This document shows positions 1 through 64,000 of a stretch of 64,000 nucleotides of DNA, piece after piece; positions within the stretch are counted from its first letter, which is position 1; every line of letters starts with the position of its first letter. The stretch is from Gracilaria domingensis (lineage: Eukaryota > Rhodophyta > Florideophyceae > Gracilariales > Gracilariaceae). The stretch covers positions 271,267 through 335,266 of the forward strand of contig VCMS01000025.1 of NCBI GenBank assembly GCA_022539475.1. The letters run 5' to 3'. The position numbers and the translations under genes were made by a program. Below the pieces are notes generated by a model, which was not told where the DNA came from, did no database searches, and saw only the letters and a program-made list of their open reading frames with translations.

Positions 1-146
1 GCTACGGTTGACCGTAAGCAAACGAAAGGATATCAAAAACGACCATCTCAAACATGAAGAGAAGCATGCTTGGATACGAAGGGCGAATAACGGAAAGTTG
101 GGCAAGCATTGATCGGCTGAGTGGTACGAGGTGGTTTGGCAAAGGA

Positions 147-293
147 TTAGTTAAGCTTCTTGAGCGGGTCGTTGGCGTACAACAGAGTGTCCGTAGAGGG
201 ATCCATTGAAGTTAGGGCGAGAACAGAGCCAATGGTCAACAAGATGAGACCAATGCTGCTCCAGAAAACGATTTGAAACATTCCAACCTCCAT
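147..293 (-). CDS. Short V-ATPase accessory subunit (ATP6AP2/renin-receptor C-terminus-like)
   Basis: A 48-residue open frame reads from the ATG at 293 to TAA at 147. It has a short N-terminus, one transmembrane segment (about residues 6-28) and a cytosolic tail. The order Phe-x-x-Val-x-Trp before the membrane span, then Met-Asp-Pro, an Asp and Leu-Tyr after it, matches the C-terminal membrane anchor and tail of ATP6AP2, the part that sits in the V-ATPase Vo ring. Family members are normally several hundred residues with a signal peptide and lumenal domain; none is visible here. The frame upstream of the ATG closes at a double TGA about 80 bases away. Either this is a minimal stand-alone form, or it is a last exon spliced to something unseen. 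It is divergent from the PAP2 gene. The family match is by eye. Confidence 0.5.
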   Translation of the reverse strand: MEVGMFQIVFWSSIGLILLTIGSVLALTSMDPSTDTLLYANDPLKKLN

Positions 294-321
294 GATGACT
301 CTGGTTGTGGTGGCGAGAGGC

Positions 322-349
322 AGGACGCGCTGGGTAGGACGCGCTGGGT
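322..349. repeat. 14-bp tandem duplication
   Basis: Two adjacent identical copies of a 14-bp unit (AGGACGCGCTGGGT) lie just upstream of the short V-ATPase-like ORF, in its presumed 5' leader. No function is evident. Confidence 0.8.
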
Positions 350-699
350 AGGTAGGGGAGCAAAGCGGTCTGCTGTTCGTTCATCAACGGAAATGCGCAA
401 CCGCAATGTAAATGGAGAAACGTGTACTCGTTTTCGTTGAATTGCACTCTGCCATTTGGCTGACCAATCACAGGTTTACGGCGATGACTCTGGGAAGATG
501 ACGGCTGCTTTTGGGCAGCGCCTGTCAGACGCCGTCAAGAGTCAGTCTGGGGCGAGCAGTAAGGCGGAATCTCAGCCTCGAGGGCTCCGCTGTGCTGCGG
601 TCATAGACCGTGCAGCAATGCCAGGTGAACCAACAGCATCGAGGCAGACACAACCGTCAGCACCAGCCTTCGCTTCCAGGCGTGCTTCCTCCCCAGCCG

Positions 700-1563
700 A
701 TGATTCAGCGGCTCGGCTTCTCTTGGCTGCCTCTGCGTCGCAAGGGGAGCGCGGTTTCTGTGAAAAAGATGACCAAACCCACAGCAGAGAGGAATGTGCC
801 CGCGCCATCTGCCAAATGGGATGTGCTAGTGTTGCTCGTGCTCATCGCGTTGTTGGTATACGTTGACGTGTTTGTGCCACCATACGTGCGACCTGTCAAT
901 TTGGACGATCCGGCCTATAAGTTCCCTCACATTCCAGACATTGTGCCTGCTGGCGCAGTGGTCGTGATCAACTTTTTCGGTCCCCTTATACCATTGTTTC
1001 TAACGCATTTCCGAACGCTAAGATTTATTAGACCCTTGTTTCTAATATACACACTGTCTCTCTTCGAGGCAAACATTCTAACCATGTTGATTACAACTGT
1101 CTTCAAAGCTATTGTTGGTAGGCCACGTCCGCATTTTTCCAGCGTTTGCGAATCATATGCTCCAAACGTGGAGAACCTCTGTGTAGGTCACGAAAGCGCT
1201 GTCAGAGAAGCAAGAAAGTCTTTTCCGAGCGGTCATTCGTCGTTATCATTCAGTGCTGCCACCTTTGTATTTCTATACCTAACACTTCGTCTTCGAATAG
1301 GCGAGGTAGATGCACCAGCCAGATTAGGGAGGATGGTGGTGGCTATCCTACCAATGACTGGCGCGGGACTCATTGCTGTATCGAGAACGATTGATTACCA
1401 TCACCATTATTCCGATATTGTTGCCGGTACTGCCATGGGAGTATCCATTGCCGCGTTTGTGTTTTGGAGCCGAATGAATTCTATGTCGAAGGCTATGCAA
1501 CTTGCAGATACAGAAAGAAATGAGTATATACCAGTTGCTGTCGTAAACGAGGATTCAGTATGA
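700..1563 (+). CDS. PAP2-family lipid phosphate phosphatase
   Basis: A 287-residue protein from the ATG at 700. The open frame runs further upstream, but its earlier start is GTG, so it was not used; ATG at 769 is an alternative. It is an integral membrane phosphatase of the LPP/phosphatidic acid phosphatase family, expected to dephosphorylate phosphatidate and related lipids in ER or other endomembranes. All three catalytic motifs are intact. The KX6RP-type motif is at about residues 136-144 (KAIVGRPRP). PSGH at about 177-180 includes the motif-2 histidine. SRX5HX3D is at about 227-238. About six hydrophobic spans surround them and the C-terminus is hydrophilic. No intron is needed. Substrate specificity cannot be read from the sequence. 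Confidence 0.92.
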   Translation: MIQRLGFSWLPLRRKGSAVSVKKMTKPTAERNVPAPSAKWDVLVLLVLIALLVYVDVFVPPYVRPVNLDDPAYKFPHIPDIVPAGAVVVINFFGPLIPLFLTHFRTLRFIRPLFLIYTLSLFEANILTMLITTVFKAIVGRPRPHFSSVCESYAPNVENLCVGHESAVREARKSFPSGHSSLSFSAATFVFLYLTLRLRIGEVDAPARLGRMVVAILPMTGAGLIAVSRTIDYHHHYSDIVAGTAMGVSIAAFVFWSRMNSMSKAMQLADTERNEYIPVAVVNEDSV

Positions 1564-2976
1564 CGCATGACGCATCAGTCTGACGAGTCGGTATAAAGAT
1601 GAAAGAGTCGAGTAACCGACGTGACAAATCATGCAGAATGTGATCACGAAAATGGCTTTACGTTTCCAGCTACAGGGTAGTTGTAACACGAAAGAAGCCC
1701 AACATGGTATGACGACATTTTGAAGAGATCCAGCTGTGATGAAATTTGTCGACGAAAGGCACGAAAGGCGCCAAGCACATTTGTGATTTCTACAGCTCTG
1801 TGAACTTTGGTTGAAAATAGGCTGCTATTACAGAATGAAACGTTCGAGGTTCATCGCATCCATGGTCTCCTGTTAAGCATAGAAAATCTAAAAGAATCAG
1901 AGCTAGGAAGGCTTTGAGCAGGAGAACTCGGTACTGAAATGGTTTCGTAGATGAAAGGGGCAGCCCTCAGAAAGAAAAGGGTCAAAGTTAAAAGTAAAAG
2001 GACCGTGACGCGATTCGATCGAAATTGACGTATCCTTGTATGAGAAGCAGTGACGCCGTTAGTTTTCACAAACTACGAAGATAATATGCCCTAAGAATGT
2101 TATGATTGACATATGTGGAACCGTGTACTCACATCTTCTTCGGGGAAGCCGTTACGGGTAGCAAAGGGCACGCGGCTTCTTCATCGAGCTCCGTTGTTGG
2201 CATTTTGGTTGTAGGATTCAATTGTTGATACATATGTTGAGGACGTAGTATCGCTACAGAAAGCAGTTAAACAGGGGTTTGACCTGCCGTAAGGACAGAG
2301 TTGATACACATGTTTACTGTGATGGTCTACAGCTCGTTGATGATCAGGTCAAGAGCAAGCTGCCTGGGCCCATACTACCCCTCGTGGTCCGTTGGATGAT
2401 TATGAATCCAGCAAATGTACAAGGGTAGGTGGCATGTCTCGTGCGTCAGAGGATGGCTCCAATACAACTCGTGACAAGCGAGTTCTTCGAGCAGGCTAGG
2501 AATGACACAGAATGGCATAACCCACATTGTGGCGCACAACAGCACGGGGCATTTGGTGAGGCCCAATCAAAATGCATACAGTTCGTAACTCAACATTGCC
2601 ACAACACACCGTTGATGCAGATTAGCATGGTTCGAAGTCCGAACGTATGATTACAAGGGTATAGATGGATGGTCGTAGACCGCTTCTTAGAAGCTAAGTT
2701 CAAAGGTAGCCCATGATGATTTCAAAGTTCGGGGAACGGTGCCTCTTCACGAAACACCCTTCTGGCCTTCCTGAAGAGAGAGAATAATCTAAATATATAA
2801 TACTCCTGTAGTTTCGGAATAGGGAACTGAGGACCAAAGTAAAGACGAAGAAACAACCTTCCCCAGACTCAACAGCTTTTAAAGCAAGACTTGCAAACTC
2901 GACTTTCGCATCCAGAGTAAAGCAACACCTTTTCATCTGGCGTGAGTTCCAGTTCTCACTTCAGAACGTTAAGTAA
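1564..2976. other. Intergenic, no gene recognised
   Basis: This 1.4-kb stretch lies between the convergent PAP2 and MFS genes. It holds only short open frames with no recognisable domain. The longest, about 72 residues on the minus strand (1851-2069), has one hydrophobic run and no family resemblance. No RNA gene or repeat was seen. Confidence 0.5.
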
Positions 2977-4311
2977 TCACTCTACAGCTTCTAGGTCCAT
3001 GGGTGCTTCGCAAGGACGTTCGACAAACTTTGAAGATCGCGAGAGAGCACACGAAGCAATCACACCAGTCACTGCAAGTGCCGCCAGCATAAAAAATGAA
3101 GCAATGTATTCACCTGTGATGTCTCGCAGGGCACCAACTCCCACATGAACAATGCTCATTCCAAGATTTTCAACAGCTTTGTAAACGCCCAACGCAAGCG
3201 GCACAATTGCATCTTCTACAGAAAGAGCAACGGAACTCATTAACGTGACGGGTGCAGCACCAAAGCCAACTGCTATAGATATCAAACCGAGGTACAGGAG
3301 AGTTGCGGATGAGATTGATTTCATCAAGGAAACTGAGCATAGAAGGGCGCCCAGGGTGAGCAAGACGCAGCAGCTGGCCAAAATGTAACCACGATGACCA
3401 GTTCTATCTTGCAGAACTCCAAATAATGGAGATGTAAAACCGGCGTATAACAGAAGCCCTCCAGATAGTAACCCAGAGTGTATAGGATTCCACCCAAACG
3501 ACGTTCGAAACGCATCCGGCGCGAAGTGTATCAGTGTGAACACTACACTCGCTACAACTAACCAGTCATATGATATAAGCCAAAACGGAATTGTAAGCTT
3601 CTTCATCATCATCTTCAGGAGACCAATGGACGGTATCGCAAAGGATGACACCGTTTGCGGGTTGAGTCTTGAGTACGCTACGGTTGCCAGAAATGGTGGT
3701 ATGCAGAACAGTACTGAACACCACATGGCAAAGTTCAGATTGAACTTATCGTACAAAACCGCTGGAAGAGTTAATCCAATGTACGAGGCCAGCCGGCTGA
3801 CTAGAAGCATCGCACCAAAGCCTATTCCAGACTGTGATCGAAAGCATTGTGCTATAATAGCTCCTTGTAGAGTGGTAAGCGCTCCATCGCATAAACCAAA
3901 GAGAAAACGACCAACTACGAGAAGTCCGTACGACGAATGCGCAACGCCTAAGGCGCAGAGAACGGTAGAAAGCATGATAAAAGAAGATAAGAGTATGGCC
4001 GACGGTGCGTAAGGAAAGCAACTCAAAGCCACACCGGAAACGACAGGCAGAACGATTCCAGGAATTGCTTGTGAGGAGAACAGAAGTCCATATTCGATCC
4101 GTTGCAAACTGAGGGCCTGAATGATAGCCGGACCCAAGGAAGAGAGTGAATGCTTGTTGTAGTGGGATCCTATAGTGATAAGGGACGTAGTGAAAAGCAG
4201 TATACCTCTATTGCACGAAACCTCGGCAGATGAGGGTTCAGTCTCACTGGATACCGCTTGATAATTGCGCTTGTCGGACTGAGTCATAATGCTCGTGTCA
4301 CAGAAATTCAA
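2977..4311 (-). CDS. Major facilitator superfamily transporter, MFSD1-like
   Basis: A 444-residue polytopic protein with about 11-12 hydrophobic segments in two halves joined by a central polar loop near residue 220. The N-terminal half has an MFS-type gate (GRFLFGLCDGA, about residues 130-140). The second half has a GVLQDRTGHRGY signature, which is the MFS A-like loop between helices 8 and 9. Near the C-terminus an ENLG segment followed by a glycine-rich helix resembles MFSD1, a lysosomal dipeptide exporter in animals. The N-terminus has a hydrophilic stretch of about 35 residues. The start is the first in-frame ATG, with a second Met at residue 9. It reads divergently from the PrmA gene. 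Substrate assignment beyond 'MFSD1-like' would be speculation. Confidence 0.8.
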   Translation of the reverse strand: MNFCDTSIMTQSDKRNYQAVSSETEPSSAEVSCNRGILLFTTSLITIGSHYNKHSLSSLGPAIIQALSLQRIEYGLLFSSQAIPGIVLPVVSGVALSCFPYAPSAILLSSFIMLSTVLCALGVAHSSYGLLVVGRFLFGLCDGALTTLQGAIIAQCFRSQSGIGFGAMLLVSRLASYIGLTLPAVLYDKFNLNFAMWCSVLFCIPPFLATVAYSRLNPQTVSSFAIPSIGLLKMMMKKLTIPFWLISYDWLVVASVVFTLIHFAPDAFRTSFGWNPIHSGLLSGGLLLYAGFTSPLFGVLQDRTGHRGYILASCCVLLTLGALLCSVSLMKSISSATLLYLGLISIAVGFGAAPVTLMSSVALSVEDAIVPLALGVYKAVENLGMSIVHVGVGALRDITGEYIASFFMLAALAVTGVIASCALSRSSKFVERPCEAPMDLEAVE

Positions 4312-5069
4312 CTTGGACGACGCGTTTGCTGTCCAGAGAGAGTAGTTTGAGTGTACTAAAGACTCAAATAGCAGAGCTCGTGTGGAACTCTAGCAGCAGC
4401 GGGTATTCAATCCTTAGGGGCTAACATATTATCCCTCCTCAACCATACGTTGGCTCTCAGCATGCCGCCAGTCTTCCAGCAGCTGGCCTGCGCTCGCGAG
4501 CGTAGCAATGACCGTACTCTCTTGCACAGTATCATATCATACAGTACAACACACTTTCGAGTACCGACGGTACACTTCAGATCAATAATTGAGATTTGTA
4601 GTTTTATTACAACATTCTGCATGTCTTAGACGCATTATGCTCTGATCGGGAGTTTGGAATGATCCTCAGAATTGATATGATACCAACGGTACTGTAGTAC
4701 CTGAAGCTGGTATCCCTCTTCCCGTCGGTAGAAGCCATTTGCAACTCACCATAACAGGAAGGGACGGTCCACATCGTCGTGAAAGATGCAATTAGGTCTC
4801 TGAAAGGGGAAAACTTGTTCTCGCTCAAACCAGGTTTGCAAGCTGAGGATCGCATGCAATTCACGCAGCCACAGAACCAGACTACTTCCGAACTCCGTCT
4901 TCTCTTGAGGGCCGGTTGCTCTTCTATTGCGTAATTGTTGAGTCTAATCGCAATTGACAGCGCAATACTCCCCACGAAAGCACTCAGATATAAACACAGA
5001 GCAAAGAGCCTTCACGCTTTCTGCGGAACAGCTTATATTAGCATTCTGCAAACGAGACGAATAGTTTCA
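4312..5069. other. Divergent intergenic region between MFS and PrmA genes
   Basis: About 760 bases separate the two divergent start codons, so both promoters should lie here. An open frame in phase with PrmA begins at a TTG (4935) after a stop. Its leader would be basic and hydroxylated, like an organelle transit peptide, but it contains no ATG. No other gene or repeat was seen. Confidence 0.5.
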
Positions 5070-6029
5070 ATGCCGCTTCACCGAATTCAAGTATCCATCC
5101 AATTTTCTGAGGAGGCTAATTTCATCTCAGACTTTCTCTTTGAACTAGGCGCTTTATCAGTCTCAGTTGAGGACGGCTTTCGTGGAACTGATTATGAAAC
5201 TCCCATTTTTGACGAACCTCCACTATTAGGGACACTGGCTGCGAAACCAATTCCAATACTCTGGAAGAATGCCAAAATCTCTGCTCTCTATCCAATCCAA
5301 TGTGACATAGAACAACTTACAATGCTAATCGCAACGGAATTCAACCTCGTCGAATCGCCCATATTCTCGTTAGAAAGCGATCTGTTCGATGAGAAGGATC
5401 CAGACACATGGATCCGAGAAGTGCAAGCGTCGTTTGTGCCGATTGTTGTTGGGCGAATTCGCATCTCGTTCCCATGGCACGACGTGGATCCTTCGTTCAC
5501 AAACATCAAACTGGAACCAGGATGTGCTTTTGGCACTGGTGAGCATCCCACAACGAAACTCTGTCTAGGTTGGCTTCAAAGGACGATTAAGCCCAATATG
5601 ACGCTACTGGATTTTGGAACCGGAAGTGGGATACTGGCGATTGCAGCCGTTTTATTCGGTGAGGGTATCCATGCAGTTGGAGTTGATCTCGACGTGAATG
5701 CCGTAAGCACTGCGATATCCAACGCTAAGAGAAATCATGTACTGGATGATGTTGTATTTTGCGAAAGTTGCGATGAGCCTCAAGGTAAGAAGTATGATGT
5801 TATCGTGGCAAACATTTTGGCAGAACCTCTGAAGTGGCTCGCAGCTAAACTGGTCTGTCAACTGAAGCCTGGAGGTTACATCGGCCTCGCCGGTGTTTTG
5901 TGCTCACAAGCTGTAGACGTCATGCAGAGTTATCAGCGTGAAGGAATTGTTCTTGAACAGGCGGAGGTAGATAACAACTGGGCACTGCTGATCGGAAGAA
6001 AGCCTGCAAGCCAACCCAAACACGAATGA
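5070..6029 (+). CDS. prmA: Ribosomal protein L11 methyltransferase, PrmA family
   Basis: A 319-residue SAM-dependent methyltransferase from the first in-frame ATG at 5070. PrmA trimethylates ribosomal protein L11, and eukaryotic nuclear copies usually serve plastid or mitochondrial ribosomes. An N-terminal substrate-binding domain (about 1-140) is followed by the PrmA-specific PGCAFGTGEHPTT motif (about 149-161). Then come the SAM-binding glycine motif LDFGTGSG (about 180-187), an acidic VGVDLD strand end, and the catalytic-loop motif VANILAEP (about 246-253). Length and motif order fit the bacterial enzyme closely. An upstream in-phase stretch without ATG (from 4935) looks like a transit peptide and could be reached by splicing or a non-ATG start. 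Organelle targeting is inferred. Confidence 0.9.
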   Translation: MPLHRIQVSIQFSEEANFISDFLFELGALSVSVEDGFRGTDYETPIFDEPPLLGTLAAKPIPILWKNAKISALYPIQCDIEQLTMLIATEFNLVESPIFSLESDLFDEKDPDTWIREVQASFVPIVVGRIRISFPWHDVDPSFTNIKLEPGCAFGTGEHPTTKLCLGWLQRTIKPNMTLLDFGTGSGILAIAAVLFGEGIHAVGVDLDVNAVSTAISNAKRNHVLDDVVFCESCDEPQGKKYDVIVANILAEPLKWLAAKLVCQLKPGGYIGLAGVLCSQAVDVMQSYQREGIVLEQAEVDNNWALLIGRKPASQPKHE

Positions 6030-6897
6030 ATCGTTTGTACAGGAATTCGAAGCAATGAAAATGTCCCGACTCTCACACAGAAGTAAATATCTGGCAATTG
6101 GAGGTACGACGATGTAATTTTTGAGAAAGAATGAAAGCAGGTTGACGTCGCGACGGCCTTAGGAAAAACTACGCACTGTGAGGAACAGCGAAACCCAACT
6201 TCAATAAATTTATTGCTCCCGAAGAAAATTTTCTCCCACTTACCGTCGTCCGTTTCGTGCGTGACAGCGAGAGCTACACGCTAAATACTGTGCCACTTTA
6301 TAGCGGTACGAGCTTAATTTTCAGCGTCCATTGAATATTGACGCTATTCATTGCCTCCGATGCTTCTGATTCTCCACTTACGATACGTTAGATTCTCCCA
6401 CGTTGCACACTCAAACAGAACCGTGGAATGCGCTCGTACGTCTTTGCAGGACAACACGATTTGCAATTGCGTTCCACAAAACGCGCCACAAAAACGCGCC
6501 ACAAAAACGCGCCATGATAACCTAGGTCAAAGAAAGTTTACTGGTGCTAATCTGGCCTATTTTGCTGGAGTTCTCAGCGAGAACAAGTTCACTCAAATGG
6601 CGCCAACTCACCCCATGTGTTCTATTCCAGTTCCGTTCGTTAAAGGTTCAACAAACTTGGTTCCTACTCTCCGGACCTCCACTCTCGCGTACTTAGAGCC
6701 ACCCGCAGCCGTTTGCCGTCGCCATACTCATCTCTCAAACCAGTTGCGTCTCGTCAACCCGCCCGACTATCCGCATACCCAAATCTATGCCGCTCTTCGT
6801 AGTCCTTGTTCAACGCAACTCAAGCTTTTACGACCCGCATGCACAAGTCATCGTGCAATTATCTGAAAAGTCACCTGCTTAGCGCTCTCAGAATTAT
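6030..6897. other. Region upstream of the hAT transposase gene
   Basis: No convincing gene was found. An open frame of about 170 residues (6351-6866) has no domain and skewed composition, and it is probably leader or noncoding sequence of the hAT element. I looked for a hAT-type terminal inverted repeat (CA-starting, 8-bp target duplication) pairing this region with 9307-9420 and could not identify one by eye. Confidence 0.4.
6474..6513. repeat. 13-bp tandem repeat, three copies
   Basis: About three consecutive copies of a 13-bp unit (CCACAAAAACGCG; the first copy lacks one A) lie about 390 bases upstream of the hAT transposase start. Subterminal repeats of this kind can be transposase-binding sites, but that role is only inferred here. 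Confidence 0.75.
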
Positions 6898-9306
6898 ATG
6901 TCGACAAACAACAATACCGAAGCGCATAATTCTGAGTCGTCTACCACCCGCAAGGTAGGACGTAAACGCAGCTGGTGGCTGAGAGAATGCTTCTCGTTAC
7001 AGCAAGACAGCGATCCTGCTATTCAAACGGAGAACGTCTACACCACCTGCAACGGCTGCGGGTGGCAGACGAAGGCGGAGACACCAAACGCGACTCAACT
7101 GGGAAACCACCTGCTGCAGTGCAACTTCACATCCTCTGACACCCTAGCCAGGCTGCTAAAGTCTCCCTCGCCCCTACGCGCATATCGCAGATTGGGTTCA
7201 TCTTCCGAATGTTTCGAGATACCAATAACTCCTTCTAAGGTTAGTCACCAGGAAGGTGTCAGCTCAACTGCCAGAGCTGTTGTGCTGAGAAACGAAAGAA
7301 CTCAGGCGGAAGCAATAGGAGAGACAGATCAGAAAGCTTTGGCGAAGAAGGTGTCACGATTGCATGATCTACTTACACGACTTATCGTGCACAATATGTT
7401 GCCGTTCAGCATCTTAAGTAGAAACGAAGATAAGAATGAGCTCATCAAAATTATTAAGCTGCTTGACCCTCGACTTGAACGCCATGTACCAACTATCGAA
7501 CGTATGGCTACAAAAAACATAGAAGGATATTACGAGACTCAATTGAAATTGGTTAAGTCATCAATAGCTTCCTCTCTCCGTCAGACATATGGTACTCTGA
7601 TTTTTGACGGTTGGACAGACTGTAACTCTGAGAGTGTTGTGAATGTCCTCCTGACAATTACTGGGGTTAACCGTTCGAGACTTACTTATTTTCTAAGATC
7701 AGTGTATACGGGATCTACGAGCTGCGACGCTATGTTTTATGCTGACATTGTTGACTCTGTATTCAGGGACTTTGGGGATATGAAGCGAATTACGGGAGTC
7801 GTGAGTGACAACACTGCCTCTTGTGTGAAGGCGAAGGAAGAAATTGTGAGGAGGTACAACCACGTTATCGCTGGGCAGGACCAGACCCATGTTGCTAATC
7901 TCCTTATGCAAGATGTAGGTGGGCTACAGTGGGTATCTGATATACTAGTTACAGTTTCTGGGGTGGTGAATGATTTGCGCAAACATTCAAAGCTGTATTT
8001 TCGCTTTAAACAGTTGAAGGATCAGTTCAACGTGGGTCTCCGTAATTCTGGGTACCTCACAAGTAATAGGGAGTTGGATCAGTACGGAAGAGTGGCTCCA
8101 ATAAGAACGGCCGTCCTGCCCATGAAGATGGCCTCCACGCGTTTCGCAAGCGCGGAAGGAATGCTACACTCCTTTATCAGAGGTAAGCCTATAAACCAAC
8201 AGTTAGTGGACTGTACTGACTTTCATAGTAGTCTTTATGGCAACAGAAACACCCGCCGGCGAGAAAACTTTGAAGCTATCGTTCGAGACAACACTTTATT
8301 TGAGAAGTGCGGGGACATATATTATGTACTTCGAATCATGCGGCAATACCTGCGCGTATTCGATGACGATAGTTCCGTCATATCTGAAGTTTTTCCTGCC
8401 ACACGACAGCTTGAGCAGAAACTACGAGTTCTGCCACTGACGTCGTTCTTCACATTAGAGCGAAGGGAGGAAGTTCTGGCCTGCTTCAGCAGTCGAATGA
8501 AGGAGGAAACGCGAAGGATTCCTTTACTGACATCTCTTCACTTGGTAGCGTACTTCCTGGACATCCGCAGCATAAACGACGACGTCACCGATTATAACGC
8601 GCAGGTGTTGAAGCAAATCCGCGCGTTCGTTTGCTCAGAGGTGTTCCCGCCGACGCAAAAACTGTCCAGTTCGGGCGGTGTCGACGGCGCTGTTCACCGG
8701 ATGTTTGAAGAATTTAGCTTTACCCGGTTGTCTTGGCGGTCTCAGGCCGATAACCCCACGCAAAGGGAATCACTCATGGCATTCAAGAACATTCCTGTGC
8801 TGTATTGGATGCAGTTCAGAGGTAATTCCTGTCTAAGAGAGTTTTCTCTTCCGGTTTTGTCCGTAAGCCCGTCATCGGCAAGTGTAGAAAGGAGCTTCAG
8901 CCTTCAAGGAAGGATTAGAACTCCTTCCCGCAACAGGCTTCACCCACTTAAAGTGGAGAAAATGATCTTCTGCGCCTTTAATCGGGCTCTGGACTCCCAG
9001 AAACGACAGCCTCAGAAGCGCGCAATGAGGCCTACTTGCACTCGCGTTGCCGATCCGAGAGTATCGGACACTCAAGAGCACACAGCCCCGACACCACTAG
9101 AAATGACAGTAACGGATCCTGGTGGAACAGAAGACTTCGTTTCTTATTTTGATATGGAACCAACTGTTGAAGATATCAACGAAGACGTCAATGATGAGGA
9201 GGCCGTAACAGAGGTCATTATTGAGTCGGCGTTCTCGGATGTAGAGAATGAACAAAGCGAAGCTCACCTTCCTGACTCAAATATTATGCGCAGCCTGTTT
9301 GCATAA
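6898..9306 (+). CDS. hAT-superfamily transposase, full-length ORF
   Basis: An uninterrupted 802-residue ORF from an ATG. A BED-like zinc finger (CNGCGW...H...C, about residues 50-75) should bind DNA. A DUF659-type/RNase-H-fold region begins near residue 235 (FDGWTD) and includes a GVVSDNTASC segment, the usual place of the second catalytic Asp. The hAT C-terminal dimerisation block is clear at about 658-668 (SSASVERSFS), followed by RNRLHPLKVEKM. An acidic tail of about 100 residues is added after it. Absence of frameshifts or stops suggests recent insertion or maintained function, possibly domestication. Terminal repeats were not identified. The gene lies between two host genes and reads in the same direction as both. 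Confidence 0.88.
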   Translation: MSTNNNTEAHNSESSTTRKVGRKRSWWLRECFSLQQDSDPAIQTENVYTTCNGCGWQTKAETPNATQLGNHLLQCNFTSSDTLARLLKSPSPLRAYRRLGSSSECFEIPITPSKVSHQEGVSSTARAVVLRNERTQAEAIGETDQKALAKKVSRLHDLLTRLIVHNMLPFSILSRNEDKNELIKIIKLLDPRLERHVPTIERMATKNIEGYYETQLKLVKSSIASSLRQTYGTLIFDGWTDCNSESVVNVLLTITGVNRSRLTYFLRSVYTGSTSCDAMFYADIVDSVFRDFGDMKRITGVVSDNTASCVKAKEEIVRRYNHVIAGQDQTHVANLLMQDVGGLQWVSDILVTVSGVVNDLRKHSKLYFRFKQLKDQFNVGLRNSGYLTSNRELDQYGRVAPIRTAVLPMKMASTRFASAEGMLHSFIRGKPINQQLVDCTDFHSSLYGNRNTRRRENFEAIVRDNTLFEKCGDIYYVLRIMRQYLRVFDDDSSVISEVFPATRQLEQKLRVLPLTSFFTLERREEVLACFSSRMKEETRRIPLLTSLHLVAYFLDIRSINDDVTDYNAQVLKQIRAFVCSEVFPPTQKLSSSGGVDGAVHRMFEEFSFTRLSWRSQADNPTQRESLMAFKNIPVLYWMQFRGNSCLREFSLPVLSVSPSSASVERSFSLQGRIRTPSRNRLHPLKVEKMIFCAFNRALDSQKRQPQKRAMRPTCTRVADPRVSDTQEHTAPTPLEMTVTDPGGTEDFVSYFDMEPTVEDINEDVNDEEAVTEVIIESAFSDVENEQSEAHLPDSNIMRSLFA

Positions 9307-9531
9307 ATAACTTCAATGATACTTACCTTTGTTGTGTCCACGCGGTCGTGCCGAAGCAACAAATGTTCAGATGGTGAGCGTTTTGTCTTCAGGGGTACTC
9401 ACAAGGTTCAACTCTGAGCTCATAATAATGTGGTAAGGCTAGAGTTCCTTTTCTCACTCTACTTCTTGTTTCCTTCTTCCCCTTTGAAGGTAGAAACGAT
9501 CTGCGTCTGGTGCTGCGTGCTGGCCTTGACC

Positions 9532-10290
9532 ATGGTTAGTTATGTCGTCAGTCGTGGTGCTATGAATGCCACGTCCACCGGTATTGCCACTGTCTCTGCG
9601 CCGGCTTTGCCGGCTTTGCCGCAGTTTCCGTCCAAGGTGCAGCTTCCTGAACGAATTCAGTCGTTCGTGAGACCGTTCACTCAGTCGTTTGGAGTGGTAT
9701 TTTTGTCCGAGTTTGGTGATAAGAGTATGTTTGCCACTGCTCTTATGGGCATGAAACATGGTCCATTTTTTGTTTTCCTGGGAGCGTTTGCTGCTTTGAC
9801 TGTCATGACCTTCATTGCATGCTTCTTGGGGCAGTTGATGCAGTACTTATCATCCACCGTTACACATTATTCTTCCATCGCATTGTTTGCTTTCTTCGGA
9901 TTGCAAATGATCCTACAAGCCAGAAATTTGAGTGATACTCCCGGCACGGGCGGAGGCGAACGCGCGGACGCTGAAGAATTGGTTGCACAGACGACGGTAG
10001 CCAAGTTGCAAAGTCCATTGTCTGTTCTGGCCAAGGCAAGCTCGCTCATATTTGTGGCGGAGTGGTGTGATCGATCCATGATTACTACAATGGCACTGGC
10101 AGTCGGCGGAAATGTCGTGGTGGCTATTGGCGGTGCTACATTGGCAAACGTGGTGTTCACGGGAATGGGGGTTTGTGCGGCTATGTTGGTGGCAAGTGCC
10201 ATCTCCGAGAGAATGGCTGCACTTGTCGCGGGCATGTTGTTCGAGTTCTTTGCCGTGTTTACGTATTTGGATGGGCCAGAAGGCCAATAA
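9532..10290 (+). CDS. GDT1/TMEM165 (UPF0016) cation transporter
   Basis: A 252-residue membrane protein. The start was taken at the ATG at 9532, in good context (ACCATGG); the frame extends upstream only from a GTG. Two repeated halves of about three helices each carry the family's E-x-G-D-(K/R)-S/T signatures: SEFGDKS (about residues 58-65) and AEWCDRS (about 176-182). In the second, Cys replaces the usual Gly. A central polar loop (about 135-165) separates the halves. The family comprises Ca2+/Mn2+:H+ antiporters of the Golgi (yeast GDT1, human TMEM165) and chloroplast (plant PAM71/CMT1). The N-terminal 50 residues are hydrophobic then Ala/Pro-rich, so targeting to Golgi or plastid cannot be decided. 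Confidence 0.88.
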   Translation: MVSYVVSRGAMNATSTGIATVSAPALPALPQFPSKVQLPERIQSFVRPFTQSFGVVFLSEFGDKSMFATALMGMKHGPFFVFLGAFAALTVMTFIACFLGQLMQYLSSTVTHYSSIALFAFFGLQMILQARNLSDTPGTGGGERADAEELVAQTTVAKLQSPLSVLAKASSLIFVAEWCDRSMITTMALAVGGNVVVAIGGATLANVVFTGMGVCAAMLVASAISERMAALVAGMLFEFFAVFTYLDGPEGQ

Positions 10291-12104
10291 CATAATGCGC
10301 TCTTTACCCGTTAGTACAATGACATCGTAAGGTGTGCTGCTATCCGATGGTTAGAACGGAGGCGGCAGGAAGGCGCCAAATGGTTACGGCAGCGAGTATT
10401 TGATTTGCTGCTGCTGTTAGAGTGGCTACGGGTTGTGGGCTGAGTAGGCTGACACTTTCGGGATTTATGACGACAATAAGCATTCTCCGATGGCTTCCTA
10501 TCTACTCTCTCGTGAGAAGGCGCTTCAAAAAGACAAAAAGAGTAACCAAAATCAGCAGATAGCGATAGAGAGGAAGAGTGAGCGTATGAGGCGAAAGCGA
10601 GGCGAGGAACGTTTTCGAAGCGGTTGTACCTCAACTGTTCGGCTAGTGGAACACACGAAATTGTGGAATTCGTATATGGTTTGGGGAGTATTTAAGAACT
10701 AGGAGAGAGTAAGGAGGATTTGATGCTAACAGGACGCACACACGCGTTGTAGCATCGGACAGTCGGGAGCAGCCATTAAATTACGGAGTGGTGTTTATGT
10801 GAATGTGATCTTCCATCAGCTCGGGCCTCGAAGAGGAGAAGAATACCGGGTGCAGTTACGTGTGAGCTTGAAACAGAAGCCATTCGGGAGGAAGCTTTGG
10901 TTGTACGAAAGCGGGTTCAGAGGGTATGACCCGGCCCGGTTCCGGATGCAAAAGCTGGTGCTCGCCAAAACGAGGGACGAAATTGGGCTCGATCTGAGGT
11001 GGGTGCATGCTGCATCAGCACTAGAGACTATAAGAGTGACGATCGCTACACATGCCTTTTCCGACAGCAAAGTACGAACCACAATGTACCAAGAACTGCC
11101 TGAGGGAGACTACATATCTTTCTAATTGTAGTGCAATAGAAAGAGTTAATGCTGGCGTTGGATTGTGATGCGGTGAATACCATTCGAGATAAAGGGATAC
11201 GTAGGCAAGATTGAAGAGGTTTTATTTCTGAGTTTCAGGCTATGCAACACGAGAACTTATGCTATGAGCTATTTAGATAAAGACATATGTTCATTCGTTT
11301 TGTTCAAGTTAGACCTGATCTCATTCTTCGAGTTTTGCAGCGAGTGATCTTTCTCACATTGGTTCATGAACTTCGTTTTCTCTCCAGCGTTGTCGTTTCT
11401 AGAGTACAACATTTAGATTGTTAGTTTAGCATGGTAAAGAAGAACTTGAGACCACATTCATTGAAAACTTACTGTGAAACATGCAGACACCCGCCTTCCA
11501 AATGACACTTTGTTGACAAGATCTTGTTCTGACATTTGCACCTGTGATTAGTAACGAATCCAGGTGTGTACAAGGGACTGTTGGCTGGAACGAGCGGGTT
11601 CGTGGTAGATAAAAGTCTTGTTCTGGATTCAATATGATTTGACTGGTGCTGTTGCTCGTCTGAGGTAGTTATATTTTGCATGGTGAGGATGCAATATTGC
11701 GAAAACGATCAAGAGCTTGGAGAAGATGGATGAAGACAAAAGGATGTGAAAGATGGGAATGAGTTCCACGATTGTATAGCGTGCTAGAGCTGAAGCTAGT
11801 TCAAAACTACACAGTTCAAACTTTCATCTACAGTGTATATGTGTTTCAAGTTGTGTCAAGCAAACAGTTTGCAACAGTGTTGTTTAACTTTCATAACGTT
11901 GTCTTGCTATTGGTGAAGCAAGTGACGTAACGAAAGGTAGAGTTACTCTGTATATGCATGACTTCGGAAAGACTGTGACAAGTTTTTAATCTTTTCTCAA
12001 ATAGAAGAACATTGTGACAGACGAATGTAACAGACAAAGTTTTTGTCTTCAAGGGTGTCACGAGGGGGGTTGATGAGAAAATTTTTTCAAGTTGTGCAAC
12101 ACTG
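10291..12104. other. Intergenic region, one doubtful ORF
   Basis: About 1.8 kb lies between the GDT1 gene and the left end of the MULE. Apart from the doubtful ORF at 10799-11125 nothing coding is recognisable. AT-rich, with no clear repeats. Confidence 0.4.
10799..11125 (+). CDS. Hypothetical protein or 3' exon
   Basis: An open stretch of about 108 codons ends at TAA 11125. It has protein-like composition (charged/hydrophobic alternation, basic N-terminal half). It begins at GTG and is open back to a stop near 10729 without any ATG. If real it would be the last exon of a spliced gene; an acceptor-like TTGTAG precedes it at about 10748. I do not recognise the family. Confidence 0.2.
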   Translation: MNVIFHQLGPRRGEEYRVQLRVSLKQKPFGRKLWLYESGFRGYDPARFRMQKLVLAKTRDEIGLDLRWVHAASALETIRVTIATHAFSDSKVRTTMYQELPEGDYISF

Positions 12105-12370
12105 GTGAGGAACGTACAAAAAGTGCCACAGAACCTCTCAATCTATGTAACAAATTACCGTAGATCCTCACCTGACAGAGTAACGCCTTCAAAGCCTCCC
12201 AGCGCCCTCCACTGCCTCGTAGCATCGCCAAGTGTCTGGTTCCTCTGATTCTCTTGCCTACATTGGTACTACAAGTCCGCGACCACTCGATGCGTGACAA
12301 ACCACTCACCCGCAACAGGGGCCACCACCGGCGCCGTGGGCGCCGCTGGCGGCATCTGCTCCTCGTGAGT
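12105..12370 (+). repeat. MULE left terminal inverted repeat
   Basis: Begins GTGAGGAACGTAC and matches the reverse complement of 17778-18042 over its whole length with scattered substitutions. The inner end contains a GC-rich imperfect hairpin (GCCACC...GGCGCC). Confidence 0.88.
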
Positions 12371-12471
12371 CACAACTTCTCTTGTTTGAAAAGTCCGCGC
12401 ATTTTCAACGCTTATCATTAGAAGTAGTCTTTCATTCTATCGAGAACAGGACCCTGTCCAGAAACCAAACT

Positions 12472-12717
12472 TCAATTTACGTGCTCAAAACCCACCAAGC
12501 CCCCGGCCAGCACGAAGCGCCCGCCGAGCACGTCCGACAGGTTGCCGTCTGCAATCTGCGTGCTCATGTATCCGAGTTTGAACATCGCCTGCACTGGCAT
12601 CGTGGTGCCCTGTGTCCAGCAATATTGCTCCGAAATGGAGATTGTGGCCACCGACAGCAGATTGTTGCCGTTCATGTTGCAGATCATAAATGATAAGAAG
12701 CAGTGAATCATCGTCAA
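12472..12717 (-). pseudogene. Captured exon of an SLC17/PHT4 (ANTR)-type anion transporter
   Basis: A minus-strand open stretch of about 80 codons inside the MULE, not related to transposon proteins. It aligns by eye to the first two membrane segments of plant PHT4/ANTR (SLC17-type) transporters: the CNMDRVNMSI-like segment (here CNMNGNNLLSV), then Trp, the GYxxTQI motif (GYMSTQIADG) and the Asp-(x)4-GG loop (SDVLGGRFVL). The stretch ends at a GTAAAT that could be an intron donor, so it looks like one host exon with a flanking intron piece. Several family-typical residues have drifted. It is most simply a Pack-MULE-style gene-fragment capture. Confidence 0.6.
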
Positions 12718-12886
12718 TTACGTCTCCATGGCTTGTAGGCTTTCGCGCCGCGCAGACCCCGTGTAGAGCACATTTTTGCTAGAGTGGGTTTCTTAATTCG
12801 ACAAACAAGAAGTTCGTACGGTTCATCTTTTACCTTAACCACCGACAGACAAATGCAAATCGAATCTAACATTATCTACCCTGTGG

Positions 12887-15580
12887 TCATTTTGCGCGCT
12901 TATAGTGGTTTTCTCCATGATCTATTGTTTGTAATGCACGTTGGATTGCCTGTCCTGGGGTTTGAATTTGAGAGGCTTGAACAGTAGCAAGAAGTGTTGC
13001 GGCTTGCTGATCGGCCGGTCGCTGGACGGGATCGGTACTAGCGATCTTTTGCTTCTTTGCAGGCCCTTTTCGTTCGAGACAAGAACGTTTTCGCTTTTTG
13101 CAAGCTTTGCCGAGACCGGCATTAGGGTTATTGATAACCGGGTGTTTCTGCCGCTCGCTAGTGGCTGTGTTTGGGATTGTGAGCGCTGGCGACCGAGACG
13201 TCACTGGAAGATGTGTTGTCTGTCCGTTTGTATACCGCCCTGAATTAAGTTGTTCTAAAGCATTGCGAAGATATTGCTTGAGGCTTTCAACGGCCACTTC
13301 ACCGTACGTCTGCGCCACTCTGTGCATTTGATCACAGAGGGCTTTACAATCGGAGTAGCTTGCGTACTAGGATAATTCATTCCCACTTTGAATTCTTCTA
13401 CCTGATTCCTTTTGAGCAGAACGCACCGGAGTCGCATTGCAGCCTGCAGATGCGCTTGCAGAGAGGTTATTCGGAGCTTTTGTTTGCGTGTTCAGCCTTT
13501 GGTGGACCTCTTGATTGAGAAGATTCTGCCTTTCACTGGAATCAGTCCCCATGTTCGCTCTCAGCTGAAGTATTTCTATAACTGGCCACTTCAGAGGATC
13601 TCGACAGCAGTACCTGTGCCAAAGATCCTCTATTCAAAATCGCATTGAAACTGCGTTGCGCACCTGAGGCCATCGGTCTCATACGTCATTGTATGTGACG
13701 AACAGGTGCGTGATATGACAGCAAGGGATGCCAGTCGCAGTGGTATCGCGACATGTGCAACCACCAACAATAGAGCTTGTATTCAAAGATGGCAGTTTTG
13801 CAAATAGATAGGTATTGTATGTCTCCGGGATTCGATTGGGTTCATTGTAGGATCTCCGAATCGTAAACACGGGAAATGGTTGCTCAGAGGATATGTCAAG
13901 ATCCTCCATATCTAGATGAAAGTTGAATGGGGCGTCTCGTGTCGGTAAGACGACTGCATCAACGACCTGAAAGTACGCTGAAAAACGAAAGCTTGACTGA
14001 AGGAACTTCTGTATACTATACGCCGTGTAGTTTTGGACGACGGGTGTGGAAGTTTCCATTGTCAATGGAAGTCCTGACAGGAGTAGCTTATTCCGGAGTG
14101 ATGTGTCAATCATTGATGCTTTCTGATCCTGCTCCTCTTGCTGGCGCTCAGTGATCTTTCTCATCGTCAACGGTACATCTGCGAGGGGTACGTCATTAGA
14201 TAGAACGTATTGGCGATATCGTGAATGTGACTATTCAGAATAGCCGCTTCCCTGGAAGAAAAAGCGTCGCGGGAGGCTAACGTCTTTGTTGCATCGGATG
14301 AGCATTTCGGGGTTCTCATGTTATAAGAATTTATACCACCGAGGTAAAGACGCATTAAAGCTTGTGAAGAATCGTTGTTCGATCGCAGAGCGCTGTTGTT
14401 GAAATTGCTCCATCTTAGTACTCTGCCTCAGGTTGTGCAATGCGTTGCTCATATCTTCTCTCCAGTCCGTCCTACCAATCTTCTTGCACCAGCGCTCCGT
14501 GTTTGTGTTCTGGTTCTTATTTATGTGCCAGTCATCTAAAGTAATAGACGACAGCGGAAACACCTGACGTAATGCCGCAATTAGTGCAGTGCACTGATCG
14601 ATGGCGAAGGAGCTAGGGGAGATCTGCACGCAATCCTTGAATCGCTCCAGGAACTAGACAAAACTTTCCATTGTCTCGTTCACAATATAACCCATGAAAT
14701 ATGTTCTTCAGTGTCCCGCGTTTTCTCTCCCATTTAACGAAATCAATGGGATATTGAAGCGATTCGCCACGGATTTGCAGTCAACTGACACACCTGGGAC
14801 CATTCCGAAACGCTCATAATCCCTTCCCCACTTTTCCAAGCTTCATGTAACAAACTGCAACTCATTATTACCTCCTGTATCACAATAAACCTTGTTCCCT
14901 CGGTTCTGAGACTGAAGTAATAACAAATTCTGATACAATCGTGAGCATTCGTGTTGTTTTGGGTACCGCGTGTTGGATATATACTTTAGACGTTTCCTAA
15001 ACAGGGTCTTGTCAATTTTCACATGAAATTTATCCTCGACTATGGCCAGTACAGTATTGTACCGAAGATGAAGACTGTGTCATAAGTGGAGCGCTTCGCG
15101 TCTCATCTGGGGTGACATCAGGGATCGAAACTGGGAGATCCGAGGAGCATGATTGTGAGAAGCCTTGGAAAAGTTCGGCGATAGAGTAAACTTGTTGTTC
15201 TCCGATGTAGACACCCTGACGCGGCGTAACGTAAACATATACGGACATTTGTATTGCTCATTATGTAGTAAGGAGCACTGCAGGTATCCGCGAATTAAAA
15301 CCTTCTTCCCCTCGTGCTCGGTATATTTCGAATCGCGAATGTAAAGTTTGTAGCCGAAGTTATCCACAATTTCCTGTAGATGCTGGAGAACCTCATACGA
15401 GCCGACAGCATCCATTTGGTCTAAGTATGCTGCAAACATTCTACGTACCAATTCTTCATCATCAGCGCAGTTCTCCAGCAATGTGCTTTCCTCTGATCCT
15501 CCATCTTCACTTGTGCTATTAGTTTCCTTCAGTGCCAATGATGCACGAGGCGGACTGTTTTCCGGAACTGCAGTGGACAT
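12887..15580 (-). pseudogene. MULE transposase, frameshifted
   Basis: Reading from 15580 downward, homologous segments lie in changing frames. First is an N-terminal FAR1-like zinc-binding region (15580-15080). An RNase-H-fold part around 14.8 kb holds the first catalytic Asp, in a VDCKS-to-NIPL context. Next is the second Asp block with the VFP-to-Trp-His pattern (14629-14321; DDWHINKN). A SWIM zinc finger CTC...C-C-H follows at about 13.7-13.8 kb. A basic tail with nuclear-localisation-like runs (KKRKR, KKQK; 13327-12887) comes last. At least three frame changes and a TGA interrupt it. Small introns could account for some but not all. Domain order is that of plant MURA-type transposases. 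Confidence 0.7.
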
Positions 15581-15629
15581 TGGCTTCAGAAATTAAATGG
15601 TTAGAACAGCGATCAGTCTCCTTATACGT

Positions 15630-17598
15630 TTAGAAAGCACTTACGGATTTTGGTTTCGCACTGTTTTTCGTCTTCTCAACAGCCGTCATCTCAATGACTG
15701 AGCTGTCATCTGATAGATCAACTGCTATAACAGAATTTAGAGCGCTGCGTTCTACTGATCCACAACGTTTCTCGTTGTCATCGATAGCAATTATCTCCAA
15801 TTCTCGTCTAGGACCACAACTGTTCTTCGACCGCATATATTCCCCATCATCTCCCAATGCTCTGGATAGCCAGCCATAGCGGTTGGGTGGGAGAGGAGGC
15901 AACTGTCCCTCCATAAAATCGTCGTCATCTGAAGGGGTGGTCTTCTTCAACTCAGGCGGTATGAAATGGACGAACGGCACTTGAAAACCTGTTGGACAAC
16001 TGTTCTTAACCGCATTCTTCACGGACTTTCTGCGTTTGTCCTTACTACCCCGCTCATTGGGATATAGTCGCATATGATTATGCGAACCAGACCTTGTGAC
16101 TGTCCATCCACTACCGTCACTTCGAGCCTTTGCCAAAAACGATGCTTTACAGCCAGTGCCTGGGGGCTTCTTCTTGTACTTAAGGCACCTCAGTCTTGCG
16201 TTGAGCCGATACCCCTTTGACGCTCTCACCGTCTTACAGAATTGCACTCCGTATGCATAGCCTTCATCCTCACAGAGACTGTAGACATAGCCAGGCAAGT
16301 CGTGGACATGTTTCTCTTCCTCCTGTGTCTCAAGAGAATATTTTGGAGCCCCCTTTTCTGTTCCCCCAGCTTGTGCTTTCCTCACCACAGCGCTACGCTT
16401 TTCCATCTCATGAATTTCTTCTGCACGAGACCTTTCTTCTGATCTCTTCTTTGCAGTCATGGTTATACTACTCAGTTTACTGTTCCCTTTATGCCTCGAG
16501 GCATAAGTTCGCTCTCGACGGCCAATGTGCTCCCCGTCTATAATAAATTCATCAGCCACAGTCATTCTGTGACAGACGCCAATAACCATTGATATCCTAG
16601 CCTCCGCACATGCCCATCTGTAACGTTCGGTGAGATCAGCCGCATGTCCGGGGGCAAAAGTAGCCTCAGGAATTAATCCTCTAGTACGCGCGAAATGGGA
16701 CATCATCCAAAGAACGTATGCCCCACAACTGAACGAATCGGTCTGTTTTCTGTAGCCCAGCACGTCCAGCATATAGTTATCTGTCGGATAACTTCATGTA
16801 ATTGCTTTTTGCATAGCACACTCTATTATGGCCGAAACTAAACAAATACAGCCGGATGGACACTCCCATTGTAAACTATCCCCCCAGCACAATCTCCATT
16901 CCTGGTCAGTAACTCGTTCCGCGAAGATAGCACCCCAGTGAACATTTCGAACGTTAATAGGAACGATGATCTTGCACACTTTTCCTGGACTGAGGTACAA
17001 CTTTTCCATAAACTGGGATTTAAATCTGTCTACAATTATCAGCTGCTCCGCAGGAAGTAATGACTCGAACGTAGCTGCGTTGTGTCCCATTCGTACTCCA
17101 GAATCGACAGAGACAAATACGACACCATTCATGGGCTCCAGTTCCTACATTCCAGCTTTGATGAGAGTGTTACAAAACCAGCTTCTTTTCTGGCAAGAAC
17201 TGATAAGACTGGGGCCCGTTACTCCTTTCGAGTCAATAGCATTACGGTAAACCATGATAAGGTGGTACCACAACTTTCGTAATTCATTGAACCCCTTATT
17301 TGTTGCTCTATTGAATGCGATACTGGTATTCAATTGCAGCCTCTTCAAAAAAGCATCGAAATATACTTTCTATACATATAATTTCAGAAGGCTTCAGTTT
17401 GCAATCTGGATTGTTTTCGCTGTCTGGGTCGCCAGGTTTCTTCACAGGACGAAACATTTCGTCCATTCTATCACCAGAGTCCTCATTTCGGGGATCAATG
17501 AATCCGAAGGCTGCGTGATCCAGAGGATCATCGGGGGGGTATCTGACGGAGAGGTCATTTGACTTTCGAAACGACAGCATTAAAAACGACAGTGCCAC
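15630..17598 (-). pseudogene. Ulp1-like (C48) cysteine protease with FAR1-type zinc domain, transposon-borne
   Basis: The protease core runs 17348-16700 on the minus strand. It has the catalytic His in a NVRNVHWGAIF motif, the Asp in WGDSL, and the Gln and nucleophilic Cys in QTDSFSCGAYV, so the triad is intact. After it (16772-15630) come a Lys/Arg/Glu-rich linker, a FAR1/WRKY-GCM1-like zinc domain ending in SGSHNHMR, and a C-terminus with two SUMO-interaction-like acidic-hydrophobic tracts. Two in-frame stops interrupt the core without changing frame: TAG at 17145-17147 and TGA at 16794-16796, the latter just upstream of the Cys motif. Another frame change lies near 17.3 kb. Ulp1 enzymes cleave SUMO; the role in MULEs is unknown. 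Confidence 0.7.
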
Positions 17599-17777
17599 TG
17601 CAATCTATAAAGCAGTTTGAAAGATCTTCCGTAAATCAATCGCGATAGACTGTGATTCGTTTTGCAATGACGCTGTCGAGAGCGATGGCCAAGACAAAAC
17701 CTCGAAATGTACAGTAGCAGAAATAATGACGGTCTGCGCTTTGTACGAGGCTCCACAAGGCGCTACTGAGCCCACTC

Positions 17778-18042
17778 ACTCACGAGCAGCAGGTGCCACC
17801 AGTGGCGCCTACGGCGCCGCTGGTGGCACCTGTTGCGGGTGAGTGGTTTGTCACGCATCGAGTGGTGGCGGACTTGTAGTACCAATGTAGGCAAGAGAAT
17901 CAGAGGAACCAGACACTTGCGGTGCTACGAGGCTGTGGAGGACGCTGGGAGGCTTTGAAGGCGTTACTCTGTCAGGTGAGGATCTACGGTAATTTGTTAC
18001 ATAGATTGAGAGGTTCTGTGGCACTTTTTGTACGTTCCTCAC
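17778..18042 (-). repeat. MULE right terminal inverted repeat
   Basis: Reverse-complement partner of 12105-12370. The outer end is GTACGTTCCTCAC. The inner part holds a better-conserved palindromic core (CCACCAGTGGCGCC then GGCGCCGCTGGTGG) than the left copy. Confidence 0.88.
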
Positions 18043-18794
18043 AGTGCGTAGTATTTCCTAAGGCGCGTCGCGACTGTCTCCGCGGTCTCTGATTGTGCTC
18101 ACGGCACCGGGATGATCCAAAAGCCCCATGCCTCTACGGTGAGGAATTTTCCTCACCGATTTTTCAGCGTGAGGCCGGGTGAATTATGGCAATTGAAGGA
18201 ACGAGAATGTATTTTTTATCAGCAATTACGGAAAGTGGACGACGGCGAAATAACTTAGAGGGATCTCTCTGTCTTCCTCACACTCCTTGCCTGGGCGTGC
18301 CGCCGTCGTCTGCACACTTGCTTCTTCAGCAAGCGTCTCTTCGCTTCACACGCCCACAAAGACTGTCATATCGTTCCTCACATCTCGGCTCAAAAGAACA
18401 CAGTCTACTTCGTTTGAGCAATATTGCTTGTACCCGCGCTGTACCTTCTGCGTGTTGATCAGCGCCTCACAACGTTCAAACACTTTGAGCACATCTCCTT
18501 GCAATACCAGACTGCATTGACCTCTCCTTTGTTAAGCCCGCCCCACACTGTGTGCCACATCTAGCGGCTCATAATTCTCACCAAACACATTCTTTCTGTG
18601 CTCAAACGCCTTCTGGCGTTCATCGGCAAAACATCAGTGCCCTGCTGTACGCATTTGTCTCCCACCAAGCCATACCACGCAAAACTTGCAGCGTCCTTTC
18701 CGGAAATCTCTGCCAAACAATAGCGCAATCGTCAGTAGACATAGTCTGTCTCGAACAAAACGTATTCTTTCATTGCTCTTAGATTTTTCTGAAC
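18043..18794. other. Junction between MULE and DIRS element
   Basis: No gene was found. Contains a 22-bp palindrome at 18137-18158 (CGGTGAGGAA, TT, TTCCTCACCG). Its GTGAGGAA core repeats the MULE end motif. The remainder is probably the left end and leader of the DIRS element; its inverted terminal repeat could not be paired by eye. Confidence 0.4.
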
Positions 18795-19968
18795 ATGACA
18801 GAGACGAACAACATTACTATCGACAACATTGTGTCACAGCCATTTGCTTCTCTTTCAAATCTCTGAGACGCAGAGTTGCAAGCTCTTATTGACGCCGCGC
18901 CATCATCATCAAAAGCGAACGTTACGAGTACCACGACTCAAAGTGGAAAGCTTGTCGCAGTATTGACAATCCAAAGCTTCCTGCAAAATTAACGTAACCA
19001 AAGTTCAGAACAGGAGCAAGCTATGCAAAAGCTGCTGCAGTCGTCAGTTGAAAAACTACAAGAACTCTCCGAATGAGATCCAGCCGCTCTTCTGGGCCTT
19101 ATGGAAAAATGTAAGCAGTACGACCCAACGCTCCGTTCGTTCAATCCAGAGGCCTCTGCAAAAGATCTTCTTCTTCGAGGGCTTCATTGGAAGATCTACG
19201 CTCCACAACATCAGCCTCAAACCCCTGTCAATTCCACTCCTGTAAGAGGCACACCTTCTCCTCATATGAATCCATCCCAAAGCAAGCTTCCCCCTCTAGA
19301 AGCTTTCTTTGAAAACCCAAATCTACAACCAGGCCAACCACGCAAGAAGCAAAGGCGCACCATTGGAGGCATCCCAATCGTTGACGGAGCTGGAAAAAAC
19401 ACAGCAAACCGCCCCGTAGGCCTTGGTGAATATCGGGGAAAAGCATTTTCCCTCCAAAATCTTACAGTAACAGAGATATTGGGCGGGGCAGATTCTCCAA
19501 GCTCTACTAAGAAGAGGAATAAACCTCGAACTCGCAGTAGCCAACATCGAATGGACGCGTGGAGCAAACAACGAAGTCATGGCTTCGGAAGCAGAATCCT
19601 TCACATTCGGAAGAATTCTCCACCTCTCACTGCTCCAATTCAACTCCATGCAGGAGGCTCTGGAAACTTGCACATGGATGGAAGTAGCACTGCGCAGATT
19701 GTACGCCCTCATATTCGTATAATCATCCATACGAAACAGAAGCGCCACTCGCGCTCAAGCCTGGGGAGTTGCCGTCCCCATTCTGGAAGCTTATCCGTCT
19801 ACCAACGCACTCCTGCCGGAAATTGAAAGCCGCCTAAACCGTCAGTTTGCAACGGAGGTGAAAACCATAAACGCTTTCAAGTCTTCCAAAAACAGAGGCC
19901 CGAACCATCGATCGCAAAACCAAAGAGGCACAGGCGCGAGCCAAAAAGGTGAGGGAAACAACGCCTGA
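18795..19968 (+). pseudogene. DIRS gag-like protein, interrupted
   Basis: Starts at an ATG in good context (AACATGACAG) with a polar N-terminus. The frame shifts near 18865 and meets a TGA at about 19075. It then runs as a Pro/Gln-rich open stretch (from 19101) and changes frame again near 19.5 kb into a helical region ending in an Asn/Arg/Gly-rich basic tail at 19968. There are no zinc knuckles. Assignment as gag rests on position upstream of RT and on composition. Confidence 0.45.
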
Positions 19969-19984
19969 TCGAACCCAAACATTG

Positions 19985-22175
19985 TACTTTCCCTATCAAT
20001 CTCGCTGCAGCCCTTCCTTCTGTCGCATCCAAAATTCCCGAATCCATTGCAGAGAGTTTAAACTTTCTATATGGTGGCCCCCACATCTCCAATAAGTGCA
20101 ACACCTACCTGGTATCGACCCGTGCTGCCATCTCCGTCTACACAAGAATCAAAAGCTGGCTCGCAAACCTCCCCAACGACGAAAAAGCTGATACACTATC
20201 CGAAGGCGCTGTGATAAACAGCGAAAGCGAGCAATTCAACTCCAAATATTGCAGCACAGCCTCCTGGGACTCCATCTTCAAGGAATTTCTCACCGTCGTC
20301 GACCATCCGCATTTCGAACGCGGAGCCTTCACCCCGCTTTGCGCGGAAAGAATTGACCTTCCGGACCATCCCAACCCAAACGGATTTATATCCTGGTCTA
20401 CGCTACTTCCCAACTCTCAGCAAGCGATATTCACATGGGAGAATCTTCTCCATCTCTTTCGCTCGAAGCACACTTTCCAGGGACCTTGTCGGAAACCATC
20501 GGTACTCGGATCCAACCATGAGTACAGTGCTGTGCTCCTCAAAGCGCACAAAGCTGGCATGCTGGCTTGGTCGGTCGTGGATGAAGAAGAGGCTGTCTAT
20601 CGATCACTAGCAGATGCAGTAACCATGTACTCCTTTGCAGTGACCAAAGACTGCCATAGAGACCGACTAATCAGTTGGACGAAGCTTCAAAACGATATTC
20701 TGCCTGATCCCCCTCACACAGATCTCCCTTGTCCAGACATGTTTCACTGGTATAACATGGGCACCGGTAATCTCCACTCTTTCTTCTTCGATATCTCGAA
20801 AATGTTCCACAACACCCCCCTTCCTCCAGAAATGGCGAAGATATTTCCGCTGCAACCACTCCCTATTTCTCAGCTCTCCACAGAGCTCATACAAATCCTC
20901 TCCCAGACCATGAAGCTCCCAACAAACGCTCTCGCCCTTCTTCGTCCTCCCCAGCAGACATTGCCCATGGGATACAAATGGGCAGTCCACATCGCCCATA
21001 GCATTGCAGATACTATCATCAACTGCGCCTTTTCTCTCTTTCGACGTCACCCTTTCTGCAACGGAGAACCACGTCTTCTGCAACTTTCCAGGGGACCCAA
21101 TATTACCTACCACGACCCAGGAGACGCTATACGTTTACATATTATCGACGACATAAATTTCATCTTCAAGGACTGGGACGCAAGAGAGATACACACTTTC
21201 CAATGGATATGCTACTCGCGTTTTCAATCCCAACGCCTGCCAATCAAAGCCAGCAAATCATCCCCACTCGGAACGTTCTGCAGTACCATAGTTCCTTTCA
21301 TCGGATGGCGAATCAATCTCCAGCAAAAGATCGCTTTCTCAGACCCACAGAAAACTCTGGTTACACAGCGCAGGGCGTTTTCAATTGAAAAACACGAACA
21401 ACTCTTCCTCTCCCTTGCCGAATCCTTAGCAGGAAAGCTAACATGGGCAGCACTTGGCAACCGGCCGCTCTTAGCCGTTCTCCTCAACACATATCGGTTT
21501 ATCAAAGCCAGCAAGCACAACGATCCTCCCGCATCACTTCAGTCTCGCGCTCAGGCTGAACTTCATAGATTAGCACACCTTCTCCCGCTTTCTGTCGTAC
21601 AAATGAACAGCCAAATCGCACCCATTGTGCTTTGTTTTGATGCGTCCCTCGACGCAGGTGCTCTAGTGTACCACGAATCAACTTCATTACAGCTTGAGCG
21701 CCTGCTTTGTTCGTGGTACAAAGAACCCTCTGGACTACACAGAGAATGCATCAAGCGTTATGTCGAAGATAAACCATGTAAAACAGCTTTCGTGCACAGA
21801 TGGCACAAAGAGGACCATATAAACGTTCTCGAAGCTACAACAGCCTACCTTAGCCTCGAATGGCTAGCGTTCAGGAGAGTCCAGCATTCATGGTTCATTA
21901 TTTTTGGCGACTCAATGGTTACAATTCAGGCCCTCAAAAGGGGAGATCATCTAGTCCAGCCATCGCCCCCCCATGCCGACGAATCGGAGGGATCTGTCTT
22001 GCGCACGACTTACATCCTCTCTTCTTCCACATCCCTTCTGCCCTTAACCCCGCCGACGACCCATCCCGATCTTATTTCAACTAGCGCACGTCCTCACCAC
22101 CCAGCGCGGGAACCAAAGTCGAAATGGAAAAGGTTCGCAGCGTCACGCCCGCCGGACGACTCCTGTTCAAGCTAA
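19985..22175 (+). pseudogene. DIRS reverse transcriptase and RNase H
   Basis: An open frame of over 700 codons with no ATG near its 5' end. RT palm motif A is seen as FFFDISKMFHNTPL, a downstream LPMGYKWAVHIAHS segment matches the DIRS/pararetroviral motif B region, and motif C reads IIDDINF instead of the usual YxDD. RNase H follows with its Asp in LCFDASLDAG, Glu in INVLEATTAY and Asp in FGDSMVTIQ. Near 21.95 kb the true frame shifts to the overlapping one, which contains the conserved HIPSALNPADDPSR end. The catalytic acids are present, so decay is mild. A programmed frameshift is not excluded. Confidence 0.75.
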
Positions 22176-22415
22176 GAATGCAGCACACACCCGGCGCCCG
22201 CCGGACCCGAACGACAGTGACCCCCATCAGGGCATCTGTTTTACAGAATGAGAACAAAAGGTGGCGCCTTCGCCAATCGACATCTCGTCAAAAGATTCTG
22301 CGCACCTCGCGCGACCAGCACGGCAACCCAGTCGTCACGTGCTCACTACTAGAAGCCCCCTTCCTTTGAACCAATCACCTCACAAGGACCTTACCACACA
22401 GCGCTACCGAAGCAA

Positions 22416-23351
22416 TTGATGCATGCTTCGTTCCCTAAGAAGCTTGTAAATCTGCGCTTCTCGTTCATATCCTTTCTGAACAAGCATCTCCTCTTGCGAA
22501 ACACGCTCAAGCCTGTCAGCCGTGCTAGATATAACGAAGCACTGCAGAGCTTTCAGAGCGTTTTGCCTGTCGTACCGCCTTCCATCACGGATCTGGACGA
22601 AATGCTACTTCATTTCATCGAAGAGACTTTTGATGTTTGCAATGCTCGTGGGCAAAGACAGAAAATGTCTAACTTGATTTGTGCAATACACCTTGTAGCA
22701 CCTGCTACAAAAAAGAAACTCTATCTCTCGAGCAGAGCACTTGAAGGCTGGGACAACGCCAGACGTTCTCAATCATCAGTTCCTATTACAAAGCAGTTTG
22801 CCTTTGTCATTGCTGGTTGGCTCATAGCAAACAAAGAGTTTTCAGTGGCCGTTGCTCTCCTTGTTGCATGGAGTGGGTACTTGCGTGCTAGTGAGGTTCT
22901 ACCTTTGTCACGGAGCCTTATTGCGCTTCCGGGAGACCCACGAATATGGACGTACAAGGATGGAACTGCTGGTGTGTGCATTAAGGACACGAAAACTGGT
23001 CCTTTTCAGTTCGTGCCGATATGCAAATCAGAAGCCGTAACTGCGCTCAAAGTCTTGAAAACAAACTCAGGTTACCCACTGTCTGATGAAATTAAGGTCT
23101 TCAACCTTTCGTATGCAACCTATAGCAAAAAGATAAGTCTTGCTTGCAAGAAGCTCGGTATGCATCAGTTTCGAATCACTACGCACTCCGCCAGGATAGG
23201 TGGTGCATTGCATGACTACATTATTGGAATGTCTGCCGAAACATTTTCTATTACAGGAAGATGGAAATCGTTGTCGTCGTTGCGACACTATTTGACAAAT
23301 GGAAGAGCCTGGAAAATGAAGCTTAAGGTTACTACTGAAACAGAAGCTTAA
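22416..23351 (+). CDS. Tyrosine recombinase of the DIRS element
   Basis: An uninterrupted ORF of 311 residues. After an N-terminal SAM-like helical domain (about 1-120), the catalytic domain shows the first Arg in SGYLRASEVLPL, the HxxR box in THSARIGGALHD, the following Trp in TGRWKS, and the nucleophilic Tyr in LRHYLTNGRAW, about ten residues later. This R-HxxR-W-Y set is that of the DIRS/Ngaro recombinases. The reading frame begins close to CATGCATGC, with two ATG candidates. It lies about 240 bases after the RT/RNase H end. Confidence 0.85.
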   Translation: MMHASFPKKLVNLRFSFISFLNKHLLLRNTLKPVSRARYNEALQSFQSVLPVVPPSITDLDEMLLHFIEETFDVCNARGQRQKMSNLICAIHLVAPATKKKLYLSSRALEGWDNARRSQSSVPITKQFAFVIAGWLIANKEFSVAVALLVAWSGYLRASEVLPLSRSLIALPGDPRIWTYKDGTAGVCIKDTKTGPFQFVPICKSEAVTALKVLKTNSGYPLSDEIKVFNLSYATYSKKISLACKKLGMHQFRITTHSARIGGALHDYIIGMSAETFSITGRWKSLSSLRHYLTNGRAWKMKLKVTTETEA

Positions 23352-24446
23352 TTAAAAAAATACTCGTCTCTTTTGGAGAAGGCCTGTTCTCATTCTACGT
23401 ATCACAGAACTTGACTAAGTTTGTTTACTTCTATACTGGGTTGGGTAATTCTTCTTCTGTCTTGTACAGAAGAGCAGTGAAAACTCTTCACTGGATTGCA
23501 TTGATTCAATGCAAAGTCAGCCTCTAGGCTGACAGAACTCAAAACCGAAAGATTCAAACTTGTTTGAATGTTCTGGCCACTGCAAGTGTGCAAAGTAAAA
23601 GTCCCATTTCCGCCAGCCTCGGCTCCGCGGTCCCACTGTACGGTGATGCTCACCGTAGCACGCTGAACTCACCGAAACACCCCCCCTGCGGTACGAGATC
23701 AAAGTCGCAGATTTTCTCTTCACTACCACACAAATGTTGAGTATTGCAAGACGTTTGTGATCCTTTTTCACTATACCGAATGAAAAGTGTGGCATTGGCT
23801 CGAAAAGTAGACACTTTTGTGCCGAGCCCATACAGTCAGTGACGGGAGGTGGTTTTTATCTGCTTCCAAGCATTCAGAAAATTTTCGCAACTGGAAGACA
23901 TCTAATAAAAACTATTACACTTGTAATGCATGACCCCGTCAGTCAATCTCAAATGTAGGTTTTAGAAGCTGTCCGCTAACATTCCAAGCAGAACAAGAGA
24001 ATTGATCGCACAAGAAACGAATCCACCAACACATAACCAGTGGACTGATCTCTTTAAGTTTTGCCGCTCTCTGCAAATCGTTGCAAAACATGCAACCACT
24101 TCCTCTTTTCCATTGACCAAACTTTCATCTTCGACTCTGAAGTACCTCTCTTATACTGACGTAATTTTGAAGCAAATTCGATATCCCTTTCTGCATTTGT
24201 TCCAACTTCAATATGTCTCAGTCGCATTCTGAGCAACGTTCAAGTTAATTTGATAGAATTGAAGAAAGTTGAAGTTCTGGGTCCAAACTTGAACTATTAA
24301 AATCACCTTCTGTCCGTGTTATAGAATTTATGATAAGCTCCGAAAAAGATACGTCATGTGAAGGAAAGGAATCTAAATCACACTAAACAGGACAAAAGGT
24401 CAAGCGATGCTCATTATGTTACGGTTCAAAAATACCAGATGAGAAA
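23352..24446. other. Region between DIRS and the next element
   Basis: No gene was recognised. Probably contains the DIRS right end; a small palindrome lies at about 23518-23535. AT-rich to the right. Confidence 0.4.
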
Positions 24447-26006
24447 ATGAGAATCATATCTTTAAAGCAAATAAAACCTTTCAAAAGCTTTCAAATCGAA
24501 TTCACGGATATGAGTTACAAACCTTTTCAGTCTCTCCTTCAAGAAAAACTAGATTCAAATCAAAGAAGCCACTATAATTTTTTTGCTATTTCCCACGAAT
24601 GTCGTCACGATTTTAAGATCATGTTGCTTTCCTTTAATGGTAGTTCGGACAACTCTGGTTTTTTTTCTACTTTTTCAACACCGGAGAGGTCACTGCATGA
24701 TGTTCAAATTGCGACATCAAGTTATTGCGATCGTCTTCGTCGCCATGCCGAATCCAAGAACAACACCGAAGATCTGTGTAGGGCATGTTTCTTTTCAAGC
24801 AAAGGAAGTACGAAATGTTCAATTCCTGCTCTACCTTTGTATCATTCTTCTAGGTTGGGCTCTCCAGAAAATAAACATTTGCAAAAGCAATGGATTACAA
24901 CTTTCTGCAAGAGAAACTCACTGAAAATTGGCGATGCACGCCAGATATGTGACACGGCGCTTGAAAGTTATTTCTGCACTGCCCATACTTCAAATATGTA
25001 GAATGCTCTTTCAGAAGCACGAGAATTGGCTAAAACTTGTTCTGTTTGTCAGGGCACAATAATTACTAGACAGAAACGGCGTGTGGTCAAATTTGATTGG
25101 AAGCGTTTTATGGTTGATGAATCAGTCATGAGCATGGTAGAGGATTCTATTGCTGTTTACACAGAAAACTGTGTTCGCCCTGCTGACATACGTCAGCTGT
25201 GTGATGGATGTCGCCCAGTCATACTGCGCCAGGTGGACATGGAAGATGTACGCCCAACGCTTCGCGTGAATTTCAGAAGTGGACCAACGTCGAATGCAGC
25301 GGTATATACTTCTGACAGAGGCTTTGATCATGGGCCTACTCCAAATAGTATAAAGGCTACCATTCGATATGTTCGTGATCTTCTTTGGGACAAGAAAAAG
25401 AAAACACTCGTCGTTTTCCTCGCTGATGCGCAAGCGTTTTACAACAAGTACTGCGGCCTTTCTAACGAACAAAATCACAGAATTGCCGACATCAGGACAT
25501 TGAAGAAGTACATTTGCCCGTCGCTTGCTGCTACCGATATTTTGCCAAGAGTTGCATCCAGAAAGATTGGAACAGTTTTCTATTGTGTACAGTCATTTGG
25601 TCTCGTTGCAGCAGATGCTAAAGCGTGTAGAAGTGAAGAGGTTACTCTCCTTCTGGGAGATCAATTTCAGATGTGGCAAGAACTCTCCGGAGTTTTCATG
25701 AGATTTCAGGGTCTGATACGAGCCTTATCATGGAGCCTGTCTTTCTTTATTAAGCTTGTTCCGAAAAAGCTTTGGCACTGTGAGATGATCGCCAACGATC
25801 CCCGTTGGCTGTTGAGAAGAGCAAAGTCACACGCAAGAATACTCGGTGAAGCCTATTACCAGCAGTGGTCATTTGATCCTACTGAGGTTCGTGATGACAT
25901 AGAGAGACCATGCCACAGAGTGAACTGGCGTTACCAATACGAACAATGCAAAGAATTGAGGCCACAATTCTTTGCTACTCGAACGGGAGAGCCAGGGGAC
26001 CGCTAA
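24447..26006 (+). pseudogene. Transposon protein, N-terminal part, with in-frame TAG
   Basis: Two open stretches in the same phase (24447-25001 and onward to 26006) are separated only by TAG at 24999-25001. The joined region contains a CRAC motif, a CSVCQG pair and a conserved-looking hydrophobic segment, KTLVVFLADAQAFYNKY, with an Asp that could be catalytic. I do not recognise a named family with confidence. Confidence 0.4.
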
Positions 26007-27423
26007 CGACCGCTGTGAACATCGCCGCTTGTGGGCAATCTAATAAAAGCTTCATGGACATTCTGTGCCGTGTCGGTGTCACAGCTTTCTATCAAACGGT
26101 TCACAGGTGGAGAGTTGGTGAAATAGAACACCGCCAGGCTGTCGGACCCTTTTCGACCCTGAATGAAGATTGTTTGCTTGTCGTGGGAATCGAGAACATA
26201 AACATTCAATCACGCAATCAACTGGCTGTTTTAAGTTCACGTTACGATGGGTACGATGAATTGACAAAACAGACACTGAATCCATCACTGAAGTTCAACT
26301 TCAGAGAGGATTTTATGGTCAGTAATATCGAAGATAGGCTTCCTCTTGTTATGGATATCTCAAATGTTCGGGGCTTAAGACAAAACCGAGAATCATACAT
26401 CGCAGAAAATTTTCCGGACAAGACTGATCCAGATACTCATGGTTTTCGCTACCTTGTTTTCGGTTTGGCAATATGAAACAAACGCTACCTTACTTCCGAT
26501 GACCCCGAGGCACAACGACGTTCTCGCTCAGTTCTGCTGAGGTCTCTTAAAGGTCGTTCCAATGGGAAGGCTAGGGTAGAGTACGTTGACATTTCGCGCT
26601 GCAATTCCAACAGTATCATGGAGATAATCGATCGTTTGGAAAGTATTGAGTGCGTTTATAACCCGCGAGACCTCCGTAGGACTGGAGAAGACTATATCGT
26701 GGTAGTTGTGCACGGATATCAGCCGATCTTCAAAATGCTTTGGAAACTGTGGTTAGCTCGTATGTGTCTTGCATTCAATGTGATGCTCCACGCGTCGTTG
26801 ATCCCGACAAAGAAAATTTATGTCGGTGGATGGTGCCACTGCCAGGCGGCTTTCATATAGACAAAAAAGGTTTAATTTCCTTGGTGAAAGAATTTCTTGC
26901 GGGAAGTAGTATAGAAGAATTACTACAGTTTTCTGGACTCTCTCCTTCTGTTCAAAAGGTGTTCCATTCTTTTGGTCATTACCGTTCAAACAGAAGGTTT
27001 CTGTCCCAAGCTATGGTAGCTATGATCCTACGTTTGGATGAATCTTTGCTCTCAATGTCATCGGAGTACTCTAAACTACGAGACCAGTGCCTAACGCTCA
27101 TAGAGGAAGAAGAAAGTTATGCTCAGCTGCCCACTACGATGAATTCTGTGCAAAGAATCTGTGAGCACCAGAAAGAGTTGCCAAAAGAATGCAAGCTACA
27201 ACTCGCTCCAACTCTTTCTCCGTTCACCCTCAGAGTCGGTAGATTATTTGTCGAGCAAGTATACTCCAAGGCACAGACGATGCCTAACAGGGATTTGTAT
27301 GGCCGCTTCCAGATCTTGGAGCTTCTAGTACCGTGGATTGGATTTAGCACTTTGTCCAGAACAGGGCAGACAATGTTGGTGGACATATTTTGTTTTCGTG
27401 GGTTTGATGCACTGGACAAATAA
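26007..27423 (+). pseudogene. Transposon protein, middle part (DUF6589-like segments)
   Basis: Homology moves between frames. A segment in the 25910-26476 frame has a VVGIENINIQSRNQ motif, reminiscent of the 'DNxNxxxRxQT' signature of DUF6589-type transposon proteins. It is followed by 26740-27423 with LPGGFHIDKKGL and a helical region. The breaks at 26474 and around 26.7 kb are disabling. Confidence 0.4.
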
Positions 27424-27642
27424 GATAGGATACCTGGAGAACATGTTGTTTTACTCCTTCGTGAAAAAGGTTATGCCAAGATTTGTGCACCGAGCACTTT
27501 ACGAGTTCGGGCACTACGTCGTGAACTTAAAATCAATCTTTAGATTCTGGTGACGTCAATTTTCATCTCGATGAATCGCAAGAAGTGTTGATTATTAGGG
27601 ATGCTAAGAGAATGTGTGTGAATGGTCCTAACGTGATTTTCA

Positions 27643-28761
27643 TTGATTGCACCGTGGATAATGGTGGTTGGGACGGCGAGCTCAACAATATGTAAGACAG
27701 TAGGGCTTTTACGAGGTTCAAAGCATTCCGATGGTGATTTGGATTTGGAATCAATGCAACACAGAGATGTGAAACGTTCTCGCTATGACAGAGAGAAACG
27801 AACAGCTCTGAACATCAGTCAATTGTTAAAATTCTGTACCGATCGCCTGTGGCTTAGCGAAGAGCACCTGGGTCGACCATTTCTGACTAACGTTCTTCCG
27901 GAAAAGCTCCTGGAGCTTAAGGATGATATTGCCGCTGCAAAACTACTCTCATCCCATGTTTTTGGTACCCACGCAGCCACGCTACATCTTTCAACGAAGA
28001 TGTAGCAGGTGTTCGGAGATTTAGAATTTGAAGAGATTGAAGGGTACTTTGACGATGTGGTTAGGAGAACTCGGACGTATGATGTGAAGAAGATGAGGGA
28101 ACATTTAACTACCTCGTTCCGAAGCAGGTCAATGTTTGATACTTTGGGTTCAGGTGTAGCCGGGAAGAAAGACCGCAAGAAGAATGACAACGTTAAGCGT
28201 GTAATGATCAAAAGAGTGGCGGATATATCCAGTATGCAGGACAAAATAAGTGCTGTAATGGAGTCCTGTAAGAGTAAGGAAGAAACTCGGTACAAGGCTG
28301 CATCTTTGCTACGGAAACAAGTCCGAGATGTTAGTCATATTATGTCAGCTGAGAATTACGCGTTCAGGAAATGTATTGGATCAGATGCCCCGGTCAGAGA
28401 ATTCGACTTTCGAAGCCAGCAGAAGCTTAATGTTTTGTGCAGTCTGCAGGAGCAGTCGTTCTCTTCGAAGGCCATAAGTCTAAGTTGTTTCTTCGTTTCT
28501 CAGAAGACGTAATCACACTTGAAAGGAGCTCGTTCCGTGCATTACGACAAAACGTCACACGTCTACGCGTATCTTTTTGTCAGCATGAGATCCAACACTT
28601 TTCTGGATTGTATTTCAGATAAAGTGAGAAGAAAAGTCTGCGACTTGCTGGGAAACGATGCTCAGGTTCACTTTGACATACTAGAGTTCCATATTCACTT
28701 GGATGTTGAAGATTATTTTCCGTCCCCAACTTCGGCAAAGCGAGCTGCACAGTATAACTGA
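27643..28761 (+). pseudogene. Transposon protein, continuation, basic helical region
   Basis: One phase is open from 27643 to 28512 apart from a TAG at 28003-28005. The product is Lys/Arg/Glu-rich and probably coiled-coil. The similarity-bearing frame then moves to 28519-28761. There is no recognised domain. Confidence 0.35.
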
Positions 28762-29282
28762 CTCCCAAAGAGAGATTTGAAGACATTTATTGAAAGAGAT
28801 AAAGGTAATCTCGTACATCCTGCAACCCGAATCGCCAGTCATTCTTCAATCCCGAATTATGGTGACATAGAACCTCAACAATGTTTCACAATTGGGGATG
28901 AAATTCAGCCCAGTGGCTATGAAGTCGGAGACCGAGTCGAAAGAATTTAAAGCGCTGTGCAGAAGACTCAAGATTCTGATTACGAAATTATGGAGGAAAA
29001 GGAAGGCACAACAGAACAACATGCCCACTAAATTTTTTCTCGTCCAAATCGGGATCATCGTATTCCTGAGGACCTGAAGACGGATGTAGACTTCAACACT
29101 ATTGGAGAGATTCATGGGGATCTGCTTTGAGTAATTGGAAGAACTTTCAGTTCATAAAAAGTCTCCATGCTTTTCCGACGGCGAAGGCTGTAATTGAACA
29201 TTTCCAAAGACTGAATAACTCTGTTAACGTTTAGCTAGATGGATGTTTAATAGCTCTACCGAAGAATGCAAGCTCACTATAT

Positions 29283-30634
29283 ATGAATAGCATTGAGTTT
29301 GTCCGTGCTGATAATTCCGTACGTCTTAGCGACAGTTTTTATAAGGGGAAGGAGGTATTGCTTGAACACTTCGACTCATTATGCTGCTGGGTGTTTAGCT
29401 CCGAGCAAGTAGTGCGTCACGTTAGTGGCGACTCTATACACGGCCAGTCTATAACACGTTTCGTTCACTCGATCTCGAGCATTACAAGACATGAATTTTC
29501 GAAGTCTGTCAAGAACCATCCTTGGAAATGTGTGCTCACATCAAATCAATTTGAAGGACCCCTGATCACAGCCGCATCGGACTGTCTTGAACCATTCAAA
29601 GTTTTATATCAAGTGAATTAAAAATCTGTGGCAGTAGGAAAGTTGAAGGAGGCAGTCAATAGATTTAGTGCATCTTTTGAAGAAGTGCTTCTTTGTTTCG
29701 CGTCATCCGGCTGCGCAGATTGCCCGTCTACGCAGCATGTAAAGCAAAATACTTTCATCAAAGCATTTATATGGTGCAAGAGGAACTTCGGAGGGTTGTT
29801 GGATTCTGAATTGCCACTAGGAGGACTATACGTCAACGATTCAAGCTCAGATAGAATCAAAATTTGGCGCTCAATGAAAGAGATGTTTGCCGTGGCTTAC
29901 TATTTTCCGTCAAATAGAGCCAGTGACATTCCTGCAAATCTGGTTTTAGATATCAAGAGAAACGAAGAAGGTTTCATTCACAAGTTCCGGCAGCTTGTAT
30001 CGAAAGACAATATTCGAGAGGTTCATCCATCTTTTGTCATTCCAGAGAGCTCGGACTTAGAGCTTCATTTTCCGGGGGCAGTTTCGACCGTGAAATACTG
30101 GCTGGGAAGTGAATCATATGAATATTCAAGATCAACCTTACCTTCACTGCCCTGTCTGAGGTTTCGCAGCAATGGAGAACCGCTTCATAAGACTGAGAAT
30201 AGCTTAAAGCACAGTGAACAAGTGCTAAAGAGCTTGGTTGTAACATGTGGCTGTTCAACTGGGTGCAAATTAGGTAAAAGCGGGAAAAGTCGATGTGCTT
30301 GTAAACCAAATGATCCCCCACTTCTCTGCCTTTTACGTAAGTGCGGTCCTGAATGCGAAATAGAGGAGAAGCTTCTGGAGTTGATGGATTGTCGAATTCC
30401 GTATCAGACATGAACACAAATACACCGACAGTCAGATCAACTTCGAACCTTTTAGCATCAGTAAGTAGGGGGGAGGGCGAAGCGTTAGGAAGTCAAGTAT
30501 TTAATATAATGCAAGGAGAAAACAATGATTTACCGGCGTATATCGTCCGATATGAAGATAGCCGAGAGGATGATGTGGTTGACGAAGATGTGGAATCAGA
30601 AATTAACGACGTCACTGCAATTGAATATAGCTAG
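29283..30634 (+). pseudogene. Transposon protein, C-terminal part with CXC-like cysteine cluster
   Basis: 29283-29621 and 29628-30413 adjoin in the same phase, apart from a TAA. Near the end is a cysteine cluster TCGCSTGCKLG...CACK...CLLRKCGPEC, resembling the tesmin/CXC-like clusters found at the C-termini of several transposon-encoded proteins. An acidic tail in another frame runs to 30634. Confidence 0.45.
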
Positions 30635-32795
30635 TGGCATTTTCATTACAAAAGTCTATGCCCAGCACTCTTTGTACGGTGGGTTGTAGTCAACAGTTTT
30701 TATCAGTTTTGGAAACAAACAATAAACATCAATGCTAAGAATCTCTCCTGGACGTGCTCTTTGTACGTTCTTTACATACAGCAAGTTCCATACTTGTCTT
30801 TCTCTTTCTTCTACAATCTAAAATGCACTTATTTTATGAACGAAGACATGGAAGCAACACCTCCAGAATCATAGTCATATATCACAAGTCAGAAACGACG
30901 ATGATAACCACGTTTTGACTCTCATTACATGCGAAACGCCACATATCTTCTAAATACGCCTACCAAGCAATTAGGTCCACATATAATGCTGACTTCGACA
31001 CGTCTTTCTTTCTTCCTTCAGGCGTTAAGCGGTAAAGTCCAGTTCTTGAAATTGTAACGCAGATTCTGTTCAACATCTTGCGCGAGTCGGAAAGCAGCAG
31101 TATACAGCATCCAAATCTAAACATGAAATGTTCCCAAACGTTTTCTTGGCCCACAGCAGAAAACATTCCATGACGTCAAATGGAGCCGGGTACTTACGTC
31201 GATAATCCACATTTATCCATACGACAATACAAACAGGGTCCGAAGAATATACTCGAGGCACAAATGGTGGCTCTCCAAAGTGTAATGTGTCAAGTTGATG
31301 CGAATAGAAACGATGTAGGTCTTTTGGTGATATGACAGTAATTACCTCTCCACCTGCGATCGGATCATGTAAAGTGTTCCACAATAGCGTGCTTTGTGTG
31401 TACGGAAGAATCAATGCCCGAAAATAAGGTCTGTCTCGTCTCATACCTTTTGCAACAGCTTCGGCGACCAGTTCAAGAGAAAAGTCATCAAAAAAAACAG
31501 GTACCCCTGCCCCTCCCTCTACAACACTCTACAGATTCCCATGACCCGACGGAGCCAAATTCTTTGTCAATAACGTCTGTACTACAGTAATGTGCAAGCA
31601 CATTACACTGATTGAGTGCGTCTGCAAAGAGTCCGTGTGTGACATAAGCCACCGAAAAAACAGGTATTAGAAAGATCTTTTCAGGACGAACGGATTTACC
31701 CCTTTCATGATACTTTTGTATCGAGATTGCAGTGATGTTCGTAACATTGGTGAGAAACTAGACGGAGGTAATTTGAAAGCCTTTCTTCAAATCTCGTGTC
31801 TCTCTAGGGAGATAGAGATAAACACCTGGTCACCGTACTCATCAGTCTATGAAACACTGAATCGTCCAGTAACTTGTTTCGATGGACAGTGCTCTTGTCG
31901 AATTTTCTTATGGTCATGAAACCGCGCTCGACTTGCTTGTCTTTTTTTGGGCGTCAGAAAAAGTTCTTTGTTCACTTTGATGTCTGCCGCAGAGCTAATA
32001 GATTCAGCACTTTGGGCATGAGTATCTTCTTCTTCTTTGTGATCGATTTTAGAGACGTCAAAATGAGAGCCGTTAACAAATATTGCTTAGATACTGACTT
32101 GTCGTGTGGGCGTTATCGTACGTTATTGGGTAGCTTTTGCCTACTCTGACGTCCTGAAGCTGTGGGATTTGGAGAAAAGCGTACCGCTGCAGGTTCCGAG
32201 CTTTGTGCTGTTCAAGACAACCTCGTCTGTGTTCTCGTTTTGCTAGTTAGGTGCACTAGAACACGATTATCAGACGAAATTAGTCAAAAAATCTGCAAAA
32301 CTTGCGTATAGGGATATGTGCAAGCAATTAATTTCAATTTTTTGTATACTACGCTTTCATGTACTAGGGCTTTTTCTTCATTCAATGAAGAACAGTTGAC
32401 GTACGCCACGATTGATAGTACATGTTCGCGAAATGAAAGTATCAGACGTATTATTTGTCTTCGTCTGAGGACATCATGTGATGTCCACCTGTGCCGCCAT
32501 ATTTACGTTCGCTAATTTTCTGCAAATATTCTAGAATAGTCATCATTACTACGACCACCTAGTACAACATTCTTCTTATGGAACCGCGCGCATGCATCTC
32601 GCCAACCCCCTACCACTTCAAGTTGCATTCTACTTACAAGAGTCCACCGCCACCACCCTCCTCTATCTCCGCATCTGCGAAAGACAACGGCCCAAACCCT
32701 TTCGCCACATCATCGCCCCCTTCCACCTCATTTTCCTCTTCCTCCAAATCCTCCCAGCTCCACTTCTCCTGATATCCCACAACGCTGCTTCCCTT
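30635..32795. other. No gene recognised
   Basis: A 2.2-kb stretch with only short open frames. The longest (about 124 codons, minus, 31070-31444) has no recognisable domain. It separates the decayed transposon from module A. Confidence 0.4.
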
Positions 32796-33461
32796 CTACA
32801 CCGGCTTCGGAACACACCTGAACCCAACCCTAGTCTTCTTCTTTTTCTCCATCTTCTCCATCTTCTCCTTTCCAACCTTCGGCCTCACTTCATCCTGCTC
32901 CACCTCTAGTTTCCTCGCCACAATTGGCCTCTTCTCCCCGTACTTCCTCTTTCGGCCACTCTTCTTTTCTTCGTTACCCGCAACAATTTCATCCTCACCC
33001 AAACTCTCCGTAGCCGGCACAACGTCCCTCAAATACTCATCTGCATCCACACTAGCCCCATCGACCCCGACCCCTACCCCGACCCCGTTCACAATCCTCA
33101 TTTCAGGAGTCACCGGAGTACCCCGGACTTGACGTACATAGTCCCGCTTCTCACTGAAATCCTTCAGCTTCCCCTCTAGCTCCTGCACTCGACCGATCAA
33201 CTCTTTTTGCCCATCCTTCAATCCCCTTAGCTCCCTAGCAACAAATCCTGTGACCTTCTTCGTCAGTCGACGAACGCCCTCATCAATGCGGGTCCCCATC
33301 GCCCCTGCGCACCCCAACATCGCCATGGACCACCAGTCCAGCTCATCCTTGTCCTCCCCTTCATCTTCCTCCGCAAAACTCCTCTTAATCTTCTTATGAG
33401 ACCTCTCCCCATCGCTGGGATCTCACGGACACTTCACGTTCGAATGAGACTTGCCGCTCAT
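32796..33461 (-). pseudogene. Module gene (i), copy A: small coiled-coil protein with internal TGA
   Basis: 222 codons in one frame from ATG 33461, interrupted only by TGA at codon 13 (33423-33425), where copy B has a TGG Trp codon. After an acidic DELDWW segment there is a helical, heptad-like region (LTKKVTGFVARELRGLK...), a Gly-Val repeat (NGVGVGVGV), an acidic patch and a very basic C-terminus (KEKMEKMEKKKKTR). The family is unknown; the protein may be a DNA-associated or oligomerising factor. Confidence 0.5.
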
Positions 33462-33493
33462 GATCAGATTTCAATGAGCGGGAACGTATCGGC

Positions 33494-33598
33494 AGGGAGA
33501 AGGGAAAGGAAACGACAAGGGACAGAAGGGAACGGGAACGGGAAAGGAGGGGCACGGAAACGGAAGGGATCCGAAACGGAAGGGATCCGAAACGGGAG
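33494..33598. repeat. Purine-rich simple repeat
   Basis: A strongly purine-rich tract (variants of AAGGGAACGG) ends in two exact copies of a 16-bp unit at 33561-33576 and 33577-33592. It lies between the divergent starts of module genes (i) and (ii). Confidence 0.7.
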
Positions 33599-33959
33599 AT
33601 GACGAAACTCTATTCGTGCGTAGGTGCTCCGTGAACTTATCACGGCGCGAAAACCCTGTCATGTATGTACGCGCTTTCACCACCACTGTCTAGCACCCGT
33701 TCTTATCCCTGTGAAACAAGTTGTTTTTCAAAAATAATTTCAAAAATTCTAGCCCAATTCCCCAGTTTTCAACCGTCTCCCCCTCTTCATATTACCAATT
33801 CTTCATCATCCATGTACCTCATTCCTTACTTATATCAATGCCTCGTCTCATAGTATAGTATAAAAGCAACCAGTCTAATCAATCGTTTATGAAAACCATG
33901 TTCTCTACATGTCAGTAGCCTCCAATTTGAAAGAAGCGTAATAGTAGAGCTGTTTTCCT

Positions 33960-35275
33960 ATGTATTGTAACTCACAAACAGTCCAAGTTCTAACAGATAA
34001 ATGGACCGCATCTCTACAACCATCGAAAGCCCCCTTTTCTCTCCTTTGGTACGAATTCGAAAACGAAACTGTTCCGCAATGGTCCTTCGCAATACACCAA
34101 GTACGGGAAATCCCGCTAAACAATCGACTGCGTTCTGTACGTATCCAGCTGGATGCTTTCCCACATGCAACGTACATCACTTCCAACAACTGCCTTCAGT
34201 TACAGTACGACTTCGATGCTGAAGAAGCTTCCATTCGTAGGGTGCAAACTCTCATCACTCCCGCACTGCAGAATGAGCTCAATGAGCTCTATGAAATACT
34301 ACCTGACACACCCCGTCACGAAAGTATTCTGGAGCACCCACCCTTTACTCACGCTATTCGAACACTCCCAGAGCTTTCAAATGATATATATCAGTCAAGA
34401 TTCTACTCTCGGAATCCTCTCAGCGTGCTTTCGCCACCTTCAATGGTGTTATTTGCTGCATTGTTAACGGTAGCCATAGGCGCGCTTTACGGTATCATCA
34501 AGCCCGTCTTGGTTCAAGCGCTTCTATTCAAGCGCTCCTCTCGCCATGCTTAGCTAGATTTCACCATTCTCTACAGCATTCTGGAGACCATGTTACACAT
34601 TATTCTCTTCGACCTCGCCTTTTCGCTACATACCGCAAGATACGGTACCCTAGCTCTCGGACCGATGATTCCTTCGCACATGACGAGCCCTCCTCCATAT
34701 TGAGGAATAAATAATTGGGTATAGCGGTCGGTGGCCTTTTCGTTCTCAATCTTTCCATCTTCGTCACCTATCAACTCCGTCCATCCACGTCCAATCTTAT
34801 TGATTCTGTCAGAACAGCCTCTATAGCTTTTTTTCCAGGTGGATTTCTATTCGGGCTGTTCACTATCTTCGTGAACGCACTCTCTATATTCTACTCTACA
34901 GGCAACACCTTTAACAACATTGAACCGCTCTCGCACCGCGTAGGAACTCGATGGGAAAGGCTCTGTCTCTACATCCGTTGTGTCCTACACTCCTTCAGAA
35001 AGGCTCTCTTTTTCCATGATGTATTGCTTTCCATCAGAATGTTTTTGAACAGAGTGGTCCCAGTATTCTTCGCACACACGCTTTTTAATTCGCTATAACC
35101 ATCAGCCATTCGTATGTACAGAGGCATCCCCCCTCTTCTTACAAACACCATATTCGTTGCACTTCTTGTGTGTGCGGGTATCGTCAAGCACGAACCACGG
35201 GTCAACCTCAAGAGGTACTTCTGTGCACTCGGAGAGCATCCTAGACCCCAGACTCGGCATCTATTGCAGAAATAA
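33960..35275 (+). pseudogene. Module gene (ii), copy A: polytopic membrane protein
   Basis: Starts at ATG 33960, about 100 bases after a TATAAAA box near 33860. A soluble N-terminal region of about 150 residues (AFPHATYIT, ILEHPPF) leads into membrane segments (TVAIGALYGIIKP). Copy A stops at TAG 34551-34553 and has another stop and frame change near 34.70 kb. It has a further stop at 35096-35098, and homology to copy B continues to 35275. Here the soluble and membrane parts are still in one frame, which shows the frame break in copy B is secondary. Confidence 0.55.
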
Positions 35276-35509
35276 TTTAGACACTAGCTACGATAGTTAT
35301 TAGTAGTACATAGATAAAGAACAAACATTGACCTCTTTCTTAATGAAGTCCCTTTGTGGAAACATATGAAACTATATATAGCACTTGTGACATAAGATTT
35401 TACGCAAAACAACAATCAATATCTGCAACAACAACAAAACATGGTGACGACATCTCCGGATATCCACTCGTTAACTGCAATATCATAAAATCATAAATTC
35501 ATGGCTCGT

Positions 35510-38500
35510 TCAGTTCTCCTCCCCATCCTCTGTCCCTTCCTCCATCCCCTGCGCTTCATAATTCTCGTCTTCTTCGTCGCTGTCCCCTTCCTCGACCTTC
35601 AACTCATCCTCTTCGTCCTCGTCCTCCCCATCCTCCACCGATTCTATGTCCACCGCAGGACCACCTGTGTTGTCCTTCATTCCCATGAGGTCGTCTTCTT
35701 CCACAAAAGTCGGTCGAAAATGGTGATTCAGATGAACTGCATCCGGCAAACTGTACTTCTCTGGTACCATATACATATGGTAGCGAAACAGTGGGTTTTC
35801 CGGAAATCTTCCATCTTTAGTGCCCGTACCGGCATGAAATACATCCCCCTCCCAATAAACACAGACATAGGTGGGACAAAGAAATTTCTCACCACCATTC
35901 CTCGTGCCAACCCTTCAAATGCCTTTGCTGTTACAGCAAAATGACCGTGGGATCCTTCACATATCCAAAGTGGGAACGACACAGTTCCGGAGACCATCAC
36001 AAAGTACCCCGGGTTCTTCCCCTCCAGCTTGTCTTCGTTTGTCAAGGTCTCGAAGTCGGTATGTAGTTGCTGTCGCTGAAGCCACTCCGGTACATAAGAT
36101 CCTTCCTCCGGTCTTCGGTGCATACATTCTCTCATTCGGTTGCTTGTTGTCTTGTAGCCCCAACGCCGCACATATCTGACCAAGCCGAGCATCTAAAAAC
36201 GCCCTCTTCTTCACAAGCAAACGCGTCTCCGGTCTATTCTCTAGCTCGTCCACTATACCTCTTCTCGTCGTCATATACCTCCCATTGTCCGCGTTGATTA
36301 TAGAAATCCATGTAGTTCGGTTCTCTGGTACCCTGAGGTCTGGGGCTTCTTCGAAACTTTTTTTGAAGAAGTCCAATAACTCGACGCTTACATCCACACC
36401 GATGAGCTTGCTGGGACTTTCCGCCAACTTCAAAAGGTCGTTGTCACAAGCAAAGCCTTCCAAAATACAGAAACCTCTCTCCCGACGCCCAGCCTTCTTG
36501 TTCACAAAATACATATACGTGACGGAATCGTTCTTCACTGCCTCCGCCCATAGGGTCCCATCATCAACCTCCCCTTGTCCTAACGCCTCGTTGAGAAGCT
36601 TCTGACCCTGATACGCAGCATGCCAAAACACAGCATGATGTACTCCTTTAAAGTCCTTCGGCTCGAGCAAATGTCCTCGGTGCTCCTTCTGGAGATGTAT
36701 CGCATCCATCCACGGATATACCGACTTAATCCCGTCCACTCCAGGAGGCCACTTGGTAGGAACTGCTTTCAACAATTTCAACCACGAATCCCCCCCCTCG
36801 TAAGGTCCTTCGTCTGCTTTCTTCAGCCCGGGGGTAGAATTTCCGGGATTGTGTCGTCGAAAGGATCCGTGTCGTCTTCTCGCGTCTCAACATTCGGCGC
36901 TGAATCAGAGTCCGTGTCGCTGCTGAAGGAGATTTGATGAGCTTTGAGGAAGCTTCTGACCCCTTTCCCTCCAAGCTTACGCAGATGATTGATAACTAAT
37001 GTTTCGTCTTGGGGCACTTTGCTTACTTTCGCCTTCTTCTGAGCCCTGGGGTTGCTAGCGCTCGTCATCTTCCTTCGTCGACGACTTTTCTGGTGCTCCT
37101 TCTCAACCCCGCACCACTTGGCTCTACTAAAACCACGTCGCTTACCACTTCCTGAACGTCTTCCCTGCATTCTTCGCCTTAACAAGTTTAGAACGCGACG
37201 CCCGAGTATCCGGTTTAGTGACTTGGGTCCTGGCGTGGTCGCTTTTCCCCCTCCCGCCGTAGCAGACGGCCCCACAGTCGAATTGAAATCCACCTCGGCG
37301 GACTTCTTCAGCTTTTGACGAGCATAGGCCACCCTTCTCGATATCTTTCCGCCCCAAAGCTTCTTTGTCGCTGCAGTTTCTAGGCGTGCGGCCTGTGTGG
37401 CAAGATACTCACGAAGGCTGAGTTTCTCAAACCTAGTGACTTCAATCTGCATCTCGTACACTTCCTTCAGAGACAGTCTCTTTCTTTTCGATACTTCGAC
37501 GGCCAGCTCATTTAGGGACCGGCAGCACATAAAGAAATACTTTCGTATATCTTCAAAGCGGCCCTTCAGTTTGGACTCTCGTCTTTCGCAAAATATGCTG
37601 CCAGGGCGTCCAGGTTGAAATCGGTTGTGTCCTCAGCCATAGAAAAGAACTCATCACTGGAGATACATGTAATACCAATTTCATTATACTCCCGAGACAC
37701 ATTTTCAAATGCTTCAGCAATCGAGGACTCTTGGCGACCTTCAAACCCATCTCCGCAAACCTCGATAGATGCCTAATATGGTACTGACCTATGATTCCGC
37801 ATACAATTAAGGCACCCGCTACAGCGGTCCTTGTCATGTTGTTCAACACTTTCTTCTCCTCTTCAACCATCGCGGTTATAAAGGATACAATGGAATGAAC
37901 CTTGTCAGCGAAGTTCATAAGTCGGGCCTGCTTCAGTCCATCGTTCAAAGCATTACCCAGGCTCAGAAGCCCCCTAGTTTTCATCTTTTGTCCATCCTTT
38001 CTCCTCCATAAGGAAACGGTAAGTCCTTTACACAATTTCCTTATCTTTGCATCCTCCTCACATAGTTCCTTGAGTGCCACAAGACGATGAGCCCCATCTA
38101 TGAGGATACACGTAACTTTCAGGCGATTGCCCTCCACCATCTCCTTCTCGGACTTACCCGTGATCAAAATAGCAAAACGCATCGTTCCAAGGGCCTGAAG
38201 AAACCCTTTCCTTCGAATCTCGCCTTCAAAGCTTCAAAATGCTCCCGAACTTTCCCTCTCACAGTTGCGTCCGGGATTTGGATTAGGTCGATGTCCACCT
38301 TCACGGACTCGTACTCATAATGTTCCAGGGTGAACTTGAGCGACGCCAGACTCATATTCACGTCATCCGTAGGTAATTCATCACCTTCGTCGAATAGTTC
38401 ATTGACGTTTCCAGCCAAGCTCTCCTTCACCAAGACAACGTCATCATCATCCACTTCATCCACATCCACAAATTCCATTCTAGCTCCACTGCGACTCCCA

Positions 38501-39382
38501 GCCATTTCAATCGCTTCAGGAGTGCTATTTCTGGACGACCCAGACTGCACATTCATCGCTGGTTGCTTCCGTAATGCAGAGACCGCACTCTCTGGAGTTG
38601 TGGTCAATTGTTCAGTTCCTACCTTTGTACCATCTTGGTCTTGCTTAGATGAAGTTTTAGGCACAGGCCCAGGCGCTGGGGCGGTACTTCCTTCCCCCTT
38701 TGTTCTTCTGTTGTTTGCCTGGTGTTTTGGCCTGGGCTACCTGAGGTGGCAACCGCTTCCCACTCGGTGTACGCGAGGGTTTCGGTGTTTCCGCCATACG
38801 CACTCGTTTCCCTCCTGTCGTGGACGCCGCATTGGTATGCCCTGATCCTCACTGGGCACCTGCGGCGTGGTGGTCGGAACGGTCTCACCCGAAGCCATGA
38901 AGTCCAAGTACCAAGCACAGAAACCCATCTTGTTTAAGTCCGCAACGGTCGTCGGAATGTAGTCTTCATCCGTACACTTAAAGGGATACGAGTACAATGT
39001 ATGGAGCTCCTTCGATACATCAGCTCGCCATATACCGACTATGTCCTCTCCCGGCTTTCCTTCCAGTTGTGACCATGCATTTCTCTTCGATAGTCTTTGG
39101 CGTCGCCGCCAGACTCGATGGCCACCACATCAGCCGTGCCAATTGGGACCTTTCCCCTCCATTCCCCGCGATAAGAAGCGTCACTTTGTCCCCCGGTGCT
39201 GGTTTCGCTTTCCCCGGGTTAGAGCTCATACTCGTCTACAGATTCTGTGCTTCCTCACTACTCTTCTTCCCTCCTTCTTTTGTCTTCTTCGCACTTCGAA
39301 GATGCAGCGCCATGGGGTTGCGAACTTTCCGCGGCTTTCGGGAGCGCCTCATCTGCAGGTTCCCCAATCCTCTTGGCTCCAT
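35510..39382 (-). pseudogene. Module gene (iii), copy A: ParB-like / 2OG-oxygenase-like protein
   Basis: Reading down from ATG 39382 (the conserved start MEPRGLG..., matching MDMRGLG... in B). Pieces in changing frames correspond to the whole of copy B. They are the basic N-terminus and the EFVDVDEVDDDD acidic tract (38.66-38.16 kb), then the ParB/Srx-like LIDGAHRLVAL region (38.18-37.55 kb). A basic linker follows (37.53-36.82 kb), then the oxygenase-like domain with QLHTDF at about 36.06 kb. The acidic tail ends at 35510. At least five frame breaks occur. Its value is comparative: at the sites of the stops in copy B this copy has sense codons, so the ancestor was one continuous polypeptide. 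Confidence 0.65.
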
Positions 39383-39700
39383 TATATAGCGTGTTTTAAT
39401 TTAGCTTAGTCAAACACCTATAAAGGTTGAATGCAGAACATATCGGTAATCGTATAATGCTCTGATCACGTCAGCAAACGGCGCACCGGCTCAGTTTGAA
39501 CAGGGTACATGCTTCGCTGTCGGTTGAAGTGTCGCACCCGTTCGTATCACAGATTTGTATTGCAGCTCGCGGGAATGCTCGCGTGAATATTCGCGTCACT
39601 TTGAAAGAGTGGTACAGGCCGTTAGAGAGGGTGTAGAAGGCTTAGATGCATACCAGACAGCATGATCAACCCTCACGGTTTCCCTCCTGGTACCCTCCTG

Positions 39701-39757
39701 TGGTGGCAGGATGCGACGCGTTAGACCGCGGTCTGAACACGTCGCATCCGGCCACCA
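39701..39757. repeat. Imperfect palindrome in the copy A divergent promoter
   Basis: Arms of about 28 bases centred on GACCGCGGTC (centre 39728/39729), with a one-base indel and a few mismatches. The outer ends are TGGTGGC and GCCACCA. It lies between the starts of genes (iii) and (iv), the same position as the much longer palindrome of copy B, but the sequences are unrelated. Confidence 0.75.
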
Positions 39758-39969
39758 GGGGGGTCACTACTAGGTGATTCTACACAAGTCTGCGTTCTAC
39801 ACCCGCTCTCGCAACCCTGTTCACACCCTCCTTTGTACGACTAACACCGGCTCAAATACGAATTTAGAATAACGGTTCATCACCGCCGTCTACCACTCTT
39901 TCGAGAACTCCTCCAGCGAGTTTCATCGCCACCGTGTATTTCGCTTTCACGAGTTCTTGCGAGAGTTAC

Positions 39970-42900
39970 ATGGCGCCTGTCGAAAACAGACCCTCCTGTG
40001 GTCTTAGCAGCAGAGCGATGTCGACTAGCGCATCTTCCGTGGCATCTTCGGAGTCTAGCTCCGGTGAGAAGGATATTATGGCGACGCGCTTCCTTCGTTT
40101 GTTCAGCATACTTCTCGACCTGAGAGACTCGTTTGCGGCGTCTCGAGGAGGCATTGGTTCCCCTCGTCAGGTTGGATACACGGCTCTGGTTGAGTACGCT
40201 GTCTCAAACCGTGCCAGTCTGGCTTGTGCACGGGAATTTTCTCACGGATGTTACGAAAAGCACGTACGCAAACTATACGCCGCAGGAGCTGGTGAAGATA
40301 AGTACAGATGTTAGGTTCATAAGTCGGGTCTACAAGTATGTCCGTATCATTGACGTGGATGACTGGAGTCAGGATCGTCCGGTGAGGGATGTTTTCGAAT
40401 GGAGTTTGGATAAGAATGTGGATGCGGGAATTCTTTTATGGAGCGTGTGTTCTGGAATGACTTATTCAAAGAGCTTGGTCCCGGATCCAAGCAGACGAAG
40501 AAAACTACCTTCCGGATTGAGCGTGCTACTCGTTTTCAGCAGTTGCTCTATCTATCCCTAGTGAAGCGTATCACTACGGAGAGGCGACTCCCAGTCGCGA
40601 AGAAGGCGAGGACTGCAACTGGTTCTCGAAGACATGTGCCGTTTGTGGATGGTTTCGTCATGTCAAACCAAGAGCACATAAGGCGGATGTATTATGCTGT
40701 GCAAATGGTATGTCTAAGATGGGATTCCTTCGCTTTCAAATTGGATTTCGTGACACAGAACAAATGCTGTTACCGTTTCTTGCCATGGAGAAAGTGACGC
40801 TTTCTTACAGCGCAATTGAGTCCCGTTCTTCCGGATACAGCCCAGCATCGGTGTTCAAAACATTGAGGATCGAAGTGGAGCCAACCACAGAGGTCAACGC
40901 TACTGTGCCTTGGGTTCACACCCTTTCGGATGATATCGATACCAAACTAAGGGATTTGTCAAAAGAGTTCCTGTCCGATTTGAACAAGGTTGTCTTAAAC
41001 GGATTTCTGTACAAAATGTGCGCTACTACCAAGTGGGAACTGCTGGAAGGCTTTCGAAGGAAACTTCGGACACAGTTTCCATCTCGTTTTGATGCTTTCT
41101 CTGATGAGTATTTGGCTACTCTTCGTTCCGCTATTGTCCAGCTGAACCTGACTTCTTCCCAGCAGCCATCCCGGGTCATTCTTTCAGGACGTCAGGAAGG
41201 AAGCAACACGGTCAAGGTGAAGATTGAGGATACGGTTACGGCACAGAGAACAATTTCCTCCAGCCCAATGGCTAGGGCGGTGGGTAAAACATTCGGTAAA
41301 ACATCCGGTGCAGACCCGGGTCCGGTGGATGTCATTGTCGTAGACGACACGGATGATGATGACGGTGGAGCGCACCCCCTTTCTAATGTTCCTGATGGTG
41401 TTCTTCCACGACTTTGGCGATGTGAGGACGACGAAGGCTCTCGGTGTGGTCAAAAAGAACATGGAGCAACAGTTCTCTTTGCATTGCGTTGGTTATGAAG
41501 AGTTAGTGGACGCTCATGGTACACTGTTACCTTCCGATAATTCCCTAGAGGGCAATGTTCAGCTCGTACTCACGGACCCACCTTATGGTATATGTGACAG
41601 TGAGCATGATAAGCTTCTCGACGAAGATATGGTTAATACTGCAGAAATGATGGCCGCAATGCTTCGACCTGGAGCTCATTTTATAGTGCTCTGTATTATC
41701 AAACAGTTCGCGGACTGGGAGGAGATTCTACCTTGGCACAAATCGGAGAATGCAGTCGGGAGGCAAAGTGCTTCGTTCTTAGTCGACCCCACACCGATGC
41801 AATTCATTCGCTCTTGTATGCACACTTTGAAGAACCCCGGAAGGTACACAACACGGTTGTTCTCTGCAACCGAGTATGCCGTGCAGGGAGTCTGGAATGG
41901 AAACGCGTACGAGGAGCAGAAAGTGATGGTGAACTACAAAAATTTCAACTACGTTCCCACGCAGTTTTCCGGGCATTACTCCATTATCGATCAGGTTCCG
42001 TATCTGAAGGCTGGTGAAGGACTCCGTTGGAGGCTAAAGAAGTGTTCCAAAATACACTCGGTTCAGGTTCGCCCCGAACAGAAACCGAGGGCACTGCTAA
42101 AGGAACTCATTGCCAGGTTCTCAAATCCGAGGGACGTTGTGGTTGATCCCTATAGTGGAACATTTTCCGGTGCCTTGGCGTGCATGGACATGGAAGGGCC
42201 CCGACGCTTCGTTGAATGTGAGAGGGATGAGCAGTGCTTCGCTCATGCTGAACACAATGCTGTAGTGATGTATGCGAGGAAGGTTTGGGGTAACGAGTTC
42301 AACGCAAGAATAACTGTCAGTAATGAGGTCGTTCAAGCCTCGTATTTAGTACAGACAACGTTCCCGGAAGGGAAGCAAAGAACCTCGCGTATATGGACCG
42401 CACCGAAAGGATTCCCGCCATACCAATGTTTCCCGTTTCATATCAATTCCTACATCGCAACATTTTGCAGAGAACCGAGTCTCATCGCGCAGCACAAAGA
42501 GAAACCGGTGCACGAGTGGCCTCTGAATCTCCAACGCACATGGGAGACGATGGATGTACAGAGTTTGCTCGCCGCTGAAGCAGCAGGTTTATGGTTGTAC
42601 AGGAAGAAATCAAATATCAAACACCCCATGAGTGGAGATGGAGTGTTGAGTAGTAGATCGTTCTCGGAAGGAGAGGTTGTTGGGTACTTCTATAGGGCAT
42701 TGGTATATCATGACATAAGCCGACGCAATGCAAAACATATGAAATACGGAAGCGGAGTGCTCGGTGCCACCGTTCCTCGTTTCAGGAGGTATTGCATGGA
42801 AGTGAAGCTGAATGGGCAGATGTACAGCACGCTTCCTCACTATGATTCCGAAATCAAAACTGCAATTGCCTGGGTAATACCCGCTCCTTTCTGTACAGCG

Positions 42901-43600
42901 GGCTACATCAATGATGCTTCGTACCCCCAGAGAGGTGAATTGATGTCCATTTGATGTCCCTAAGATGACCGGCATTAAAATTACGAGATCTAAAGATGTC
43001 CACTTGATCTCCTTTAGATGTCCATATGATGCGCGTAAATGATCTACATATGATGCATCAAAGATAAACGACTGATAATCCCCCGATGCGCATATGATGT
43101 ACGAAGAGATGTCCAATGGATTCTGCGATGTCCAAGTGATACCCTTCAGATTCCGGGACATCCAATGGACATATTGTCGTGCATCATTTGAGTATCTTTG
43201 GAAGAGGTTTTGTGCATCCAAGGAATATCTAACGGACATCAATTAGGGACATCTTTCGTGCTATCTCTGCACATCATTGGGATATCGTGGATGCGCAGAA
43301 GATGTCCGAATGGTATTCCAAAGATGCCCCAAATTTTCATCCGATGGATATCCAACGCACATCACTTTTCCTCTCTGGGACCGAGATGGGGACGAAGAGA
43401 AGGATTTGGCCGAGATGGAGCCTTACCAAGGCCGCTTACCAAACATTATTACTCGACAGCTCTCCGAGCATCAAGCTACCACATTGGGTACACTCGCAAG
43501 CTATAGACTACTGTGGGTGACGGCTACAAGGCATATTCATGAACACGACGAACTGTACGTAGACTATGGTCCCAGCTATCCATGGGAGAGATATTTGTAA
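39970..43600 (+). pseudogene. Module gene (iv), copy A: DNA methyltransferase-SET fusion, frameshifted and MITE-interrupted
   Basis: From ATG 39970 the N-terminal half is broken by about four frame changes (near 40.24, 40.43, 40.71 and 41.4 kb). From 41.4 kb a single frame runs through the methyltransferase motifs: LTDPPYGI near 41.57 kb and VVVDPYSGTFSGA near 42.15 kb, which is closer to the canonical DPFxGSGT than copy B. It continues across CAA (42334-42336), where copy B has TAA, into the SET domain. The SET region is split by the insertion 42926-43379 and resumes to end with DELYVDYGPSYPWE at 43600. This continuous frame is the direct evidence that the two enzymes were made as one protein. 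Confidence 0.75.
42926..43379. mobile_element. 454-bp MITE-like insertion with inverted ends and 3-bp target duplication
   Basis: Starts CCCAGAGAGG and ends CCTCTCTGGG. The inverted similarity extends imperfectly for about 35 bases. It is flanked by the direct trinucleotide ACC (42923-42925 and 43380-43382). Module B provides the uninterrupted site in the SET domain. Inside are about ten copies of GATGTCC or GGACATC in both orientations. It is non-coding. A 3-bp duplication fits PIF/Harbinger- or CACTA-type transposases; no source transposase is visible here. Confidence 0.88.
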
Positions 43601-44002
43601 CTCTCCCATGCTTTATAGTTTGACGTATTACAAACTGTTGTAGTGTATTTCATGACTACAGCGTCATTTATTGAATGCATTCATCATTCCAGTAAACCTA
43701 TTCTTGCAGGAATCGACAACGTGGCACAAGGACGCATTGTCGTGCTAAGCAAAGAGCTACTAAGAATACTCCACAGCGATGAGAACTACCACCTCAAAAG
43801 TAACACCTCATAACTAACACCTCACCCCCAGGAGTTTGAACCAAGGAACAGAGGACCTTCATCATGAAGGCACCCGACAGAAGGACCTGGCACATAGAAC
43901 AAAAATACGGCAATGGGAAATGTGGAAAATTGGTATGAATGTCTGCCACAGGAAGGGACCAGCTCAATCAGGGCTCAAGAACCACTGGAGGTCTCCATCA
44001 AC
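43601..44002. other. Unassigned sequence left of the gap
   Basis: About 400 bases with no recognised gene. Module B at the equivalent place continues into gene (v), but no similarity was seen here. Confidence 0.4.
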
Positions 44003-44906
44003 NNNNNNNNNNNNNNNNNNNNNNNNNNNNNNNNNNNNNNNNNNNNNNNNNNNNNNNNNNNNNNNNNNNNNNNNNNNNNNNNNNNNNNNNNNNNNNNNNN
44101 NNNNNNNNNNNNNNNNNNNNNNNNNNNNNNNNNNNNNNNNNNNNNNNNNNNNNNNNNNNNNNNNNNNNNNNNNNNNNNNNNNNNNNNNNNNNNNNNNNNN
44201 NNNNNNNNNNNNNNNNNNNNNNNNNNNNNNNNNNNNNNNNNNNNNNNNNNNNNNNNNNNNNNNNNNNNNNNNNNNNNNNNNNNNNNNNNNNNNNNNNNNN
44301 NNNNNNNNNNNNNNNNNNNNNNNNNNNNNNNNNNNNNNNNNNNNNNNNNNNNNNNNNNNNNNNNNNNNNNNNNNNNNNNNNNNNNNNNNNNNNNNNNNNN
44401 NNNNNNNNNNNNNNNNNNNNNNNNNNNNNNNNNNNNNNNNNNNNNNNNNNNNNNNNNNNNNNNNNNNNNNNNNNNNNNNNNNNNNNNNNNNNNNNNNNNN
44501 NNNNNNNNNNNNNNNNNNNNNNNNNNNNNNNNNNNNNNNNNNNNNNNNNNNNNNNNNNNNNNNNNNNNNNNNNNNNNNNNNNNNNNNNNNNNNNNNNNNN
44601 NNNNNNNNNNNNNNNNNNNNNNNNNNNNNNNNNNNNNNNNNNNNNNNNNNNNNNNNNNNNNNNNNNNNNNNNNNNNNNNNNNNNNNNNNNNNNNNNNNNN
44701 NNNNNNNNNNNNNNNNNNNNNNNNNNNNNNNNNNNNNNNNNNNNNNNNNNNNNNNNNNNNNNNNNNNNNNNNNNNNNNNNNNNNNNNNNNNNNNNNNNNN
44801 NNNNNNNNNNNNNNNNNNNNNNNNNNNNNNNNNNNNNNNNNNNNNNNNNNNNNNNNNNNNNNNNNNNNNNNNNNNNNNNNNNNNNNNNNNNNNNNNNNNN
44901 NNNNNN
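44003..44906. other. Assembly gap (N)
   Basis: 904 consecutive N. Any open frame drawn across it is an artefact. Confidence 1.
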
Positions 44907-45975
44907 TCTAGCGAGCAGTACAATAGGGCAGAAGAGGGCAAGACGGCGGCACTGTCCGAAGACACTTATCGACTCACGAAAAGAGACAGTGTCTTTTTCG
45001 GAGACACTGGCTCTCGACGGGATGCCGCGCCGCCATCAAGCGTCTTTGCAGCACTCTTGCCGCCGGCAAAAACACTGCAGAGTACATATATAACGCCTGC
45101 CTGCGCAGCCTCGATGCCCGCCTTTCTCTCTTTCCGTATGTCCGCTTCTTTCGCTAGCCTAATAAACTTCCCTTCACACCGAAGCGGTGACATCTTCATG
45201 GAGCCGAGCCCATAGCGTTTGAAATGGCAGAGCAAGCTCCGTCTCCCGACGCATGGCCAGGTGAACTCCAAACCTTTCAGACCTTGTGTAAGAAAAGAAA
45301 ACGTTGCGTAAAGACTATCAAGAGATCTGCTCGGAGCTTGTAGGCTTTAAAATGATGAGCGAAACCACCATGTTCGACCGTTGGCCCCACGTTTCCGTCG
45401 ATCACAGGGGGTTTTTCATGCGGTAGCCCAGCGCATTCTTGACAGAGCTCAGTGCCCGAGATCGTCGTTCGGCCAGGTAGTGAGAGTATATCAACGAAGC
45501 AGGCACATAGCTGGAAATGCAGCTTGCTACGTTGAAGCTGGGTCCCTCAGCAAATGATCCGGGCCAAAATGATTCGGTTTCGTTTCACAGCAAAGATTGC
45601 TGGCGAAGCCAGCCTTGACGTTTTGACGATGAGAACCCAGTGCTTCCGTGATATAACTGAAAATGGACTTGAGCTTGCAGGGACGACGTCTTTCCTCGTC
45701 GAGCAGAGCCACGACGCAGTCTTCTTCGAGACTCATAGGACATTCCGCAAAGCGCTATCATCCAGTTTAGAGATCGAAACCGCCAAGGAAATTGCGAGGA
45801 TGATGCTTAATCAGAAGGGATCCAGGAGCAAGAAAGCACCCAAAGACGGCGCACCCAGAAATTAGTAGTTCAAATGGCTTCCGCGCACAAAAAAGGCACT
45901 TGAATCTGCCCTTTTTGGCTCAAAACGTCCCGGAAAGCTGACCAATGGGTTAGCATTTTAGGTGCGTCTCATTTC
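44907..45975. other. Possible LTR and unassigned retroelement sequence
   Basis: The first 270 bases carry an LTR-like promoter/polyadenylation arrangement (ACATATATAA near 45085, then AATAAAC near 45165). A 103-codon open frame at 45554-45865 has no recognised domain. The start of an RT-like fragment lies immediately downstream. No matching second LTR is visible, possibly because of the gap. Confidence 0.3.
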
Positions 45976-46284
45976 GTGGCACTCAGCGTCAGATACGAGA
46001 TATGCGACCCTCCATCAGTCCTGTTTACCAATGGCGTCGCGTTGACACCGATTCCACGGTCTCGGGTAGATCGAACCTACGTGGAGAAGGATCGTGAGCA
46101 AGGAATTCTGGAACATATATATGAAGAAGTGACAGAACGATATGCTATGGAGAAGGTGAAAGAGGGAAAGATGATATCATCCGCGTTCACAGTCTGGAGG
46201 TCGGACTCGGCGGGTAAAATGAAAGGACGCTTCGTGGTCAACTTAGCCGACAAACGAAGCATTGGGAGCGGGAAACCGTCAAGA
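45976..46284 (+). pseudogene. Retrotransposon reverse-transcriptase fragment
   Basis: About 100 codons resemble the start of the RT domain of LTR retrotransposons: a helix before a GKMISSAFTVW segment, then a Lys/Gly-rich turn and GRFVVNLADKRSI. This parallels the 'G-I-x-S-...-K-x-x-G-K-x-R-x-V-V-D-L-R' pattern. It breaks off at about 46285, where module B sequence starts, so the fragment and module B gene (i) truncate each other. Confidence 0.35.
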
Positions 46285-46904
46285 TGTAGATTATACAATT
46301 CTTTATCCCCTTTTCCTTTCTTGTTCTCCACCTTCGGCTGAATTTCATCCTCTTCTACCCCCACACTCCTCGGTTGGATCGGTCTCTTCTCGTAAACCTT
46401 CCTCTTCAGACCTCTCTTCCTCACCAATTCTCCCTCCATCACCTCATCCGCCCCAAAACTACCCGTCGCCGGTACAAAGTCTCTCGCATCCTCGTCTTCG
46501 CTTCCGATGCACACTCCAACCCCAACGCCGTTCACGATCTTCGTCTTCGGCGCCGGAGTTACCGGCGTTCCCTCCACACCCCTACCCCGCTTTTCTTCCT
46601 CCCATTCACCTCCTTCGAGCTCCCCTCCAGATTCTCAAAGCGTTTCATCATCTTCTTCTGCTCCTCTTTCATCCCCCTCAGTTCCCTTACCACGAACCCT
46701 GTCACCTTCTTCGTCAGTCGACCCACCTCCTCTCCCATGCGCGTCCCCATCGCTCCGGCACACCCAGCACTGCAGTGGCCCACCAGTCCAGCTCGTCCTT
46801 TTCTTCCTCCTCCTCGAACACACTCTTTAACTTCTTGTGCGACCGTACCCTTCGTCCCACTCCCACGGCCACCTAATGTTCGAACGCGAATCGTCATCGC
46901 TCAT
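46285..46904 (-). pseudogene. Module gene (i), copy B: small coiled-coil protein, truncated and frameshifted
   Basis: ATG at 46904 opens a short frame (MSDDDSRSN...) aligned to copy A. The homology then moves through two other frames: GCAGAMGTRMGEEVGRLTKK at 46.8-46.6 kb, then the Val/Gly repeat and basic region below 46577. It breaks at the retroelement fragment, so the very basic C-terminus seen in copy A is missing. Function unknown. Confidence 0.5.
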
Positions 46905-47544
46905 GGTCGCGTTGGTAGAAGATCTGGTAGAAGAGCAAAAGGGATATCGAAAGAAGAGAAATCAGGGAAGCCGAAAAGAACAGAACTCGCTGATCGTTCC
47001 TTCGCAAACCGAGCACGGTGTACCAAGGGTAGACGCTTTCGTCCCATGACACTGTAGTACCGCAGCACCCGCTCATATCCGTCCAACCTCTGCATCGCAA
47101 TTATTTTCATATTTACTAGCACAATTCTTCACTTTTGAACACTCTCTATGCTTCTCATTCTCCATGTTCTCCCAAGCGTTGCGAGAAGGGCGTCCCTTTT
47201 CATACATGGTTCATGCCAGTAGTATGTGAAATGAAATCCTACCACTACCATCATATCATGATTCTTCCGTCCTCTTCATCGCCCTACATTTTACTCTTCA
47301 TGTACTCCGTCTCTTCATAGCTTTTCCATCACAGAAGCTAAGTTCGCCACTCGTTTATGAACACCTTCTTCACTTCAAATTTACAAGCCTTAAAGGAAAC
47401 AAAACATAGATATAGCTCCTTCGATACACCTCTTTATAGGTAATATCTGCTCGTTTCGTTCTCAATAAATATATCTTCTCCTCGCCCCTTCTTTCTTCAT
47501 TTCTTCTCCTCTTTCCTACCTACTCACAGGCAGCAGAGCTCACA

Positions 47545-48746
47545 ATGGCCTTCCAAAACACCCACAAGGTATCGCATGTACAGCTTCGCAACCAAACTGC
47601 TCTCATACCTATCCATCTCAACGCATTTCCCCATAGGACATACATCACCTTTGACGACTGCCTTCAACTGAAGTACGACGTTGACACCGGGCAAGCCACG
47701 GTTCGAGGAGTCCAGACCCTTTTATCCCCCGAACTGCTGGATGAACTCAGTGATGTTTATGACATACTTCACGAAGTTTCAATTCATGACCGAATCCTTG
47801 AACATCCTCCCTTCTTCCACACAATTGGGAATCTTTCAGAGCTACCCAACTACATGTCAGAGGCTCGGTCTTATTCACATAATCCCTGAACATGCTCTCG
47901 CTATCCTCTCTCTTGGCATTCTCCCTCTTCGTTTCAGTAGCCATAGGAGCTCTCTATGGGATTATAAAGCCTCTCACAACACACGCTCTTCTCTACGATC
48001 GCTCCTCCCGCCAAACACAACTGGGATTCACTATCCTGTACAGCATGCTCGAAACTATGTTTCACATTATTCTGTTTGAATTGGCATTCTCTTTTCACGC
48101 CACAAGGTATGGTAGACTCGCATATGATCCAATGACTCCGTCGCACACATCCAGCACCGTTTCGGCACTGAGGAATAAATACCTCGGCATGGGCATCGGT
48201 GGGCTTATCGTCCTCAACCTCTCTATCTTCGTCACTTATCAGCTCCGTCCTCCTCCAATCGATGTCATGGATTCTCTCAAAACTGCATGTATTTCCTTCT
48301 TCCCCGGCGGTTTCTTCTTCGGCTTCTTCACCATTCTCATCAACACATTTGGGATCTATTTCTCTACAAAACATACGTTCAGCAACATAGTTCCGCTCTC
48401 CAATCGGGTGATATACCGGAGAAGAGGGCTAAATCCGTACTGCCGTTGTATTCTAAACTCGTTCCGGAAAGCTTTGTTCCTTCAGGATTTCCTGCTTTCT
48501 ATCAGACTTTTTCTGAACAGAGTGGTCCCAGTTTTCTTCGCACACACACTCTCCGAGTCTTTGGACCCCGAATCCTTTGGTTCGTACAGAGGTATCCCGC
48601 CCCTCCTCATAAACACCTTGTTCATTGTACTACTTGTATGCTCCGGAGTCGTCAAACACGCACCAAGAATCAACGCAAAGCGATACTTGTGCGCCATTGG
48701 TGAGCACCCTAGACCCCCGACACAACATCTACTGCCTTTTGGGTGA
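47545..48746 (+). pseudogene. Module gene (ii), copy B: polytopic membrane protein with one frame break
   Basis: Two open frames (47545-47889 and 47892-48746) correspond to one protein in copy A. A one-base change near 47888 ends the first at TGA. The first part is soluble (AFPHRTYITFDDC, ILEHPPF). The second has about five or six membrane segments, including SVAIGALYGIIKP, LGMGIGGLIVLNLSIFV and ISFFPGGFFFGFFTIL. It ends in a conserved RIPP-like tail (EHPRPPTQH). No transporter or receptor signature is recognised. The shared N-terminal region suggests a receptor-like or membrane-anchored partner of the module, but that is a guess. Confidence 0.55.
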
Positions 48747-49023
48747 CGTATTCATCAAGTGCGAGACAAGTACTATACGAACATAAGTACATAACTGATA
48801 CATGTTTCAACTAAACAGAATCTCTTCTCTACAAACATAGTTCCCACATATTCATGACGCTCTCCAGGATTGAAGTGTTTGGTATGGTATCCTATCCTAC
48901 CCTTCAATCTTGGATAGAGTCGTCGCTTCCACAATTCTTAAACTTTCTCTCGATTCACAAGATCATTTACTTCGAAACTATATTCGACACATAGGTTACT
49001 ACAAAGTTTCATCACATATTCAC

Positions 49024-49302
49024 TCAGTCCTCTTCGCCATCCTCAAGATCGTTTTCAATCTCCTCCACTTCATAATTCTCATCTTCGTCATCTTCTTCAT
49101 ACTGTTCTTCCCCTTCCTCTACTATCACCTCATCATTCTCCTCCTCCAAATTCGACGGTTCTGGATTCTTCCTCTTCTCCTTCATACTAACCAGGTCTTC
49201 ATCCTCCTTGAACTGAGGTCGAAAGTGTGGGTTAAGATGTACCGCATCCGGGAGGTTGTATTTCTCAGGTACCATGTACATGTGGTAACGAAACAAGGGA
49301 AT
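49024..49302 (-). CDS. Module gene (iii), copy B: C-terminal acidic segment beyond the TAG
   Basis: In the same frame as the oxygenase-like ORF and separated from it only by TAG 49303-49305. It begins with the conserved LFRYHMYMVPEKY segment, where the Arg could be the oxygenase's 2-oxoglutarate-binding residue, and ends in an Asp/Glu-rich tail of about 60 residues. In copy A the region is continuous with the oxygenase (a GAA codon at the TAG position). There is no ATG at the junction itself; the first Met is at 49296. It would be translated only by readthrough or from that Met. Confidence 0.5.
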   Translation of the reverse strand: MPLFRYHMYMVPEKYNLPDAVHLNPHFRPQFKEDEDLVSMKEKRKNPEPSNLEEENDEVIVEEGEEQYEEDDEDENYEVEEIENDLEDGEED

Positions 49303-50805
49303 CTAGGGGAATCTTCCATCCTCATTTGAAGCGCCTGCATGGAACACATCACCTCTTTCAATAAATATAGACTTAGGCGGAACGAAAAACTTCCTCACAA
49401 ACATCCCCCGTGCCAAACCTTCAAATGCCTTGGGAGTAACTGCGTAGTGTGTATGAGACCCTTCACATACCCAAATTGGAAACGACACAATTCCGGACAC
49501 CATCATAAAGTACCCCGGGTTCTTCTTTTCTTCCAGCTTATCCTCATTCGCCAAGGTCGGGAAATCCGTATGTAACTGCTGCCGCTTGCATCCAACTGCA
49601 GTGCATAACACCCTCCCCCCCGTCTTCGGCGCATACATCCTCTCCTTTTCCACCCTATTATCTTGTAAACCCATTAAAGCACATATCTGTCCCAGTCGGG
49701 CATCCAGTAAAGCTCTCTTCTTCACAAGCACATGTCTTTCTACGGCTGCCTCCATGTCATCCACTATGCCTCTTCTCGTAGTCATGTACCTCCCACCATC
49801 TGCGTTGATGATCGGTATCCATGTGATTCGGTTCTCTGGTATCCTAAGGTCTGGAGCCCTCTCGAAGTCCCTTCGGAAGAAGTCCAGTAATTCCACACTA
49901 ACATCCCCGTCAATGAGCTTGCTCAAACTCTCTGTCAGCTTCACCAACTCTCCATCCGATGCAAAGCCGTCCAGAATACAGAAACCTCTCTCTCGAAGCT
50001 CGACGTTCTTCTTCACAAAATAGACATACGCAAGAGAGTCGTTCTTCAGTTCATCCCCCCATAACGTCTTCTCGTCGACCTCCATGCCTCCCATTGCCGC
50101 GTTCAGGAGTTTATGGCCATGATACGATGCATGCCAAAAGACTGCATGGTGCACACTTTCAAAGTCCTTGGGCTCCAACAAGTGGCCTCGGTGTTGCTTC
50201 TGGATATGTATCGCATCCATCCACGGGTACACAGATTTAATGACATTCTCCACTCCAGTCGGCCACTTGCTTGGTAAGGTCTTCACCAACTTTAGCCACG
50301 AATCGTCACCTTCATATGCTACTTCTTCAGCCTTCTTCTGACCTCGCGCCAACACCTGCGGTACTGTGTCATCGAACGGGTCAGTGTCCTCTGCCTGTGA
50401 GAGCACAATTGGTACTCCATCTGAGTCTGTGTCGCTGCCGATGGATATCTGATGACTTTTCAACAAGTTTCTCACCCCCTTCGCACCAAGACTCCGCAGA
50501 TGACTGATAACTTCATCCTGAACAGATTGAATACCCTCCGTCCTTGACTTCTTCCGTTGATTAGGGTTCACGTCTCTCATTGAATTCCTTCGTCGACGGC
50601 TTCGTCTTGAACTCCTCATGCTTCTTGTCTTCGATGGCATATTCTCTTCACTTTCTACATCAGAGTCCTTAGAGCCCTTGCGCACTGGCGCTTTGGCCTT
50701 CCTACTTGCCGAACGTGTGGCCATTCTCTGCGTTGTAGACTCGTCTACCGCTTTGGTCTCAGACTGTGGTTCAGTCGGAGTAGTACCAGTGGCAGGTTTC
50801 AACAT
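49303..50805 (-). CDS. Module gene (iii), copy B: 2-oxoglutarate/Fe(II) oxygenase-like segment
   Basis: 500 residues from ATG 50805, in the same frame as the ParB-like ORF and 12 codons after its TGA. The N-terminal 170 residues are basic, Ser/Arg-rich and probably DNA-binding or disordered. A globular domain follows. Near its end the HxD motif is QLHTDF (about residues 410-415), a CEGSH segment lies between, and the distal His is in GDVFHAGAS (about 485-490). An Arg comes shortly after (DGRF or, past the TAG, LFR). This HxD...H...R layout is that of 2-oxoglutarate-dependent dioxygenases (PhyH, AlkB, TET/JBP and others); the subfamily is not determinable by eye. A role as DNA or histone demethylase/hydroxylase is attractive but inferred. 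Confidence 0.5.
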   Translation of the reverse strand: MLKPATGTTPTEPQSETKAVDESTTQRMATRSASRKAKAPVRKGSKDSDVESEENMPSKTRSMRSSRRSRRRRNSMRDVNPNQRKKSRTEGIQSVQDEVISHLRSLGAKGVRNLLKSHQISIGSDTDSDGVPIVLSQAEDTDPFDDTVPQVLARGQKKAEEVAYEGDDSWLKLVKTLPSKWPTGVENVIKSVYPWMDAIHIQKQHRGHLLEPKDFESVHHAVFWHASYHGHKLLNAAMGGMEVDEKTLWGDELKNDSLAYVYFVKKNVELRERGFCILDGFASDGELVKLTESLSKLIDGDVSVELLDFFRRDFERAPDLRIPENRITWIPIINADGGRYMTTRRGIVDDMEAAVERHVLVKKRALLDARLGQICALMGLQDNRVEKERMYAPKTGGRVLCTAVGCKRQQLHTDFPTLANEDKLEEKKNPGYFMMVSGIVSFPIWVCEGSHTHYAVTPKAFEGLARGMFVRKFFVPPKSIFIERGDVFHAGASNEDGRFP

Positions 50806-50844
50806 ATCCAGCCCTAAACTCTTTGCCAGCTTATCACGAGCAAT

Positions 50845-52872
50845 TCAGACTCTTCTCGAAATCCTTCCTTCCCAGAGCTTCTTATTCGAAGGTACTTCAA
50901 TTCGTGCTGCCTGTGTTGCAAGGTACTCACGAACGATGCGCATTTCAAACTTTGTTACTTCCACCTTCATGGCATACGCTTCTTCCAATGTAACTTTCTT
51001 CTTCTTCGAAAGCTCCTCTGCCAAAGATTGAAGCCTCCTGCAGCAGATAAAGAAGTATTTGCGTACGTCTTCAAAACGACCCGTCAGTTTCGACACTCGC
51101 CTCCTGGAAAAGTATGCAACCAGAGCGTCGAGCGTGAAGTGGGTTGTATGCTCATCCATGGCAAAGAATTCATCACTTGATATACAAGAAATTCCAATCT
51201 CATGGTAGTCCCCACAAATCCGCTCCAAATGTTCCAGCAATCCAGGACTTCTCGCCACTTTCAACCCCATCTCTGCAAATCTTGCCAAATGCTTGATATT
51301 GTACTGGCCAATGATACCGCAAACACTTAGTGCACCTGCGACAGAGGTCCTCGTCATCTTGCTCAAGTCTTTCTTCTCTTCCTCAACCAGGACCCTTATA
51401 AATGACACAATAGAATGCACCTTGTCAGCAAAACCCATAAGACGAGCTTGCTTCAATCCATCGTTTAGCACATTGCCAAGGCTCAAGATTTCCCTCGTGG
51501 TCATCTTCTGTCCATCTTTTCTCTTCCACAGCGAAACAGAAAGACCTCGACATAGATTCCTAATGTTGGGCATAGATTCACAGAGCTCTTTGAGTGCTAC
51601 ATGACGATGAGCTCCATCAATCAGCATACAATTCACTTTCAAGCGATTGTTCTGCACTATGTCCTTCTCGGACACATCCTGAGACAGAACAGCAACGCTC
51701 ATTGTCCCAAGTGCCTGTAAGAAGCTTTTGCGTCCAATCTCTTCTTTCAGAGCCTCGACATGATTCCGGAACAACCCTCTCACAGTCATTTCCGGAACTT
51801 GAATGAGCTCAATATCGACTTGAACAGACACATACTCGTAATGATCTAAGTCAAATACCAAACTCGCTAAACTCGTATCGACATCATCAGGAGGTATCAC
51901 ATCACCTTCATCAAAGAGTTCATTGACGTTGCTTCCAAGGCTTTCCTTCACTAGAACCACGTCTTCGTCTTCGTCTTCATCCACGTCAATCACTTCCATT
52001 GTCACTCCACTGCGATTTCCAGCCTGAGTAATAGCTTCCGCAGTGCTGTTCCTCGACGCTCCAGACTGCACAATCGTAGCAGTTTGTTTACGAAATGCCG
52101 ATACAGCACTCTCTGGGGTCGTGGTCATCTTGAATTCTTGCGTCTGCTTTCCACCACCGTGAACGTTCGATGGTGTTTTCAGCTTTGGTACTGGCGCTTG
52201 TTTCCCGCCTTGGGGTTTTTTAGCATTCGACGGGGTTTTCACATGAGCCACTTTCATCTGCATTCGCTTTCGGGCACTGGATGGAGTTTTAGGTTCTACC
52301 ACTCGCACCCGTTTCCCAGCAGTATTCGATGGCTTCTCAGGGGCGACGAGTTTGGAACTCGGAGCACCCTTGTCTCCTTCATCAGCGCTTACGACGTCAC
52401 CCACCTTAGACATTAAGTTCAGGTCCCAGGCGTAGAAACCGGGCCTGTTCATGTCCTTCAATGTCTTCGGAACAGAATCTTCATCGGTACACTTAAAGGG
52501 ATAGGGATAGGGAGTGTCAAGCTCATGAGATATCTTCGCTCGCCATATACCAACTACATCTTCCCCTGGTTTTCCCTGCAGAGCATGTCCATGCATTTCC
52601 CTTCTGAACGTTGTCTTCCCTCCACCAGCGTCCACTTCAACGAGAACAGCTTTCCCAATCGCTGCTTTGTTCCCTCCTGCCCCTCCCAACAACAAGGTCA
52701 CTTCTTCGCCTGGTGCGGGCTTCGACTTCATAGCTGTGGATGCGTTCCCCGTCGCTGCGTTCGGTTCAGCAGTTCTGGTCCCGCTCCGAAGTTGTGGTGC
52801 CATGGTTCGTCGAGGCTTTCTCACCTTTCGAGAGCGTCTCATTTGACCCTTTCCCAGTCCTCTCATATCCAT
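50845..52872 (-). CDS. Module gene (iii), copy B: ParB/sulfiredoxin-fold-like protein
   Basis: 675 residues from ATG 52872. That start is preferred because copy A has the same MxxRGLG beginning; the frame extends upstream only from GTG. The basic N-terminus (MRRSRKVRKPRR) is followed by a domain with PFKCTDED, a Lys/Pro-rich repeat-like linker (repeated KTPSNAKK/KTPSSARK), and a SUMO-interaction-like tract, VIDVDEDEDEDVV. Then comes a ParB/Srx-like domain at about residues 345-430: a DIELIQVP strand, a helix, and the signature LIDGAHRHVALKEL, equivalent to the ParB 'DGxHRxxA' motif. A helical C-terminal half of about 250 residues follows. It ends at TGA 50845-50847, where copy A has a sense codon. 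Confidence 0.6.
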   Translation of the reverse strand: MDMRGLGKGQMRRSRKVRKPRRTMAPQLRSGTRTAEPNAATGNASTAMKSKPAPGEEVTLLLGGAGGNKAAIGKAVLVEVDAGGGKTTFRREMHGHALQGKPGEDVVGIWRAKISHELDTPYPYPFKCTDEDSVPKTLKDMNRPGFYAWDLNLMSKVGDVVSADEGDKGAPSSKLVAPEKPSNTAGKRVRVVEPKTPSSARKRMQMKVAHVKTPSNAKKPQGGKQAPVPKLKTPSNVHGGGKQTQEFKMTTTPESAVSAFRKQTATIVQSGASRNSTAEAITQAGNRSGVTMEVIDVDEDEDEDVVLVKESLGSNVNELFDEGDVIPPDDVDTSLASLVFDLDHYEYVSVQVDIELIQVPEMTVRGLFRNHVEALKEEIGRKSFLQALGTMSVAVLSQDVSEKDIVQNNRLKVNCMLIDGAHRHVALKELCESMPNIRNLCRGLSVSLWKRKDGQKMTTREILSLGNVLNDGLKQARLMGFADKVHSIVSFIRVLVEEEKKDLSKMTRTSVAGALSVCGIIGQYNIKHLARFAEMGLKVARSPGLLEHLERICGDYHEIGISCISSDEFFAMDEHTTHFTLDALVAYFSRRRVSKLTGRFEDVRKYFFICCRRLQSLAEELSKKKKVTLEEAYAMKVEVTKFEMRIVREYLATQAARIEVPSNKKLWEGRISRRV

Positions 52873-53122
52873 TATATGGTGCCAGTGTGTGTGATATACA
52901 CGAGTCCTGGTGTTCTTCAAATCGTACGTTTGCTCCCGTGAAGTTGCAACCGCTCGTGTTCGAATCTCCGCCCTTTCTCGCGTGAGCACAATGGACGCAA
53001 CCACTCACGTTCAAAACGGCTGCAATGCACACGTGAGCAGTGTGGGTACAGTTCCTGATGGTTATAAATGGTTGGATCAATGTCTGATTCCGTCCTGGTT
53101 GACCACTGTCCCCGCCTTTCAT

Positions 53123-53258
53123 CATCTTTGAACATCGCCCGAGCGCCGTGTGGGAACCGCGGTTCGCCGAGTTCATAGCCGAGATCATAGCTATGATCTC
53201 GGCTATGAACTCGGCGAACCGCGGTTCCCACACCGCGCTCGGGCGATGTTCAAAGATG
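53123..53258. repeat. 136-bp near-perfect palindrome between divergent genes (iii) and (iv)
   Basis: Two 68-base arms (53123-53190 and 53191-53258) are exact reverse complements apart from one mismatched position. Centre ATAGCTAT, outer ends CATCTTTG and CAAAGATG. It sits about 250 bases from the start of (iii) and 280 from the start of (iv). It could extrude a cruciform. It may be an origin, a partition or ParB-like-protein binding site, or a transcriptional insulator; none of these is shown by sequence. Confidence 0.95.
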
Positions 53259-53538
53259 TACGAACCCAGTGTTTTCTACGTTGGTTTTACATACTAGACA
53301 TATAATGCACTGCACATACTGAGGTGCCCCACCGGTTTGATGTGTTTAGATCCCACTCTCGTCTATCTATTTCATTACCCGCTCAGTTCTCGGTAATCCG
53401 TCGCAACCGCGCTCTCCACCATTGTTTCCGACGCTTCCCGACGTTTCCGACGCTTCCCACCCATTTAAACATCTCCGAAACTTCTACCGTTTCACAATAC
53501 TCGTTTACTTCCCGTCCTTTCCGATTCTCAGTTCTTAC

Positions 53539-55899
53539 ATGGCGTCCACCGGAAATGACGCTCCTCGGACTGTTAAGCAGAGTGTGCTGGCCGATGAGAA
53601 CCACGGCACGGTATCCTCTGGCGCGTCCTCTAGCGCGTCGTTCGATTCAGCCAGCATGGCAACGCGTTTCTTGAAATGTTGGGGGTTGTTCATTGAGTTG
53701 CGAGATGCGTATGCCGCTTCAAGAAGTGGTACTGGTAATCCGCGTGAAGTTGGGTACACGGAAGTTGTGGAATACGCTGTATCAAACCGTGAACACCTGG
53801 CATGTGCACGAGAGTTCATCACCACTGCGGTCAAGGGTCCTTTCCAAAACTACTCCGCAAAAGAAGTCACGAAGATCTGTCTGGACGTGCGTTTTCTGAG
53901 CAGGGTCTACAAATATACGCGTATCACTGATCTAGACGACGAGAATTCTGATCGGCGCGTGAGAGATTTGTTTACCTGGAGTCTTGAAAAGAATGTAGAC
54001 AACGGTAACTCGTTCATAGAACGGGCTTTCTGGAATGACCTTTTGAAACGACATGGTCCAGGCAGTAAGCAGACGAAGAGAACTAAGTTCAGGATTGGGC
54101 CTCCCACTCGTTTTCAGCAGTTACTCTATCTCTCTTTCGTGAAGCATATAACTACGGAGAGAAATCTCCCAGCGGCGAAGAGAGGAAAGACCGGGAAGGG
54201 AACCCATAGAGCTGTGCAGTTCGTCGACGGCTACATAGCTTCGAATGAGACGCACGGGAGACGGATGGCACATGCAGTGCAAACGATTTGTAAGGGATGG
54301 GATTTCTTTGCCTCAACCTTAGGCTTTGGTGATGGTGAGCAGATGTTGCTGCCATACCTGCTTGTAGAAAAGAAGTCGCTTGCGTTCCATGTCATTGAAT
54401 CCCGCTCTGTTGGGTACAGTCCGGAGTCAGCTTTTCATACGTTGGGGGAAGAACTGAAACCCACGTTGGATGTGAACGACACCGTTTCTTGGGTTCATAC
54501 TCTTCCGGATACTATCGACGCCAACTTACGGGAGTTGGCAAAGGAATTCTTGGCAGATTTCAGCAAGATTGTGTTGAATGGCTTCCTATACAAAATGTCC
54601 CCAACGTCAAGATGGAATTTGTTGGAAAGCTTCAGACCTGGCCGCCCCGCACGAGTACCACCCCGTTTCAATGTATTCTCCAAAGAGTACATGTCTTCTA
54701 TTCGTCAAGCGATGTCTGTACATAACCTCCAACCATCTCGACTTATCCTTAGGGGCGCTCCTTCAGGGCAGGATGGAGGAAGTAATACCTTCACGGTTAA
54801 GGTTGAGGACTCGATACAGATTCCGAGCTCCTCCAAGAGGAACGCCGCAGGGAAAAGCTCAGTTAACTCCGATGTCATCGTCATCCTCGATAGCGACAAT
54901 GAAGAAGGTGATACACCTGGTGCCTCTGTTGGGGCGAAAGATAACGTTCCAGATGGGGTTCTCCCCCCTCATGACTTTGATGACACGCGCACGTTAAATG
55001 CTCTAGATGTGGTGCGAGGAAGCATGGAGAAGCAATTCTCAATGCATTGTGTCGGATATGACGAACTGGTGGCGGCCCATGGTACTATCTTCCCATCGGA
55101 TACATCTTTGGAAGGCAACGTTCAGTTCGTGCTCACAGACCCACCATATGGCATCCGCGACAGCGAGTACGACGAATTGGCTGACGATGATATGGACAAT
55201 ACTGCGGACATCATGGCATCCATGCTTCGACCAGGAGGACATTTCGTTTTGTTCTGCAGTATCGACCAGTTTGGAGACTGGGAAGAGATTTTGCGAGAGC
55301 ACAAGTCGGAGGACGCAAGCGGAAAGAAAACCGCATCATTCTTAGTGGATTCGACGCCCATGAACTTCATTCGTTCTCGTTCGAACCCCTTGAAGAACCC
55401 TGCGCGTAATACTACTCGCCTGTTTCGGGCGACGGAGTACGCCGTGCATGGCATGAGGAATGGAAACCCGTACGCGGAACAGAAGGTAATGGTGAACTAT
55501 CAGAACTTCAACTACGTTTCAGCTCGCTATCCTGGGCACTATTCTATCATTGACCAGGTTCCAAATCTTACGCCTGGGGAGAGTCTCCGATGGAGAGTGA
55601 AGAGTGGTAGAAAAATTCGAACCGCGAAGGCTCGTCCAGAACAAAAGTCGAGGCAACTACTGATGGAGCTGATAGCGAGGTTCTCGAATCCCGGGGATGT
55701 TGTGGTTGATCTCTACTCCGGGAAGTTCTCGTGCGCGCTGGAATGTATGGATATTGAGGGGCCTCGGCGTTTCATTGGATGTGAGCAAGATGAGCAGTGT
55801 TTCTCTCATGCCAAGCACAATGCTATTGTGCATTACGCAAGAAAAGTGTGGCGCAATGAATTGAAGATGAAAGAACCGGTTACGAATGAGGTAGTTTAA
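53539..55899 (+). CDS. Module gene (iv), copy B: amino-group DNA methyltransferase (N6A or N4C) protein
   Basis: 786 residues from ATG 53539 (MAS...); the frame is open upstream only from TTG. Residues 1-60 are Ser-rich. Residues about 60-420 form a conserved domain of unknown family (RFQQLLYLSFVKHITTER, VSWVHTLPD). A linker follows with a SUMO-acceptor-like VKVEDS and a SUMO-interaction-like DVIVILDSDNEE near residue 445. The methyltransferase domain has motif IV first (LTDPPYGI, Asp at about 534) and the SAM-binding motif I last (GDVVVDLYSGKFS, about 720-730). This order is that of the beta class. DPPY favours adenine-N6. In motif I the usual Pro and central Gly are altered, unlike copy A, so activity is uncertain. 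Ends at TAA 55897-55899. Confidence 0.75.
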   Translation: MASTGNDAPRTVKQSVLADENHGTVSSGASSSASFDSASMATRFLKCWGLFIELRDAYAASRSGTGNPREVGYTEVVEYAVSNREHLACAREFITTAVKGPFQNYSAKEVTKICLDVRFLSRVYKYTRITDLDDENSDRRVRDLFTWSLEKNVDNGNSFIERAFWNDLLKRHGPGSKQTKRTKFRIGPPTRFQQLLYLSFVKHITTERNLPAAKRGKTGKGTHRAVQFVDGYIASNETHGRRMAHAVQTICKGWDFFASTLGFGDGEQMLLPYLLVEKKSLAFHVIESRSVGYSPESAFHTLGEELKPTLDVNDTVSWVHTLPDTIDANLRELAKEFLADFSKIVLNGFLYKMSPTSRWNLLESFRPGRPARVPPRFNVFSKEYMSSIRQAMSVHNLQPSRLILRGAPSGQDGGSNTFTVKVEDSIQIPSSSKRNAAGKSSVNSDVIVILDSDNEEGDTPGASVGAKDNVPDGVLPPHDFDDTRTLNALDVVRGSMEKQFSMHCVGYDELVAAHGTIFPSDTSLEGNVQFVLTDPPYGIRDSEYDELADDDMDNTADIMASMLRPGGHFVLFCSIDQFGDWEEILREHKSEDASGKKTASFLVDSTPMNFIRSRSNPLKNPARNTTRLFRATEYAVHGMRNGNPYAEQKVMVNYQNFNYVSARYPGHYSIIDQVPNLTPGESLRWRVKSGRKIRTAKARPEQKSRQLLMELIARFSNPGDVVVDLYSGKFSCALECMDIEGPRRFIGCEQDEQCFSHAKHNAIVHYARKVWRNELKMKEPVTNEVV

Positions 55900-56706
55900 G
55901 CGTCTTATGTGGTGGATGCCAAATTTTCTGAACGGAAACGAAAGACTTCGACTATATGGAATGCACCCAAGGGATTCCCATCGTACCAATCTTTCCCATT
56001 CCATATCATGTCGTACCCATCCACCTATTGGAATGAACCTGGTCTTATCACTACGTACAAAGAGAAACCGTTCCATGAGTGGCCACTTGCCTTACAAGGG
56101 AAGATGAGTACGTTGGACAGTCACACTTTACTCTCTGTCGAGGCGACATCGCTATGGCTCTATGTGAAGAAGTCGAATATCAAACATGCAGCAAGTGGAA
56201 ATGGAGTATTTACGAGTAGGGCATTTTCCGAAGGGGAGGTTATTGGATACTTTTATGGGACCTTGGTGTATCATGATCTAAGCCGACGCAATACCACACA
56301 TTTGACGTATGGAGACGGAATGCTGGGGGCAACTGCATCTCGGTTCAGGAAGTATTGCATGCAAGTGAGGGTGAAGGGGCAAATGTACAACACTCTCCCG
56401 CATTATGATACTGAAGTCAACGCTGGTCATGCCTGGATAGTTCCTGCTCCTTTCTGTGTAACGGGCTATATCAATGACGCGTCATATCGTGAAGGTGATG
56501 AGGACAAGGAATTGGAAGAAATGGATTCTAACATGGCACGCAAAACAAATGTATTCATTCGCCAGCCCACAGAGTATCAGGCTACAACTTTGGGGCTTTT
56601 GGAGAACTACAGACTCCTCGTAGTCACGGCCTCAAGGGACATTAAGGAGCATGACGAAATTTACGTTGACTATGGACCCACATATCCTTGGGAAAGGTTA
56701 ACCTAG
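55900..56706 (+). CDS. Module gene (iv), copy B: SET-domain segment downstream of the TAA
   Basis: 268 codons in the same frame as the methyltransferase and separated from it only by TAA. Its first ATG is about 35 codons in. Copy A has CAA at the TAA position and reads straight through, so this is the C-terminal half of a fusion. SET hallmarks are GNGVFTSRAFSEGEVIGYFYG (in two parts, the GxG strand-turn), YINDASY at the usual 'NH' position, and DEIYVDYGPTYPWE, the 'ELxxDYG' end. Post-SET cysteines are absent. SET enzymes methylate histone or other protein lysines. Translation here requires readthrough, reinitiation or a different allele. Confidence 0.75.
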   Translation, partial: ASYVVDAKFSERKRKTSTIWNAPKGFPSYQSFPFHIMSYPSTYWNEPGLITTYKEKPFHEWPLALQGKMSTLDSHTLLSVEATSLWLYVKKSNIKHAASGNGVFTSRAFSEGEVIGYFYGTLVYHDLSRRNTTHLTYGDGMLGATASRFRKYCMQVRVKGQMYNTLPHYDTEVNAGHAWIVPAPFCVTGYINDASYREGDEDKELEEMDSNMARKTNVFIRQPTEYQATTLGLLENYRLLVVTASRDIKEHDEIYVDYGPTYPWERLT

Positions 56707-57170
56707 GTTCTCAGACAATGTCCTTGAACTTCGTATGGGCTCAATGTAGTGAGAAAAGCTTTTTGTTGAAGTAAATTGTATTGAACACTTCTGCTATGAT
56801 TGCAGACATACTACTCATATGTACACTCAAGCTGTACTGTGTAACATATTGATGCATATAGTGGTATGAAAGATCGTTGAAAGTGCCGTACTTGTATATG
56901 CAGGGCGCAACATCCGGGAAAATCGGACCAAGTCCGGAATATGGACCCGGGAAAGGTCCAAAACTTGAATGCCGATCCGCCACAAATGCTGCAGAATGCT
57001 TTCCTCCATATATGCAGTACGAGGTTAAATTCCCCTCCCCGTCACATATCAGTTCCGCATACCGAGTACGTGACCCTCACATATCACTCTCAATCATATA
57101 CCTTCAGTATCGTTCACGTTTCTATATCCGTTCCGTAATACTACCGCGCACGAAGGCCGAAGGATCTCGG
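56707..57170. other. Spacer between genes (iv) and (v)
   Basis: Probably the 3' end of (iv) and the promoter of (v). The (v) reading frame is open from 56877, but without a well-placed ATG before 57171. Confidence 0.4.
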
Positions 57171-59705
57171 ATGGCTTCTCAACGTGCGGAGCATGCAGGT
57201 GGTAAACCGCGAAAGGCATCGGTACCGCCGGAGCGCTGGGATACTGGGGTGGCCAAACGTAGGAGCGCGGTCGTGTCACGAAGTAGTGCTACTAATGGGA
57301 GAGGTAGCCGAGGCCGAGCACCTCGTGCTGGACTTCGCAAACCAAAATCTTCATCTACAGTATCGGAAGTAAAACCGAGAAGGAGGTCAGGAGCTTCCAC
57401 ATGCACTACGGAACGCACAGTAAGTGAAACCGTTCAAGCCAAGGATAGTGCAATGCGTGGGCCTGTTACACGCCACATGGCTGCAATGGAAGAGCCAAGG
57501 GTCAGTGATGATGGAAATGTAGATATCAAAGCGATGAAAGGAAATAAGAGAAGAACGGCTGTACGTCAGAATGTAAGGAGGACAAGAGGCAGTGGAGGAA
57601 CAGAAGGTCCTCGTATCGATGATTGTTTCGACAAGGTGAGAACTGCGGATGACAATGCGGAGATGGAAACCGTGGATTGCGCCATCGTGAGAGCCGAACC
57701 TAGAGCCGAACCTGGGGATAGGGAGATACCCAAAAGCGCTGCCGGAACAGAACGTAACAGTTATGATTCGAGAAAAGTGAAGAGGAACGAGAAAATGAAT
57801 GAGGGTGTCTCTCGTGCCAAGAAAGGCAATGGCAGAAAGGAGCGGGAGTCCACGGACGCAGTAGATATCCCAAGTGACGTCGAGGACAAGGATAACGTGG
57901 AGGCGAACGACAACGTGGACGGCGGAAATGCAACGCATATGGCTCCCATCGAAGGCAGGCATGATTCCGTCCCTCATATTGGGTCCAGACACAAGGAAGA
58001 CGAAGACGAAGACGAGATAAACCGACACCAGTCACAGGTGAGTCACAGAGAAACAGGTTCAATCAGGTCAGAAGAAGGACGAACCATGGAAATGAGAATA
58101 GACGGGTGGGGAACGATCGGCAACCTGTCATAGCAAACGCCCGTAGAGAAGTATGGAACGATAAAGATGTTGATCGTGGTGCTTTGTCACGGAGCTTTTC
58201 CCTGCATGGTGCAATGGAAGAAGATGAAGATGAATCCTTACTCCGCGATACGAGCTTTTGGAAAAGATCCTGAAACTGAAGGGAGATCTGTATCGTACAA
58301 TAGAGGACAAGCAAAGTCTGAAAATGAGCGTACGACTTGCTCAGAAGAACATAGAGCAACTGGAGGTTAAGGTCAGAGAACAAGAGGTTCTCATACACTC
58401 TTTGAGAGAGGCTCTCAGACGTGGAGGGAAAAGGAACGAACGTGACAGTAACAAGAGCAGGAAGCGGTACAACATTGACGTGAACGACGAGTTTGTTGGT
58501 GTTGCGAAGACCGTCTATGACTCCATACTTCAATACGCCAAAGACGAGACAAGAGAGCTATGCTTCGAGATGAGTATACCAGCAAGGAACTGGGGCAACC
58601 GAAGTGAGACAGTTGGACCTGAGAAAGACGACAGTGTGCTGGTTGTTGATGGGAAGGAGATAGTGCCACGGTGCCCAATGGATCTTGCCATGGAGATGAG
58701 GGCGTACACGCCATCCGTACGTGGTGGAGGCGACCATTTGTTGATGCAAATTGTGGAGACGGAGGTAATGAAGCCACGTTGGGAATCTATCCGAGGAATG
58801 AAATGGAAGATGACTGTGTGAAACAGTTAACGCACGACATTTGTTTGCGCAGAAGGTTGAAACAGGCTTTAAGTGATGCAATAGGTGTTCGAAAACGCCA
58901 TGCGAAGGAGAAGTTATTGATGGGACTAGGTTACGACATGCTTGTAAGGACCCCGATAAAAATGATGAAAGGGAGCAGAACAAGTATGAAATCAAACCAG
59001 AGAGGTACGTGAAAAACTCCTACCCGAAGATGCAAATGGATGTGAGATTCTGTCGTCGTGGAGAACTCAGAAGGTAGAAGATATATGTTTCTCGGGCTTT
59101 AACCCATATCATGCAACCGAAGATGAACCATGTGACTTGCTTTTTCGGAACAGCCTGAGCTTGGAGGTGCTGCGTGAGTTCATGGGCTACGACGTTTTAC
59201 AAACAAGTTCGAGGAATACCGAAGAGAGGGATCCAGTGGACGGAACAATCATGCATCTGGCACGTCTTGATGCCTGGATAGCGTCCGTTGTTCGCGCGAC
59301 AGAGTCTGAACGAGGGAGAGGTGGTAAGAGACAAGTGTTGTTCTCCAACTTGTTCGGGAAATATCTACCACTGGCACTTGAGAGTATACTGAAGACCGTG
59401 AGGGTCCGCATGCAGCAGAGTTATCCAACAGAGTTCAGAAATGGCCATCGAATGCTGAAGATGCGCCGCATGGAAATGATGACCGGGTGGGCACTGTGGT
59501 TTACTGGATTCCGTCGAAAAGGAAAATGTACCTTGCTGTCCGAGAAGATGTGTTTATGGGAGAGATCTCTGAGAAGCTCGGAGCTGTACTGGATTGCTAT
59601 GTTAGATGCTGCAGTCGGGGAGACCGTATGTTCTACGACATAACTGCAGAGAGGGATGTGAGGGAAGGTCTGTGCAAGAAGGATTACATGAGGGGAATTG
59701 GATAG
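57171..59705 (+). pseudogene. Module gene (v), copy B: basic, coiled-coil protein, frameshifted
   Basis: ATG 57171 opens 320 residues of strongly basic, Ser/Arg/Gly-rich and then acidic low-complexity protein (stop at 58133). Coding character continues in other frames: an acidic block near 58.2 kb, a coiled coil from 58258 (repeated Lys/Glu heptads, NIEQLEVKVREQEVLIHSL), an alpha-helical region to 59012, and a globular-looking region 59137-59643 (LSLEVLREFMGYD). A last frame ends at 59705 (KKDYMRGIG). At least four frame breaks. No family recognised. It may be a structural or chromatin-associated protein of the module. No counterpart was found beside module A, where the assembly gap intervenes. 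Confidence 0.45.
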
Positions 59706-62457
59706 AACGTCACTAATGCATTATGGTTTACGTTACGAAAGTTTGGTGATTGGATAGTAGTGTAAACGAGCTCGGGGATTGCGATAGAATCTGTTAATGT
59801 AGAATCGGTGGAACTTCCAGTGCAATGTAGGGAAAAGGGGCGTGCGGGATAGTTTTGTCGGAGGATGTGTACCGAGCCTTTGATCGAAGAGAATGGGACG
59901 AGACCGAACCATGGGAATACAGATGCAGTTGTTGACCGTTTTAGAGAATTGGAGGTTTGCAATGTGTGATCTTCCTCGTCATTCGTGGCCCAGCGGAGGG
60001 AAATGCAGTTCAAGGATTCGTCAATGTTATCCAACGGCTCCGTTACCTCGAAGAAGCGAACAAAGGCAAATTCAGAATCGGAATTGCTTTGGTTACATCT
60101 GCTAAAGCGAACCAGGGCAAAGACTTTGCATACCCATGCGGTCGGGAAGTCACAACCGGGAGGAGGAGTTCCATTAACCAGGACGGTAGAGAATTTTGGG
60201 GACTTGGAAGGGCCGAAAGAAGTGGTTGCAAAAATACGTTCACACAAAGAGACCTCCGGCTCTCGCAGTCTAATGCATTGAAAGTGACGATCGTAGTCAT
60301 CCAGCGAGGGGCAGAATCCAGAAACAATGTAAGCGGAATTAACGACGGTGATTTTGATGTCATGGGGGTTGTCCAACGGTTGAAGAGTTTCTAAGCTTAG
60401 GGTACGGAAGGAAGAGAGGGCGTCGCGAGAGATTTGTTGATGAACTGCAATGTAGTTCTGGAGAACAAATCTGTGAGAGCAGATGACGGGACGTTTGGAT
60501 GGGACCGTAGATACTTGTCGGCCGTGATGATGTCGAAGAGGGAGAATGAACTACCATCACGAACCATGGAGGGACACCGCTGCGACAAACGACTGGCCGA
60601 GTTGGTAGACATGGAGAAGTGTTTCCTTACCGAGATGGAGTGTAAGAAATCCTGCGACTCTTGGATTGAGTCCACTGTTTCCTTATGCGCAGTTGATCTT
60701 CTGCGAGAGGTACGGCGGTAGTGGTTCTTGAACAGGGATGCGCGTGCTCGTACACACCTGCATCACCGAAATGGAGGCCTCCGTATCGACGGATGTCTGG
60801 AATGATATGATCCAGAAGATGGAATTTGAGAGTACGAAAGTTGGAGGCCTGGTATGGACCCCAAACTGAGACAGTTTGAGTCTTGAAGTTCTTGATGAGA
60901 GTCTCCAAAGAGCGTAAGCGATCATCAGTCCATTCTGGGCAGTGTGGTTGTGAAAGAACGTTATTCGACCGAATGACGTTAAGAGATGAAAATGGTGGTT
61001 ATTGGGCGGGAGATACACTTCACGCAGCAACGGTCGACAGAATGCACCGATGAAGGGGGAAGACCATGTCGAGGGCGGATAGTTCTTTGCTTCTAGCATG
61101 CCTCTGATTCCGTAGTGGTGAGAAGCGTTGAGAGACTTACCCATTTCAGATGATCAGAGAAAATATATGAAGTCCTGGAGCAGAACGAGCCGTTCGATGT
61201 CAGCTTAGGATGGAGTTGGCGTGCACCGTTTAAGAATAGAATGTTCTGATGGATCCGAACGTGACTGGAGGATCCATTGAAGCCCAACGGAAGTGTGAAA
61301 GAGAGTCGGACTTCAGGCGTTCGATGGGCGAGTTTGATGAGTTTAGAGATGCCAAGGTGAAAGTTGTGAAGGGCTCGAAGGAGAAGATTGAATAGGGTGG
61401 CAGTGAGAGATGTTTGAGAGACGGGTAACGATTCCAGAAGGATTGTAGGAGAGAGAGAGGTGGTAGTGAGAAGTTCTGCAGCTTCTCTTTGAGGTTCCTT
61501 GCAACCCAGTAGTCTATGGAGAGGAGAGCAGAATCTGCCTCGAGGAAGTAGGTCTCATGTCTTTTTCTGTTTGCAAGTGTGTTAGAGGGTTCGCTCTGGT
61601 GAGAGTAGGTTGGTAGAGTTTGAGTTTTGAAACGAGGGAGGAGACCACCGTGGCAGGGTTGCTTGGCTTGTGCATGGAAGTTCTGCGAAATGTCCTGGCT
61701 TGCGGGGTGTCAGCGCTGTAGTTGGAGATGAACTGGATGGCAATTTTTTTTTTTTGACGAAGGACTCCTTTGGCGTCGCGGAAAGGGAAAACCCTTCATA
61801 CGATGATGATACAGAGGTTTTGAGGATGGTTTCTGGGCTCCTGGCGAGCTGCCATGCGCCAATGCGGGTCAACGCTGGGGGGTGAGGGAGCGGACTTCCA
61901 GGACTGTGTCAAGTGGAGGACGAGTCGGAAGTGAAGGGATGTGGGTATGGTATCCGAGAGTGTTAAGGTTTTACGTGATGCACTTTCTGCGGAAGGAGTC
62001 ATTTGAAATTGAGGAGGGTGAATGGTGAAGAGGAATCGACGTAACAGAAGAACTTTTCAAAAGAGGTGGAAGATTGTCTGAATATCGTTGAACGAGAGAG
62101 GAGAACGAGTCGATAGAGAGAGATAGATATAGAGAGATAGTGCCAAATAGAGATAAGGGGTCCGAAAAGAAAGCATGATAATGCCACTCTTGATAGTCGG
62201 CAGCCCGACATGGCGGCCTGAGTTCCGAAGCCATAGGGTGTGCGATTGCGTAGTTCTGTTCTTTGAAGCTTGGTTTGACTGGATGAAGAGGAGTTGCTGG
62301 TGGGATGAAGCGAAGTTGTTGTAGGAGAACGCTGAACGGAGTCCCTGAGGTAGAGGGTGGCGGGAAGTTCATGGTTTTTGTCATGCGATGATGGTTGAGG
62401 TGAAACCCCAATGGAGCTGACTGTTTTTCGAAGAATTTGGGAGTGCAGTTTCAGCAT
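59684..62457 (-). pseudogene. Large DDE-transposon-like gene (Plavaka/KDZ/CACTA-like), fragmented
   Basis: Minus-strand segments follow one another in changing frames. A stretch with FEPFHNFHLGISKLI lies near 61.35 kb. A NFRTLKFHLLDHIIPDIRRY segment near 60.8 kb is followed by an acidic 'VYEHAH' element typical of the 3' part of large transposase ORFs. A final 230-residue frame (60376-59684) has FALVRF, FAFVRFFEV and FSSIKGSVHILRQN, like the C-terminal domain of Tnp2/KDZ-type proteins. Many breaks. Family placement is tentative. It ends tail to tail with module gene (v), overlapping by 22 bases. Confidence 0.45.
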
Positions 62458-63251
62458 TGCAGCGGAGTGTATTGGAGGTCTCGGAAGAGGAAGAGGGAAA
62501 GGTGATTGCTTGAGAATGCTTGATAAGCTGTCAGCATAGAAAAAAAAACCGCTTACCCGGTTTTGTGGGAATGGAGGATATGTTAAGGTGACGAGGGTAT
62601 GGATTTGGTCTTTGTGTAGGGTGAAGAAGGATAAGGCCGTTACATGCAGCCTGTGGAAGGAGACTGGGAAGGCGAGTTGGTAGATGCGCCGGCTGAGTAT
62701 CTGTGCTGCGTCGGATGAGCGTAGGGAGAGGCAAGCTGTTGTTCTGCGACGGATAAGGGTCGTCGTCTGCGAATGCTACGTTATCGGCCGGGCGGTTAGA
62801 AGGGGGAAGGAGGGGGTTCGGTGTTGTTTGACGTCCTGCGGCGCGCATTGTTTCGGGAGGGAAGCTGGGACTCCTTATGAGGTTGTTGGGGTGGAGAATC
62901 GGGGTTTGGGTCAGTCCTGTTCCGTGCTCGCTCTGATGCTGGGCGGAGAGGCGAGGGACTGTGTATGGAATGAGCAGCGGGGCAACAAGTTGTGCAATGG
63001 CTGGGTGAGGGGTTGAAAGTAGTGGGGAAGTTTGCTTGCGAGGGATGGTCGGTGGTGATGGTGCGGCGCAGAATCTTGGAGCACCTGCGGGGAAGAGTAT
63101 AAGTGCTGTTTTACGCACCATCCCTATGAAAGTGATTCTGGACATACATAAGGGCAAAAATGTGCCTAATTTCTGTCAAAAAATAATATGCGTACTGTTT
63201 GTCCAATGGATGAGCACGGGGCTGTGGGGCAGGAATCGCCATCAAAATTAA
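62458..63251. other. Proline/serine-rich open stretch, possible 5' part of the preceding gene
   Basis: On the minus strand 63157-62531 is open and would encode a Pro/Ser/Thr-rich polypeptide. This could be the disordered N-terminus of the transposon gene at 59.7-62.5 kb, or chance. Nothing else was recognised. Confidence 0.25.
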
Positions 63252-63533
63252 ATGCAGCCAATTGGTAGGCGTGATAGGTTTCCTAATATATTCCTGTTAC
63301 GTCCCCTTCGTACAAAAGATGTCCGTAATTACTTGCCTGGCGAAAAGGCGTATGGATACTGTAACATTTGCATGCTAAGTGACGCTAAAGATTATGGCAC
63401 GCCGACTCATGCGTACCAGCACAACGTTATCCGCGCGTGCGGCTCCGAGAAACGCATCTACTCCTTGTGCAGGAAACGGTTCGAGGCGCGTCCTAACCCC
63501 GGTCCTTCCACAGGTTTAGCTCGCCGCCGCTAG
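63252..63533 (+). CDS. Hypothetical 93-residue ORF with clustered Cys/His
   Basis: ATG at 63252 and an intact frame to TAG. The protein has CNIC, then His and Cys residues spaced as in a small zinc-binding fold (H-A-Y-Q-H, C-G-S, LCRKR), and ends in a basic tail. It may be a transposon-encoded zinc ribbon or an exon of a gene continuing to the right. Not recognised. Confidence 0.25.
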   Translation: MQPIGRRDRFPNIFLLRPLRTKDVRNYLPGEKAYGYCNICMLSDAKDYGTPTHAYQHNVIRACGSEKRIYSLCRKRFEARPNPGPSTGLARRR

Positions 63534-64000
63534 TGTCGCACGTCTGTTGCTCGGCTTTGAAGCAGGCGGCACAATTTCTTTAAACACATCAGGCCAACGA
63601 CAGCCCCACTGCCAGATATCGGCAAGCGCTTGCCTTTGAACACCGCAGCCCGCGCTCTGTGCGCTCCCACATTGCTTGCGAAGTGCTTTCTGCCCTTCAC
63701 AACAGCTGTTTGCAAGTTGCTAGCGCCGCGCCCAGCTGTACGGACACGACGCGCTTGCTCCCGACTGACCACACTGTCCACCTGGGCCACGCTCTCGGAG
63801 CGTGAACACGCGCCTCAGCTTGAGTCGGTGCTCTGGATCACGTCCTTGTGCACCGTCGATGCCGGCAGCCGTGCCGTGCTGCAGCGCACGCGCGCGCACC
63901 CGGACCGCAAGCCTCGCACTCGGCTCTTGTAACTCCAGCCGCGCACGACGCCGCTCCACCGTATCAAGTGTTTCGCGCGTGGTGCAACACGCTCAGGGAA
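63534..64000. other. GC-rich unassigned end of window
   Basis: Clearly more GC-rich than the rest of the window, with overlapping open frames on both strands and no recognisable domain. It may be an exon of a host gene or captured host sequence. Confidence 0.3.

Follow-up and report, generated by a model that had tools for sequence, protein, structure and literature searches.

A DNA amino-methyltransferase-SET fusion carried by a Plavaka-type transposon in the red alga Gracilaria domingensis

How does the Gracilaria domingensis locus compare with known mobile elements and host genes that encode epigenetic-type enzymes? Fungal Plavaka transposons include some that carry TET/JBP genes (PMC12730594). 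As far as the portion of that account drawn on here goes, the Gracilaria element resembles them in its Plavaka transposase, 2-bp target site duplications (TSDs), terminal inverted repeats (TIRs) and epigenetic-type enzyme cargo. It differs in its red algal host, in termini that begin CGTCTGTG rather than TGT or CATCA, and in its cargo, which is a methyltransferase-SET fusion and a ParB-like/oxygenase-like gene with no recognised TET/JBP. The Phytophthora HarbingerS and MuDR transposons are likewise DNA transposons with a SET gene, but their transposases differ from the one found here, and the relevant part of the account names no DNA methyltransferase fusion (PMC12730594). Some retrotransposons carry DNA methyltransferases, including DIRS elements with Dam-like adenine methyltransferases; these are mobile and methyltransferase-bearing like the Gracilaria element, yet they are retrotransposons, and the term "SET domain" is absent from the text of that source as consulted (PMC5890265). 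The giant repeats of Amoebidium, which are flanked by Plavaka transposase and have some red-algal matches, are similar in being large intron-poor gene clusters with Plavaka, but the cargo named for them in the part of the source used consists of tyrosine recombinases (PMC11244446). Finally, N4CMT of bdelloid rotifers is described, in the excerpted account, as a host gene with a chromodomain (a reader) that makes 4mC (PMC8885841), whereas the Gracilaria fusion is transposon cargo with a SET domain (a potential writer); a Pfam scan of the fusion at E 10 found no chromodomain. The first-pass annotation knew of no described family with this architecture, and among the open-access papers listed as matches we likewise found no account of a methyltransferase-SET fusion.

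By sequence, the fusion gene is cargo of a cut-and-paste DNA transposon of approximately 20 kb with a Plavaka-type transposase; this setting, including the ParB-like neighbour gene and the palindrome, escaped the first-pass annotation. The window, that is, the whole 64-kb stretch of DNA analysed, contains two copies, A and B (Table 1). Homology between copy B and other genomic copies stops exactly at its left limit (L026, L027, L033 and L039) and exactly at its right limit (L021, L023, L025, L029, L031 and L034), and all of these copies run past the limits of copy B and end in TIRs. Window positions 63120-56546 can be aligned to L021:3462-9999, where the transposase counterpart is open for 1,110 codons, and L021:3478-6804 matches the Plavaka domain PF18759 (E 6.1e-24, 85.3 bits against a gathering threshold of 26.3), the transposase domain that characterises the superfamily. 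The TIRs are short, and the termini begin CGTCTGTG / CGTCTGTGTTTCC. Plavaka superfamily members are described as generating a 2- or 3-bp TSD, and the fungal PlavakaA and PlavakaB lineages as having TGT..ACA or CATCA..TGATG termini (Kojima 2025, PMC12730594, in part). A 2-bp TSD, as expected of the superfamily, was present at five of the eight insertions checked (C120, C281, C277, C161 and C96) and was not found at C12, C140 and C233, where C12 and C233 represent the same left flank. Because its termini begin CGTCTGTGTTTCC and not TGT or CATCA, we place the element in neither fungal lineage. Comparison of fusion matches with termini gave 34/37 using all 85 fusion matches and the direction of the terminus, and the same 34/37 using 46 of the 85 with direction ignored. 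At 19 of 42 scored transposase places the fusion gene was not found in the expected geometry; since 42 of 1,566 candidates were scored, the transposase copy number is a lower bound.

Table 1. Positions of the element copies, their genes and other features in the window.
Feature	Position	Strand	Remarks
TIR-like terminus, probably left end of copy A	32224..32251	+	Start CGTCTGTGTTCTCGTTTTGCTAGTTAG also at terminus-like site L037:852
Copy A counterpart of ParB-like/oxygenase-like gene	35957..38233	-	Several broken frames
Copy A frame with part of fusion N-terminal region	40521..41498	+	By-eye likeness to N-terminal regions of copy B and C157
Copy A methyltransferase and part of SET region, single frame	41344..42954	+	536 codons
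Element copy B, stretch common to other genomic copies	46299..63120	+	Both native termini absent in window copy
Divergent neighbour gene, ParB-like N-terminal and oxygenase-like C-terminal regions (both tentative)	49303..53004	-	Stop-split, copy B
Palindrome between divergent genes	53117..53264	.	74-nt arms, no spacer; candidate operator or parS-like site
Copy B fusion ORF, first half	53539..55899	+	Helical N-terminal region and amino-methyltransferase, then TAA
Copy B N6_N4_Mtase domain	55120..55815	+	Pfam E 4.6e-14, residues 528-759; DPPY before DxxxG, beta-class order
Copy B, second half	55900..56706	+	SET-containing, frame unchanged across TAA
Copy B SET domain	56197..56676	+	Pfam E 7.3e-07, residues 100-259 of 268
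Charged, coiled-coil-like cargo protein frame	56862..58133	+	Counterpart L021:7849-9516 open for 556 codons
Region matching Plavaka transposase gene	59684..63107	-	Broken in window copy; limits approximate

The first-pass annotation described one frame in copy A running from a DPPY methyltransferase into a SET-like domain, and two in-frame halves in copy B separated by a single TAA; both descriptions hold. In copy A, which lies outside 53539..56706, LTDPPYGI and VVVDPYSGTFSG both fall within the 536-codon frame upstream of the SET region. Pfam matches the methyltransferase of this copy (N6_N4_Mtase, E 6.6e-11) and gave no SET match there; the SET region can nevertheless be aligned to that of copy B (repeat D2), and the frame is lost within it. 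In copy B the reading frame spans 53350-55899 (+), with ATG at 53539 and the closing TAA at 55897-55899. Given this TAA and the loss of frame in copy A, both copies in the window lack an intact fusion ORF.

Intact copies exist elsewhere in the genome. One copy, L004, contains an uninterrupted fusion ORF of 1,055 residues in which both domains score above the curated Pfam cut-offs: N6_N4_Mtase at 55.2 bits (cut-off 26.7) and SET at 28.4 bits (cut-off 22.4; E 2.3e-06). Matches spanning essentially the whole 583-residue query number at least 24 in the genome, of which nine are stop-free in that segment; this tally takes matches that begin at residue 1 or 2 and reach residue 581 or beyond, counts the window copy and omits the C127 row (62% identical, 3-583, 10 TGA). 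Six L004-type copies are stop-free in the segment, and at least four of them contain an N-terminal frameshift. With 75 of 845 candidates scored, the fusion copy number is a lower bound. Copies within one subfamily are non-independent. Protein search found 35 related proteins, and in the resulting alignment of 36 the methyltransferase was matched in every member and SET in 30 at E 0.01, a proportion that is not a fusion frequency because the search took proteins of similar length with a query comprising both domains. The SET part is absent from the alignment in two relatives, P0034 (partial) and P0035. One relative is from Chondrus crispus, where an existing annotation calls the gene a DNA methyltransferase. 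The fusion recurs in diverged proteins, and of the two outcomes that the first-pass annotation said would refute it, neither was observed: profile searches support both domains, and distant homologues do not always encode the parts as two separate genes. We conclude that the sequences confirm the fusion of a DNA amino-methyltransferase and a SET domain as a real, recurring polypeptide architecture. We considered and rejected the idea that the entire fusion came from a prokaryote or a virus: among the loci listed (at least 80 from viral contigs and at least 68 from genome contigs, scanned with patterns from the methyltransferase), no best segment extends beyond residue 797, the end of the methyltransferase region.

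By sequence comparison and structure prediction, the methyltransferase half is a bacterial-type beta-class DNA amino-methyltransferase. In L004 and its relatives a DPPY-type motif IV precedes the DxxxG SAM motif, which is the beta-class order, and the predicted structure of the fusion matches CcrM; the beta-class assignment made at first reading is therefore borne out by motif order and predicted fold alike. CcrM, M1.HpyAVI and MboIIA, beta-class N6-adenine methyltransferases of bacteria, share this fold and motif order, but to our knowledge they have no SET domain. In the structure search the rows listed were all taken by the methyltransferase part.

The divergent neighbour gene is split by a stop in copy B into frames at 50845-53004 and 49303-50844, and its counterpart in L039 is open for 1,071 codons. 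Its N-terminal region, which has no Pfam match, is tentatively ParB-like, given a motif read by eye and a Foldseek search whose top four rows are ParB/Noc (non-significant, E 0.07-0.15, probability 0.72-0.89). Similarly, HTDF and later His/Arg motifs, again read by eye, suggest a tentatively oxygenase-like C-terminal region; Pfam gave no 2OG domain match in this region, a PDB profile search also returned no identification, and the AlphaFold model of the domain has low confidence (mean pLDDT 45). The palindrome between the divergent genes is the sole intergenic stretch that aligns between two diverged subfamilies, and its core is common to both. Its arms lie 50 nt apart in the C157 copy, and it is absent in two of the 11 sequences scanned. 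The charged, coiled-coil-like cargo protein has only a sub-threshold Pfam match, to DUF7603 (E 0.0026).

On balance we lean towards the view that the fusion is a dual writer which, through recognition of the palindromes, marks the DNA and chromatin of the element itself against host silencing. The ParB-like product, or a complex of the ParB-like and fusion products, would recognise the palindromes of the element. The fusion would then place N6-methyladenine (less probably N4-methylcytosine) on element DNA and methylate lysines of nearby nucleosomes or of an element protein, while the oxygenase-like part of the neighbour might modify or remove a methyl mark. With such marks, copies of the element would stay recognisable and could still be expressed despite host silencing. 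A more specific version, possible but doubtful, is that a ParB-like clamp loads on the palindromes, spreads over the element and recruits the single-chain dual writer, which would mark the DNA of each copy as well as its nucleosomes or an element protein, such that every copy is epigenetically self-identified.

Does the SET half write at all? That one polypeptide could lay down a DNA mark and a protein mark was already suggested by the first-pass annotation, and this is partly supported: both profiles, the beta-class order and the fusion in diverged proteins argue for it, but the SET Asn-His motif does not. Canonical SET domains have His directly after the first Asn of this motif. Here that Asn (N979) is kept in 31 of 36 members and the next residue is Asp, also in 31 of 36, which is what might be expected if SET were a non-catalytic reader or scaffold and the DNA methyltransferase alone were active. 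The modest Pfam score of L004, and the six of 36 members in which SET is undetected at E 0.01, point the same way, and the L004 SET sequence alone reaches PDB SET domains at E 0.16 at best; the family profile matches the SET domains of KMT5A/KMT2C. However, N979, N1004 and Y1045 are retained in most members, both halves are evolving as protein, and the SET part has pN far below pS (given in place of dN/dS because dS is saturated or undefined in most regions). We regard a catalytically silent SET as rather unlikely, and the SET half may be a lysine methyltransferase, a potential writer. That the two halves are merely unrelated genes that abut is hardly credible: the single TAA between them occurs in three of 20 fetched copies, namely the window copy and two matching it at 100%, but in the other 17 a sense codon stands there instead, which, with the uninterrupted ORFs and the distant fused homologues, contradicts this reading.

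If the fusion does write, its marks might instead be repressive, placed by the element on its own copies to limit copy number or expression. Bdelloid N4CMT, which in the excerpted account silences transposons, would be an analogue. Against such self-restraint, 6mA made by eukaryotic AMT1 is reported to accompany permissive chromatin and H3K4me3 (PMC12695648, in part), and Kojima argues that TET genes help transposons to escape silencing (PMC12730594, section 4.2); we consider self-restraint unlikely. Alternatively, the methyltransferase and then the oxygenase-like neighbour could act on the same base, the hypermodified DNA of the transposon being thereby protected, with SET merely regulatory, for example modifying an element protein. 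The two genes adjoin in two subfamilies and probably occur together on one 20,528-base contig elsewhere, and TET/JBP genes carried by transposons are already known. But the oxygenase assignment comes from motifs, and of 738 candidate places in the genome, each of the 84 that were scored has a related oxygenase-like gene, so that such a gene need not be linked to the fusion. This second possibility seems to us distinctly unlikely.

DNA and histone marks are usually coupled by reader proteins; a natural single chain comprising a methyltransferase and SET would couple them directly. The fusion is also a candidate 6mA or 4mC enzyme for red algae, and neither "red alga" nor "rhodophy" appears in the text, as consulted, of a 2025 survey of eukaryotic 6mA (PMC12695648). 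Finally, the fusion resides on a selfish element, flanked by a gene with ParB-like features and by a palindrome that is itself conserved, so that an epigenetic identity belonging to the transposon becomes testable. A conserved fusion protein in this setting hints that the element may place marks on its own chromatin.

What is the basis for regarding the DPPY-type (beta-class) DNA amino-methyltransferase and the SET domain as one protein? The first-pass annotation had read the two in a single frame in copy A and, in copy B, as halves in one frame with a lone TAA between them. Both readings are borne out (table), though the frame of copy A is lost within the SET region, and Pfam detects N6_N4_Mtase in copies A and B and SET in copy B. 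The copies form a diverged direct repeat separated by ~13.5 kb; a run of N occupies 43975-44907, within or adjoining copy A. Across the 77.9-Mb genome there are at least 85 matches to the fusion (75 of 845 candidates scored), merging into at least 74 places. Nine of the 24 matches that span essentially the whole 583-residue query are stop-free over that segment, and at locus L004 an uninterrupted open reading frame of 1,055 codons spans the fusion. The TAA of copy B is found in 3 of 20 fetched loci, namely the window copy and two that are 100% identical to it; the remaining 17 read a sense codon at this position, so the split reflects degeneration of a single copy with its duplicates and not the design of the family. 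Further copies have stops elsewhere or a frameshifted N-terminal part, and some of these lesions may be assembly errors. The methyltransferase-SET fusion is real.

Coordinates of the fusion copies, the element copy on contig C12 and neighbouring features (window positions unless a contig is named)
Feature	Position	Strand	Basis or detail
Fusion frame, copy A	41344-42954	+	frame reading; single frame, 536 codons
Fusion frame, copy B	53539-56706	+	frame reading; ATG 53539, TAA 55897-55899, continuation in same frame
Partner gene (ParB-like/oxygenase-like)	49303-53004	-	
Palindrome between the divergent genes	53117-53264		74-nt arms
Element copy on C12	C12 65379-85355		left-right terminus pair; 19,977 bp
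hAT transposase frame	6883-9306	+	Pfam Dimer_Tnp_hAT E 5.1e-07, DUF659 E 1.6e-16
Long inverted repeats flanking another element	12105-12370 and 17778-18042		~5.4 kb apart; 142 nt at 94%, 124 nt at 98%
Two long frames, DIRS-type reverse transcriptase and tyrosine recombinase look-alikes	19953-23351	+	by eye

Diverged homologues carry both domains as well. A protein search restricted to proteins of similar length, and so not a measure of how many stand-alone enzymes exist, yielded 35 relatives (27-43% identity), of which 33 span at least 82% of the 566-residue query region; one, from Chondrus crispus, is annotated 'adenine specific DNA methyltransferase'. In the alignment, N6_N4_Mtase is recognised in 36/36 proteins and SET in 30/36 (E 0.01). 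Residues D534, P536, D724 and G728 are invariant in all 36. In the SET part, N979 and the Asp that follows it are each present in 31/36, N1004 in 35/36 (a count that takes in, by chance, P0035, which lacks the SET part) and Y1045 in 29/36, the remainder being gaps or other residues. P0034 stops short of the SET part; this partial family member is filed under a Bacteroidota metagenome-assembled genome and is perhaps from a contaminant algal contig. A second subfamily is represented by the C157 copy, which shares 65% of its residues with the L004 copy over 1,024 codons; comparison of the two gave pN 0.145 and pS 0.770 for the methyltransferase part (258 codons) and pN 0.164 and pS 0.660 for the SET part (190 codons), reported without ratios because synonymous sites are near saturation. 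Both halves of the fusion are maintained as protein.

The fusion is almost certainly transposon cargo. Copies outside the window reach past the 46299-63120 limits of element copy B and have a common terminus, CGTCTGTGTTTCC, on both sides; a genome pattern search allowing up to three mismatches located left-type ends at 40 sites and right-type ends at 49, with 0 matches for the reversed control pattern. Pairs of left and right ends on one contig are not uniform in length; the pair on C277, for example, spans 16,938 bp. A 2-bp target site duplication is present at five of eight insertions for which both flanks were read and absent at three; the same left flank borders two of those three, on C12 and C233, suggesting rearrangement or an effect of assembly. 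Near the right end of the C12 copy, a 1,110-codon open frame matches Plavaka (Pfam, E 6.1e-24), and a fusion gene in the expected orientation lies within 12 kb at 23 of 42 transposase places, the other 19 being without one. According to Kojima (PMC12730594), fungal Plavaka have target site duplications of 2 or 3 bp, like the 2 bp here, whereas their termini are unlike those of the Gracilaria element, so we place it in the Plavaka transposase superfamily and in neither fungal lineage. Near the left end of the element lies an open frame of 435 codons (L039:1894-3198, +) that encodes several hydrophobic stretches; its window counterpart, 47883-48746, has no Pfam match.

The product of the divergent partner gene is ParB-like in its N-terminal part and bears oxygenase-like motifs in its C-terminal part. 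ParB and Noc fill the four top Foldseek rows for the N-terminal part, not significantly (E 0.07-0.15); the C-terminal part has no 2OG match in Pfam, and its predicted model is poor. The fusion relative P0026 itself contains a ParB-like motif, read by eye, in its N-terminal part; a Pfam scan of this protein returned the methyltransferase and a sub-threshold SET only, with no match at the motif. P0036, a relative of the partner, and P0002, a relative of the fusion, each list four contigs, the longest of 20,528 bases, which suggests that their genes lie on one contig. P0040, which resembles the oxygenase-like part, matches at all 84 places scored of 738 candidates in the genome (92-99% identity over its main part), and such proteins form a second high-copy family with the oxygenase-like domain. 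Two Gracilaria domingensis relatives of the oxygenase-like protein, FGB62_128g110 and FGB62_382g03, map to contig 128 (99% over residues 85-509) and contig 382 (100% over residues 329-699), respectively. At its left end the C12 copy borders a P0040-related frame (L044:1324-1893), likely a nested insertion.

Apart from the palindrome between the two genes, a script detected none in the 64-kb window with arms of at least 18 nt and a spacer no longer than 4. Other element copies have two palindromes, of ~96 nt, within a longer inverted repeat. Palindromes occur in this intergenic region in 8 of 11 scanned sequences; the scan gave none in L033 or in L038, the C157 copy, where the arms are separated by 50 nt, and at the C22 locus three (8511-8815 of L030, arms 28-50 nt) lie beyond the part aligned to the window. 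Between the two subfamilies this repeat is the sole stretch common to the intergenic regions (blastn, E 0.01), as ~60 bp at 92% identity with the C231 copy and, with the C157 copy, fragments of 30-33 bp at 93-94%. Genome-wide there are 237 occurrences of the half-site and 0 of its reversed control. When the 100 listed occurrences are grouped into 37 clusters, 24 clusters fall in the 4 kb upstream of a fusion gene and 25 in the 12 kb inward from a left terminus; 34 are in at least one of these zones, which span <1% of the genome, and three are outside both. Members of a single subfamily do not count as independent here, and the footprint between subfamilies is the stronger evidence.

The window holds further elements. 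Neither the frame at 15633-16793 (-), between the long inverted repeats, nor the DIRS-like frames have a Pfam match at E 0.001.

Transposons with SET genes and with TET/JBP genes (PMC12730594) and mobile elements with DNA methyltransferases (PMC5890265) are known, and bdelloid N4CMT (PMC8885841), a survey of eukaryotic 6mA (PMC12695648) and the giant repeats of Amoebidium (PMC11244446) form the neighbouring literature. Titles and abstracts of the best-listed open-access matches contained no description of a DNA amino-methyltransferase-SET fusion.

What, then, might the protein do, given the architecture, conservation, constraint, mobile-element context and conserved palindrome demonstrated here? 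The first-pass annotation had suggested a dual DNA and protein writer; we predict dual catalysis at about an even chance, the rival being a SET domain that is non-catalytic, in a part maintained as protein like its partner half. The main functional rival concerns purpose, and would have the same activities serve self-restraint of the element. We tentatively propose the opposite, a mechanism that as a whole is rather unlikely to hold in every step: the ParB-like protein would target the palindrome, the methyltransferase would write 6mA (or 4mC) on element DNA, and the SET domain would methylate a lysine of a histone or of an element protein, by which the transposon may escape silencing.
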